NCBI GenBank assembly: GCA_003222675.1
Contig: QHWT01000093.1
Span: 1 to 44,872, forward strand
DNA length: 44,872 nt
From: Acidobacteriota bacterium
GTDB lineage: Bacteria; Acidobacteriota; Vicinamibacteria; Vicinamibacterales; 2-12-FULL-66-21
Reading direction: 5' to 3'
The position numbers and the translations under genes were made by a program. The notes under the pieces were generated by a model, which saw nothing but the letters and a program-made list of their open reading frames with translations, searched no databases and had not been told where the DNA came from. Shown one piece after another: positions 1-44,872 of this stretch (within the stretch, counting starts at the first letter, position 1; the number at the start of each line of letters is the position of its first letter).

Positions 1-2
1 TG

Positions 3-359
3 CTGTTCCTTGCCGAATCGCCGACCGCGATGTACGTGTTTGCAGGCGTCTTCGGCCTCGGTCTCGGCGGCGAGTACATGATCATCCCGCTGATGGCCGC
101 GGAACTGTTTGGCGTGCGCGTGCTCGGCCGCCTCATGGGTGTGGTGCTCACCGCGGACGGCGTGGCCGAGGCGACTACGCCGATGTTCGTTGCGTATCTC
201 CGCGACGTCACGGGCAGCTATCGCAACGGCTTCCTCGTCCTGATTGGCATCGCGGTCATGGGCGCGCTCGCGATCGCCTTTCTGCCGCGCCCGGCGCCGC
301 ATCCCAATACCGCAGGCCGGGTCGTCAGACCCGGCGTCATGAGCCGACATGAGCCCTGA
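3..359 (+). CDS. MFS transporter, C-terminal end (gene starts upstream of window)
   Basis: Open frame entering from the left edge of the window and ending at TGA 357-359. The visible 118 residues contain hydrophobic helices with the small-residue pattern of major facilitator permeases (a Gly-rich helix around GVFGLGLGGEY, then a loop with ELFG and a helix with LGRLMG, typical of transmembrane helices 10-11) followed by a last helix ending at FLPRP. It would be an inner-membrane solute importer; given the sugar-acid genes downstream a monocarboxylate or sugar-acid substrate is plausible but is inference. The last ~18 residues after the final helix look unstructured and are partly encoded by a dispersed hairpin repeat (316-335), so the native C-terminus may have been replaced. 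The next gene begins 48 nt downstream on the same strand. Confidence 0.75.
   Translation: MFLAESPTAMYVFAGVFGLGLGGEYMIIPLMAAELFGVRVLGRLMGVVLTADGVAEATTPMFVAYLRDVTGSYRNGFLVLIGIAVMGALAIAFLPRPAPHPNTAGRVVRPGVMSRHEP
316..335. repeat. Dispersed hairpin repeat A, copy 1 (inside MFS 3' end)
   Basis: GCCGGGTC, loop GTCA, GACCCGGC: a perfect 8-bp stem. The same core recurs at 7682-7701 (variant), 7707-7726 and 15740-15758. This copy is the only one read inside a coding frame, near the 3' end of the transporter gene. Confidence 0.75.
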
Positions 360-407
360 GTCGTGAGTCTTGAGCCTGATACCATCGCCCAGCATGGAGG
401 ACATCGC

Positions 408-1298
408 ATGTCTGATTACGCGCGACGCGAGTTCCTGCTGGCCATCGGTGCTCTTGGCGTTGGCGCGTCCGGTAGTCTCCGCCTGGAGGCCACCGGCCGC
501 ATTCGTCTCGGTTACGCAGCGATTACGTGGGGCGGAAAAGACGAACAGGCCATCGCCGATATCTCGGCGGTCGGCTTCAAGGCAATCCAGCTCCGCTCGT
601 CGGCGTTCGACGCGTACGGCACGCGTCCTGGCGTTCTGAAGGACCTGCTCGCGAAGCACGGCCTCACGTTCGCCATCCTCTCGAGCGGCGATCTGAAGTA
701 TCAGCCCGCGGATCGCGAGGCGATGCTCGCGCTGCACCTCTCTCACGCCAAGTTCGTGCGCGATGCGGGCGGGCAGTTTCTCCAGGTGATCGACGAGCTG
801 CCCAAGGGCCGCGCCGTCGGTCCCGACGACTATAAGGCGCTAGCCGACATGTTGAACACTCTCGGCGAGCGCACGAAGGCTATCGGCGTTCCACTCGTCT
901 ATCACAACCACATGAACAGCACCGGAGAAGCGCCCGACGCCATCGAAGCCATCATGGCCGAAAGCGCCGCGAGCTCCGTGGGGCTTCTGTTCGACATCGC
1001 GCACTACCAGCAGGCAGGTGGCGATCCCGTCAAGGCGATTCGCCGCTATGGCAAGGCGATCAAGGCCGTGCACCTGAAGGACGTGCGGAAGATCGATGCC
1101 GCGCCCGGTTACCAGTGGGTCGAGCTCGGGCGGGGGCGCGTGGACGTGAAGGGCTCGGTGGCCGCCCTCAAGGACGTCGGCTTCGACGGCTGGGCGATCG
1201 TCGAGTTCGATCGCGTCGTCGATCCGGGCGGCTCGCCAAAGGCGAGCGCGGAGGCCAATCGCGAGTACGTCACGAAGCAGTTAGGCTTGATGCTTTGA
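408..1298 (+). CDS. Tat-exported sugar phosphate isomerase/epimerase family protein (xylose isomerase-like TIM barrel)
   Basis: 296 aa from ATG 408, chosen because it follows a good ribosome site (ATGGAGGA, 394-401); an earlier in-frame ATG at 363 adds residues of no family character. The N-terminus has ARREFLLAIGALGVGA, a twin-arginine-like export signal. From about residue 31 it is an AP-endonuclease-2/xylose-isomerase-like barrel: YHNH at 165-168, FDIAH at 195-199 and HLKD at 222-225 are the usual metal and substrate ligands, and an EFD motif closes the barrel near the C-terminus. Family members isomerise, epimerise or dehydrate sugars and inositol derivatives (IolE, Hyi, DTE types); exported versions are common in Acidobacteria and Planctomycetes but mostly uncharacterised. 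The position beside hexuronate genes fits a sugar-acid or keto-sugar substrate (inference). Confidence 0.85.
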   Translation: MSDYARREFLLAIGALGVGASGSLRLEATGRIRLGYAAITWGGKDEQAIADISAVGFKAIQLRSSAFDAYGTRPGVLKDLLAKHGLTFAILSSGDLKYQPADREAMLALHLSHAKFVRDAGGQFLQVIDELPKGRAVGPDDYKALADMLNTLGERTKAIGVPLVYHNHMNSTGEAPDAIEAIMAESAASSVGLLFDIAHYQQAGGDPVKAIRRYGKAIKAVHLKDVRKIDAAPGYQWVELGRGRVDVKGSVAALKDVGFDGWAIVEFDRVVDPGGSPKASAEANREYVTKQLGLML

Positions 1299-1835
1299 AG
1301 ACTTCACGCGGAGATCGCTGACCGCTCTTTGGTCGAATTACTCAATCGCCGCGTCGCAGGTCACACTCGGCTCCCGGTGGTTTTTGGCGTGCGATTGGAC
1401 GTCCGGGTCGTGCGGAGCAGACGGCCTCACGCCGAGGCGCCGAGGCGCAGAGCACGCGAAGAAGGCTGCCGGTCAGCGCATTCGCCGTGCCGCTTGTATT
1501 CGTAGTCTCGCGTGACCTCCTGCCGCGCGAAGCGCGGCGGCGAATGCGCTCCGCAGCCGCTTCCTGAATGTGTTCTCCGCACCCATGCGTGCAGCCGTGA
1601 TCCAGATCATCGCTTTGCGGTCGGCAGCGTGTTGTTCCTCTGCGCCTCATGCGCCTCTGCGTGAGGTCGTACGTGACAAGCGGATCACCCGGCGCGCTGA
1701 AGGAGGTCAGAGTCTCCGCGGGCTCTGCGAGCTCGGCGTGCGTACGTCCGTGACACCCGGTCAAACCCGAGTCACTTGTCTCACGTACGACTTCACGCCG
1801 AGGTCGTAAAGCGCGCGGAGGGTTAACGGCGTCCG
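1299..1835. other. 537-nt intergenic stretch with inverted repeats, no gene
   Basis: Lies between the plus-strand isomerase and the minus-strand LarA-like gene, which converge here. Frames are open in places but have no family character or consistent start. It contains the inverted repeat pair at 1421-1452/1638-1670, a short perfect hairpin CCGCGC-GAA-GCGCGG near 1523-1537, and further fragments of the same CTCTGCG/CGTGAGG vocabulary around 1710-1740. Confidence 0.6.
1421..1670. repeat. Inverted repeat pair, ~32-bp arms, 185-nt spacer
   Basis: The left arm 1421-1452 is the near-exact reverse complement of the right arm 1638-1670; the shared core reads CTCTGCGCCTC..GCGCCTC.GCGTGAGG with about four mismatches. 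This CTCTGCG..TCTGCGTGAGG wording resembles dispersed intergenic repeats known in several bacterial phyla. With a 185-nt spacer it could be two independent copies in opposite orientation or the ends of a small non-autonomous element; no transposase or flanking target duplication is visible. Confidence 0.6.
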
Positions 1836-3116
1836 CTACGGCTGTTCGGGTTCAACGAGATACAGATCGCGCCCCGCGTGATCGACGACGAGCGTGTCGG
1901 GATCGCGGCGCGCGGCTTCGATGTCCACCGACTCGCACCGCTGAAAGGCGAGCTTCACTCGCCGGCACACATCCTCGCTGACGGCTGACGCGAGCGTGAT
2001 GCGATAGCGGGGCTCGATGTGCCCTTCCTCACTCATACGACCGGCATAGCTGACGTGTGCGAGGTGCGCCGCGACGCACAGGTTCGCCTGCAGCTCGTCC
2101 GACTGCTCGACCATCTCGCGGACCTGCTCGAGCGGCGCGTAGCCGTACTTCTCGATCAGCCGCCCATGCGTTGTCGAGATGCCGGTCAGGTGCGGCGCGT
2201 AGATCACCAGCTCCCCGCCATCCTCGATGATCCCTCCGACCTTGTAGCTCGCCTTGCCGCCGACCCACAGCTCATCGTAGTGCTCGTCGAGCAGCGCAAC
2301 GACCCGCCGGTACCGCCGGCCCGTGTAGCGGACGTGCACGCGGCTGCTCACTTCAGCGGCGCTGCGGACGGTCTCGCGCAGATCGCCGGCGAACAGCGCA
2401 TGCGTGCGCAACCCGGCATCGTTGCGGGTCGAGACGGAGGTGAACGCGAGAACCGGCGCCGGCACACGGTCGGCAGCCGCCTCGATGACGCGCCGCGTGG
2501 GCGTCTCGATCCGGCCGATGACGCGCTCGATCGTGGCAAGCGCGCCGAGCCAGTGCGTGAGATGCGTCAGCTCCGGCCCCGCGACGCCCGGAAAGAAGTA
2601 CTTCGCACCGCCGGCAAAGCCCGCGACCTCGTGCGGCACCGTCGCGCCGATGACGAACACGACGTCGTACTGGCCCGGGGCGAGGTGCGCGTTCAACTGG
2701 ACCGGCACCTCGCGATTCATGAGGCCGCCGGTCAGCGACGACACGTCCGCGCCCGACAACGTCCCGAGCGTGATCAGCTCCGAGGGGCGATCCCAGTGAT
2801 GATCGAAGAACTCGCCGACGAGCGGCATGGGGGAGTGGCCCGCGCCGATCTTGGCGCGCTTTTCCGCGTTGGTCATCGGCGGATGAGTGCCCTGCGCGAC
2901 GAGCGCGTCGAAGCGGCTTGCGCCCACCACCGCCAGCTCCTGCGAAATGATCGGGAACAACACGTCGGTGTTGTCGTCGCGCGTGCGATCGGGGATCACG
3001 GCGAGCACGCGGGCGCGCGGCGGAACGTTCCGGATTGCATCACGCACGATCCGGCGCAGGTCCGCCGGCGTCAGCACCGTTGACGACGATCCCGCGCCGG
3101 CCAGCGTTGGAATCAC
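1836..3116 (-). CDS. larA: LarA-family nickel-pincer racemase/epimerase (DUF2088)
   Basis: 426 aa, normal LarA length. GTG start at 3116 is chosen because it overlaps the TGA of the upstream transporter gene (GTGA, 3113-3116); the long upstream open frame is the antisense side of the transporter. LarA enzymes use the nickel-pincer nucleotide to racemise lactate or other 2-hydroxy acids by hydride transfer. The catalytic set is visible with family spacing: the D43-xx-R46 motif, H78 (GTHPPM), H162 and K172 ten residues apart in PHEVAGFAGGAK, and H188 sixteen residues after the lysine. LarB, LarC and LarE, which make and load the cofactor, are not in the window. It is the last gene of an operon with an aldonate dehydratase and a hexuronate-type permease, so epimerisation of a sugar acid at C2, as in the gluconate 2-epimerase branch of the superfamily, is more likely than lactate racemisation (inference). 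Confidence 0.85.
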   Translation of the reverse strand: MIPTLAGAGSSSTVLTPADLRRIVRDAIRNVPPRARVLAVIPDRTRDDNTDVLFPIISQELAVVGASRFDALVAQGTHPPMTNAEKRAKIGAGHSPMPLVGEFFDHHWDRPSELITLGTLSGADVSSLTGGLMNREVPVQLNAHLAPGQYDVVFVIGATVPHEVAGFAGGAKYFFPGVAGPELTHLTHWLGALATIERVIGRIETPTRRVIEAAADRVPAPVLAFTSVSTRNDAGLRTHALFAGDLRETVRSAAEVSSRVHVRYTGRRYRRVVALLDEHYDELWVGGKASYKVGGIIEDGGELVIYAPHLTGISTTHGRLIEKYGYAPLEQVREMVEQSDELQANLCVAAHLAHVSYAGRMSEEGHIEPRYRITLASAVSEDVCRRVKLAFQRCESVDIEAARRDPDTLVVDHAGRDLYLVEPEQP

Positions 3117-4474
3117 CGCGAGCTCTCGATCGGCGCCGGCTCGAGCCGCGGCACCAGCAGGTGCACGACGGTGAGCGTGACCAGATACGCAGAGGCGGCG
3201 ATCAGAAAGACCGGCACGTAGCTGCCGGTCGCCTGCAGCACGTACCCCGTGACCTTCGCGATCAGCATGCCGCCGACCGCGCCCGACATCCCGGCAAAGC
3301 CGATGACCGATCCGACCGCCTGGCGCGGGAACATATCGGACGCCAGTGTGTAGACGTTCGCGGACCATCCCTGGTGCGCGGATGCCGCGAGGCCCACGAG
3401 CAATACGGCCACCCATTCCCTGTTCGCGCCCGCGGCAAACGCGATCGGCGTGACCGCAAGCGCGCACGCCAGCATGGCGGTCTTGCGCGCGGCGTTCGTG
3501 GTCCAGCCGCGCTTCAACAGCGACGAGGACAACCAGCCGCCGCCGACGCTCCCAATGTCTGCAATCAGATAAATCACGACGAGCGGCAGCGCCATCGACT
3601 GGAGGTCGATGCCGTGTCGCCGGTGCAGGAAATCGGGAATCCAGAACAGGTACAGCCACCAGATCGGATCGGTTCCGAACTTCGCGGCCGCGACCGCCCA
3701 CGTCTGACGGTGACGAATGAGCGAGAGCCACGGGATCTCGACGGGTGGATCCGGAGGGTCGCTTCGGATGTAGGCGAGCTCCCCTCCGTTCACGCTGCGG
3801 TGCGTCGCCGGGGGTCCATAGAGCGGCCACCACAGCGCGAGCCAGAGCAAGCCGAGCGTACCCGTCGCGACAAACGCCCAGTACCATCCATAGGTGTAGG
3901 CGATCCACGGCACGATGATCGGCGTGAGCAGCGCGCCGATGTTCGTGCCCGAATTGAAGATGCCTGTCGCGAGCGCGCGTTCACGTTTGGGGAACCACTC
4001 CGCGACCGTCTTGATTGACGCCGGAAAATTTGCCGACTCGCCGATCCCGAGCGCAAACCGCGCGGCCATGAATCCCGCGACCGATCCGGAATACGTCAGG
4101 CCGAAAACGCCGAGCATCGCCGCAACGCCGGGGCCGAAGGTGGGCGCCTCCGCGTGCGCGATCGCCGCGAAACTCCACACCAGGAGCGCGAGCGCGAAGC
4201 CCAGCTTCGTGCCGATTCGATCGATCATGCGTCCCGCGAACACGAAGCCGATCGCATACGCGAGCTGGAACGCAAAGACGATATCGGCATAGTCGATCTC
4301 GCTCCAGCCGAACTGCTGCTGCAGCGTCGGTTTCAGCAGGCCAATCACCTGCCGATCGACGTAGTTGATCGTGGCCGCGAGAAACAGCAGCCCGCAAATC
4401 GTCCAGCGGAAGTACCCGGCGCGCGCCGAGACGGGCGCCGTTCCCGGTCGGTCGCGTGAAATGGGCATCGCCAT
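3113..4474 (-). CDS. MFS transporter, ExuT-like hexuronate/aldonate permease
   Basis: 453 aa with about twelve hydrophobic helices. The N-terminal INYVDRQVIG in helix 1, the RMIDRIG loop after helix 2, and ARFALGIGESANFPASIKT in the helix 4 region are signatures of the anion:cation symporter branch of the MFS (ExuT, GarP, GudP), which imports hexuronates, galactarate, glucarate or galactonate with protons. ATG 4474 follows GAGGAC on the minus strand; ATG 4468 is an alternative. It starts 9 nt after the altronate dehydratase gene and its stop overlaps the LarA-like start, so it is embedded in the operon. The exact substrate cannot be read from sequence; galacturonate or glucuronate best fits the neighbours. 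Confidence 0.88.
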   Translation of the reverse strand: MAMPISRDRPGTAPVSARAGYFRWTICGLLFLAATINYVDRQVIGLLKPTLQQQFGWSEIDYADIVFAFQLAYAIGFVFAGRMIDRIGTKLGFALALLVWSFAAIAHAEAPTFGPGVAAMLGVFGLTYSGSVAGFMAARFALGIGESANFPASIKTVAEWFPKRERALATGIFNSGTNIGALLTPIIVPWIAYTYGWYWAFVATGTLGLLWLALWWPLYGPPATHRSVNGGELAYIRSDPPDPPVEIPWLSLIRHRQTWAVAAAKFGTDPIWWLYLFWIPDFLHRRHGIDLQSMALPLVVIYLIADIGSVGGGWLSSSLLKRGWTTNAARKTAMLACALAVTPIAFAAGANREWVAVLLVGLAASAHQGWSANVYTLASDMFPRQAVGSVIGFAGMSGAVGGMLIAKVTGYVLQATGSYVPVFLIAASAYLVTLTVVHLLVPRLEPAPIESSR

Positions 4475-4483
4475 GTCGGGTCC

Positions 4484-5656
4484 TCAGATGGTGGGATTCC
4501 TTCGGTGAATCGCGAATTCCTTGTGGCCGAGGCGCTCGGTCGCCGTCAGCTTACCCGAACAGACGTCGATCACTTCCGCGAAAAGCCGGTCGCCCGCCGC
4601 GGCCAACGTCTCGCGGTCATCCAGAATGCCGCTGACGTCGAGGTCGAGGTTGTCCGCCATCGACACCGCCGTCCGCGCATTGCCGGTGATTTTTATCACG
4701 GGCGCGATGGGATTGCCCGTCGGCGTGCCAAGCCCGGTCGTAAATACGACCACCTGCGCGCCGCCGCCCACCATCCCCGTGACGGACTCCACGTCCAGAC
4801 CGGGCGTGTCCATGACCGTCAGGCCGCGGCGCGTGATGCGTCCGGAGTAGGGCACCACGTCGCTGAGCGGCGTGCGCTCGCCCCCTTTGTGCGTCGCGCC
4901 GAGCGACTTCTCTTCGATTGTCGTGAGGCCGCCGCGGATATTCCCTGGCGACGGCTGCGTCCCGCGGATGTCGAGCCCGAGCGCCCGAGCTTCCCCTTCA
5001 ACGCGCGAGATAATCTGGATCAGCTGCGCGCCCGTGTCCGGCGATGTGGCGCGCGCCGCGAGCAGGTGCTCGGCCCCCATGATTTCCGCGATCTCGCCCA
5101 GCACCGCCGTGCCGCCGGAGTCCACCAGACGGTCGGCGACGCGACCGAGCGCGGGGTTGGCCGCCAGACCGGACGTGTAATCGGACCCACCGCACTTCAC
5201 GCACAGAATCAACGACGAGATGTCGAACGCTTCGCGCTCGTCGCGCTCGAGCGCCGTCACGAGCCGCGTCGCGATCTCGGTAGCGCGCGCCGTCGCGCGC
5301 ACGGTTCCGCCTTCACTTTGAATGGCGACGATCTCCGCGGGCTTCCCCGCGCGCCGCGCCGATTCCGCGAGATACTGCGCCACCACCTGCTCGCAGCCGA
5401 GCGCGATGACGAGCACCGCGCCGACGTTGGGATGCCCGCAGTAAGCGGCCAGTGTCTCGTGCGTGATGTGCAGATCGGGACCGAGCTGACCGCACCCGGC
5501 GAGATGCGGCAGCGCGGCGCCACGCGGCGGAACCGCCGCCGCGACGCGCTCTGCGACGACAGATGCGCAGATCACGGTTGGGACGACGAGCAGGTGATTG
5601 CGGACGCCGACGCGGCCGTCGGGACGCCGGTACCCGAGAAACTGCTGATCGCTCAC
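4484..5656 (-). CDS. uxaA: Altronate dehydratase, main (C-terminal) subunit, UxaA family
   Basis: 390 aa. UxaA-family hydro-lyases dehydrate D-altronate, or related C2-C3 aldonates and aldarates, to 2-keto-3-deoxy acids using a metal centre. Family features are clear: GYRRPDGRVGVRNH at the N-terminus, AGCGQLGPD, YCGHPNVGA, ILCVKCGGSDYTSGLAANPA in the middle, PSPGNIRGGLTTIEEKSLG, and VVVFTTGLGTPTGNP near the C-terminus; the cysteines in the CGQ, CGH and CVKCGG motifs are likely metal ligands. In Proteobacteria the SAF domain is fused at the N-terminus; here it is the separate upstream gene. GTG start at 5656 overlaps the stop of that gene (GTGA) and follows GGAGGA. The product 2-keto-3-deoxygluconate would feed the kinase and aldolase encoded at 7.7-9.4 kb. 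Confidence 0.92.
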   Translation of the reverse strand: MSDQQFLGYRRPDGRVGVRNHLLVVPTVICASVVAERVAAAVPPRGAALPHLAGCGQLGPDLHITHETLAAYCGHPNVGAVLVIALGCEQVVAQYLAESARRAGKPAEIVAIQSEGGTVRATARATEIATRLVTALERDEREAFDISSLILCVKCGGSDYTSGLAANPALGRVADRLVDSGGTAVLGEIAEIMGAEHLLAARATSPDTGAQLIQIISRVEGEARALGLDIRGTQPSPGNIRGGLTTIEEKSLGATHKGGERTPLSDVVPYSGRITRRGLTVMDTPGLDVESVTGMVGGGAQVVVFTTGLGTPTGNPIAPVIKITGNARTAVSMADNLDLDVSGILDDRETLAAAGDRLFAEVIDVCSGKLTATERLGHKEFAIHRRNPTI

Positions 5657-5982
5657 GTGTCTTCCTCCGGCGGCTCCGCCAGACGCGGCGCCGCGGCGCC
5701 CGCGTGTTCGGCGCGATCGCCGCGTCCGCGGTCGCTCGCCACGTTATGTGTGTGCACATGCGCACCGGGCGCGATGTCCGCGATTGCCGTCCCGATCGCG
5801 CTGCCGTACTTGATGACCTCATCGCCCGCGCGAATCGCGCGTAAGGCAACCTTGTGTCCGCGAGGAATCGGCTCCGCAACCGTGACGGTCGCCGTCTCCA
5901 CCTCGAGCACGCGGCCCGCGTCGAGCGCGTCCAGCGCGGTCGCCACGTTATCGCGCGCGCTGATGACGATCGCAGGCTTCAC
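5653..5982 (-). CDS. UxaA-type SAF domain subunit
   Basis: 109 aa. SAF domain matching the N-terminal region of altronate/galactarate dehydratases: IPRGHKVAL, VIKYGSAIG and a histidine-rich GAHVHTHNV motif are conserved. It is the small partner of the dehydratase encoded immediately downstream, and the pair makes the aldonate dehydratase as two chains. GTG 5982 is taken as the start because it overlaps the TGA of the SDR gene and begins the SAF domain at once; the longer upstream frame is antisense to the SDR. The last ~25 residues are Ala/Arg/Glu-rich and look disordered. Confidence 0.88.
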   Translation of the reverse strand: MKPAIVISARDNVATALDALDAGRVLEVETATVTVAEPIPRGHKVALRAIRAGDEVIKYGSAIGTAIADIAPGAHVHTHNVASDRGRGDRAEHAGAAAPRLAEPPEEDT

Positions 5983-6752
5983 TGGTTCACTCCGCTCGCA
6001 AGAAAGCCGCCGTCTACGACGATCAGCTGTCCCGTGACGAACGTCGAGGCGTCCGACGCCAGATAGACCGCGGCGCCGACGAGCTCCTCGAGCCGGCCGA
6101 AGCGCTTCATCGGCGTGCGCAGCAGCAGCTCCTGCCCGCGCGGCCCCTCCAGCAGTTTCGCATTCAAATCGGTGCGGAACACGCCCGGCGCGATCGCATT
6201 CACGGTCAGGCCGTGAGGCGCCCACTCGATCGCGAGCGCGCGCGTAAGGCCGGCCACTGCGGATTTGGACGCGGTGTAGGCGCTCACTTCGTGGAGTCCG
6301 ACGAAGGACGACAACGAGGCGACGCCAATCAATCGGCCGGAACGTCGCGCGATCATTGGCGGCGCGAACGCCTTGAACGCGCGCAGCGTACCCATCAGGT
6401 TCACGTCAATGATGTTCTGCCATTCCGCCGTGTCCATCTCGAGCGTGGGGGCGCGCCGCGTGATGCCCGCCGCCGTGAGCACGACATCGATTTGCCCGAA
6501 TTCGCGAACAACCAGGTCGCGCAACTGCCCGAGCGCCGCCTCGTCCGAAACATCCGTCGGAACGCGCATCGTGCGCCGCCCGCGGCGCTCGATCTCCGCC
6601 GCAACTTCGTTGACGAGCGTCTCGCGCCGCGCGGTCGCGACGACATCGGCGCCGGCATCGGCGAGGCCGAGCGCGAGCACGCGCCCGATGCCGCTCGTGC
6701 CGCCGATCACCACCGCCGTCTTCCCCTGCAAATCGAACAGATGTGCCGTCAT
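5979..6752 (-). CDS. SDR-family NAD(P)-dependent oxidoreductase (KduD / sugar-acid dehydrogenase-like)
   Basis: 257 aa from ATG 6752. Classical short-chain dehydrogenase: nucleotide motif GGTSGIG at 17-23, AAG at 94-96 in place of NAG, catalytic S146, Y159 and K163 (YTASK). Sequence style (FDLQGKTAVVIGG at the start, VNAIAPGVFRTDLNAKLL and TGQLIVVDGGF at the end) is that of 2-deoxy-D-gluconate 3-dehydrogenase, gluconate 5-dehydrogenase and related sugar-acid enzymes. First gene of the minus-strand operon, its stop overlapping the SAF start. It probably interconverts a keto-uronate and an aldonate, for example making the substrate of the dehydratase; the precise reaction is inference. In-frame ATG 6788 would add 12 residues with no SDR character. 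Confidence 0.88.
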   Translation of the reverse strand: MTAHLFDLQGKTAVVIGGTSGIGRVLALGLADAGADVVATARRETLVNEVAAEIERRGRRTMRVPTDVSDEAALGQLRDLVVREFGQIDVVLTAAGITRRAPTLEMDTAEWQNIIDVNLMGTLRAFKAFAPPMIARRSGRLIGVASLSSFVGLHEVSAYTASKSAVAGLTRALAIEWAPHGLTVNAIAPGVFRTDLNAKLLEGPRGQELLLRTPMKRFGRLEELVGAAVYLASDASTFVTGQLIVVDGGFLASGVNQ

Positions 6753-6787
6753 CGTGATCGCTGGACGCTCCGGCGCTTCCTCGTACA

Positions 6788-6801
6788 TGATATCGATTTC
6801 A
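6788..6801. promoter_or_regulatory. LacI-type operator candidate in divergent promoter region
   Basis: TGATATCGATTTCA: 14-bp palindrome with central CG and two mismatched positions between half-sites, the geometry of LacI-family operators. It sits between the divergent SDR operon (start 6752) and IolB gene (start 6875), where a single regulator could control both. No LacI regulator gene is in the window, and the site could be chance. Confidence 0.35.
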
Positions 6802-6874
6802 TCGAGACATCGCTGGCTGCCGCCGGCGATTCGTCTGAGGACAACCCTCGCGAACTGCACCTCCAGGTGAACCG

Positions 6875-7666
6875 ATGTTGAACGAAACACTTTACAGACA
6901 GCCACGCAAAGACGGCCTGCACGTGCTCCAGCGGCGTGGTACGGGGGGCGCGCGCGAAATCACCACCTCGCGCCTCGTGCTCGCCGCCGGAAGCGAGTCA
7001 CGGTACGAGTCCTCTGACGAGGAAACGGTCGTCGTGCTTCAGCAAGGCAAAGGCACGTTTCGGGCCGGAGGACAGAACTGGACGGTCAGCCGTTCCGACG
7101 TCTTCAGCGAACGCGCGACCGCGTTGTATCTGCCGCCCGCCACACCGCTCACGGTCAGCGCCGAATCGCCGCTCGAAGCGATTCTCGTGTCGACGCCTGC
7201 CGAGAAGGGTCTGTCGCCCGCGCTCCTCACGCCAAACGAGGTGCGCGTGAACGCGCGCGGCCGCGACATCTATGCGCGCGAAGTTCACGATATCTTCGTC
7301 AACGACGCGCGCGCGAAGCGCATCATGGTCGGGGAAACATTCAATCCGCCCGGGCACTGGAGCAGCTATCCGCCGCACAAGCACGACGGCAAGGATGGCG
7401 AGCCGGTGCTCGAGGAGGTCTACTACTTCCGCATCGCGCCGTCGCAGGGCTTCGGCCAGCAGATGCTCTATACAGCCGGCGGCGAATGCGTCGCGCACGT
7501 CGTCAAGGACGGGGATGCTGTGCTGCTGCCATACGGCTACCATCCGGTCGTCTCGCCGCCGGGATACAAGCTGTACTACTTGTGGGCGATGGCGGGGGCG
7601 CAGCGGAAGCTCGCGCTCCACGAGGATCCGGATCACACGTGGGTTCATAATGCGCCGTCGGCGTGA
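6875..7666 (+). CDS. iolB: IolB-type 5-deoxy-glucuronate isomerase family protein
   Basis: 263 aa bicupin. The C-terminal half carries the IolB hallmark: GHWSSYPPHKHDG with two metal-binding histidines, EEVYYFR, GFGQQMLYT and LLPYGYHPVVSPPGYKLYYL with a third histidine. IolB isomerises 5-deoxy-glucuronate in inositol breakdown; the related fold KduI isomerises 5-keto-4-deoxyuronate in pectin/alginate breakdown. No other inositol gene is near, and the neighbours handle uronates and 2-keto-3-deoxygluconate, so it may here act on a 5-keto-4-deoxyuronate or similar open-chain uronate (inference). Divergent from the SDR operon and first of a plus-strand set; a double hairpin repeat separates it from the aldolase gene. 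Confidence 0.85.
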   Translation: MLNETLYRQPRKDGLHVLQRRGTGGAREITTSRLVLAAGSESRYESSDEETVVVLQQGKGTFRAGGQNWTVSRSDVFSERATALYLPPATPLTVSAESPLEAILVSTPAEKGLSPALLTPNEVRVNARGRDIYAREVHDIFVNDARAKRIMVGETFNPPGHWSSYPPHKHDGKDGEPVLEEVYYFRIAPSQGFGQQMLYTAGGECVAHVVKDGDAVLLPYGYHPVVSPPGYKLYYLWAMAGAQRKLALHEDPDHTWVHNAPSA

Positions 7667-7681
7667 TTAGAAACGACGTAG

Positions 7682-7726
7682 GGCGGGTCTTCAGACCCGC
7701 CGGTGAGCCGGGTCTAAAGACCCGGC
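7682..7726. repeat. Dispersed hairpin repeat A, tandem pair (copies 2 and 3)
   Basis: Two adjacent perfect 9-bp stems: GGCGGGTCT-TC-AGACCCGCC at 7682-7701 and GCCGGGTCT-AA-AGACCCGGC at 7707-7726. They fill most of the 75-nt gap between the isomerase and aldolase genes and could stabilise or attenuate the transcript. There is no T-run, so a simple intrinsic terminator is unlikely. Confidence 0.8.
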
Positions 7727-7741
7727 CTACACAATCGATAT

Positions 7742-8416
7742 ATGGCCACACCCAACGTCAGTCTCGGTTCCCGCGAAGCGGTCGTGCGCGCGATCCAGGG
7801 CTTCGGTATCGTGGCCGTCATCCGCATGCGCGATCCCGCAAAGCTGCGCGCCGTGGTTGACGCGCTCGCGGACGGCGGTGTCCGCGCGCTCGAAGTGACG
7901 ATGACGGTGCCCAATGCGGTCGCGCTGATACGCGAGCTCGCGCCCACGATGCCGGAGGGCTTTCTCCTCGGCGCTGGCACCGTGACCGATGCGGCCACGG
8001 TCGATGCGGTCGTCGACGCCGGCGCGCGCTACGTCGTCAGCCCGGTGTTCCGCCGCGAGGTCATCCGTGCGTGCCACGATCGCGGCGTCGCCGTCGCGCC
8101 CGGATGCTTCACGCCGACCGAAATCCTCGACGCGCATGATGCGGGAGCGGACATCATCAAGGTATTCCCCGCCACCGCGCTCGGCCCGCAATACATAAAG
8201 GATATCCGCGCGCCGTTGCCGCAGGTGAAGCTGATGCCGACCGGCGGCGTGACGCTGGACAATGCCGGCGACTGGATCCGCGCCGGCGCCGTGGCGGTCG
8301 GCGTGGGATCGGCGCTCCTCGATACTGCGGCGATCGAGAACGGGCGGTTCGAGGTGATCGCGGAGAACGCGCGCCGGATCGTCGCGAACGTCGCCGCTGC
8401 GAGGCCGGCGACGTGA
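7742..8416 (+). CDS. eda: 2-dehydro-3-deoxy-phosphogluconate (KDPG) aldolase
   Basis: 224 aa, class I aldolase that cleaves KDPG to pyruvate and glyceraldehyde-3-phosphate in the cytosol. Motifs: E51 in LEVTMTVP, GAGTV at 77-81, PGCFTPTEI at 120-128, Schiff-base K140 in IIKVFPA, and the phosphate-binding MPTGGV and GVGSALL near the end. ATG 7742 follows the double hairpin repeat directly without a strong ribosome site. Its TGA overlaps the GTG of the KDG kinase gene (GTGA 8413-8416), so the two are translationally coupled. It completes the pathway from the altronate dehydratase product. Confidence 0.93.
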   Translation: MATPNVSLGSREAVVRAIQGFGIVAVIRMRDPAKLRAVVDALADGGVRALEVTMTVPNAVALIRELAPTMPEGFLLGAGTVTDAATVDAVVDAGARYVVSPVFRREVIRACHDRGVAVAPGCFTPTEILDAHDAGADIIKVFPATALGPQYIKDIRAPLPQVKLMPTGGVTLDNAGDWIRAGAVAVGVGSALLDTAAIENGRFEVIAENARRIVANVAAARPAT

Positions 8417-9444
8417 CCGCAAAAGTTGTGACGTTCGGCGAGCTGATGCTTCGACTCAGCCCACCAGGGTTCGAACGGCTGCTTCAATCGCCGATGCTGG
8501 TGGCGACGTTCGGCGGCGGCGAAGCCAACGTCGCTGTCAGCCTCGCGCAGTTCGGCCTCGACAGCCACTACGTCACGCGTCTGCCTTCGCACGCGATCGG
8601 CGAGGCCGCGGTGCGGGCGCTGCGCACGGAGGGCGTGAGAACGGATTTCATCGCGCGCGGCGGCGATCGGGTCGGCATCTACTTCGCCGAGGCGGGGGCG
8701 AGCCAGCGCGCTTCGACCGTCATCTACGATCGCGCGCACTCCGCGATCGGCGAGATGCCGGCTGACGGGATCGCGTGGGACCGCGTGATGGCCGGCGCCG
8801 CCTGGTTCCACGTGACCGGTATCACCCCTGCGCTGGGTGAGAAGGCGACCGCGGCAACGAAGGCAGCGGTCGCGGCGGCCAGACGCGCCGGCGCGCGGGT
8901 CAGCGTCGATCTCAACTACCGCAAGAAGCTGTGGACGGAATCGCAGGCGCAGGCCACGATGCGGCCGCTGATGCGCGATGTCGACGTGGTGATTGCGAAC
9001 GAGGAGGACCTGCAATCGGTGCTCGGTGTGCACGTGGAAGGGGCGGACGTCACGTCAGGCACGCTCGACGTGAATGGCTTTCGTGACGCCGCCGAGCGCG
9101 TCACGCGCGAGTTCGGTCCGTCGATGGTGGCGATCACGCTGCGCGAGAGCCTCTCGGCAAGCGACAACGGCTGGAGTGCGGTGCTGTGGGATGGCGCGAC
9201 GAAGACGCTGCACCGGAGCCAGCGCTACATGGTGCGCCTCGTCGATCGCATCGGCGGCGGCGACAGCTTTGCCGCAGGCTTGATTTACGGGCTCGTGACT
9301 GGCCGGCCGCATGATGCCGCGCTACGTTTCGCCGTCGCGGCCAGCGCACTCAAGCAAACCATTCCTGGAGACTTCAACCGAGTGAGTGTGTCAGAGGTCG
9401 AGGCCTTGGCAAAGGGCGATGCCTCAGGAAGAGTGCAACGATAG
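8413..9444 (+). CDS. kdgK: 2-keto-3-deoxygluconate kinase (PfkB family)
   Basis: 343 aa. PfkB sugar kinase: TFGELMLRLSPPG at the start, FGGGEANVAVSLAQFG near 35-50, SVDLNYRKKLW in the middle, and the signature RIGGGDSFAAGL with catalytic base D284. The N-terminal FGELMLRLSPP wording is typical of KDG kinases. It phosphorylates KDG to KDPG, the substrate of the aldolase whose stop codon it overlaps (GTG start, GTGA). Convergent with sppA across a repeat-filled 176-nt gap. Confidence 0.92.
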   Translation: MTAKVVTFGELMLRLSPPGFERLLQSPMLVATFGGGEANVAVSLAQFGLDSHYVTRLPSHAIGEAAVRALRTEGVRTDFIARGGDRVGIYFAEAGASQRASTVIYDRAHSAIGEMPADGIAWDRVMAGAAWFHVTGITPALGEKATAATKAAVAAARRAGARVSVDLNYRKKLWTESQAQATMRPLMRDVDVVIANEEDLQSVLGVHVEGADVTSGTLDVNGFRDAAERVTREFGPSMVAITLRESLSASDNGWSAVLWDGATKTLHRSQRYMVRLVDRIGGGDSFAAGLIYGLVTGRPHDAALRFAVAASALKQTIPGDFNRVSVSEVEALAKGDASGRVQR

Positions 9445-9620
9445 TGACAGTTACCAGTTACCAGTTCCAGTTACCAGTTCCAGTTACCAGTTCCAGTTAC
9501 CAGTTTCCAGTTTCCGGTTGCCAGTGTCCGGTTGTCAGTGTCCGGTTGTCAGTTGAGAGTCGCAACTGGCTACTGGTGACGGGTCCTGGTCACTGGCAAC
9601 TGGCCAGTGGCCACTGGCAG
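9445..9620. repeat. CAGTTACCAGTT tandem/inverted repeat array
   Basis: The whole 176-nt gap between the convergent kdgK and sppA genes is built from variants of CCAGTTACCAGTT. The left ~100 nt reads as tandem CCAGTTACCAGTTCCAGTTA-like units; the right ~60 nt carries the opposite orientation (ACTGGTGAC, ACTGGCAACTGG, CCACTGGCAG). The two halves can pair into long imperfect hairpins, which would suit a bidirectional transcription end. Similar arrays recur in other Acidobacteria and unrelated genomes (knowledge, not checked here). Confidence 0.85.
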
Positions 9621-11363
9621 CTATCTGAGAAACACATTCGGCATCAATGCCAGCGGCTCTCCGCGTCGAAACACCTGCAGCGGCGCGGCCAGCGTCTGCA
9701 GGACCTTTGGATTGGTGAAGCCGAGGAGCGACCCCAGTGTCGTGGCGCGATCGGATCCTCCAAACGGATTCCGGATCACGTCGTACAAGGTTTTCTTCGG
9801 CGGATAGACGACCAATTCCACCTCGGAATCCTGCGGAATCTTTGCGCGCTGCTTCGCGAGCGCGACGGCGCGATCGAGCCCTCCGAGCTCGTCGACGAGG
9901 CCGATCTGCTTCGCCTGGCGACCCGTCCACACGCGGCCCTGCCCAATCGCGTCAATCCGCTCGGGCGTCGTGTTGCGTCCCTGTGCGGCTTTCTCGACGA
10001 ACGTGTCGTAGGTTGCCTGCATGCTTTCCGCCATGCGGGCGCGCTCCTCGGGCGAGAACGGCCGCACGGGTGAATACATGCCCGCGTACTTGCCCTGCGA
10101 GACCCCTTCCATGTTCATCCCGAGCTTCTTCAGCGTGCCGTCGATGACGAACTTGGTGATCACGACGCCGATCGAACCCGTCAACGTGGATGGCTCGGCC
10201 ACAATCGCGTGGGCCGGCATCGCGATGTAGTAGCCGCCCGAGGCGGCGACATCGGACATCGAGGCGATCACGGGCTTCTGGTTCTTCGTGAGCATCACCT
10301 CGCGCCAGATCACATCCGATGCGATGGCGGATCCGCCCGGGCTGTCAACGCGGAGCACGATCGCCTTCACCGAACTGTCCGCGCGCGCCTTCCGCAGGTA
10401 CTCGATGATCGTGTCGGAGCCGACCACGCCCTGCGGTGAGTCGTAGCTGCTCTTGCCCGAAACGATGATCCCGGCCGCGTAGATGATCGCGATGCGCGGC
10501 CCGCGCCCGAGTCCCAGGCTCGACGAGCCCACCTGCCGATAATCATTGAGCTCGACGTACTTTGGCGCGCCCGGCGCGAGCTTCACCTTGTCGTCGATCT
10601 CGTCTTCATAAGCGAGATCGTCGATGAGTCCGGCGCGCAGCGCGTCTTCCGGCAGGAACGGCCCGTGATCGATGAGCGACTTCACCGCCGCCTCGCTCTT
10701 GTGCCGCCCGTCGGCAATCCCGCGCACGAGCTGTTCGTAAAGATCGGTGTTCAGCGATTCCGCCATCTCGCGATGCGCGGGCGTGAAGGTGTGCTCGGTG
10801 AAGGTGTTCGACGCCGTCTTGTACTCGCCGATGTGCAGTGCGTCGGGATACGCGCCAATCTTGTCCAGCGTGCCGCGGAGAAACAGCTCGTAGCTGGCCA
10901 TGCCCGTGAGATCGAGCGAGGCCGCGGGCATGAGGAACACCTTGTCGCACGCGGACGACAGGTAGAACTCCTGCTCGCCGCCGTACTCCATGTACGCGAT
11001 GACGGGCTTACCCGACCGGCGGAAGTCGACGATCGCGTCGCGCACTTCCTGCACCTTCGCCCAGAGCGCGGCCGCGCTCGTGGGCTTGATGATCACGCTC
11101 GAGATCCGGCTGTCGACCTTCGCCTTCCGCAGCGTTTCGACGATCGATCTGACCGTGGGGGGAGATTCGATGAACTGTCCCAGCACGCCGCCCGGCTCCA
11201 TTTCCTCGAGGTTTCCGCCGAGGTGCAGGACGAGCGTCGAGTGGTTCGCCACCTGGGGCTCCCGTCCTACCGCGCTATATAAGAGGAGCAGGCCGGCTCC
11301 GGATGCGAAGACAGCCAGGACGATGAGCACGATGACGAGCCAGACGCCGCGCCTGAGAGCCAC
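9621..11363 (-). CDS. sppA: Signal peptide peptidase SppA, 67K type
   Basis: 580 aa, the long double-domain form. One N-terminal transmembrane anchor (about residues 7-30), then two ClpP-like (crotonase-like) S49 domains. The dyad is visible: K182 in [14 protein letters not shown] of the N-terminal half and S375 in [14 protein letters not shown] of the C-terminal half, 193 residues apart against 200 in the E. coli enzyme. SppA digests cleaved signal peptides in the inner membrane, facing the periplasm. GTG start at 11363 follows GGAAAGG on the minus strand. Transcribed alone; the upstream gene is divergent. Confidence 0.93.
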
Positions 11364-11601
11364 AGCTGTGCCTTTCCAAAGACGAGTGACTTACTAGTGT
11401 AAGTCGGATTTCAGCCCTCTCGTGGCTTCCGCGCCGAGTGGAAACGTGGACCGCACCCCGCATCCCGCACCCCGCAGACGAATACGATCCTGAAATCGAG
11501 TGTCGAGGTTGTGATCACACGCGCGGGGCTCATCTGGGTGGATTCGCAGATTCTGGCGGGAAATGCACTGGCGTCCGGCTTGCTGTCGACGGCTCGAACC
11601 A

Positions 11602-12000
11602 ATGACTGCCGCTGTCCCCACACCGATCCTCGTGGTCGAGGACGATGGAAACACGCTGACGGGTTATATGGAGTTCCTGGCGAGCGCCGGATTCAATCCG
11701 ACGGGCGTTCCTGATGCAACCAGCGCGCTGCCGATTGCCCTCCGCAATCCGCCGGACGTCGTCGTCACGGACATCACGCTGCCGGGCATGAGCGGGTTCG
11801 AGCTCGCCGCGGCGCTGCGAGCGGACGAACGCACGAAGCACGTGCCCGTCATCGGCCTGACCGCCCATTGGACGCCGCAGGTGCGATCGCGCGCAGCCGA
11901 CGTGAAGATGCAGGCCATCCTGTTGAAGCCGTGCATCCCGTCACACCTCGGCGCCGAGCTGGAGCGTGGGCTCGGGCGTACGTGCCGATCCGCCGTCTGA
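11602..12000 (+). CDS. Single-domain response regulator (CheY-like receiver)
   Basis: 132 aa with only a receiver domain: acidic pocket E13-D14-D15 (VVEDD), phospho-acceptor D57 in VVVTDITLPGM, switch T87 in GLTAH and K109 in LLKP. No output domain, so it acts by protein contact or as a phosphate relay. ATG 11602 is chosen since the receiver fold begins at once; the earlier in-frame ATG 11563 adds unrelated residues. No histidine kinase is adjacent, so its partner is unknown. Confidence 0.88.
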   Translation: MTAAVPTPILVVEDDGNTLTGYMEFLASAGFNPTGVPDATSALPIALRNPPDVVVTDITLPGMSGFELAAALRADERTKHVPVIGLTAHWTPQVRSRAADVKMQAILLKPCIPSHLGAELERGLGRTCRSAV

Positions 12001-12006
12001 TCTAAC

Positions 12007-12056
12007 GTGGGGCTCCGCCCCACCCCGGCTCGGTGGCTCGCGGGGACCCCGACACC
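12007..12056. repeat. Dispersed repeat B, copy 1
   Basis: Begins with a perfect hairpin GTGGGGC-TCC-GCCCCAC (12007-12023) and continues CCCGGCTCGGTGGCTCGCGGGGAC. The same ~50-nt unit occurs in opposite orientation at 21688-21737 with most positions identical. This copy lies 6 nt past the response regulator stop, between convergent genes. Confidence 0.75.
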
Positions 12057-12128
12057 CCGCTCCGCTCCCTGGCAGGCGCGCCGTGCGCGCCTAGCCCGTC
12101 ATACAGCAGTGCGAGTACAAAGACACGA

Positions 12129-12172
12129 ACGCCCTCGCCGCTCCGGCGTATGTCCGGTTGCGGCGAGGGCGT
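12129..12172 (-). terminator. Strong hairpin downstream of TonB-type receptor 1
   Basis: Perfect 12-bp stem ACGCCCTCGCCG / CGGCGAGGGCGT (12129-12140 and 12161-12172) with a 20-nt loop, 29 nt past the receptor stop. It lacks a T-run on either strand, so it may be a transcript-end stabiliser rather than a classical terminator. Confidence 0.55.
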
Positions 12173-12201
12173 GCGTGCGAAATCCGCGTCGCGATCGTCA
12201 G

Positions 12202-15200
12202 CTAGAAAATCAAACGAAGACCCAGCCGGAACTGACGTTCGTCGATCCCCTCGCGGCCGAGATCCTGGACGCTGGTGATCGTCATGAAGTCCGCTCCATC
12301 TCCGACGAAGTTATCCGGTGCCGCGAGATGAGGCGTGTTCGTGAAATTGAACGCCTCCGCCCGGAACTGCAGCCGGAGCCGGTCTGAGAAGGAGAACTCG
12401 CGCGTCAACCCGAAGTCCCAGTTGAAGACACCCGGCGCGCGGAGGATGTTGTACCCCGTGTTGCCGAACCGCGCCTCCGTGACATCGGCAAATGCTGTCG
12501 GATCGTAGTACGGCGTTCCCCTCCCGACGCCGCCGAGCTTCGCCACGTTGGTCTTCACCTGGTCTGCGGTCTGCGTGCTTCCCGGCAGGTTCAGCGACGT
12601 GTCGTCCGCAAGAACGCTGAAGGGGGTGCCGCTCATGATGCTGATCATGTTGTTGATCTGCCACCCGCCAAGAATCTGCGAGGCGATCCCTTTGTCGTTC
12701 AGCCAGCGTCGCCCCGGGCCCATCGGGATCTCCCAGACGTTCGTGATGCCAACGTTGTGGGTGCGATCGACATCCGTGAGCGCCCGATTCCGGCTGAAGT
12801 AGGGCGCGGCTTGAACGTTCGGCGTATTGGAGCTGTTCGTAATCACATTGATTGCCTTGCCCCACGTGTAATTCACGTTCAGGCTCAGGCCCGCCGAGAA
12901 GCGACGCGACAGTTGCGCCTGCAGCGAATCGTAGTGGCCGTTGCCGAGCGGTTGAAGGAACACGGTCGACGCGGTCCTTCCGAATCGTTGCAGCAACGGT
13001 TTTCCTTCGTCCCCCGCGCCGATCACCTGCCCGGCGTTCTGGTCCACCAGTCCCAGCTGACGGATCGATCGCGTTGCGACATAACCGGCCTGCCCTGTGA
13101 ACTTCCACGGCAGTTCGCGCTGCACCGTGAAGTTCCAGGACTGGATGTATCCGCGATTCAGGTTCTGCGGGTATCCGCCGAATGCGTAGTCGCTCGGGAT
13201 GTCGAGGACGCCGTTGCCCTCGGCCGGCACCTGCACCGCCGGTATACCCTGCGACAGGGTTGTCGCAGGAGTCAGGCCGTCGGGCGACTCACGCCTCACC
13301 TGGATAAGGAGCGGGTAACTGGCTCGAATCAATTCCAGGGCTTCGTAGGGATCGTTCGTAAGGCCGTAGCCGGCGCGGACGACCCACTTGTCGCTGGGGC
13401 GGTAGGCCATGCCGACGCGCGGACCGAAGCGCCGCTTGCTGGTGCTGATTCCGCAGTCGGTCGGGACCGACCCCACGCCGCACAGCAGCACCTTTCCTGT
13501 GGTGATGTCGTAGCGTTCGATGCCGCGATCGGGCCGCGTCGGCATCGGGAAGTATTCCCACCGGGTGCCGTAATCGATCGTGAGCTTGTCCGACACGGAC
13601 CAGCGGTCGCGGATATAGCCGCTATAGAGCCACGACTGCACGTGATAGACGTCCGGCACCTGCAGCGTTCTGCCGGCGCTGCTCGCCTGCCCGATCAGGA
13701 ATGCCGCAATGCTGTTGTATCTGGAGCTTGGGGAGGTCTTCTGACAATTGCCCGTTGCGGAATCGACCGCGATGCATTGCTCGGTGATGCCGCGAGCGAA
13801 GTCGAACCCTCCCTGGGCGCCGAAGCCGCCAGTGATGAACTCCGCCTGCGTCTGGTTCAGCCCCATGTGATAGATGTCGCCGCCAAACCGGACGTTGTGC
13901 GTCTTCTTGATCAAATTGAAGTTCACCACGTACTGCGACTGCGGGTCGTGGCGGTAATAGGGCATGAAGTTCGAGTTGACCCCGACGGTTGCAAAGTCGT
14001 CCGTGCCGTTGAAGTCGAACTCCGGCCAGCCGCTCTCGAAATTGCGCGGGCCATTCGTTCCGGGAATTCCCAGCACGTCCGCTCCGATGTTCGTGCCGAG
14101 CCCGGGTTGCTCCGAGTTCGTTCCCTGCTTCGCGTATCCATAGTGCGCGTCCATCAGGAACGTGGGACTGAAGATGTAGGTGCCCATCACCGTAAACCGG
14201 TAAGTGTTGCCGTGCCCGTGCCCAGGGTTGCTGCTTCCACCGATGGGCCTCCCGACCCCGGTGTCGCCGAAGACCGTTGGCACGTTGGTGCGATAGTGCA
14301 GAAGGCCGAAGGTCCCGGCCATGTTCAACTTGGAATTGACGTTGAAATCGACCTTCGAATCCACCTGGTGACGGTCGAACGTGAACGGGGCGGACACGAA
14401 ATAATTGCTTCGCTCCCGGTCAAGGTTGTTGGCGGGGATGAAGCTCGCGATCTTCCTGGCAATCGGATCCATCCGCGCCGCAGGAATGATGTTGAGGCAG
14501 TTCGGGTTCGTCGCGGTGTTGCAGAGCGCGTAGTTCGGGTCGCCGGGGAATACCTGGAATTGCGTGCGGCCCGTGCCATCCGCGTTACCGGAGAGCGGAT
14601 CGTAGATCGGATTCGGCGACCGTTGCAGATCCCCCCTCAGCATTGCCGGCAGCGGAACCGTGACCGTCCTGTCCACGTTTTTGTGGTCGCGGATCGACTC
14701 GTAGCTGACGAAGTAAAAGATCTTGTTCTTTTTAATCGGGCCTCCGACGGTGCCGCCGAACTCGTCGTAACTCATCTTCGGCTTGTTGCCGGTGTTCAGC
14801 GCAGCATCGTCGAACCGCATCGGCCAGGCTTTCAGGTTCTGGTTGGTGAAATACTCGAAGCCCGATCCGTGAAGGGCATTGGTTCCGCTCTTGGTCGACA
14901 CGTTGACCGCGGCGCCGCCGGCGAGGCCCTGCTCGGCGTCCATGCTGTTGGTCACGACGTTCACTTCCTGGATCGATTCGAGCGTCGGGATATAGGAGAC
15001 GACGTGCGGCAGCTGGACGTGCGTGGTGCTGACGCCGTCGATCCTCGTGTTGTTCTGATCGTCGCTGGTCCCGTTGACGCTGAACTCGAGCGAGCGCGCG
15101 GGGTTGGTCGGGATGGAGTGCGAATTGACCGGAGGCGCGAACCCGGGCAGCATCCGGTAGACCTGCTGATAGTTCCGGCCGAGCGGCACCGGCAGGTTGG

Positions 15201-15651
15201 CCAAATCCTTCGCCTCGAGGCTCTGGTGGACCTCGGCGGTGTCTGTCTGCAAGACCGGCGCTTCAGCGCTGACCGTGACGTTGTCGCCCATGGCGCCGAT
15301 CTCGAGCGTGACATCGACGCGGGTGACGGTGTTGATGCTGACCGGAACTTCGGTTTGCTCGAACGACTTGAAGCCTTGCTGAGTGGCTTTGAAGCTGTAG
15401 ACGCCGGCCGGCAGATTGGCGAGGTTGTATCGGCCCCCTTCGTCGGTCACTGCCTCGCGAACGAGACCAGTGCTCTTATTGGTGGCGACCACCGTGGTGC
15501 CAGGCATGACGGCGCCTGACGCGTCTTTCACTTCGCCCAGGATCGATCCATAGAGAACCTGTGCCGTGCCTCGCTGAGGAAACATCAGAACCAGGGCAAC
15601 CAGCAGCAGGCACCCCAGCGAGACGGTCGACCTCCGTACTCCTCCAGACAT
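12202..15651 (-). CDS. TonB-dependent-receptor-like outer membrane protein with carboxypeptidase-regulatory-like domain (1)
   Basis: 1149 aa. Signal peptide about residues 1-30 (VSLGCLLLVALVLMF core, cut near GTAQ), a CarboxypepD_reg-like beta-sandwich at ~33-115 (GSILGEVKDASGAVMPGT, GRYNLANLPAGVYSF), a plug region ~125-260 (FSVNGTSDDQNNTRIDG, TLESIQEVNVVTNS, AAVNVSTKSGTNALHGS), and a beta-barrel ending in the aromatic LRLIF expected for BAM-dependent insertion. This Oar-like architecture is expanded in Acidobacteria and thought to import oligosaccharides or other large ligands. ATG 15651 has GGAGGG upstream. The gene for a Gfo/Idh/MocA protein lies 126 nt upstream on the same strand; ligand unknown. 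Confidence 0.92.
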   Translation of the reverse strand: MSGGVRRSTVSLGCLLLVALVLMFPQRGTAQVLYGSILGEVKDASGAVMPGTTVVATNKSTGLVREAVTDEGGRYNLANLPAGVYSFKATQQGFKSFEQTEVPVSINTVTRVDVTLEIGAMGDNVTVSAEAPVLQTDTAEVHQSLEAKDLANLPVPLGRNYQQVYRMLPGFAPPVNSHSIPTNPARSLEFSVNGTSDDQNNTRIDGVSTTHVQLPHVVSYIPTLESIQEVNVVTNSMDAEQGLAGGAAVNVSTKSGTNALHGSGFEYFTNQNLKAWPMRFDDAALNTGNKPKMSYDEFGGTVGGPIKKNKIFYFVSYESIRDHKNVDRTVTVPLPAMLRGDLQRSPNPIYDPLSGNADGTGRTQFQVFPGDPNYALCNTATNPNCLNIIPAARMDPIARKIASFIPANNLDRERSNYFVSAPFTFDRHQVDSKVDFNVNSKLNMAGTFGLLHYRTNVPTVFGDTGVGRPIGGSSNPGHGHGNTYRFTVMGTYIFSPTFLMDAHYGYAKQGTNSEQPGLGTNIGADVLGIPGTNGPRNFESGWPEFDFNGTDDFATVGVNSNFMPYYRHDPQSQYVVNFNLIKKTHNVRFGGDIYHMGLNQTQAEFITGGFGAQGGFDFARGITEQCIAVDSATGNCQKTSPSSRYNSIAAFLIGQASSAGRTLQVPDVYHVQSWLYSGYIRDRWSVSDKLTIDYGTRWEYFPMPTRPDRGIERYDITTGKVLLCGVGSVPTDCGISTSKRRFGPRVGMAYRPSDKWVVRAGYGLTNDPYEALELIRASYPLLIQVRRESPDGLTPATTLSQGIPAVQVPAEGNGVLDIPSDYAFGGYPQNLNRGYIQSWNFTVQRELPWKFTGQAGYVATRSIRQLGLVDQNAGQVIGAGDEGKPLLQRFGRTASTVFLQPLGNGHYDSLQAQLSRRFSAGLSLNVNYTWGKAINVITNSSNTPNVQAAPYFSRNRALTDVDRTHNVGITNVWEIPMGPGRRWLNDKGIASQILGGWQINNMISIMSGTPFSVLADDTSLNLPGSTQTADQVKTNVAKLGGVGRGTPYYDPTAFADVTEARFGNTGYNILRAPGVFNWDFGLTREFSFSDRLRLQFRAEAFNFTNTPHLAAPDNFVGDGADFMTITSVQDLGREGIDERQFRLGLRLIF

Positions 15652-15739
15652 TGAACCCTCCAGTCGTAGTGACGACCAGGAACAAAGGATCGGATTGATG
15701 ATGCGTCGGCTAAGAACTCACCTCCACTATCGTCGGTCG

Positions 15740-15758
15740 GCCGGGTCTTTGACCCGGC
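15740..15758. repeat. Dispersed hairpin repeat A, copy 4
   Basis: GCCGGGTC-TTT-GACCCGGC, a perfect 8-bp stem, in the 126-nt gap between the oxidoreductase stop and the receptor start, 20 nt from the oxidoreductase stop. Same family as 316-335 and 7682-7726. Confidence 0.75.
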
Positions 15759-15777
15759 GTCGCGTTGGATCGGACGG

Positions 15778-17127
15778 TCACTCGCGCCGGACCGATTCGT
15801 TGATCGGCGGCGCGCTGTCTTTGATCTGCTCGGACTTGGAATCGTAGTACAGCCGCTTTCCCTGCCAGTACGACTGCGCCGCCATGATGACCGCCACGGC
15901 GTGAAGGAAGCCGTTGTCGACCGTCGCGTTCGTCCGCGTGTTGCGGCTGCGAAGGCACTCGAACCAGTTCGACATGTGCGACAGGTCCTCGTCGCCGATG
16001 TTGATCGGGCCGGGCTTGTCATCGCCGGGAAGCGTGACCCACCGCTCTCCGCGCGCGACGGTCGGATCGTCCTCGTGATTGCCCTTCTCTTCGACCAGCT
16101 TCCAGCGAGGACTGCCCTCGCCGCCGATGTTTATCAGCGTCGCTTTCTTGCCCATGACCCGCGAGAAGCTGTCGCAGTCGTTGCCGAAGCTCGTGGAGTA
16201 ACTCACCAGGAATGACGGGTACTCGACGAGCGCCTCGAACGTGTCGGGGTTTTCGCGGCCATCGTGCCAGGCGAACACGCCACCGTGCGCCATGATGGAG
16301 CGTGGCGGCTGTTCGTTCATGAAGAAGTGCACGAGATCGATGCCGTGGCTCATCCACTGATCGGGGATGCCGCTCGAGAAATCTTTGTAGAGGCGGAACT
16401 CGAAGTACAGCTGCGGATCGAACGGCCGATACGGCTTCGTCATCAGCCACTTCTTCCAGTCCGTATCCTGTTCGCGGATTTGCTTCACTTCGGGCCGGCC
16501 GCGCCAGCGAGGCCCGTTGTAGTTCCACACGATCTCGTACTTGCTGACGTCTCCGAGAGCGCCGCTGCGCACGACCTCGCGCGCGGCGAGTTGATACGGT
16601 TCACTCCGGTGTTGTGTGCCCACCTGAACGACGAGGTTGCTCTTCTTAACGGCGTCGCGCGCCGCTTTGACCTCCTCGAGCACGTTGCCCATCGGCTTTT
16701 CGCAATAGGCGTGCTTCCCCGCTTCGACGGTCGCCTTCAACACGGGTGAATGCGAATGCTCCGGCGTCGCGATCAGCACCGCGTCGACATCCTTCTGAGC
16801 GAGCAGGTCGTCCAGATATTGAAAGGCGCGCGGCGCGCGCCCGAAGTACTTTTCGCTGTTGGTCGCGGCCCGCTCGCGGTTGTTCTTCCACAGATCGCAG
16901 ACGGCAACGGTCTCGACGTTGTACTTACCCTTCAGCCGCGACGCGATCATGTGCAGCCCGCTGCCGCGGTTGCCCACGCCGATGTGGCCCAACGCGATGC
17001 GATCATTCGCGCCGAGAATGCGGTCGTAGGACAGTGCGCTCGAGGCAAAGGCTGAGCCCGCCACAACTCCAGCCGTCTTGCCGATGAACGACCGCCGGTC
17101 CAGCTTCTTGTCTTCTGAATCCTGCAT
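15778..17127 (-). CDS. Tat-exported Gfo/Idh/MocA-family oxidoreductase
   Basis: 449 aa from ATG 17127 (AGGAAGG ribosome site); the longer upstream frame is repeat-derived. Twin-arginine signal LDRRSFIGKTAGVVAG, then a Rossmann fold with GVGNRGSG (about 50-57), EHSHSPV, the family signature E143-K144-P145 (YCEKPMG), and a C-terminal alpha/beta domain with MSHGIDLVHFF carrying the conserved histidine. These enzymes oxidise sugars or sugar derivatives using tightly bound NAD(P); Tat export with cofactor bound is typical of acidobacterial and planctomycetal members. The next gene downstream is the TonB-type receptor, suggesting joint use of an imported glycan (inference). Confidence 0.9.
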   Translation of the reverse strand: MQDSEDKKLDRRSFIGKTAGVVAGSAFASSALSYDRILGANDRIALGHIGVGNRGSGLHMIASRLKGKYNVETVAVCDLWKNNRERAATNSEKYFGRAPRAFQYLDDLLAQKDVDAVLIATPEHSHSPVLKATVEAGKHAYCEKPMGNVLEEVKAARDAVKKSNLVVQVGTQHRSEPYQLAAREVVRSGALGDVSKYEIVWNYNGPRWRGRPEVKQIREQDTDWKKWLMTKPYRPFDPQLYFEFRLYKDFSSGIPDQWMSHGIDLVHFFMNEQPPRSIMAHGGVFAWHDGRENPDTFEALVEYPSFLVSYSTSFGNDCDSFSRVMGKKATLINIGGEGSPRWKLVEEKGNHEDDPTVARGERWVTLPGDDKPGPINIGDEDLSHMSNWFECLRSRNTRTNATVDNGFLHAVAVIMAAQSYWQGKRLYYDSKSEQIKDSAPPINESVRRE

Positions 17128-17451
17128 GGTGCACCTTCCTGATGCTCGCCGGGGCCCCACCCCCGGCTCCCGCCTTCGCTCGCGCGTTCCCACCGAGCTA
17201 CGGCGCGGCAGGCCGCTGCTCGCGATCATCTCCAGCCGAAGGCTGTCCCGCCGAAGCGCCTTGCGCGAAGGCGGACGGCGCCGGCGCTCTCGGCGGAGGA
17301 TAGTACACCAGCCGGGCGCTGTCGCGTTACCATCGTCAACCTCGGCCTCGCGGGGCATTCGGGAACGCGATTGCCGCCCTGTGGCGTCAAATTGCAATAA
17401 CGGGGTGATTGAATTCCCGACCTATACTCAACTATTGGAGGCCGCCCGCCG
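17128..17451. other. 324-nt intergenic stretch with repeat remnants
   Basis: Separates the divergent oxidoreductase and small membrane protein genes and must hold both promoters. At 17151-17169 it resembles the start of repeat B (GGGGCCCCACCCCCGGCTC), and 17245-17276 is an imperfect palindrome (GTCCCGCCGAAGCG .. CGCGAAGGCGGAC) of a type that recurs in acidobacterial intergenic DNA. A TATACT at 17423-17428 could be a -10 box for the next gene, but no -35 is evident. No gene seen. Confidence 0.5.
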
Positions 17452-17682
17452 ATGCCTTGGGTTATTGCCGTCCTCGTCATCGTTCTCATCGTCGGCCTGA
17501 CCGCCTGCTTCACCATCAACGCCGTCCGCATCAAGCGCCACATGAACAAGAGCCTCAACGCATTCCGATCGCGCCTTGAAGAGGAAGCGAACTCCGTTCT
17601 CGATGGTCTTTTCAACGCCAAACACGGTGACGAAGGTCCGCCGCGTTCGGCGGATGGCTCAGAGGCAACGCCGTCGGAATGA
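17452..17682 (+). CDS. Small single-pass membrane protein, unknown function
   Basis: 76 aa. One transmembrane helix at about residues 3-25 (WVIAVLVIVLIVGLTACFTI), then a charged amphipathic stretch (RIKRHMNKSLNAFRSRLEEE) likely helical in the cytoplasm, and a disordered acidic tail. ATG 17452 follows GGAGG at 17436-17440. I do not recognise the family. The next gene begins 18 nt past its stop and is also membrane-located, so they are likely co-transcribed. Confidence 0.6.
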   Translation: MPWVIAVLVIVLIVGLTACFTINAVRIKRHMNKSLNAFRSRLEEEANSVLDGLFNAKHGDEGPPRSADGSEATPSE

Positions 17683-17700
17683 ACGCGCGACTCTGACGTC

Positions 17701-18240
17701 GTGCCGTTGCTCCTGCTCGCGGCAGCGTTGATTCTGCTGGTTCTGCTCTCGATAGCGCTCCTCCCGTTCTCGTTCGTGCTGCGATATCGCGCGGGAACCG
17801 CGCGCCGGCCGGCGCGCGGCTGGATGGTGACGCTGAATCTCGTTGGTCTCAGCCTCTCCTCGGTGCTGTTCCTTCTGACAGCAGCATTCACGACTCGGTG
17901 GGTACCGGGCGCGTTCCGGTATGCGCTGACGGGATTCGGTGTCGGGTGCGTCCTCGGCACCCTTGGTCTCCTCCTGACGCGATGGGAACCCGGATCGCGC
18001 GCGCTGTACTACACTCCTAACCGCTGGCTCGTGCTCGGCATCACGCTCGTGGTCACCGCTCGCGTGGGTTACGGATTCTGGCGCACATGGCACGCGTGGC
18101 GCGCCGCATACGAACACACCTCGTTGATCGTGGTGTCCGGTGTGTCGGGCTCACTGGCAGCCGGCGCGGTGGTGCTCGGGTACTATGTGACGTACTGGGC
18201 GGGCGTGCGCCGACGGATCAGACGCTTTCGGTCCAGGTGA
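17701..18240 (+). CDS. Polytopic membrane protein, DUF1453/CcdC-like
   Basis: 179 aa with GTG start. Four to five hydrophobic helices: LLLLAAALILLVLLSIALL, MVTLNLVGLSLSSVLFLLTA, YALTGFGVGCVLGTLGLLL, WLVLGITLVV and a C-terminal one. The loop TRWEPGSRALYYTPNRWL before helix 4 resembles the conserved segment of DUF1453/CcdC-like proteins; this match is from memory and tentative. Function unknown. It follows the 76-aa membrane gene with an 18-nt gap. Confidence 0.6.
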   Translation: MPLLLLAAALILLVLLSIALLPFSFVLRYRAGTARRPARGWMVTLNLVGLSLSSVLFLLTAAFTTRWVPGAFRYALTGFGVGCVLGTLGLLLTRWEPGSRALYYTPNRWLVLGITLVVTARVGYGFWRTWHAWRAAYEHTSLIVVSGVSGSLAAGAVVLGYYVTYWAGVRRRIRRFRSR

Positions 18241-18323
18241 CCCGGGCGGGTACCACGAGTGCCTGGTGGGCGGTTTTCAGTACGACGCCAACGTTTCCAC
18301 CCCGGCATTCGTCAAAAGACACC

Positions 18324-20142
<1,819 letters not shown>

Positions 20143-20153
<11 letters not shown>

Positions 20154-20811
20154 CGCGAAGTTTGCCGGGTGGGGACTGAACAGGCCGGCCCGTCCGATGT
20201 TCTACGTGCCGCTCGCACAGAACGTGAACTACAAGGACGACATGCTGAAGCGGATCGAGCGGCAGTCTCATTTCATCGGTGGGCTGATGCTCGTCACGAA
20301 CGCTGCGCCCGGCGCGCTCGAGCCCGTGCTGACGAGGACACTGTCCGAGATCGATCCGAACCTGACGATCACCAGCGTGAGGACGATGCAGCAGCAGGTC
20401 GATCGGTCGTTCGATCAGGAGCGGGCTGTTGCGGGACTCGCGGGTCTCTTCGGGAGCGTCGCCCTGTTGCTGGCGGCGGTCGGCCTGTACGGCGTGACCG
20501 CGTACACGGTGGCGCAGCGGACCAACGAGATCGGCCTCCGGATGGCGCTGGGCGCCGATCGCGCGAAGGTGATGGAACTGGTCCTGCGCGGCGCCTTCCA
20601 GCGCGTCCTGATTGGCCTCGTCGCGGGCGTGCCCCTCGCGGTCGGCGCCGGCCGCCTGATCGCCGCGCAGTTATATGGCGTCTCGTTCTGGGATCCGCTC
20701 GCCCTCGGCGTGGCGGCCGGGTCGCTCGCGATTGCTGCCTTCATCGCCGCGATTTTGCCGGCGGGGCGAGCCGCGGCGATTTCCCCGATGAGCGCGCTCA
20801 GGGCGGAGTAG
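20143..20811 (+). pseudogene. ADOP-type ABC transporter permease, C-terminal part
   Basis: Continuation of the broken permease in another frame: starts mid-motif with VVRDAKFAGWG, then RPMFYVPLAQ, the rest of the second periplasmic core, and the second FtsX unit (VAGLAGLFGSVALLLAAVGLYGV, QRTNEIGLRMALGADRAKV, C-terminal PAGRAAAISPMSALRAE). A GTG at 20146 could allow re-initiation overlapping the upstream stop by 8 nt, but the fragment begins inside a folded domain, so an independent product is unlikely to work as a transporter. MacB-like permeases act in export or lipoprotein handling at the inner membrane. Confidence 0.85.
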
Positions 20812-20935
20812 GGGAAAGACGTCCAAGCACTTCTGTCAGGCTCCGAAACCGCTGCCGAAATTCTTGAGGTACAATCCGCGCGTTCAACGGCTTCAGCGGC
20901 CGTGACGTCAGCATACTCACCTCCCGGAGTGGCCC

Positions 20936-21328
20936 ATGCGCCAAGCCCTCGTCGTTTGCGCGCTCGTAGCTATGACGTCCTGTGGTGGAGAAAGAAGTTT
21001 CACGAGTACGCCGACGAGTCCGACCCGGTCTATCGTCCGGTTGGACGTTCTACTCGGCGAACCCTTACGCGTCGGGACATCACCGATACAGGCCAGAGCC
21101 GTCGCGACCTACAGCGACAGCTCGCAGATCGACGTCTCGAACGATGCGGCGTGGGTCACCGCCGTCGCCGAGGGAGCCGCGACGCTCTCGGCGCGTTTTT
21201 TGGGTCAGACCGGAGCGAGAGAATTGACGGTCGGAGCACATCTGTTCGACGTGCGCGGAACCATAGTCGAAAAGTTCGGTCACCTTCCGATCCCCGAGGA
21301 TCTCGTACCCGAGCTGAAATTCAGATGA
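20936..21328 (+). CDS. Small lipoprotein with Ig-like (BIG2-type) domain
   Basis: 130 aa. Lipoprotein signal peptide MRQALVVCALVAMTSC with the lipidated cysteine at residue 16, a Ser/Thr-rich linker, and a single bacterial Ig-like domain at ~35-105 (ARAVATYSDSSQIDVSNDA, WVTAVAEGAATLSARFLG), a pattern common in surface and adhesion proteins. The C-terminal ~25 residues (FGHLPIPEDLVPELKFR) are not recognised. ATG 20936 has CCCGGAGTGG upstream. Probably anchored in the outer membrane; function unknown. Confidence 0.7.
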   Translation: MRQALVVCALVAMTSCGGERSFTSTPTSPTRSIVRLDVLLGEPLRVGTSPIQARAVATYSDSSQIDVSNDAAWVTAVAEGAATLSARFLGQTGARELTVGAHLFDVRGTIVEKFGHLPIPEDLVPELKFR

Positions 21329-21514
21329 TCTCCGGGCCGATCTGTACCTGCCCCGCGTGTTAGATCGTTCGCGGCAGGGTGTCAGTCCGGCGCGTCTGGA
21401 CGTACGAACCAAGTGAACCCTCGCGCGTCGAAACCATTGCCATGGTTGATGCCGTTACGAGTGTTCATATTCTTCAGGAGCATTTCACCTGTTTGCTGAC
21501 CGAGGAGAGCTCAG

Positions 21515-21751
21515 ATGTCCCGTGCGAGCGCACAGGAGTTTCTTCACGCGTTGTTCGAATCGCTGGATGATCTCCCGCCGGAGTTCGCTCAACGTTTCGA
21601 GGAGGTCCTGAAGAAAGACGACGTGGACCGCTCGCAGGCGATCCGTCAGCTCTTTGAGGATTTCGCCTGCGAGGGAACGGCGCGGGGCGCAGGAGTCCCC
21701 GCAAGCGACCGAGCCGGGGTGTGGGGCGGAGCCCCACGTAAATATGAATGA
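21515..21751 (+). CDS. 78-aa predicted helical protein upstream of zinc-hook ATPase
   Basis: ATG 21515 is preceded by GAGGAGAG. Residues 1-52 are helical and acidic (AQEFLHALFESLDDLPPEFA, RFEEVLKKDDVDRSQAIRQL). Residues ~53-78 (GTARGAGVPASDRAGVWGG onward) are entirely encoded by a copy of dispersed repeat B and are unlikely to be part of the original fold. The stop overlaps the ATPase start by 8 nt, so the pair is probably translationally coupled. No family recognised; a partner or regulator of the ATPase is an inference from position only. Confidence 0.55.
   Translation: MSRASAQEFLHALFESLDDLPPEFAQRFEEVLKKDDVDRSQAIRQLFEDFACEGTARGAGVPASDRAGVWGGAPRKYE
21688..21737. repeat. Dispersed repeat B, copy 2 (inside coding sequence)
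   Basis: Reverse-complement match to 12007-12056. It ends in the perfect hairpin GTGGGGC-GGA-GCCCCAC (21721-21737), 6 nt before the ATPase start codon. It therefore supplies both the last codons of the 78-aa gene and the leader of the ATPase gene, where the hairpin could occlude the ribosome site. Confidence 0.75.
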
Positions 21752-24038
21752 AAAGGTCCAGCGCCTCGTGATGCACGCGTTCCGCGGAATCCCGGGCGAG
21801 ATGACCGTGGATTTCGGCAAGGGCGACAGCATCGTCGTCTACGGCGACAACGGCACGGGCAAGAGCACGATTGCCGATGCGCTGGAGTGGTATTTCACAG
21901 GGGAAATTGGCTTTCTTTCCCACGAAGGACGCCAGCACGCCGTTCGTTACGTCGGTGGCGAGAACAATGGCGTCACCTCGGTCGAGGTCTTTACGAACGG
22001 CGGGCTCGGCGGGAAGGTTGTCCTCCCCGACGAGCGGAACGCCGAGGCGTTCCACGCGATCCGGCGGGAAACGTTCCTCCTTCGCGGACGCACGCTTGCC
22101 GACTTCATCAACAAGACCAAGACGGAGAAGTGGAAGGCGCTGGTCGACATCCTTGGTCTGGACGCCATCGAGAGTCTTCGGGAGGATCTGCAGCGCGCGC
22201 GAAACGACCTTCGCAAGAAAGCCAAAGCCGCGGAGGAAGAGGCGCGGACGTATCAGCGCGCGCTTGCATCGGGATCCCAGGACGTCAGCCAGGACACGGT
22301 TCTCGCAAGCCTGCAGGAGATCTGCCGGATGCTCGGTGTCGATCCACCGCAGTCTCTCGATCAGGTGGAGGATCCGTCGTGGCTCACGGCCGCGGTTCGC
22401 GCCAGTCCCTCTGTATCAGAGGCTTCGGACCGCGAGAGTTTTCTCGCCGAGATCAAGGCACTCAGCGCTCCAGCCTACGACCAGCGTCCGGTCGACTCGT
22501 GGAACGAGCTCGTGTCGTCGGACCGGGCACGGCTTCTCCCGCGCGCCTCATTAGTGCGAGAGGCGAAACGCCTGGTCGAAACTGGATCAATCGACAAGGG
22601 ACACTGCCCGCTTTGCGGCCAGAAGGTGGATCACAAAACTCTTGCGCGGAGAATCGAAAACGCCCTCGAAGAAGTGATGGAAGCGTCACGAGACCTCGAA
22701 CGCTTTCGTGACCCTGTCGCCCAGCAGGCAGACGATCTCGAGACGATCCATGACAAGCGGCGGTCTATTCACGATCGCGCGCTTGCCATGGGGCTCGAAC
22801 TGCCACCCGTTCCCGACATTCCGCACGCCGCATTGAGGGAGAACGTCGACGCGCTCGCGCCCGTGAAAATCGATGCGATCACGAGCGCTCTGTCCGAAGT
22901 CCGCAAGTGGGATCGCGAGGCTGGCAAACTGGCGAGAAAGGCTTCGCCCTCGCAGCCGAGCACGCGCGACACGCAGCTCGTGATGCTGGCGGCCTTATGT
23001 CAGCAGGTGAACGCCTGGCGGTTTGCGGAGAAGAAAGCCGCGCGAGCTGGCCGCGCGCTGGATCTCGCCGAACGCGTGTTCGACGCGTATCAGACCAAGC
23101 AGAAGGAAGATCTGACCGAACTGTTGAAGCGTATCAGCCGCCGCGTCGGCGAGATCTACTCGGCGCTCCACCCGGGAGAGGATCTCGACGCCGTGAGCGT
23201 CGAGCCATGGACGGCGAAGGGTGTCGAGCTGGCGATCGAGTTCTATGGATCGCGGCAGCGCCCGCCGCACGGCGTGCTGAGCGAATCGCATCTGAACTCA
23301 CTCGCGATCGCGCTCTTCCTGGCAATGGCCGAGAGCTTCAACGAGCAGATCGGTTTCCTCCTGCTCGACGACGTGATCAACAGCTTCGACGTCGAGCACC
23401 GCGGCCGCCTCGCCGAGCTTCTGGCGGACGGTTTCTCGGGGTGGCAGCTGATCGTGCTCACGCATGACCAGCAGTTCTTCGAACATTTGAGCCGCCGCGC
23501 GCCGTCGTGGCGGAAGCTGGAGTTCACATCCTGGAGCTACGCGTCGGGTCCGCGGACGACGCAGTATGAAACGAAGGACATTCTTCTGAATGCGCGGGAG
23601 CGGTTCGAGTCCGGGGATGTCCAGGGCGCGGCAACCAAGGCACGTCGCGCGCTCGAGGAGCTGCTCCAGGAGACGTGCGAGGCGCTGTGGGCGCCGCTCC
23701 CCTTCCGGCGCGGTCAGGCGAACGACAAGCGGGAGATCGGCGAGCTTTTCAAAGGCGTCCGGCGTACGCTGAAGGAGCGAGCGAAGCCGCTGTTGGACTC
23801 AATCGAGCCGCTCCTCAAGAACCTCGAGGCGGACGTCGGGGCGACGCTGAACGTTGCGGTCCACGGAAGCCGCGGCCGGCCTGGAACGAGTGAAGTGGAG
23901 GCAGCGCTGGAACGTATTGCGACGCTCGACGACAAGTGGTCCTGCCCGGAGTGCAGGACTCGTGTCTGGCACCGCGGTACCCCCGAGGCCGCACGCTGCA
24001 AGTGCGGCCTGAGTGCATTCCCGCCGGCTCGCACCTGA
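21744..24038 (+). CDS. AAA/SMC-like ATPase with zinc hook and C-terminal zinc ribbon (RecF/SbcC/Rad50-type)
   Basis: 764 aa from ATG 21744. ABC-type ATPase head split by a coiled coil: Walker A GDNGTGKS at 34-41, a helical arm to a zinc-hook CPLC (C288, C291), the return arm, then the signature LSESHLNSLAIALFLAMAE and Walker B LLLDDVINSFD (D542, D543) with the D-loop, and a histidine switch in LTHDQQFFEHL. After the head a ~130-residue helical region (RFESGDVQGAATKARRALEE) leads to a zinc ribbon with C734-xx-C737 and C752-x-C754. No HNH, Toprim or PD-DExK nuclease motif is seen. Such stand-alone proteins act on DNA ends or in phage defence. Followed 17 nt later by a Ser/Thr kinase gene, an unusual pairing. 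Confidence 0.85.
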   Translation: MNEKVQRLVMHAFRGIPGEMTVDFGKGDSIVVYGDNGTGKSTIADALEWYFTGEIGFLSHEGRQHAVRYVGGENNGVTSVEVFTNGGLGGKVVLPDERNAEAFHAIRRETFLLRGRTLADFINKTKTEKWKALVDILGLDAIESLREDLQRARNDLRKKAKAAEEEARTYQRALASGSQDVSQDTVLASLQEICRMLGVDPPQSLDQVEDPSWLTAAVRASPSVSEASDRESFLAEIKALSAPAYDQRPVDSWNELVSSDRARLLPRASLVREAKRLVETGSIDKGHCPLCGQKVDHKTLARRIENALEEVMEASRDLERFRDPVAQQADDLETIHDKRRSIHDRALAMGLELPPVPDIPHAALRENVDALAPVKIDAITSALSEVRKWDREAGKLARKASPSQPSTRDTQLVMLAALCQQVNAWRFAEKKAARAGRALDLAERVFDAYQTKQKEDLTELLKRISRRVGEIYSALHPGEDLDAVSVEPWTAKGVELAIEFYGSRQRPPHGVLSESHLNSLAIALFLAMAESFNEQIGFLLLDDVINSFDVEHRGRLAELLADGFSGWQLIVLTHDQQFFEHLSRRAPSWRKLEFTSWSYASGPRTTQYETKDILLNARERFESGDVQGAATKARRALEELLQETCEALWAPLPFRRGQANDKREIGELFKGVRRTLKERAKPLLDSIEPLLKNLEADVGATLNVAVHGSRGRPGTSEVEAALERIATLDDKWSCPECRTRVWHRGTPEAARCKCGLSAFPPART

Positions 24039-24055
24039 GAGAGCCGCCGAAACTC

Positions 24056-26347
24056 GTGATTGGTAAACAACTCGGTCACTACTTGGTTTTGACAGGGCTC
24101 GGCAGTGGCGGCATGGGAGACGTGTACGTCGCCCAGGACACGACGCTCGACCGTCGAGTCGCGCTCAAGGTTCCCCGTTCGGACATCTCCGCATCAGCCG
24201 ATCGTCTCGCGCTGTTCCGGCGCGAAGCCAGGGCCGCGGCCGCTCTGAATCACCCGAACATCGTGCACCTCTACTCAGTGGAGGAAGCTGAAGGCCGGAT
24301 CTTCATGACGATGGAGCTGGTTCAGGGCCGGAGCCTCCGCGATCTCTTGAACGGAGGCGCCTCGCCTGCGCTTTCGAGAACGCTCTCGTTCGCCGCCCAG
24401 ATCGCCGATGGTCTTGCGTGCGCCCATGCTGCCGGCGTCCTCCACCGCGACTTGAAGCCCGCCAACGTCATGATTACCGACGACGATCGAGTCAAGATCC
24501 TCGACTTCGGCGTGGCGAAGTTCTTCAAACGTGATTCGATGTGGGACCCGGAGGACGTGACGAGGGGGGGAGAGATATCGAGCGTCCGCACGACCGTTGG
24601 CACCGTCGGCTACATGTCGCCAGAACAGGCGCTCGGTAAAACGCTCGATGCGCGCACAGATCTTTTCGCTCTGGGAATCATCCTCTTCGAGATGACGACG
24701 GGGAGAGTTCCATTCGAGGGTGACACACCAGCGGCGGTTTTCGATCAACTTCTGAATCGGCGTCCGCCCTCTCCTCTGATGTTGAATCCGGCGCTGCCCA
24801 CGTCGCTGGCATTGATTATCGACAAGGCGCTCGAGAAAGACCGGGACAGGCGCTACCGGTCGGCGAACGAATTTCTCGACGATCTGCGAGCCATCGACAC
24901 CTCAAATGTTCGCCCGCCGGCGACGATGAGACTTCCGGCCGAGGGCACGAGACCGTCGGCGATCGTCGTGCTCCCTTTCGTCGATATGAGCCCGCAACGG
25001 GATCAGGAGTACTTCTGTCACGGGATCACTGAAGAAATCATCAATACATTGACGAGAGTTCCGGGGCTGCACGTGATTTCGCGCACGTCGGCGTTCGCGT
25101 TCGAGGGTAAGAACCTGGAAATCACTGAGATCGGCAGGAGACTTCGGGTCGGAACGGCTCTCGAGGGCAGCGTTCGAAAGGCCGGGAACCGCGTACGCGT
25201 GACGGCACAGCTCGTCAACACCGAGGATGGCTATCAGCTCTGGTCCAGGCGTTTCGATCGCGAGCTCTCGGACGTCTTTGCCATTCAGGACGAAATCGCC
25301 GCGACCATCGTGAACGAGTTCCGGATAGGCTTTGCCGCCGAGCCGTCATGGAAGCGAACGTCGTTGGACGTCACGGCGCACGACGCATATCTCAGAGGAA
25401 TGTTCGCGCTGAACAAATGGACGGATGACTCCATGCGTCGTGCGATCGTGCACTTCCGCGAAGCGATCGCTGAAGATCCCCGGTTCGCTCCTGCTTACGC
25501 CGCACTTGCGGAGGGTTACATCTGGCTGTACTCCGGGCTGGGGATCCTGCCAGCCAGCGATACCGTGCCGGACGCTCGATGGGCCGTCGAGAAAGCACTC
25601 GAGCTCGACCCGACTCTGGCCGATGCCCAGAAGGTTCGTGCTCTCATCGCGATGAATCACGACTGGGATCGAAAGGGCGCGGAGGAGGCGCTCGCCCGTG
25701 CCCGTCAGCTCGCGCCCGGGTCGGCGTCGGTGCACCTCTGGAATGCATGGCGCCTCGCGCTCCTCGAAAGGCGTCACGATCTGGCGCTCATCGAGTTGGA
25801 ACAAGCTGAGCGACTGGACCCGCTGGACCTCCAGCTGAAGACGCAGATCGGCTACGTTCATCATTTCCATCACGACATCGATCGGGCAATTCAGCAGTTC
25901 GAAAAGGTCGTGGTCCTGGAACCGTCATTTGCTTTTGCGCACTATGCGCTCGGCGATGCGTGCACTCAGAAAGGTCAGTACGACCGGGCGTTCGCAGAAT
26001 TCGAGCAAGCCATTGCGCTCGGCGGCCGGTCGGTGAATCACATCGGCGTCCTCGGCTATGCGTATGCGCGTTCAGGAAACATCAGGCGGGCCAAGGAGCA
26101 TCTCGAGGAACTCACCGCGCGCGCCGCGGAAGGCTATGTGTCGGCGATGTGGATGGCGCTGGTTTACCTGGGCCTCTCGGATCTCGAGAGCGTCTTTCAG
26201 TGGCTGGAGCGCGCGTTCGAGGAACGCGACGGTTCATTGATTCTGATCACGGCGGCAGTCGAGTTCGATCCTGTACGCGAGGATCCCAGGTTCAAATCGC
26301 TTCTACGACGGATGGGTCTCGCGCAACTCGCATCGTCGCAGACCTGA
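24056..26347 (+). CDS. Ser/Thr protein kinase fused to TolB-like domain and TPR repeats
   Basis: 763 aa from GTG 24056, placed just before the kinase fold; GAGAGAG lies upstream, and the longer frame is antisense-like overlap with the ATPase gene. Hanks-type kinase at ~8-278: GSGGMGDVY, K38 in VALKV, HRDLKPANV (D132), DFG (D150), VGTVGYMSPEQ. Then a TolB/FlgO-like domain at ~300-425 (IVVLPFVDMSPQ, FCHGITEEIINTLTRV, RVTAQLVNTEDGYQLWSRRFD) as in class III adenylate cyclase and kinase fusions, and TPR repeats from ~445 to the end. No transmembrane segment lies between the domains, so unlike many relatives it appears cytosolic. Likely a signalling hub; co-transcription with the ATPase gene suggests it senses or controls that protein (inference). 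Confidence 0.9.
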   Translation: MIGKQLGHYLVLTGLGSGGMGDVYVAQDTTLDRRVALKVPRSDISASADRLALFRREARAAAALNHPNIVHLYSVEEAEGRIFMTMELVQGRSLRDLLNGGASPALSRTLSFAAQIADGLACAHAAGVLHRDLKPANVMITDDDRVKILDFGVAKFFKRDSMWDPEDVTRGGEISSVRTTVGTVGYMSPEQALGKTLDARTDLFALGIILFEMTTGRVPFEGDTPAAVFDQLLNRRPPSPLMLNPALPTSLALIIDKALEKDRDRRYRSANEFLDDLRAIDTSNVRPPATMRLPAEGTRPSAIVVLPFVDMSPQRDQEYFCHGITEEIINTLTRVPGLHVISRTSAFAFEGKNLEITEIGRRLRVGTALEGSVRKAGNRVRVTAQLVNTEDGYQLWSRRFDRELSDVFAIQDEIAATIVNEFRIGFAAEPSWKRTSLDVTAHDAYLRGMFALNKWTDDSMRRAIVHFREAIAEDPRFAPAYAALAEGYIWLYSGLGILPASDTVPDARWAVEKALELDPTLADAQKVRALIAMNHDWDRKGAEEALARARQLAPGSASVHLWNAWRLALLERRHDLALIELEQAERLDPLDLQLKTQIGYVHHFHHDIDRAIQQFEKVVVLEPSFAFAHYALGDACTQKGQYDRAFAEFEQAIALGGRSVNHIGVLGYAYARSGNIRRAKEHLEELTARAAEGYVSAMWMALVYLGLSDLESVFQWLERAFEERDGSLILITAAVEFDPVREDPRFKSLLRRMGLAQLASSQT

Positions 26348-26394
26348 AATGGACCATGGCACGGCCGTCACGATAACAGTCTGGAGGCACAGCG

Positions 26395-26550
26395 ATGGCA
26401 GTTCGGGTCACACGCAATCAGGGGATGCTCGTGCTGGCAATTTGGTTGATCGTCAGCGGCCTGGCGGGGCTCGTCGCCATCCCGATTCCCGGCGTGTTGA
26501 TGGCGGGGCTGGCGCTCATTGCGGGCGTGTTGATTCTGCTCGGCAGGTGA
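26395..26550 (+). CDS. 51-aa hydrophobic membrane protein
   Basis: ATG 26395 with a good ribosome site (TGGAGG, 26381-26386). Two hydrophobic helices: GMLVLAIWLIVSGLAGLVAI and, after the turn PIPG, LMAGLALIAGVLILL, ending in GR. This two-helix hairpin of about 50 residues resembles small unannotated proteins frequent in Acidobacteria and Proteobacteria. Too short for default ORF cut-offs and easily missed. It lies 47 nt after the kinase gene and may be in the same transcript. Function unknown. Confidence 0.6.
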   Translation: MAVRVTRNQGMLVLAIWLIVSGLAGLVAIPIPGVLMAGLALIAGVLILLGR

Positions 26551-26648
26551 GGTGCGGCGGCGAACGTCCATATCGGAGTATGCTCGACCCGCTGTTCCGG
26601 TAGCGCCTTGCCGTCCGGTCCTTCAGCGCACACCGGCTTCAAGGAGGG

Positions 26649-27142
26649 ATGAGCGGGTCGCAACACATACCGGCTCAACGTGGTATTCACCTCGCCAGCG
26701 GCGAAGGGAAGTCTTCCGGCTCCTGACCGATCTGCACACATTCAGAGTCGTCGGCGACGACATAAACGGGGCGTTTACGGGCGCAGAACTCACAGCCGGA
26801 CCCGAGCTGGGTCCGCCTCCTCACATCCACCGCAACAACGACGAGAGCTTCTACATCCTCGAAGGCACGTTCGAGTTCTCGTTGGCTGGCCAGGCATTCA
26901 CGGCCGGCGCGGGCGCCTTCGTTCATCTTCCAAGAGGCGTGGTTCACACGCATCGCGCCAGCGGCGGCGCGCCGGCGCGAGCGCTTGTCATTCAGTCACC
27001 GGCTGGAGTGGAACGATTCATCGAGGAAGCTGGTGCGTCTGCCGCAGATCCGACGAACTGGCCCGCACCGCCACCGTTGTCGGAACTCGAGAGAATCGTC
27101 GCGATCGCGCACAACCATGGCATTGAGGTGCCACCGGTGTAG
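26649..27142 (+). pseudogene. Cupin-domain protein with 1-nt frameshift near residue 20
   Basis: The cupin fold is obvious in one frame: FRLLTDLHTFRVVGDD, PPPHIHRNNDESFYILEG with the two histidines and glutamate of motif 1, FVHLPRGVVHTHR of motif 2, and ERIVAIAHNHGIEVP at the C-terminus. The matching N-terminus (MSGSQHIPAQRGIHLASGEGK) is read from ATG 26649 in the neighbouring frame and runs into a stop; restoring one missing base at about 26709-26713 joins GEGK to VFRLLTDL. AAGGAGGG sits directly before the ATG. Mononuclear-metal cupins of this kind bind small ligands or act as dioxygenases; function unknown. Either a recent pseudogene, an assembly error, or translation from an alternative downstream start. 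Confidence 0.75.
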
Positions 27143-27199
27143 TCAAACGCTTGCGTTTCACCACAAGTGTCACCACAATCGCGATGGAGGGTAACAGCC

Positions 27200-27739
27200 G
27201 TGAAGAGACGCGCCGTATTGCAGGTTGTGTTCGTCGTCGCGTGGGGGCTCGCGCTCGTGTGGCACACGGTTGCGGCCCAGACGATCCCGCCGGAGTTGGG
27301 TCAGGGCTGGCTGCCGGAGTTCACTCTTACATCACGGCAGCTGCTACAGCTGGCCGAAGCGACTCCTCCGGATAAGTTCGGCTGGCGCCCTGGTCCGGGC
27401 GTGCGCTCGATCAGCGAGGTGTACATGCACATCGCAACGGGCAACCTGTGGCTGCTCGAGCAGGCGGGTGTGAAGTCGCCGGAGTTTGCGAAGCTCCCCA
27501 AGGATCCCGAGAAGGCCGTCACCGCAAAGGGCGACGTGATCCAGTGGCTGCGCACGTCGCAGGACGCCGTGAAAAGCGCGTATCAGACGGCGGACAGACA
27601 GAAGCACGTGGAGTTCTTCGGCAAGGACGCTGTCGCCGAAGGGGTGTTCCTCCGCCTCCTGCTGCACAACAACGAACACATGGGACAGTCGATCGCATAC
27701 GCGCGTATGAACGGCATCGTGCCGCCGTGGTCGAAGTGA
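27200..27739 (+). CDS. DinB-like (YfiT) four-helix metal protein, secreted
   Basis: 179 aa from GTG 27200, preceded by GGAGG (27186-27190). Signal peptide ~1-26 (VVFVVAWGLALVWHTVAAQ). The mature part is a DinB_2 four-helix bundle with the three metal-binding histidines H77 (VYMHIATGN), H156 and H160 (LHNNEHMGQSIAYARM). DinB-superfamily proteins include thiol-S-transferases and many proteins of unknown activity; exported forms with the DKFGWRPGPGVRSI motif are frequent in Acidobacteria. It is monocistronic or last in its transcript. Confidence 0.88.
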   Translation: MKRRAVLQVVFVVAWGLALVWHTVAAQTIPPELGQGWLPEFTLTSRQLLQLAEATPPDKFGWRPGPGVRSISEVYMHIATGNLWLLEQAGVKSPEFAKLPKDPEKAVTAKGDVIQWLRTSQDAVKSAYQTADRQKHVEFFGKDAVAEGVFLRLLLHNNEHMGQSIAYARMNGIVPPWSK

Positions 27740-27808
27740 TTACGTGAAGACCGTTCTGTGACACACCGCCTCTGACCTCGCGGCAGAGGCCGCTCACTTA
27801 CTGAGTTG

Positions 27809-28042
27809 ATGTCCGCGCTTCCGGGTGACTCGATTCGTCGGCTTGGCGGCCGAAGACTCGCTGCGCTCGCTGGGTGCATTCGACCGTCTCAGTCGATTGC
27901 GAACATCGACCGCCGCGGCCCGCTGAAGTACTTTCTCGTGTCATTGCTTGTAGGGCCATCGGTCACGGTGGTCCTCGCAGCGACGCGTGAGGACGAGCGT
28001 GGCGATCTGCGGCAGATAGATCTCTGGAGCGGCGGAAAGTAG
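27809..28042 (+). CDS. Doubtful small ORF with one hydrophobic segment
   Basis: 77 aa. The N-terminal half is low-complexity arginine/alanine sequence, but the C-terminal half (GPLKYFLVSLLVGPSVTVVL then TREDERGDLRQIDLWSGGK) looks like the end of a real membrane protein, with one helix and a charged tail. It may be a 3' remnant of a degraded gene rather than a complete one; no strong ribosome site is visible. Confidence 0.3.
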   Translation: MSALPGDSIRRLGGRRLAALAGCIRPSQSIANIDRRGPLKYFLVSLLVGPSVTVVLAATREDERGDLRQIDLWSGGK

Positions 28043-28074
28043 CGCTGTCCTTCCCCTACCGAATCGGCTGTCGA

Positions 28075-28109
28075 GGTCCGGGGCACGGCACAAGCGCGGT
28101 GCCCGGACC
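28075..28109. terminator. Hairpin between convergent genes
   Basis: GGTCCGGGGCAC (28075-28086) pairs with GTGCCCGGACC (28099-28109) through an 11-bp stem with one bulged G. It sits between the plus-strand ORF ending at 28042 and the minus-strand dodecin stop at 28127, and could end transcription from both sides, though there is no T-run. Confidence 0.45.
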
Positions 28110-28126
28110 CGGCGGTCCAGCCCACT

Positions 28127-28330
28127 TCAGGCGTCGAGCTCGAACGTCACGAGCATATTCACCTGGTACTCACTGATCTTTCCGCCAGTGACGCGCACCT
28201 GCTGCTCCTTGATCCACAAGCTGCGAATGTTGCGGATCGTCTTGTTCGCACGCGCGAGCCCTTGCTGGATGGCATCTTCGAAGCTGGTCTTCGACGTGGC
28301 ACTGATTTCCGATACCTTGGCGACGCTCAT
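28127..28330 (-). CDS. Dodecin family flavin-binding protein
   Basis: 67 aa, typical dodecin length. AKVSEISATSKTSFEDAIQQ at the start, ANKTIRNIRSLWIKEQQ with the flavin-stacking tryptophan, then a beta-strand ending EYQVNMLVTFELDA. Dodecins form dodecamers that store or buffer riboflavin/FMN in the cytosol. ATG 28330 is chosen over the longer open frame because AAAGGAGAG precedes it by about 6 nt. Transcribed alone. Confidence 0.92.
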   Translation of the reverse strand: MSVAKVSEISATSKTSFEDAIQQGLARANKTIRNIRSLWIKEQQVRVTGGKISEYQVNMLVTFELDA

Positions 28331-28763
28331 GTGACTCTCCTTTTCAATTCGTCTCGCAGTTGACCGAAGGGCCATTCCTGTGCCGACGCAATTCCATTAC
28401 TTGTAGTTGTCGACCGAGCGCAATTCCGTTGCTGGTGGGGCGCCGCAGCGCGCGAGTCATCGTATACCGGGATAATGTCCCTCGTCGCTGGTCACGCGAT
28501 CCCGATCACCGCCGCCCCGGCCGGCGGGCCTTGCGCGTGGATCCGATTGTTGCGCTGCGAGTTGAGTAACCCGGGTGGGGTGAAGTCAGGGTGGATTGTT
28601 CTGAGGGCGACGCGTCTGTCGAGTCTTGCTGCGGCGCTTGAGGGCAGCTCGGTCGCCCGCAATGAGTGCTTCCTTCTTGGCATGTGTCCAGCGCTTTAAC
28701 TGGCCGTCAGTGATCGCATGTGTCCTGCATCGGTTTCCCAGCGGCCGCGCAGCACTCGCTCGG
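28331..28763. other. 433-nt intergenic stretch, no gene seen
   Basis: Lies between dodecin and the decayed FG-GAP frame, both minus strand. No frame shows protein-family character. A short direct repeat, GCAATTCC followed by A or G then TT, occurs twice about 35 nt apart (around 28387 and 28420), upstream of dodecin. Confidence 0.4.
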
Positions 28764-29871
28764 TCAGAAAGGCGTCCGTTCCAGAATCACCGCGTCGTTC
28801 TTCGGTGCTCCCGGCCGCGTCGTTTTATATTTGTTCGACGACAGCACGACCTGATCGATCATTACGCCGTCCTCGCGCGTCTGGATCCAGATACCCGCGC
28901 GGGCTCCGTTGACATTCGAGAACCGAAGCATGACGCGACTCACGATCCCTTTCGCGCCCCAGGCATCGTCGCGCCACCCCCAGCCCGACTCGCCGCAGCC
29001 GATGCACTCCTCGAGGTTCACCGCGAGCGCCGACGTCGTGCCGACCTGGTAAATGGAGTTGCCCGCGGCGTCCACCGCGCCATCGAATTGCACGAACACC
29101 GAGTCGTTCGCCCAGTAGTTGCCTTCGGCTTTCAGGCGAATCCAGAGCTTGTACTGCTGCGTTGGATCCGGAACAAGGTCAAGGGCGAAGAAGTGCGTTG
29201 GGTTTGCCAGCGGTGCCGCCAGCTTCGGGGCGTTCGCGTTCGGATGCCACAAGGCGACCTCGCCGGCCGCCGTCGAGTCGAGGCGCGGCTGCCACGCGCC
29301 CGCGAGCCCCGCCTGGCTCGCGTGCAACACGATCTCCTGCGTCGGAACGATCGTCACCGTTGCCGTGCTCCTGCTTTCGGCGCCGCGATCGTCGCGCACC
29401 ACGAGCGTGAAGTGGTACGTGCCCGGTGCGCGGCAGCAAATGGCGAGCCTGCCACCACATCGGCGCCGCTCGCATCGAGCCAGCGATACGTCACGGGATC
29501 GAGATTCGGATCGTACGAGCGAGTCGGCGTCAACTCCAACTCGTCCTGGATGAACTGGTCCGAGTAGCTGATGCTGATGTCTCGGAAGCGGTCGGCGACG
29601 GGCGCCAGGTTGGGCCCGCGCGCCTTCCGGTTGAACAACACCATGGCGGCGTAGTCGAGATTGGAGCTGGTGAGCCCACGTCGAGCAAACCATCGCGATC
29701 CATATCGGCGGCCGCAGCCGCGTCGAACCCCACGTTTATCAATCGGCCCGGTAAGAACGTCCCGTCCCCGCGGCATCGCAGCGCGCGCGCCGGCCCAGAC
29801 GAACTACTGACATTCGTCGAGGCGACTGTGCTACGTGCGCTGCGACCCGATTGAGCTGTGACGACGCGAAC
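28764..29871 (-). pseudogene. Decayed FG-GAP/PKD-type secreted protein (nonsense plus two frameshifts)
   Basis: Read 5' to 3' on the minus strand, three frames are needed. Directly after the TAG of the upstream beta-propeller gene, and in its frame, comes RCRGDGTFLPGRLINVGFDA and ADMDRDGLLDV, an FG-GAP/VCBS calcium-binding repeat. Near 29680 it shifts to TSSNLDYAAMVLFNRK and later RFRDISISYSDQF and PVTYRWLDASGAD, a PKD-like domain. Near 29440 it shifts again to APGTYHFTLVVRDDRGAES and a C-terminal lectin-like domain (WIRLKAEGNYWANDSVFVQF, IWIQTREDGVMIDQVVLS) ending at 28764. Both shifts fit single-base losses. The parent was probably a large exported adhesin or carbohydrate-binding protein; the C-terminal 300 residues remain open. 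Confidence 0.75.
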
Positions 29872-31185
29872 CTACCGCCGTATTCTCACGAGTGCCGCCT
29901 CGGCGTTTCCACTGAACGTCGTGCTTCCGTTCGGCTCTGACGCGCCCGCACCGGGATTCGCAACGACGCCTGCTACGCCGTTGAGCACGCCGGCAGCGGC
30001 GGCAAAAGTACTCCTGGGCGCCGACAATCTCGCTGCGGCGTTGAGCAACGAGTACGGTGGCGCCGCCAGAGTCGTCGCGGCGAGTGCGATGGTCGCTCCG
30101 CTTACGGCGACACCCGCGCCGGTCTCGAAGCCCGTTCCTCCCCACGTGACGGCCTCTATCACCTTCTTGCCCGTTGACTGTACGTGGAGTACGAACGCGT
30201 CCTGAGATCCCGCGCCGAAGCTGGTGGTCGCCCCGGCAATATAGATCGTACCATCGTCGGGTGCGACCGCGACGCCCTTGCCGGTTTCACCCCCGCGGCC
30301 GTCAAATTGCTTGTCGAAGACCAGGTTGCCATCCGGACTAATCTTGACAATCAGCGCGGTGATATCGCCCGTCGATGCCTTGATCGACTGGATGGCGCCC
30401 GCAACGACGATCGATCCATCGGGTGCGATGGCTATTCTGCCGCGCGCATCGGCGACGTCGCCAGCGGTGTAGGTCCGGCGCCACACCTGGTCACCCGTGG
30501 CCGAGATCTTCAGCACGAGCATGTCGAAGTTGCCGATCAGATCCCGGGCCATGGTTCCCGCAGCGTAAACGCTGCCATCGGATGCGACGGCGATGCCACT
30601 GCCCTCTGCTCCGTCAGCGATCGTCTGCCGGACGACGTTCCCATCCGCATCAAACTTGACGACGAACAGCCCCAACGAACTCGATCCGAAGCTCGTTTCG
30701 GTGCCGGCGATGTACACCGACCCGTCAGGCGCCGTTGCCACGGCCTTGCCTACATCTGACGCGGCGCCGCCCCAGGTCCTTTCCCACAGCAGCATCCCGC
30801 CGGGATCGAATTTCAAGAGAACTGCGTCACCGCCGTTACCGGCGCTCACGCCCGTCACGTACACCGAACCACCCGAGTCGATCGCGACGTCAGGTCGCCC
30901 GAGTCCGCTGATCGTCGGCCCATTCCAGATCCGCTGCCAGGCCAGCGATCCATCCGGCGCGAACTTCACGATGAAGATTCTGGGGAATTGATCCGTGGTG
31001 AAGCTGAAGGTGATGCCGACGACGTACGAGCTTCCATCGGACGCGGTCGCGACGGCTTCCGCGGCGTCGCTCCCAGTGCCGCCCCACGTGGTCTGTGTGA
31101 GCAATGTTTGTCCGTGCGCCGCTCGCGGCGCGAACAATAACAGCAGCAGGCCAATACCTGATGCCGCGAGGCATTTGCATTTCAC
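29872..31185 (-). CDS. Secreted SBBP-repeat beta-propeller protein
   Basis: 437 aa. Signal peptide ~1-25 (GIGLLLLLFAPRAAHGQ). The rest consists of ~50-residue SBBP repeats, each with a WGGTGSDAAEAVATASDGS-like block followed by YVVG or YVTG and FDPGG or FDADG loops, forming a beta-propeller at the cell surface or outside it. Repeats are visible at about residues 30-90, 90-140, 140-190, 190-240, 240-310 and 310-370. ATG 31185 follows GGAGGG. The TAG stop is followed in the same frame by recognisable FG-GAP sequence, so this may be the N-terminal part of a once larger protein. Function unknown. Confidence 0.85.
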   Translation of the reverse strand: MKCKCLAASGIGLLLLLFAPRAAHGQTLLTQTTWGGTGSDAAEAVATASDGSSYVVGITFSFTTDQFPRIFIVKFAPDGSLAWQRIWNGPTISGLGRPDVAIDSGGSVYVTGVSAGNGGDAVLLKFDPGGMLLWERTWGGAASDVGKAVATAPDGSVYIAGTETSFGSSSLGLFVVKFDADGNVVRQTIADGAEGSGIAVASDGSVYAAGTMARDLIGNFDMLVLKISATGDQVWRRTYTAGDVADARGRIAIAPDGSIVVAGAIQSIKASTGDITALIVKISPDGNLVFDKQFDGRGGETGKGVAVAPDDGTIYIAGATTSFGAGSQDAFVLHVQSTGKKVIEAVTWGGTGFETGAGVAVSGATIALAATTLAAPPYSLLNAAARLSAPRSTFAAAAGVLNGVAGVVANPGAGASEPNGSTTFSGNAEAALVRIRR

Positions 31186-31454
31186 GGTATCCCTCCAATG
31201 AACTGAGCCGTTTTATTGAGCTGTTTGGGGAAGTCCCAGAAAGTGTCCTGGGCGTTGGTGAGAAGCTACGTTCGGCTGGTTCGCAGGATCCGCGCCGCCT
31301 CCGATTCACGATCGGGGTGCAATGGTGACACCAGCGGTGCTGCTGCGGAAAACCGCGACACTTGTATCGCGACTTACTCTCGTCGTAATCCGGACTTACG
31401 ACCGTCGTTTTTCGCGGGTGCGCCAGATGCGAGCTCGAGCGAACGCCACGAGAT

Positions 31455-31973
31455 TCATGGAAGTCTGCCGCTCCGGAGCTGCTTCAAGAGCTGAAGGCCC
31501 TGGGGATGCGTGGGATTGCGCTGCAGCAGCTGCTCGAGCGCGCGCACGGCTTGCCGCTGCTGACCGGCCGCCAGATAGAGACGGCAGAGTGTGAGGTATG
31601 CAGGCGCGAAGGCCGGATTCTCTTTCAACAGCTTCTCGAGGAGCGCGATCGCTGACGCACCATCGCCGCGCGCGTTGAGGACGAGCGCCAGATTGTTCGC
31701 AGCCTCGCCATAGTCAGGGCGTTTCTCGACGGCCTGTCTGAAGTAGGTCTCGGCATGTTCGAGATCGCGCTGCTGGCCGAAGAAGATGCCCAGGTTGTTC
31801 AGCGCCTCGGGGAAGTCCGGCCGAACCTTGAGCGCGCGCTGATACAGGTCGAATGCCTCCTGCGCCTGGCCGGCCTGAAAGAGTGCGTATCCGAGATTGT
31901 TCAGAGCGGTTCCTGAAGGGGCGGCTCGCGCTGGTATCTCCTGCGGCCGCGAGAAGAGAGCTTGAGGGAGAGT
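31455..31973 (-). pseudogene. TPR protein fragment, 5'-truncated (no start codon)
   Basis: An open frame of 172 codons with no ATG, GTG or TTG start near its upstream end; an in-frame TGA lies at 31974-31976. It encodes at least three tetratricopeptide repeats: TALNNLGYALFQAGQAQEAF, ALNNLGIFFGQQRDLEHAE, AANNLALVLNARGDGASAI and AYLTLCRLYLAAGQQRQAV, ending LQLLKQLRSGRLP. This is the C-terminal part of a larger TPR protein whose N-terminal portion is missing between here and the tRNA gene. A frameshift just upstream is possible but the neighbouring frame gives no clear homologous sequence. Confidence 0.7.
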
Positions 31974-32095
31974 TCACGGACGACGGCGACGAGCTGCCGC
32001 CCTCGGGTCTCATCGAGGCCGCAGAGGTGCGGCGGGCGCGCCATCGGGGCTGATCTTGCGGGTGATTAGCAGGCCATTAGCAAAGTTGCGGCACA

Positions 32096-32123
32096 CAACA
32101 AAAACGGCCCGTGAGTACGGGCC
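32096..32123 (-). terminator. Rho-independent terminator of tRNA-Leu
   Basis: On the minus strand, GGCCCGT-ACTC-ACGGGCC is followed by GTTTTTGTT: a 7-bp GC-rich stem, 4-nt loop and T-run, 12 nt after the tRNA CCA end. Confidence 0.85.
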
Positions 32124-32134
32124 TTATCTGATCA

Positions 32135-32221
32135 TGGTGCGGAAGAGAGGATTTGAACCTCCACGACCTTGCGGCCACAAGCTCCTGAGGCTTGCGCGTC
32201 TGCCAGTTCCGCCACTTCCGC
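32135..32221 (-). tRNA. tRNA-Leu (anticodon CAG)
   Basis: 87 nt with encoded CCA. Acceptor stem GCGGAAG/CTTCCGC with discriminator A, D-arm AGTGGCGGAACTGGCAGACGC, anticodon stem CAAGC/GCTTG around loop CTCAGGA giving anticodon CAG (reads CUG), a long variable arm typical of class II tRNAs, and T-arm GGAGG-TTCAAAT-CCTC. It has its own promoter and terminator and sits just downstream of the glycan locus. Confidence 0.95.
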
Positions 32222-32255
32222 ACGAAGGGAGAACAACGACCGGCTGGAACTTGCA

Positions 32256-32284
32256 ATTATAGCGGAACGCCGCTGACGAGTCGA
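32256..32284 (-). promoter_or_regulatory. Sigma-70-like promoter of tRNA-Leu
   Basis: On the minus strand a -35 box TCGACT (32279-32284, 4 of 6 consensus), a 17-nt spacer and a perfect -10 TATAAT (32256-32261). This places the transcript start about 28 nt before the mature tRNA 5' end. Confidence 0.7.
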
Positions 32285-32324
32285 GCGGCCACTCGGCCCG
32301 GAGCGCGACCGCGCCGCGTCACTT

Positions 32325-35027
32325 TCACGCGGTCGTGGAATCGGCGCGCGTGCTGCGAACGAGGAAGTAGGGCTGGCCCGACAGATCCGGACCGAATCCG
32401 GGATAGATGCCAGTCCCGCCGGGCTGGTACACTTCGAAGTAATACAAAAGAGGATAGGGCGACGAGGTGTACTCGGCCGGGATTGCACCGCGATACGCCT
32501 CATTGCCCCACGTCATGTCCGCGCTCCGCCAGCTCTGTGACTGATCGGCCTGCCGATAGCGCAGCTTGACGGTGCGTCGCTCGTCGCGGTCAAGCGCCAG
32601 CGCGATGTCGAGCGGCTTGCCAGGGTCGAAGCGTCTCGCCGGCGTATGGCGTGCGGTAAGCGACGGTCGCTGCGGCGGCGCCAGCACCGTTTTGATTGCG
32701 CGCTGGACGATTGCCGGATCGAGTGCTGCTCCGGCAGTGCCGGCTGGCTCCATCAGGCGTTTCTCCATGTCGGCCAGATCGGCGTCGATGCCGGGCAGCC
32801 GGTCGATCCAGTGGCCGCGCATGTTCGCATTCGGGCCGTACGTGATGTCGGCGACGTAAATGGCTTTTGCCTGTTCCGCCATCGCCGCCCACGCCTGACG
32901 CGCGGCGCGATACGCCTTCACAGCCTCGGTCAACGCCGCACGATCAGCGCTCTGTTCGTGCAGCGACCACAGCACCGCGCTGCGAAGCTTGTGCGCAAAG
33001 AAGGTGCCGGTCCCCGCCTGAATCGCGACGTCCGCGAGGACCCGGCGGAGTTGCGGCGCCTGCTTGTCACGCGCACTCGCCAGCGCGCGAGCGTGCTGTT
33101 CAGAAGCGGCGCGCGCCAGATCCTCGAGCCACTGCGCGACGTCGAGCGGCGTGTACTTCGCCGACGCCGTGCCGCTGACGAGCGCGTCGGCGCATTCCTC
33201 CACCGACGCGAACAACTGCGGGTCCAGCGCGCTGACGGTGCCGAACTTCCTGGGCTCCGGCGTGTCGCTGTATGGCTGCGCGCGCTTTGAATCCACGATT
33301 GGCATGTTCGTGTAGAGCTCCGGCCAGTAGCTGTTGTTCGAGGCGGACGGATCGTGCGCGGTCGTGATGATCGGCAGGATGCGGCTGGCGCTGGCGAGCG
33401 CCTTCTCCGCGGGCTCCGCCGCCGGTCCGAGCTGCTGCCGCAGGTATCTTCTCCAGCCGTCCGCATCCGTGGCGGGGTTGTAGACCAGCCGTCCCCACAC
33501 GCGATACTGATACTCGAATTTCTGCCAGTCGTACTTCGGATCGAGGGCCTTGTCGGCGTACGCATTTCGCCCGCCAGGCTTCCCGCTGCCCATGCGCCCC
33601 TTGAACGAGAGCGGCTCGAAGAGCTCCACGCCGGCGCTGCCGGCGAAGCTGAATGCACGTCCGTACGCGGCGCCCATGAGGGCATCGCCCCACAGCACAT
33701 GACGCTGCGTGCCGGGCCAGACGCGATGAAGGATGCCGAAGTTCCGGTCGTCCTTCAGATAATCGCCGTAGCCGTAACGCAGGAATCTCCGGGTCGTCGC
33801 CGCGTTCAGCGGCTCGCCGGGCCGCGCCCCCTGGCGCTCGAGCTCCCGAATCGCCGCCTGGTGATACGGCATGCCGAGATGCTCGGCCCAGAACTTCGGC
33901 ACCATGCTGACCGGGTTGCCGGTGGATAGCCCGATATCGATGTGACGCTGATCGGTCGACTTGGCGTGTTGATCGATATCGATCTTCCGGCCCGCACTCT
34001 TGATCCCGGCAAACAGGGTCTCCCAGAACTCGTACTTGCCGTCGGGAATGCCACTCTCGCCGTGCATGCGAAAGCTCAGGCCCGTAATGTTCGGACACGC
34101 TTTCAGCAGCGCGGCGAGCGCGTCGCGGCAGTACGGCGCGTGGGTTTCCGCCGTCAGACCGGAGATTCTGTAGTTCGTGTCAGGATTGGGCCATTCATAG
34201 GCGTGCGACCAGAGCGCGAGATTGAACTGCAGGCCGCGCTTGACGGTTTCGTCGCTGATGAACCGCAGCGTGTCCAGGTTGCGATCGCGCTCGGCGTCGG
34301 GGAGACCAACGGCCTTCACATCGTAGCCGGCCACCGCGAGCAGAAACGGATACGCGAAATAGAAATACGCGTCGGGCACGTTCCGCGCGCTGTTGTAGCC
34401 GAGACCAAACGTCAGATTGAAGCGGTTGTAACGGTGCGCCGCCAGCATCGAAAGATACTCGGTCCAATGCCCACGATCGTAGAACCACGCCTTGTCCTCG
34501 ATGTCGCTTTCGAAGCACCGCGCGCAGCTCCGGATCGTGTTCGCCGGCTGCTCCACGATCGCCGTCGGCACCATCAGCGGATCCACAGTGGAATCTGCAT
34601 ACGCGGCGCGGTCCGCCAATTCGAGCACGGCGTAGACGACCCCGCGCACATCGCTCCCCGACGCGAGCAGTGCCGGCCGACCGTCGATGGCACCGGGGAC
34701 GAGACAGAGCGATTCGCCTGCTGACGCCAGCGTCACGTTAGCGGCCTTGAAGATCCCCTGTGCCGCCATGCTGCCCGCAGCCGCAACGACCACAGTTCGG
34801 CTCCCGGCGCGCGCGGCATCGATCCGCGGGACCATGGTCACGGCGCTCCCCCGCCGATCGAGCGCCCTTCGCAGTTCGTCGACGGCCCAGGCCACCGGCG
34901 CCGCGGATGCGATGGGATCTGCGGGATCGATCACGATCGACACCTCCTCGGCCGCGCCTGCCAGTCTGCGGACGGCCGACACGCCCATGACAACGCCGGC
35001 ACTCTTCAGGAAGTCTCGTCGATCCAT
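32325..35027 (-). CDS. Tat-exported putative glycoside hydrolase with GH20/GH67-like N-terminal domain
   Basis: 900 aa. Twin-arginine signal DRRDFLKSAGVVMG. Residues ~28-150 look like the zincin-like alpha/beta domain that precedes the barrel of GH20 and GH67 enzymes (IVIDPADPIASAAPVAWAVD, GVVYAVLELADR). A central barrel follows (~165-480) with HRYNRFNLTFGLGY, FNLALWSHAYEWP and FRMHGESGIPDG, whose acidic residues could be catalytic, then a helical region and a C-terminal beta domain. I cannot name the CAZy family; alpha-glucuronidase-like or an uncharacterised polysaccharide enzyme are options. It starts 27 nt after the TonB-type receptor stop, so receptor and enzyme are co-transcribed, supporting action on an imported or surface glycan. 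Confidence 0.7.
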   Translation of the reverse strand: MDRRDFLKSAGVVMGVSAVRRLAGAAEEVSIVIDPADPIASAAPVAWAVDELRRALDRRGSAVTMVPRIDAARAGSRTVVVAAAGSMAAQGIFKAANVTLASAGESLCLVPGAIDGRPALLASGSDVRGVVYAVLELADRAAYADSTVDPLMVPTAIVEQPANTIRSCARCFESDIEDKAWFYDRGHWTEYLSMLAAHRYNRFNLTFGLGYNSARNVPDAYFYFAYPFLLAVAGYDVKAVGLPDAERDRNLDTLRFISDETVKRGLQFNLALWSHAYEWPNPDTNYRISGLTAETHAPYCRDALAALLKACPNITGLSFRMHGESGIPDGKYEFWETLFAGIKSAGRKIDIDQHAKSTDQRHIDIGLSTGNPVSMVPKFWAEHLGMPYHQAAIRELERQGARPGEPLNAATTRRFLRYGYGDYLKDDRNFGILHRVWPGTQRHVLWGDALMGAAYGRAFSFAGSAGVELFEPLSFKGRMGSGKPGGRNAYADKALDPKYDWQKFEYQYRVWGRLVYNPATDADGWRRYLRQQLGPAAEPAEKALASASRILPIITTAHDPSASNNSYWPELYTNMPIVDSKRAQPYSDTPEPRKFGTVSALDPQLFASVEECADALVSGTASAKYTPLDVAQWLEDLARAASEQHARALASARDKQAPQLRRVLADVAIQAGTGTFFAHKLRSAVLWSLHEQSADRAALTEAVKAYRAARQAWAAMAEQAKAIYVADITYGPNANMRGHWIDRLPGIDADLADMEKRLMEPAGTAGAALDPAIVQRAIKTVLAPPQRPSLTARHTPARRFDPGKPLDIALALDRDERRTVKLRYRQADQSQSWRSADMTWGNEAYRGAIPAEYTSSPYPLLYYFEVYQPGGTGIYPGFGPDLSGQPYFLVRSTRADSTTA

Positions 35028-35054
35028 CAGATCCTCCTCAGTTCCGAGCCCATA

Positions 35055-38000
35055 TCAGAACGTGAGCCGCGCGCCCAGCTGGATCGTACGCGGCGATCCG
35101 GCGCTGCGAATCTGGCCGAAGAACGCGGACAGGATATTCGTCTCGGGCCCGCCGTAGTTCACATGATTGAGCACGTTGAACATGTCGGCTCTCACCTGCA
35201 GCCGTGCGCGCTGCGGCATCGGGACGTTCTTGGCGAGCGAAAGATCGACGACCCGCGAAGCAGGTCCTCGGACCTGATCGGGCTTGACGATACCCGGACG
35301 CAACGTTGCGCGCGTGACGCTGCTGGTCGGCACGAGGGCGAATGCGTCGCGATTGAGATACAGGCGCGTCGACCGCCAGTCGGGCAGCACCGGGTTGCCA
35401 CCGACGAAGTCCGGGCGGCTGTTCGGAATACCAGACGGCTGCGTGATGAGCAGCCGCTCGCCCGAGCGCGACGAGAAGATCCCCGACACCTCCCAGCCCC
35501 CAACCGTGTAGCGGAGCAGCGGATGCCGGTCCCGGAATTCGGGCAGCTCGTAAATGGCGTCGGCGGTCACCCGGTGCCGCGCGTCCGACACTGTCGGACC
35601 GCGATCCGCTTCCGGATCGAAGAAGTCCTGCGTGAAGTCCTCGAAGTCACCCTGGTAATACGCGCCGACATCTCCGCCCTGCGTGGCCGTGCCCTTGCTC
35701 AACGTGTAGTGGACGTCGAATGAGAAATGATCCGCGAAGCGCTTCCGAATCGACGTCTGCAGCGCGTTGTATTCCGATGTCTGACTGTTGTCGACGTAGT
35801 AACCGCCCGGTGCGCCCAGCGATGGATTCGGCCGGGCGCCTGTCTCGCGATCGATCGCCAGACTGAAGAGGCGCTGCTGGATGAACTTTCGGCCGTCGAC
35901 GCGGATGTAGCCAATTTCCGCCATCAGTGTCCGTCCCAGCCCACGCTGGAAGTTGATCATCGTCTGCACCGAGTACGGATTCTGCAGGTTTGGATCGAGC
36001 AGGGAGAAGAAGAAGGGATGTCCGCTGGCCGCCGCTTCGCGTTCGACGATGACGCGGAGATTGTCGTTGTAGCTTGGCCACTGGAGGCCGCGCGCCAGTG
36101 CCTCGGTCCGATTCCACGAGACCCTGAACGGGACGAGCGGATGCGCGGCCCCTTGACGCACGACGGCCGGCATCTGTGGGCTATACATCACGCCAACGCC
36201 GCCGCGCACCACCGTCTCACGCTGCGAATCGAGCGTCAGTGCGAAGCCGGCGCGAGGTCCGATGTTCACCCATCCATCCGGCTCGTACGGCTTCAGCGGA
36301 TCCAGCGGCGCGCCGAAGTCCATCTTCCGCAGATCGGATGGCGCCGCGAGGTTGACGATCTGCACCGGGACGTCGGTCGTCGGCACGAGCTTGACGGTTC
36401 CGTAATAGTCGTAGCGGACACCGAGGTTCAGCACGAGACTGCTGCTGACGCGCCAGTCGTCCTGAAGGAATCCGCCGAACTCGTCCATGTGCGACTCGTG
36501 CGGTGGCGCGCCGAACGTGGGCCGGACGAGGCTTGGAATGTTGGCGAACAGATCGGTCTTGTTCTGGAACTGGAATACGGGATTTTCCGGATTGCTGCGG
36601 CTGCCGGTCTGGCGGGCCCAGCGAACGCCAGCCTTCAGGAGGTGATTGCCTGCAGGACGGCTGATCTTCTGATCGACCGTGTACGCCGTCCCGTCCATGT
36701 CCCACACTTCCGTGCCTGGCGTGCTGAACAGACCGGACACGGAGATCTGTCCCATGCGGCGTCCCCAGATGTTCGCTTCCGCGTGGTGCGGATCCATGAT
36801 TTCGAAGAACCGATCCACCCGCTCCATCTCGCTCTTGTTCCACCCGACGCGGCTTTCCGACACCCAGCGCCCGCGCGTCAGCACGAAATTGGTGGCGACG
36901 CGATCCTGTTTGTGTCTGAACTCCCGATCGTTGGAGCCATCAACGTTGATTCTCGGGATCAGCGAAAAGGGACGCATGCGCGTGTAGGTGACCGACAGAT
37001 TGCCGCCGCGGAGGATCCCAATGTCGGTCTTCGCCACGACGTGGTTCTCGCGTCGGTCGCGATTGCGCGCGCCGACGAAGAAGCCCACGTCCTCGTTGCG
37101 AGGCTCGGTCGGCAGGGGCATCGTGTCGAGCACGATCTTCGTTTCGGGGAATGGAAGCGCGGCCAGAATCTGACTGCGGAGCGCCTCGGTCGGCACGGTC
37201 CCCTGAACACGAGTGAACGCTTCCTCTCGATAGCCCTCGTAGGTTCCGAAGAAGAAGGCTTTCCGTCGGATGATGGGGCCGCCGAGAGAACCGCCGAACT
37301 GGTTGAACACAACGTGCGGCTTCGCTGTCGTCGACGGCAGGAAAATGTCGCGCGCGTTCAGCGCGTCTCCCTGATAGTTCTCCAAGAGCGATCCGTGAAA
37401 CGTGTTCGAGCCCGACTTGCTGATCAGATTGACTTGTCCGCCGACCACACCGCCGTACTCCGCCGGCATGACGCCCTTGACGAGCTGCACTTCCTGGATC
37501 GCCTCGACGCTCATGATGTCGATGTAGTTCTCGCCGCCATACTGCGAAACGCCGCGCCCTTCCGGGTTGGAGTTCGCATCCGTGCCGTCGACCGTGATGC
37601 CCGCGCCGTGCTTACCGACGCCGTTGAAGCGCACACCGCGGTTGCCGCCGGTGGGGTCGACGCCGGGCGCGAGCTGCAACAGGCCCGTGATGTTCCGGCG
37701 GCTCAACGGCAGCTCGGACGCCTGCATCTTGTTCAGTGTTTCCATCTGCTCCGAGGAGGCGGTCTTCACCAGGGCTGCGACGCCTTCAACTGTCACGTTT
37801 TCCGAGACAGCGCCGAGCTCCAGCTCGAAGCTCTCGCGCTCGGTCTGGCCCGAGGTGAGCTGAAGTCCCCGACGAACGTGTGCTTTGAACCCGGGAAGTT
37901 CGATCTTGACCTCGTACCTCCCGACAGGCAGGGCCGAGAGGGCGAACTCCCCCGAACCGTTCGTGGTCGTGGTCCTGACCGCGCCAGTCTCCTCGTGGGT

Positions 38001-38150
38001 CATCGTGACGGTGGCGCCAGGCAGCATCGATCCGCTCGGGTCGCGAACGAGACCATAGAGCGTTGCGGTGGTGACCTGCGCGACCGCCGGTGTGACTGAA
38101 AGCAGAGTGGTGATCGCGAGGAGCAGACCTTGAACGGTGGTACGGGTCAT
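35055..38150 (-). CDS. TonB-dependent-receptor-like outer membrane protein with carboxypeptidase-regulatory-like domain (2)
   Basis: 1031 aa. Signal peptide ~1-25 (LLLAITTLLSVTPAVAQ), CarboxypepD_reg-like domain ~28-110 (ATLYGLVRDPSGSMLPGAT, GEFALSALPVGRYEVKIELP), plug ~115-260 (VRFNGVGKHGAGITVDGTD, SVEAIQEVQLVKGVMPAEYG, GQVNLISKSGSNTFHGS) and a beta-barrel ending in GARLTF with terminal phenylalanine. ATG 38150 has GAGGTGA upstream. It lies 84 nt after the GHL6-like gene and 27 nt before the Tat-exported hydrolase gene, the middle of a three-gene glycan operon. No SusD-like lipoprotein accompanies it, the normal situation for the acidobacterial version of such loci. Confidence 0.92.
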   Translation of the reverse strand: MTRTTVQGLLLAITTLLSVTPAVAQVTTATLYGLVRDPSGSMLPGATVTMTHEETGAVRTTTTNGSGEFALSALPVGRYEVKIELPGFKAHVRRGLQLTSGQTERESFELELGAVSENVTVEGVAALVKTASSEQMETLNKMQASELPLSRRNITGLLQLAPGVDPTGGNRGVRFNGVGKHGAGITVDGTDANSNPEGRGVSQYGGENYIDIMSVEAIQEVQLVKGVMPAEYGGVVGGQVNLISKSGSNTFHGSLLENYQGDALNARDIFLPSTTAKPHVVFNQFGGSLGGPIIRRKAFFFGTYEGYREEAFTRVQGTVPTEALRSQILAALPFPETKIVLDTMPLPTEPRNEDVGFFVGARNRDRRENHVVAKTDIGILRGGNLSVTYTRMRPFSLIPRINVDGSNDREFRHKQDRVATNFVLTRGRWVSESRVGWNKSEMERVDRFFEIMDPHHAEANIWGRRMGQISVSGLFSTPGTEVWDMDGTAYTVDQKISRPAGNHLLKAGVRWARQTGSRSNPENPVFQFQNKTDLFANIPSLVRPTFGAPPHESHMDEFGGFLQDDWRVSSSLVLNLGVRYDYYGTVKLVPTTDVPVQIVNLAAPSDLRKMDFGAPLDPLKPYEPDGWVNIGPRAGFALTLDSQRETVVRGGVGVMYSPQMPAVVRQGAAHPLVPFRVSWNRTEALARGLQWPSYNDNLRVIVEREAAASGHPFFFSLLDPNLQNPYSVQTMINFQRGLGRTLMAEIGYIRVDGRKFIQQRLFSLAIDRETGARPNPSLGAPGGYYVDNSQTSEYNALQTSIRKRFADHFSFDVHYTLSKGTATQGGDVGAYYQGDFEDFTQDFFDPEADRGPTVSDARHRVTADAIYELPEFRDRHPLLRYTVGGWEVSGIFSSRSGERLLITQPSGIPNSRPDFVGGNPVLPDWRSTRLYLNRDAFALVPTSSVTRATLRPGIVKPDQVRGPASRVVDLSLAKNVPMPQRARLQVRADMFNVLNHVNYGGPETNILSAFFGQIRSAGSPRTIQLGARLTF

Positions 38151-38234
38151 AGGTCACCTCATTTAGAACTACGCTCGCGTGGGACCCCTTCAGATTCCGG
38201 GCCCCTTTCAGATTCCCCACGCACTGACCGATCG

Positions 38235-40553
38235 TCATCCGATGACGAGTACCTCGTGGTCGAGGATGGACTCGATCTCGATGACCGCAATTCCGCCGTC
38301 GATCGCGACCGGCCGATCGATTGCGGATACCAGGAGCCGGGCGGTGCGGCCCGTCACACGCTGCGGCAGACGCAGCGCGACCTTGAACGGGCCAACCTTG
38401 ATCAATTCATCGACGGGCGCGCGCCAGGTCGCCTCGCTCGTCAGATTCACGATGTGGAGAATCATCCGCGCTGATTGCTCGTACAAATGGCAATCGACAA
38501 GGCCCGGCCCCTCGACGCGGAGTGTCAGACTGCGATCGGCGGCCCAGCGAACGATGTTCGCCAGGAGCACGAAGTGATCCGGCAGATGCTCCCGCGCGTA
38601 CCGGCGATCGATATCTGCCGGGATGTACGCCACGCGCGCGCTGCCATGTTGCGAGAGGATCAAGCCGGGAATGTCGCTCGTCGGCTGACGCATCCACGAT
38701 GTTTCGGGCGGATAAGTCGGGAACGCGGGCACGAACGTGAGCGGCACCGTCGCGGCGGCGTCCACCTTCAGCGGCGAGAGCGTTCCCCCGAACGGCAGAA
38801 TGTCCGTCTCGTCGAAACCTTGCAGCACCGCATGACGTTCGCCGGTTGGTGCGGGCTCGTCTCCTGCCTTCGGACCGTCGACGCGTGCGCGCAGCTCGGG
38901 ACGGAGCCTCAGATATGTATGACCGCTCGGACCTGGCGCAAACGCGCCGCGCTCCTCACCTGATCCTCGCCGCGAGCTGGCGTCCTGCAGGCGCGGCGTT
39001 TCGCCGATTCGATGACAGGCGAACAGATCAGCAAGCGCGAAGCCGGATCGCGGGTCGCCCCATTCGTCGTACAGACCGGTGTGACCGGTTGCGACGAGTG
39101 ACCCTCCGTGCTCGACGAAGCGTCCGATCGACGCCGCCTGGGCATTCGAGAGCGCGCCGACGTTGGGGAGGATCAGCACGGACAGCGCGCCCCGCTGCTG
39201 CTCGATGTCGTCGATGTGAACCGGCAAGTACGGAATCCGCGCGCGGACCAGCGCGTGCATGAAGCCGGTGTATGGCGCATCCACGCGATCCGCTGCGTCG
39301 TCGCGGCCGAAGAAATCCGTATTCCGCTGCGACCACACGACACCCACGGTCGCGACCGGCTGCCGATTGATCAAGTACTGCTCGTTGGCCTTCCACCACC
39401 GCATGACTGGCTCGGCGGTGTGGTACATCCGGCGGTCTTCGTGATAGGCACCCACGTGATGCCACCACGGCTGGATGCCGCCAGCGACACCGGCGATCAT
39501 CCACATGCGCGCTTCGGCTGCCGGCTTGCTGGCGACGCGGTAGTACCCCGGGCCGGACTGGTACATCGCCATCGATTCGGGCGCAAGCTTGTCCCAGCCC
39601 AGCACGCCGTGTACACGCTTGCCGGTGTCGCCATTCTGTTGAAACCCGGTGTCGTCATCGCGCCGCTGATGATCGAGCATCATGATGTCGGCGCGCCGGC
39701 AGATCTCTTTCAGATCGCGAAACGACCGCGCCTCGGCCGTGATCGATCCGCTGTTCATGCCCGACCAGATGCAGTCGGGCCCGCCGGCCTCGCGCGTGAT
39801 GCGGTTGTTCACCTCCCACACCTCGATCCGCCGCGCGTAGCTCCACATGATCCATTGGCGATATACGGGATCGTCCCACGCGGCCGTACGAGGCAGTGCC
39901 TTTGCCGTCTTCGCGCGGAACGTGCGGTCGCAGTTTGCACAGAAGCAGATGCTCTCGCGGCCGAGGCCTGCCCAGCTGTTGTCGGTGAATCCGTCGGGAT
40001 GGGAGCGCTCGATGATCTCGCGCAGCACGCCAGGGAGGTATTCGTCGTAGTAGGCGCTGTTGATGCACGCGATGTACTTGTCGGCCGCCCGGTACGGGTT
40101 GCCTTCGCTGTCGCGGGCGAACCAGTCGGGATGCGCCTTGAAGAAGTCCTCGGCGGCGCGGTTGGAATCCATGCGCGCCATCACGAACAATCCGTCATCG
40201 TGCGCGGCTTTCGTGAGCTCGCCGAACAGATCGCGCCCGCCGAGAAACTCCGCGCGATGGTGTAGCGGGAACTTGCTGGGATAATAGGCCACGATCCCGC
40301 CGGCGTTGATGATGACCGCCTGTGTCTGGGTCCGCTTCCAGTACTCACGCCACCACGCGATGTCGTAACGAACAGGATCCTTCTCCGTGATGTTGGTCTG
40401 ACCCCAGAGGTATGCGCGCCGGTACCACGGCGTGTGCGGCGGAGGCGCGGAAGACTGACCGTCCGCGCGTCGGCCGGCGCCGACCAACACTGCGCTCGCC
40501 AGGCTGTTACGCAGGAAGCTGCGGCGAGTCATACCGCCTGTCACCGCAGACAT
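38235..40553 (-). CDS. Tat-exported GHL6/GH42-like putative glycoside hydrolase
   Basis: 772 aa from ATG 40553 (AAAGGA upstream); the longer frame extends antisense into the divergent gene's leader. Twin-arginine signal MTRRSFLRNSLASAVLVGAG. Residues ~60-400 form a TIM barrel of the hypothetical glycosyl hydrolase 6 type: WWREYWKRTQTQAVIINAGG, LFVMARMDSN, HPDWFARDSEGNPY, DGFTDNSWAGLGRESICF, CANCDRTFR. Next comes a GH42 trimerisation-like Rossmann domain (VLILPNVGALSNAQAASI, FVEHGGSLVATGHTGLYDEW) and a C-terminal beta domain. Substrate unknown; relatives occur in fucose- or galactose-directed loci. First gene of the minus-strand glycan operon, divergent from a third receptor gene. Confidence 0.75.
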   Translation of the reverse strand: MSAVTGGMTRRSFLRNSLASAVLVGAGRRADGQSSAPPPHTPWYRRAYLWGQTNITEKDPVRYDIAWWREYWKRTQTQAVIINAGGIVAYYPSKFPLHHRAEFLGGRDLFGELTKAAHDDGLFVMARMDSNRAAEDFFKAHPDWFARDSEGNPYRAADKYIACINSAYYDEYLPGVLREIIERSHPDGFTDNSWAGLGRESICFCANCDRTFRAKTAKALPRTAAWDDPVYRQWIMWSYARRIEVWEVNNRITREAGGPDCIWSGMNSGSITAEARSFRDLKEICRRADIMMLDHQRRDDDTGFQQNGDTGKRVHGVLGWDKLAPESMAMYQSGPGYYRVASKPAAEARMWMIAGVAGGIQPWWHHVGAYHEDRRMYHTAEPVMRWWKANEQYLINRQPVATVGVVWSQRNTDFFGRDDAADRVDAPYTGFMHALVRARIPYLPVHIDDIEQQRGALSVLILPNVGALSNAQAASIGRFVEHGGSLVATGHTGLYDEWGDPRSGFALADLFACHRIGETPRLQDASSRRGSGEERGAFAPGPSGHTYLRLRPELRARVDGPKAGDEPAPTGERHAVLQGFDETDILPFGGTLSPLKVDAAATVPLTFVPAFPTYPPETSWMRQPTSDIPGLILSQHGSARVAYIPADIDRRYAREHLPDHFVLLANIVRWAADRSLTLRVEGPGLVDCHLYEQSARMILHIVNLTSEATWRAPVDELIKVGPFKVALRLPQRVTGRTARLLVSAIDRPVAIDGGIAVIEIESILDHEVLVIG

Positions 40554-40695
40554 GCCGATGTCCTTTGCCAATCGATCAGCGCGTGCGATCGATGGTGAAT
40601 TCCCTGACGGGGTCCCGTCGCCCGCATCGCATTGCGACGGATTCAAACGCTGTCCGCGCCGCGTGTCAAGCCACGATTCAGGTCGTCTCACGATG

Positions 40696-40710
40696 TGAAA
40701 CCCGCTTTCA
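40696..40710. promoter_or_regulatory. KdgR-like operator candidate between divergent glycan genes
   Basis: TGAAA-CCCGC-TTTCA, a 15-bp inverted repeat with perfect 5-bp half-sites. Enterobacterial KdgR (IclR family, senses KDG) binds TGAAACA-N-TGTTTCA, the same spacing. A perfect -35-like TTGACA lies at 40717-40722 toward the plus-strand receptor gene, but no good -10 follows. No IclR gene is in the window. Confidence 0.35.
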
Positions 40711-40778
40711 TAGTTCTTGACAACCGTGCAGCCGCGGGCGTAACGAAAGAAGCGTACACGCCTGTGGTGGAGGTGAGC

Positions 40779-42188
40779 ATGTACGTTCGCGTACCTCTGG
40801 CGATCGTAGTCATCAGCTGCTGCTGCGCTTCAGTTGGAGAGGCGCAATTCGATACCGGCCACGTGGCTGGGTTCGTTCGTGACTCGTTCAACGCAGCCGT
40901 GCCCGGTGCGACGGTCACGGTAGAGAACGAAGGGAACCGGGACCGCCGCGTGGCGATCACCGATGCCACCGGCTTCTACGCGGTTCCCGATCTGCCGGTC
41001 GGCAGCTATACCGTGAGCATCGAATTGCAGGGATTCAAACGGTTCGTCAAAACCGCTCTCAAACTCAGCGCCGCGGCGCAGGTGAGCGTGGACGCGCAGC
41101 TCGAGGTCGGCAGCATGGAGGAAACCGTCGAAGTACGAGCCTCCACCGCCACGGTGCAGACAGCGACCGCTCAGGTCGCGCGAACGGTCGATTCCCGTCA
41201 GATCCAGGACCTCACGCTGAATGGACGTAATCCGATCTTCCTCGCACTTCTGAAACCCGGCGTCCGCGGCGGCTTGATGAGCAGCTTCTCGCCCGACAGC
41301 GTCACGAACGGCAGCTTCAGCATCAATGGCGCGCGCGACGATGAGTATGTCGTGATGGTTGACGGCGCCATCGCCACCCGGACGCGCTCGTCGGGTTCCA
41401 TGCTCGGTGCGCAGGACGTCGAGACGGTCGAGGAAGTGCAAATCCTCACCGCTAACTATCGTGCAGAATACGGCAGGTCGTCTGCGGGTCAGATCCGCTT
41501 CGTCACTAAGAGCGGCACGCGCGACTTCCACGGCGATGCGCTCGAGAACTACCGCAACGCCTCCCTCGACGCCAACAGCTGGACCCGAAACAGCAGCGGC
41601 GACCTGAGGCTCTCGAATGGGCCGGACCCGTTCACCTTCCATCAGTTCGGGTTCCACCTCGGCGGGCCCGTGATCATTCCGCACAAGTTCAACACGGACC
41701 GCAGCAAGATGTTTTTCTTCTGGGGCGAGGAATGGATCCGGCGGCGCGACACGCTGACGAATGTCGGAACGGTGCCCACGGCCGCGATGCGCAACGGCGA
41801 CTTCAGCGAGCTGCTCAATCCGTCGAACCGATTCTTCGGCCGCGTCCGCACGATCGTCGATCCCGCCACGGGCCAGCCATTTCCGGGAAACGTCATTCCG
41901 CAGAATCGCATCAGTGCGAACGGACAGGCGCTGCTGAACGCCTATCCATTGCCCACGGCCGGATTTCAGCAGGGCACTGCCAACTGGATCGGGACGCAGT
42001 CGAGCTGGTCGTACTTGCGCAAGGACACAGTGAAGCTCGACTACCTCATCACGCCGAACCAACGGCTCACCGTTCGCGGCACGCACATCCCCTGGCACTT
42101 CAACGAGCCATTCGTCGGTCAATTCGACCGCGCGCAGTGGTGGTGGTCGCGTCCGAACCGTACGGGAGCGATCAGTCTCTCTCGATGA
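40779..42188 (+). pseudogene. TonB-dependent-receptor-like protein (3), N-terminal part; gene broken at ~42180
   Basis: ATG 40779 has an excellent ribosome site (GGAGGTGA). Signal peptide ~1-22 (VPLAIVVISCCCASVGEAQ), CarboxypepD_reg-like domain (GHVAGFVRDSFNAAVPGAT, GFYAVPDLPVGSYTVSIELQ), plug (FSINGARDDEYVVMVDGA, VEEVQILTANYRAEYGRSSA) and the first barrel strands (HLGGPVIIPHKFN, RSKMFFFWGEEWIRRRD). It ends suddenly at RTGAISLSR-stop where relatives continue through ~15-20 more residues into the sequence found in the next frame. The junction fits an internal deletion of length 1 mod 3. If real, the truncated product lacks most of its barrel and would not insert in the outer membrane. Confidence 0.85.
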
Positions 42189-44131
42189 ATTCGGACGGCA
42201 AAGGCGATATCCGGATCCTGCCGGAGTGCGGGGCCCAGTGCGATCGCAGCACCTACGGGCTGACCTTCCCGTACCTCTTTCCCGGCACGAAGGAGTACGA
42301 GCAGAAGATTCCGACGATCCGCGTCAGCGGCATTACGACGATGGATGGCGGTCCGTACCCGGGCTATTGGTCCGGCTACGTGTTCGCGTGGGCAAACAAC
42401 CTCACAAAAGTAATCGGGCGCCACACGACGAAGGCCGGCGTCTTCATCGAGTACTCCGGGCAGGACGACTACATCCAGTTCACGACCGCGAGCCAGGGCA
42501 CGACCAACAATCAGAACGGTGAGGTCCGATTCCTCGACACCGGGCATCCCCAGTCCACGGGGCTGGCGCTCGCCAACGCGGTCCTTGGAAACTTCAACGA
42601 TTACACCGAGATGGGCCGCAAGGCGCTGACGCCGTGGGCAGCGACTGCGTTCGACTGGTATGTGCAGGACAACTGGAAGGCCTCGTCAAAGCTGACCGTC
42701 GAAGCCGGCGTCCGGTATTCGTTCTGGCCTCCCTGGCACAGCAAGGTTGGCAACATCGCGATGTTCGACCTGGACTTCTACAATCCCCGCAACGCGGCGG
42801 TCGTGGATCCTCGCGGCGGATTCATCGTCAGCGGCGATCGCTTCAACGGCATCGTGCTGCCAGGCAACCGCGCACCTTCATCGGCGGCGGGTCGTGTGCC
42901 GGAACTGACGAGCGGAGAATTCGATCGCCTCTACCACGGCCTCCCGTCAGGGTTTTCGAAGACGCACAAGAACATGTTCCAGCCGCGCGTGGGACTCGCG
43001 TACGCCGTCAATGCCAAGACCGCGGTGCGGAGCGGTCTCGGTCTCTTCTACAACCGCACCATGATCAACCGCGACACCGCGCTGGGCGGCAATCCGCCAT
43101 TTCAGCCGCAGCAGAGCGTGGTCAACGGCAACATCGATGCGCCAGGCGGCGCCGGCTCCACTCGCCGCGACTTCCCGTTCGTCATGACCATGCAGGATCT
43201 CGAATTCAAGGTGCCGCAGGCGTGGAACTGGAATCTCACGTTCGAGCGCGAGCTGCCATGGTCAACAACCCTCGAGGTCGCGTATGTCGGACGTCTCGGC
43301 GTGAACAACCAGCGCAAGCGCAACATCAATCAGCTGCAGGCGGGGACGATCCAGGCGAACCCGGGAATCAATCCCAATGCGCTGCGCCCGTATCTCGGCT
43401 ACGCCGTCATCGGACTGGCGGAGAACTCAGGCCGCTCGCGCTACAACGGCCTGCAATTGAGCGTGGAGCGGCGGGTCGCGAACGGACTGCATGCGGGACT
43501 CGCATACACCTACTCGCGGACGCTGGACGACTCCTCCAATCTCACCGATACGCTCCCCAACGCATACGACGACAGCGCGTACTGGGGGATCTCGGACAAC
43601 GACCGGCCGCATGTGCTGATCGTCAACTACATCTACGAACTGCCGTTCGGGCGCGGCTCCGGCGTGCTCGCGAAGCTGCTGGGGAACTGGGACGTTTCCG
43701 GAATCTACCAGTATCAGTCCGGCTCGCCGTTCTCCGTCCGCAGCAACGACGACTTCGCCGGCGCCGGATCCGGCAGCGGCGCGCAGTTCTGGAACCAGGT
43801 TGCCGATCCGAGCGTCGCGCACGGCGACTTCACCGACTCAGTGCTGTGGTTCAACAATGACGCCTTCGCTCGTCCGGCGCCCGGCACATTCGGCGTGCAG
43901 CCGCGCAACGGCCTGCGCAATCCGCCGTTCTGGACGACGGATTTCGGGTTGCGAAAGATGATCCCGCTGCAGGGGCAGCACAAGCTGCAGCTGCGGCTCG
44001 AGGCGTTCAACGTGCTGAATCATCCAAACTGGAGCGGCGCCAACAGCAACCCGACCAGCGGATCGTTCGGACTGATCACGAGCAAGAACGGAGAGCGAAA
44101 GCTCCAACTCGCCGCGAAGTACATGTTCTAG
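42185..44131 (+). pseudogene. TonB-dependent-receptor-like protein (3), C-terminal barrel part
   Basis: Continues the broken receptor in another frame, from MNSDGKGDIRILPECGAQCD through typical barrel strands (WANNLTKVIGRHTTKAGVFI, FDWYVQDNWKASSKLTVEAG, NMFQPRVGLAYAVNAKTAVR, YNGLQLSVERRVANGLHAGL) to the C-terminal LRLEAFNVLNHPNWSG and final KYMF. The ATG at 42185 overlaps the upstream stop (ATGA) but it lies within a barrel strand region and the fragment has no signal peptide. Together with 40779-42188 it equals one ~1110-residue receptor, the divergent partner of the GHL6-like operon. Confidence 0.85.
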
Positions 44132-44150
44132 CGGCTAGCGCCGAATTTCA

Positions 44151-44872
44151 TCACCTTGCATGTTGGTGATCTCGTGACGCCGTGAGCGGCGGACCGACGC
44201 CGGTCACGATGCGGATCATCCCGTCGCTCTTGCTGAGGACATACAACTCGCCCGAGCGATCCACGGCGAAGCGGAGGTCCACTCGTCCTGAACTGGCAAG
44301 CGTCGATCTGCCAGGCAGCTCCGGGTGGCGGCCGCCGCGGACGTGGTACGCAGCCTTCACAATTGGCGCCATCGATGGATAGAGCTGACTGCCCCGATCC
44401 GGCGCATCCGCCGGGTCATCCCACCAGATGCCCGCCTCGTGCGATTCCGCCAACGTGCGCGGATCGCCATCGTCGGCCGCCAGCATCTCTTTAAAGTCGG
44501 CGTACCACACGCGGCCGGTGGAGATGTCGCCGAACACATATTTTCCCTGAAGCTGCGGCACGGTTTTACCGCGGTACACGAAGCCACCGGCAATCGCGTC
44601 ACCGCCCGATGCCGTGTGGCCGTATTGGAGAACCGGATAGTTCGGAATGACGGTGCCGTGTGTAGCGGTGTCGGTCACGTACACGGGTAACTCGTCGCTG
44701 CCGGACAAGGTTTGCCTGGTGTTGTCAGGCAGCAGCACTTCAGTGCCTTCGCGTTGCGAATAGCCGTAGTTAGCCGCTTTGTGGATGATGACGACCGTCT
44801 CCCAGGTGCGCAAGCCGATGACCGCGGCGATCAGATGATTGTTCGCGGGATCGGCGGGATCGACATCCCAGG
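44151..44872 (-). CDS. PQQ-dependent sugar dehydrogenase-like protein, C-terminal part (continues past window)
   Basis: 240 residues visible, open to the right edge in the frame WDVDPADPANNHLIAAVIG. The motifs AANYGYSQREG, PVLQYGHTASGGDAIAGGFVY, GKYVFGDISTGRVWY and LRFAVDRSGELYVLSKSDG are those of the glucose/sorbosone dehydrogenase beta-propeller (soluble GDH/Asd/Hedgehog-interacting-protein-like), which oxidises aldoses with PQQ in the periplasm. The C-terminal LRFAVDRSGELY blade is complete and the TGA lies at 44151-44153. Converges with the third receptor gene, 19 nt apart. Confidence 0.85.
   Translation of the reverse strand, partial: WDVDPADPANNHLIAAVIGLRTWETVVIIHKAANYGYSQREGTEVLLPDNTRQTLSGSDELPVYVTDTATHGTVIPNYPVLQYGHTASGGDAIAGGFVYRGKTVPQLQGKYVFGDISTGRVWYADFKEMLAADDGDPRTLAESHEAGIWWDDPADAPDRGSQLYPSMAPIVKAAYHVRGGRHPELPGRSTLASSGRVDLRFAVDRSGELYVLSKSDGMIRIVTGVGPPLTASRDHQHAR

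Follow-up and report, generated by a model that had tools for sequence, protein, structure and literature searches.

A putative uptake-and-trimming locus in an Acidobacteriota bacterium encodes a distant sister of glycoside hydrolase family GH138

A 44,872-nucleotide stretch of contig QHWT01000093.1 from an Acidobacteriota bacterium (the window; its genome is G000) carries a locus that may be a cassette for the uptake and trimming of acidic oligosaccharides from plant cell walls, a reading to which a probability of roughly 0.45 was given. One of its two enzymes, A, is a distant sister of GH138, the RG-II alpha-galacturonidase family. The best reading of A is as a periplasmic exo-alpha-uronidase, with pectic, rhamnose/uronate-rich oligosaccharides as the favoured substrate. 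Relatives of A are widespread (284 in genome_contigs) and seem to make up an uncharacterised enzyme family, distant kin of a known pectin-degrading enzyme. Assigning an activity to A would annotate hundreds of genes and would help to explain how growth on uronic acids from plant walls might be possible in genomes with neither GH28 nor GH67, of which G000 is an example. Together with the second enzyme, B, it forms a testable enzyme pair, and a palindrome upstream of B is a testable operator. No description of the A clade was found in the literature, as covered by titles and abstract openings and with subscription journals thinly represented.

The locus comprises three minus-strand open reading frames (32325-35027, 35055-38150 and 38235-40691), separated by 27 and 84 bp and opposed by a plus-strand receptor. 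They encode enzyme A (32325-35027, 900 aa), receptor T1 (35055-38150, 1031 aa, with CarboxypepD_reg, Plug and OMP_b-brl_4) and enzyme B, which has its likely start at ATG 40553 (38235-40553, 772 aa) within a frame that itself extends to 40691. The opposing receptor, T2, occupies 40776-44131, its start being approximate and our own reading of the sequence. The original prediction was of a minus-strand operon facing a receptor. The frames, their order and the facing receptor were all recovered, but the end given for T2, 42188, is a break in the reading frame near 42.18 kb, after which the frame resumes to 44131. An uninterrupted homologue in genome G001 matches the two parts of T2 at 82% and 81% identity, and T1 is 74% and 71% identical to its counterparts in G001 and G046. 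Both receptors matched the outer-membrane barrel PF25183 as well as CarboxypepD_reg and Plug domains in Pfam. T1 would bring fragments through the outer membrane, as would T2 provided that its frame is intact in vivo. As in SusC/SusD-type PULs, TonB-type receptors adjoin glycan enzymes in the window; the difference is that the SusD partner of the receptor is missing. In agreement with what had been predicted, SusD families were absent from eight proteins of the locus part and from 20 scanned in the rest of the window. G000 has one SusD-type region, on a different contig, and 10 of the 80 genome_contigs loci show an A relative within a SusD locus.

The position of A beside GH138 was observed with both profiles and fold. 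The A-family profile matched the GH138 enzyme BPa0997 with an E of 8.7e-13, and hhalign gave a probability of 99.9 over 640 columns. The model of A had a pLDDT of 92.6 and its best structural match was GH138: against 6HZG, VIA gave a Z of 24.7 (rmsd 3.3, 625 residues aligned) and the next family reached 15.7, with 17% identity to GH138 in the structural alignment. A and BPa0997 (PDB 6HZE/6HZF/6HZG) have a common domain order across A residues 27-763, whereas the C-terminal part of A lies outside the hhalign match. Two glutamates of A align with catalytic-site glutamates of GH138: E324, conserved in all 100 sequences compared, and E382, conserved in 99 of the 100. In BPa0997 these glutamates are E361, which the molecule name of a PDB entry gives as mutated, and E294. 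In the cassette A would release a terminal, alpha-linked uronic acid at the non-reducing end, with E324 and E382 acting as the GH138 equivalents.

A had originally been thought GH20/GH67-like. That assignment gave way to a GH138-like one on profile, Foldseek, VIA and hhalign evidence: neither GH20 nor GH67 appeared in the Pfam scan of A up to E 1, and the fold ranking favours GH138. It had further been held that neither enzyme could be placed in a characterised family. At curated Pfam and NCBIfam cut-offs A indeed matched no hydrolase family, with no Pfam hydrolase for the window member, but the profile and fold searches put A next to GH138, and by profile B is GHL6/GH151-like. None of these family and fold searches gave a clear family with an unrelated substrate.

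Given these matches A might be a plain GH138 RG-II alpha-galacturonidase, its closest homologue and fold being GH138 and both glutamates aligning. This is very improbable. A scored 40 bits against NCBIfam NF049878 (GH138), far under the cut-off of 1300 bits, and as a single sequence it matched GH138 with an E of only 0.035-0.037. The GH138 clade excludes A, as the main A clade (75 sequences) and GH138 (5 sequences, 4 over cut-off) are separate with FastTree local support of 1.0 each. A second clade, A2, was also supported and a shorter third clade weakly so. The alignment, A3, held 77 of the 83 full-length relatives and the window sequence, and locus L103 entered the tree and the residue tallies as its plus-strand match. 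Moreover, 4 of 41 genomes searched (38 from the 80 loci plus G000, G001 and G046) have an over-cut-off GH138 in addition to A. A also differs from GH138 in having a Tat motif. At position 354 all 75 main-clade sequences have His, and all 5 GH138 and all 12 A2 sequences have Arg, and the specificity of A may therefore have shifted. GH138 is familiar from gut Bacteroides degrading RG-II; the record titles of genomes with the sister clades include Acidobacteria, Bacteroidota, Verrucomicrobia and Planctomycetota among others. The RG-II enzyme BT0997 is described as an alpha-galacturonidase that cleaves an alpha-1,2-GalA linkage (PMC7939467).

Twin-arginine motifs are present in the two window enzymes, A and B (DRRDFLKSAG and TRRSFLRN), making both putative Tat substrates as had been proposed. 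Pfam TAT_signal matched A below its cut-off only. With open reading frame starts assigned mechanically, RR-x-F-L was found near the N-terminus of 69 of 83 full-length A relatives and of 8 of 8 B-type frames. The 14 A relatives without the motif were nine from the A2 clade and five from the main clade, the latter with an uncertain start or at a contig edge. The A2 sequence from locus L043 does carry the motif. A and B would fold in the cytoplasm and then pass by the Tat route to the periplasm. The suggestion that a cofactor is taken up before export fits B, as described below, while no feature supporting a cofactor was found in A.

Pfam matched B to GHL6 at 2e-18, over cut-off, and to GH42M at 9.5e-4, below cut-off, the latter being over cut-off in a relative from genome G318. 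B, expected to be GHL6/GH42-like, is GHL6/GH151-like. Like GH42 beta-galactosidases it has the middle domain and C-x-C-x2-C cysteines. C163, C203, C205 and C208 of B are invariant in 19 of 19 sequences. The zinc site of GH42 is built from cysteines, and we take the four in B to resemble it, which makes them a predicted metal site. The acid/base motif of GH42 is Asn-Glu; in contrast, Ser193 follows Asn192 in the window protein and there is no invariant Glu at the acid/base place. The B profile matched 6TVK, the GH151 alpha-L-fucosidase ALfuk2, with an E of 8.3e-24, and another GH151 enzyme, Mfuc3, resembles B in that it is described as containing GHL6 and a GH42 middle domain (PMC4723247). The catalytic Asp of GH151 is on strand beta-4 and is D154 in ALfuk2 (PMC10154630). 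The position of this nucleophile corresponds to Asn192 in B (19 of 19 sequences), a pairing made by sequence alignment next to a gap and with an inferred 29-residue numbering offset. No Asp was invariant in residues 180-202 of B across the 19 sequences. Judged from its sequence, B therefore appears to lack the catalytic residues that typify GH151 and those that typify GH42. D294, E347 and D373 are invariant; the AlphaFold2 model of B, made with five sequences, had a pLDDT of 52.5. B would attack the residue next to that removed by A, perhaps a deoxyhexose. It is quite possible, at somewhat less than even odds, that A represents a new GH family of Tat-exported exo-alpha-uronidases, sister to GH138 and spread over several phyla, which works in series with a B that hydrolyses unlike GH151 or GH42, with D294, E347 and D373 as candidate catalytic residues.

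A-type and B-type genes adjoin in nine genomes. Among 297 genomes of the phylum, A occurred in 14, B in 19 and both in 9 (p 3.6e-9, kinship ignored), the nine being spread over 6 families. B was close to A in just 4 of the 80 genome_contigs loci.

The proposal of a uronate-containing polymer as substrate gained support from the homology of A to an alpha-galacturonidase family with both aligned glutamates kept, and from some of its relatives, which adjoin UxaC, a PL22-like protein, GH106 or GH67. UxaC lies beside A with an MFS protein in locus L067, the PL22-like protein in L079, and GH106 in L027 and, with an adjoining FGGY kinase, in genome G154. Hexuronate-type genes were confirmed in the window at 3.1-9.4 kb by the scan of proteins from the rest of the window (3113-9444, mixed strands). 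On the minus strand are an MFS transporter, an altronate/galactarate dehydratase-type protein with a separate SAF frame, and an SDR; on the plus strand are KduI, a KDPG/KHG aldolase and a PfkB kinase. Freed hexuronate would pass to the KduI, SDR, dehydratase, kinase and aldolase genes of this 3-10 kb region.

The wider survey of neighbours was mixed, with pectin signals, xylan signals and mostly no signal. Of 401 neighbour proteins selected, 277 or 278 were scanned (tallies of 98, 85 and 95, each of the 25 commonest families), those left unscanned including some antisense-looking or short frames; family counts across all 80 loci were made using phmmer with seeds. The main rival reading has A acting on fragments of glucuronoarabinoxylan as an alpha-glucuronidase, functionally analogous to GH67/GH115, in a cassette for xylan oligosaccharides. 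GH67, GH43 and a PF00756 esterase occur in L097, GH39 and GH43 in L023 and GH54 and GH51 in L053, PF00756 esterases made up 5 of 98 and 5 of 95 scanned neighbours, and GH67 was above background in genomes with A (4 of 14 vs 29 of 297, p 0.037, kinship ignored). The GH67 and GH115 alpha-glucuronidases also have a fold related to that of A (GH67 Foldseek E down to 6.7e-13; VIA Z 15.4 for GH67 and 14.8 for GH115), but GH67 Pfam models miss A, which is clearly closer to GH138 in fold and sequence. Each xylan-type family was seen in just 1 to 7 of the 80 loci and G000 has no GH67 at E 1e-30, leaving this rival unlikely. In favour of the pectic reading, GH28 was present in 7 of 14 genomes with A vs 41 of 297. 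It was absent from G000 at E 1e-20; thus G000 is without a matching backbone enzyme of the GH28 or GH67 kinds, which counts against that reading.

A might instead use the GH138 scaffold on a non-uronide, such as an amino or neutral sugar, or to attack glycans from bacteria or fungi. The fold is common to GH20 and GH84, H354 replaces the GH138 Arg, and the neighbourhoods are diverse, most loci being without a clear glycan pathway. We consider this slightly less probable than the xylan rival, as the Z for GH138 exceeds that for GH20 by 9 units and uronate genes are found in the window and next to A in L067.

Control of the cassette, under the pectic reading, would fall to an IclR-type regulator bound to the palindrome GTCTCACGATGTGAAAC (40685-40701, 17 bp, no strand assigned), a candidate IclR-type operator, and governing divergent promoters. 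A promoter-like TTGACA-N17-TTGAAT (40641-40669, minus strand) was read by us upstream of B, with identical hexamers and spacing in G001. There is one exact copy of GTYTCACNNNGTGARAC in G000 and one in G001, with B downstream in both, and the G001 palindrome adjoins an IclR-type gene. IclR-type genes are present at the G001 and G046 loci. None was found near the window palindrome, the best IclR match in G000 being 32% identical and on a different contig. The KdgR-like site of the original prediction is probably TGAAA-N5-TTTCA (40696-40710, plus strand), which overlaps the palindrome. It exists once in the window, but was rejected as an operator, being absent from the G001 and G046 loci at up to one mismatch, while the overlapping palindrome is shared with G001. 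Across the 80 genome_contigs loci (1,304,880 bases) no GTYTCACNNNGTGARAC site turned up at one mismatch or fewer, and G046 has no exact copy. The two IclR-type genes of G046 are preceded by two copies carrying two mismatches each; at least two were obtained in 13 of 200 shuffles. Read backwards as a control, GTYTCACNNNGTGARAC hit G000 once, G001 never and G046 twice (up to one mismatch), and one-mismatch sites therefore carry no weight. The second GTYTCACNNNGTGARAC site in G000, with one mismatch, lies by our reading inside a phosphoesterase-like frame.

The enzyme gene A (32325-35027), the TonB-type receptor gene T1 (35055-38150) and the enzyme gene B (38235-40553) lie together on the minus strand, with 84 bp between B and T1 and 27 bp between T1 and A. 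A tRNA-Leu (CAG) gene (32135-32221) on the same strand is directly downstream of A. A second receptor, T2, faces this group and has the same CarboxypepD_reg/Plug/OMP_b-brl_4 domains as T1. Its reading frame shifts near 42.18 kb (42150-42200). As its two parts match an unbroken homologue in the relative G001 (82% and 81% identity), the break reflects either a recent lesion or a fault in the assembly. The host genome, G000, comprises 7.16 Mb in 152 contigs (completeness 99.9%, contamination 3.91%).

A matched no hydrolase family in Pfam, and its sole NCBIfam match was an alpha-galacturonidase model at 40 bits vs a cut-off of 1300 bits. A single-sequence search reached the GH138 enzyme BPa0997 at E 0.035-0.037 and a 78-sequence profile reached it at E 8.7e-13. 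The AlphaFold2 model (pLDDT 92.6) had GH138 as its nearest fold using both Foldseek and VIA-align (Z 24.7), followed at lower rank by GH20 (15.7), GH67 (15.4), GH84 (15.1) and GH115 (14.8). Over 640 columns, hhalign matched the A family to five GH138-type sequences, four of them above the NCBIfam cut-off, with a probability of 99.9 (E 4.5e-33). The glutamates aligned with those of GH138 were kept in 100/100 (E324) and 99/100 (E382) sequences. FastTree separated the main clade (n=75), the A2 clade (n=12) and GH138 (n=5) with support of 1.0 each, and a short group (n=8) was supported at 0.59. GH138 and A-type genes coexist, since 4 of the 41 A-type genomes searched also encode an over-cut-off GH138. 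Relatives of A, of which tblastn of genome_contigs found 284 and the best 80 were retained, belong by record title to Acidobacteria, Bacteroidota, Verrucomicrobia/Opitutae, Planctomycetota and others. Six Spirosoma-type loci (L024, L026, L029, L041, L043, L077) hold SusD, 2-4 tandem GH138-like paralogues (main, A2, short) and a propeller-like protein, and some hold lactate-utilisation genes.

B gave a clear Pfam match to GHL6 (2e-18) and a weak one, under the cut-off in B itself, to the GH42 middle domain. A profile of 19 B sequences matched the GH151 fucosidase 6TVK (E 8.3e-24) and, more weakly, GH42 enzymes. Cysteines 163, 203, 205 and 208 are invariant (19/19) and resemble the GH42 zinc site. 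A twin-arginine motif is carried by 8/8 B-type ORFs and by 69 of the 83 A relatives that are full-length; nine of the 14 without it belong to A2. Predicted Tat export fits a putative metal site in B, while no sign of a cofactor was found in A. Beyond the window on the same contig, UxuA (mannonate-dehydratase)-type and enolase-superfamily proteins (L017:4646-5785, L016:11057-12427), normally considered cytoplasmic, have twin-arginine-like N-termini and may be exported here.

The soil-metagenome fucosidase Mfuc3, now in GH151, is described with GHL6 and GH42 middle domains in PMC4723247 and PMC10154630, the latter giving D154 as the ALfuk2 nucleophile. Asn192 of B, followed directly by Ser in the window's protein, would align with D154 assuming a numbering offset of 29 residues, and is Asn in 19/19 sequences. 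B would so use a different catalytic arrangement or not be a classical glycosidase. Its predicted fold was of poor model quality.

A-type and B-type genes adjoin in nine genomes, that of the window among them. In G001 an A2-type protein (28% identical) occupies A's place and in G046 a receptor and a propeller protein intervene. The genes are divergent with a gap of ~170 bp in G318 and G354; all the G genomes share the window's phylum. They are directly adjacent in L027 and L075 (Planctomycetota) and L047 (Limisphaerales), and one ORF intervenes in L048 (Bacteroidales), the taxa being those of the record titles. Among 297 sampled genomes of the phylum A occurs in 14, B in 19 and both in nine (p 3.6e-9, kinship ignored). 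A and B are thus associated, but loosely. Given that only G000, G001 and G046 of the 60 nearest relatives have an A-type match and that B is near A in only 4/80 genome_contigs loci, A often works without B. The PD40-type propeller protein of G046 (L012:10186-11226) immediately precedes A and has homologues in 9/80 A loci. A TonB-type receptor with exported trimming enzymes is a known kind of system. The apparent novelty lies in a sister family of GH138 that has no name yet, conserves a twin-arginine signal and is in some cases accompanied by a GHL6 protein without the expected catalytic residues; a literature search of partial coverage found no description of this sister family.

Our judgement, which is not proof, is that the substrate would be pectic, rhamnose/uronate-rich oligosaccharides. 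Besides the homology of A to GH138, A is adjoined by UxaC and an MFS transporter in L067 and by a PL22-like protein in L079, GH106 is close to it in L027, GH106 and an FGGY kinase are near it in G154, and GH28 occurs in 7/14 A genomes vs 41/297 (p 0.001). Glucuronoarabinoxylan is the alternative, suggested by three loci (L023, L053, L097) that between them hold GH67, GH43, GH39, GH51, GH54 and PF00756 esterases, and by GH67 in 4/14 A genomes vs 29/297 (p 0.037). Most of the 80 A loci show neither pectic nor xylan signals. Neither GH28 nor GH67 was found in G000 at the thresholds applied, thus the organism may live on fragments set free by others.

The 17-bp palindrome GTCTCACGATGTGAAAC (40685-40701) sits between B and T2. 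Its pattern, GTYTCACNNNGTGARAC, has a single exact copy in G000 and in G001, both with B downstream, and none in G046. A TTGACA-N17-TTGAAT pair can be read next to it on B's side in both G000 and G001. An IclR-type gene adjoins the G001 copy, and G046 has two copies, with two mismatches each, upstream of its two IclR-type genes, a number that was reached in 13/200 shuffles. Close to the window's palindrome no IclR gene was detected; the sole G000 match (32% identical) is on another contig.

Within the window, an altronate/galactarate dehydratase-type protein (4484-6225) is apparently split, its SAF domain being a separate ORF, and a LarA-type (lactate racemase N-terminal) protein (1836-3908) adjoins the hexuronate genes. 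Another G000 contig, C105 (L150), holds a putative SusD-type region above the Pfam cut-off, with a stop inside a following piece.
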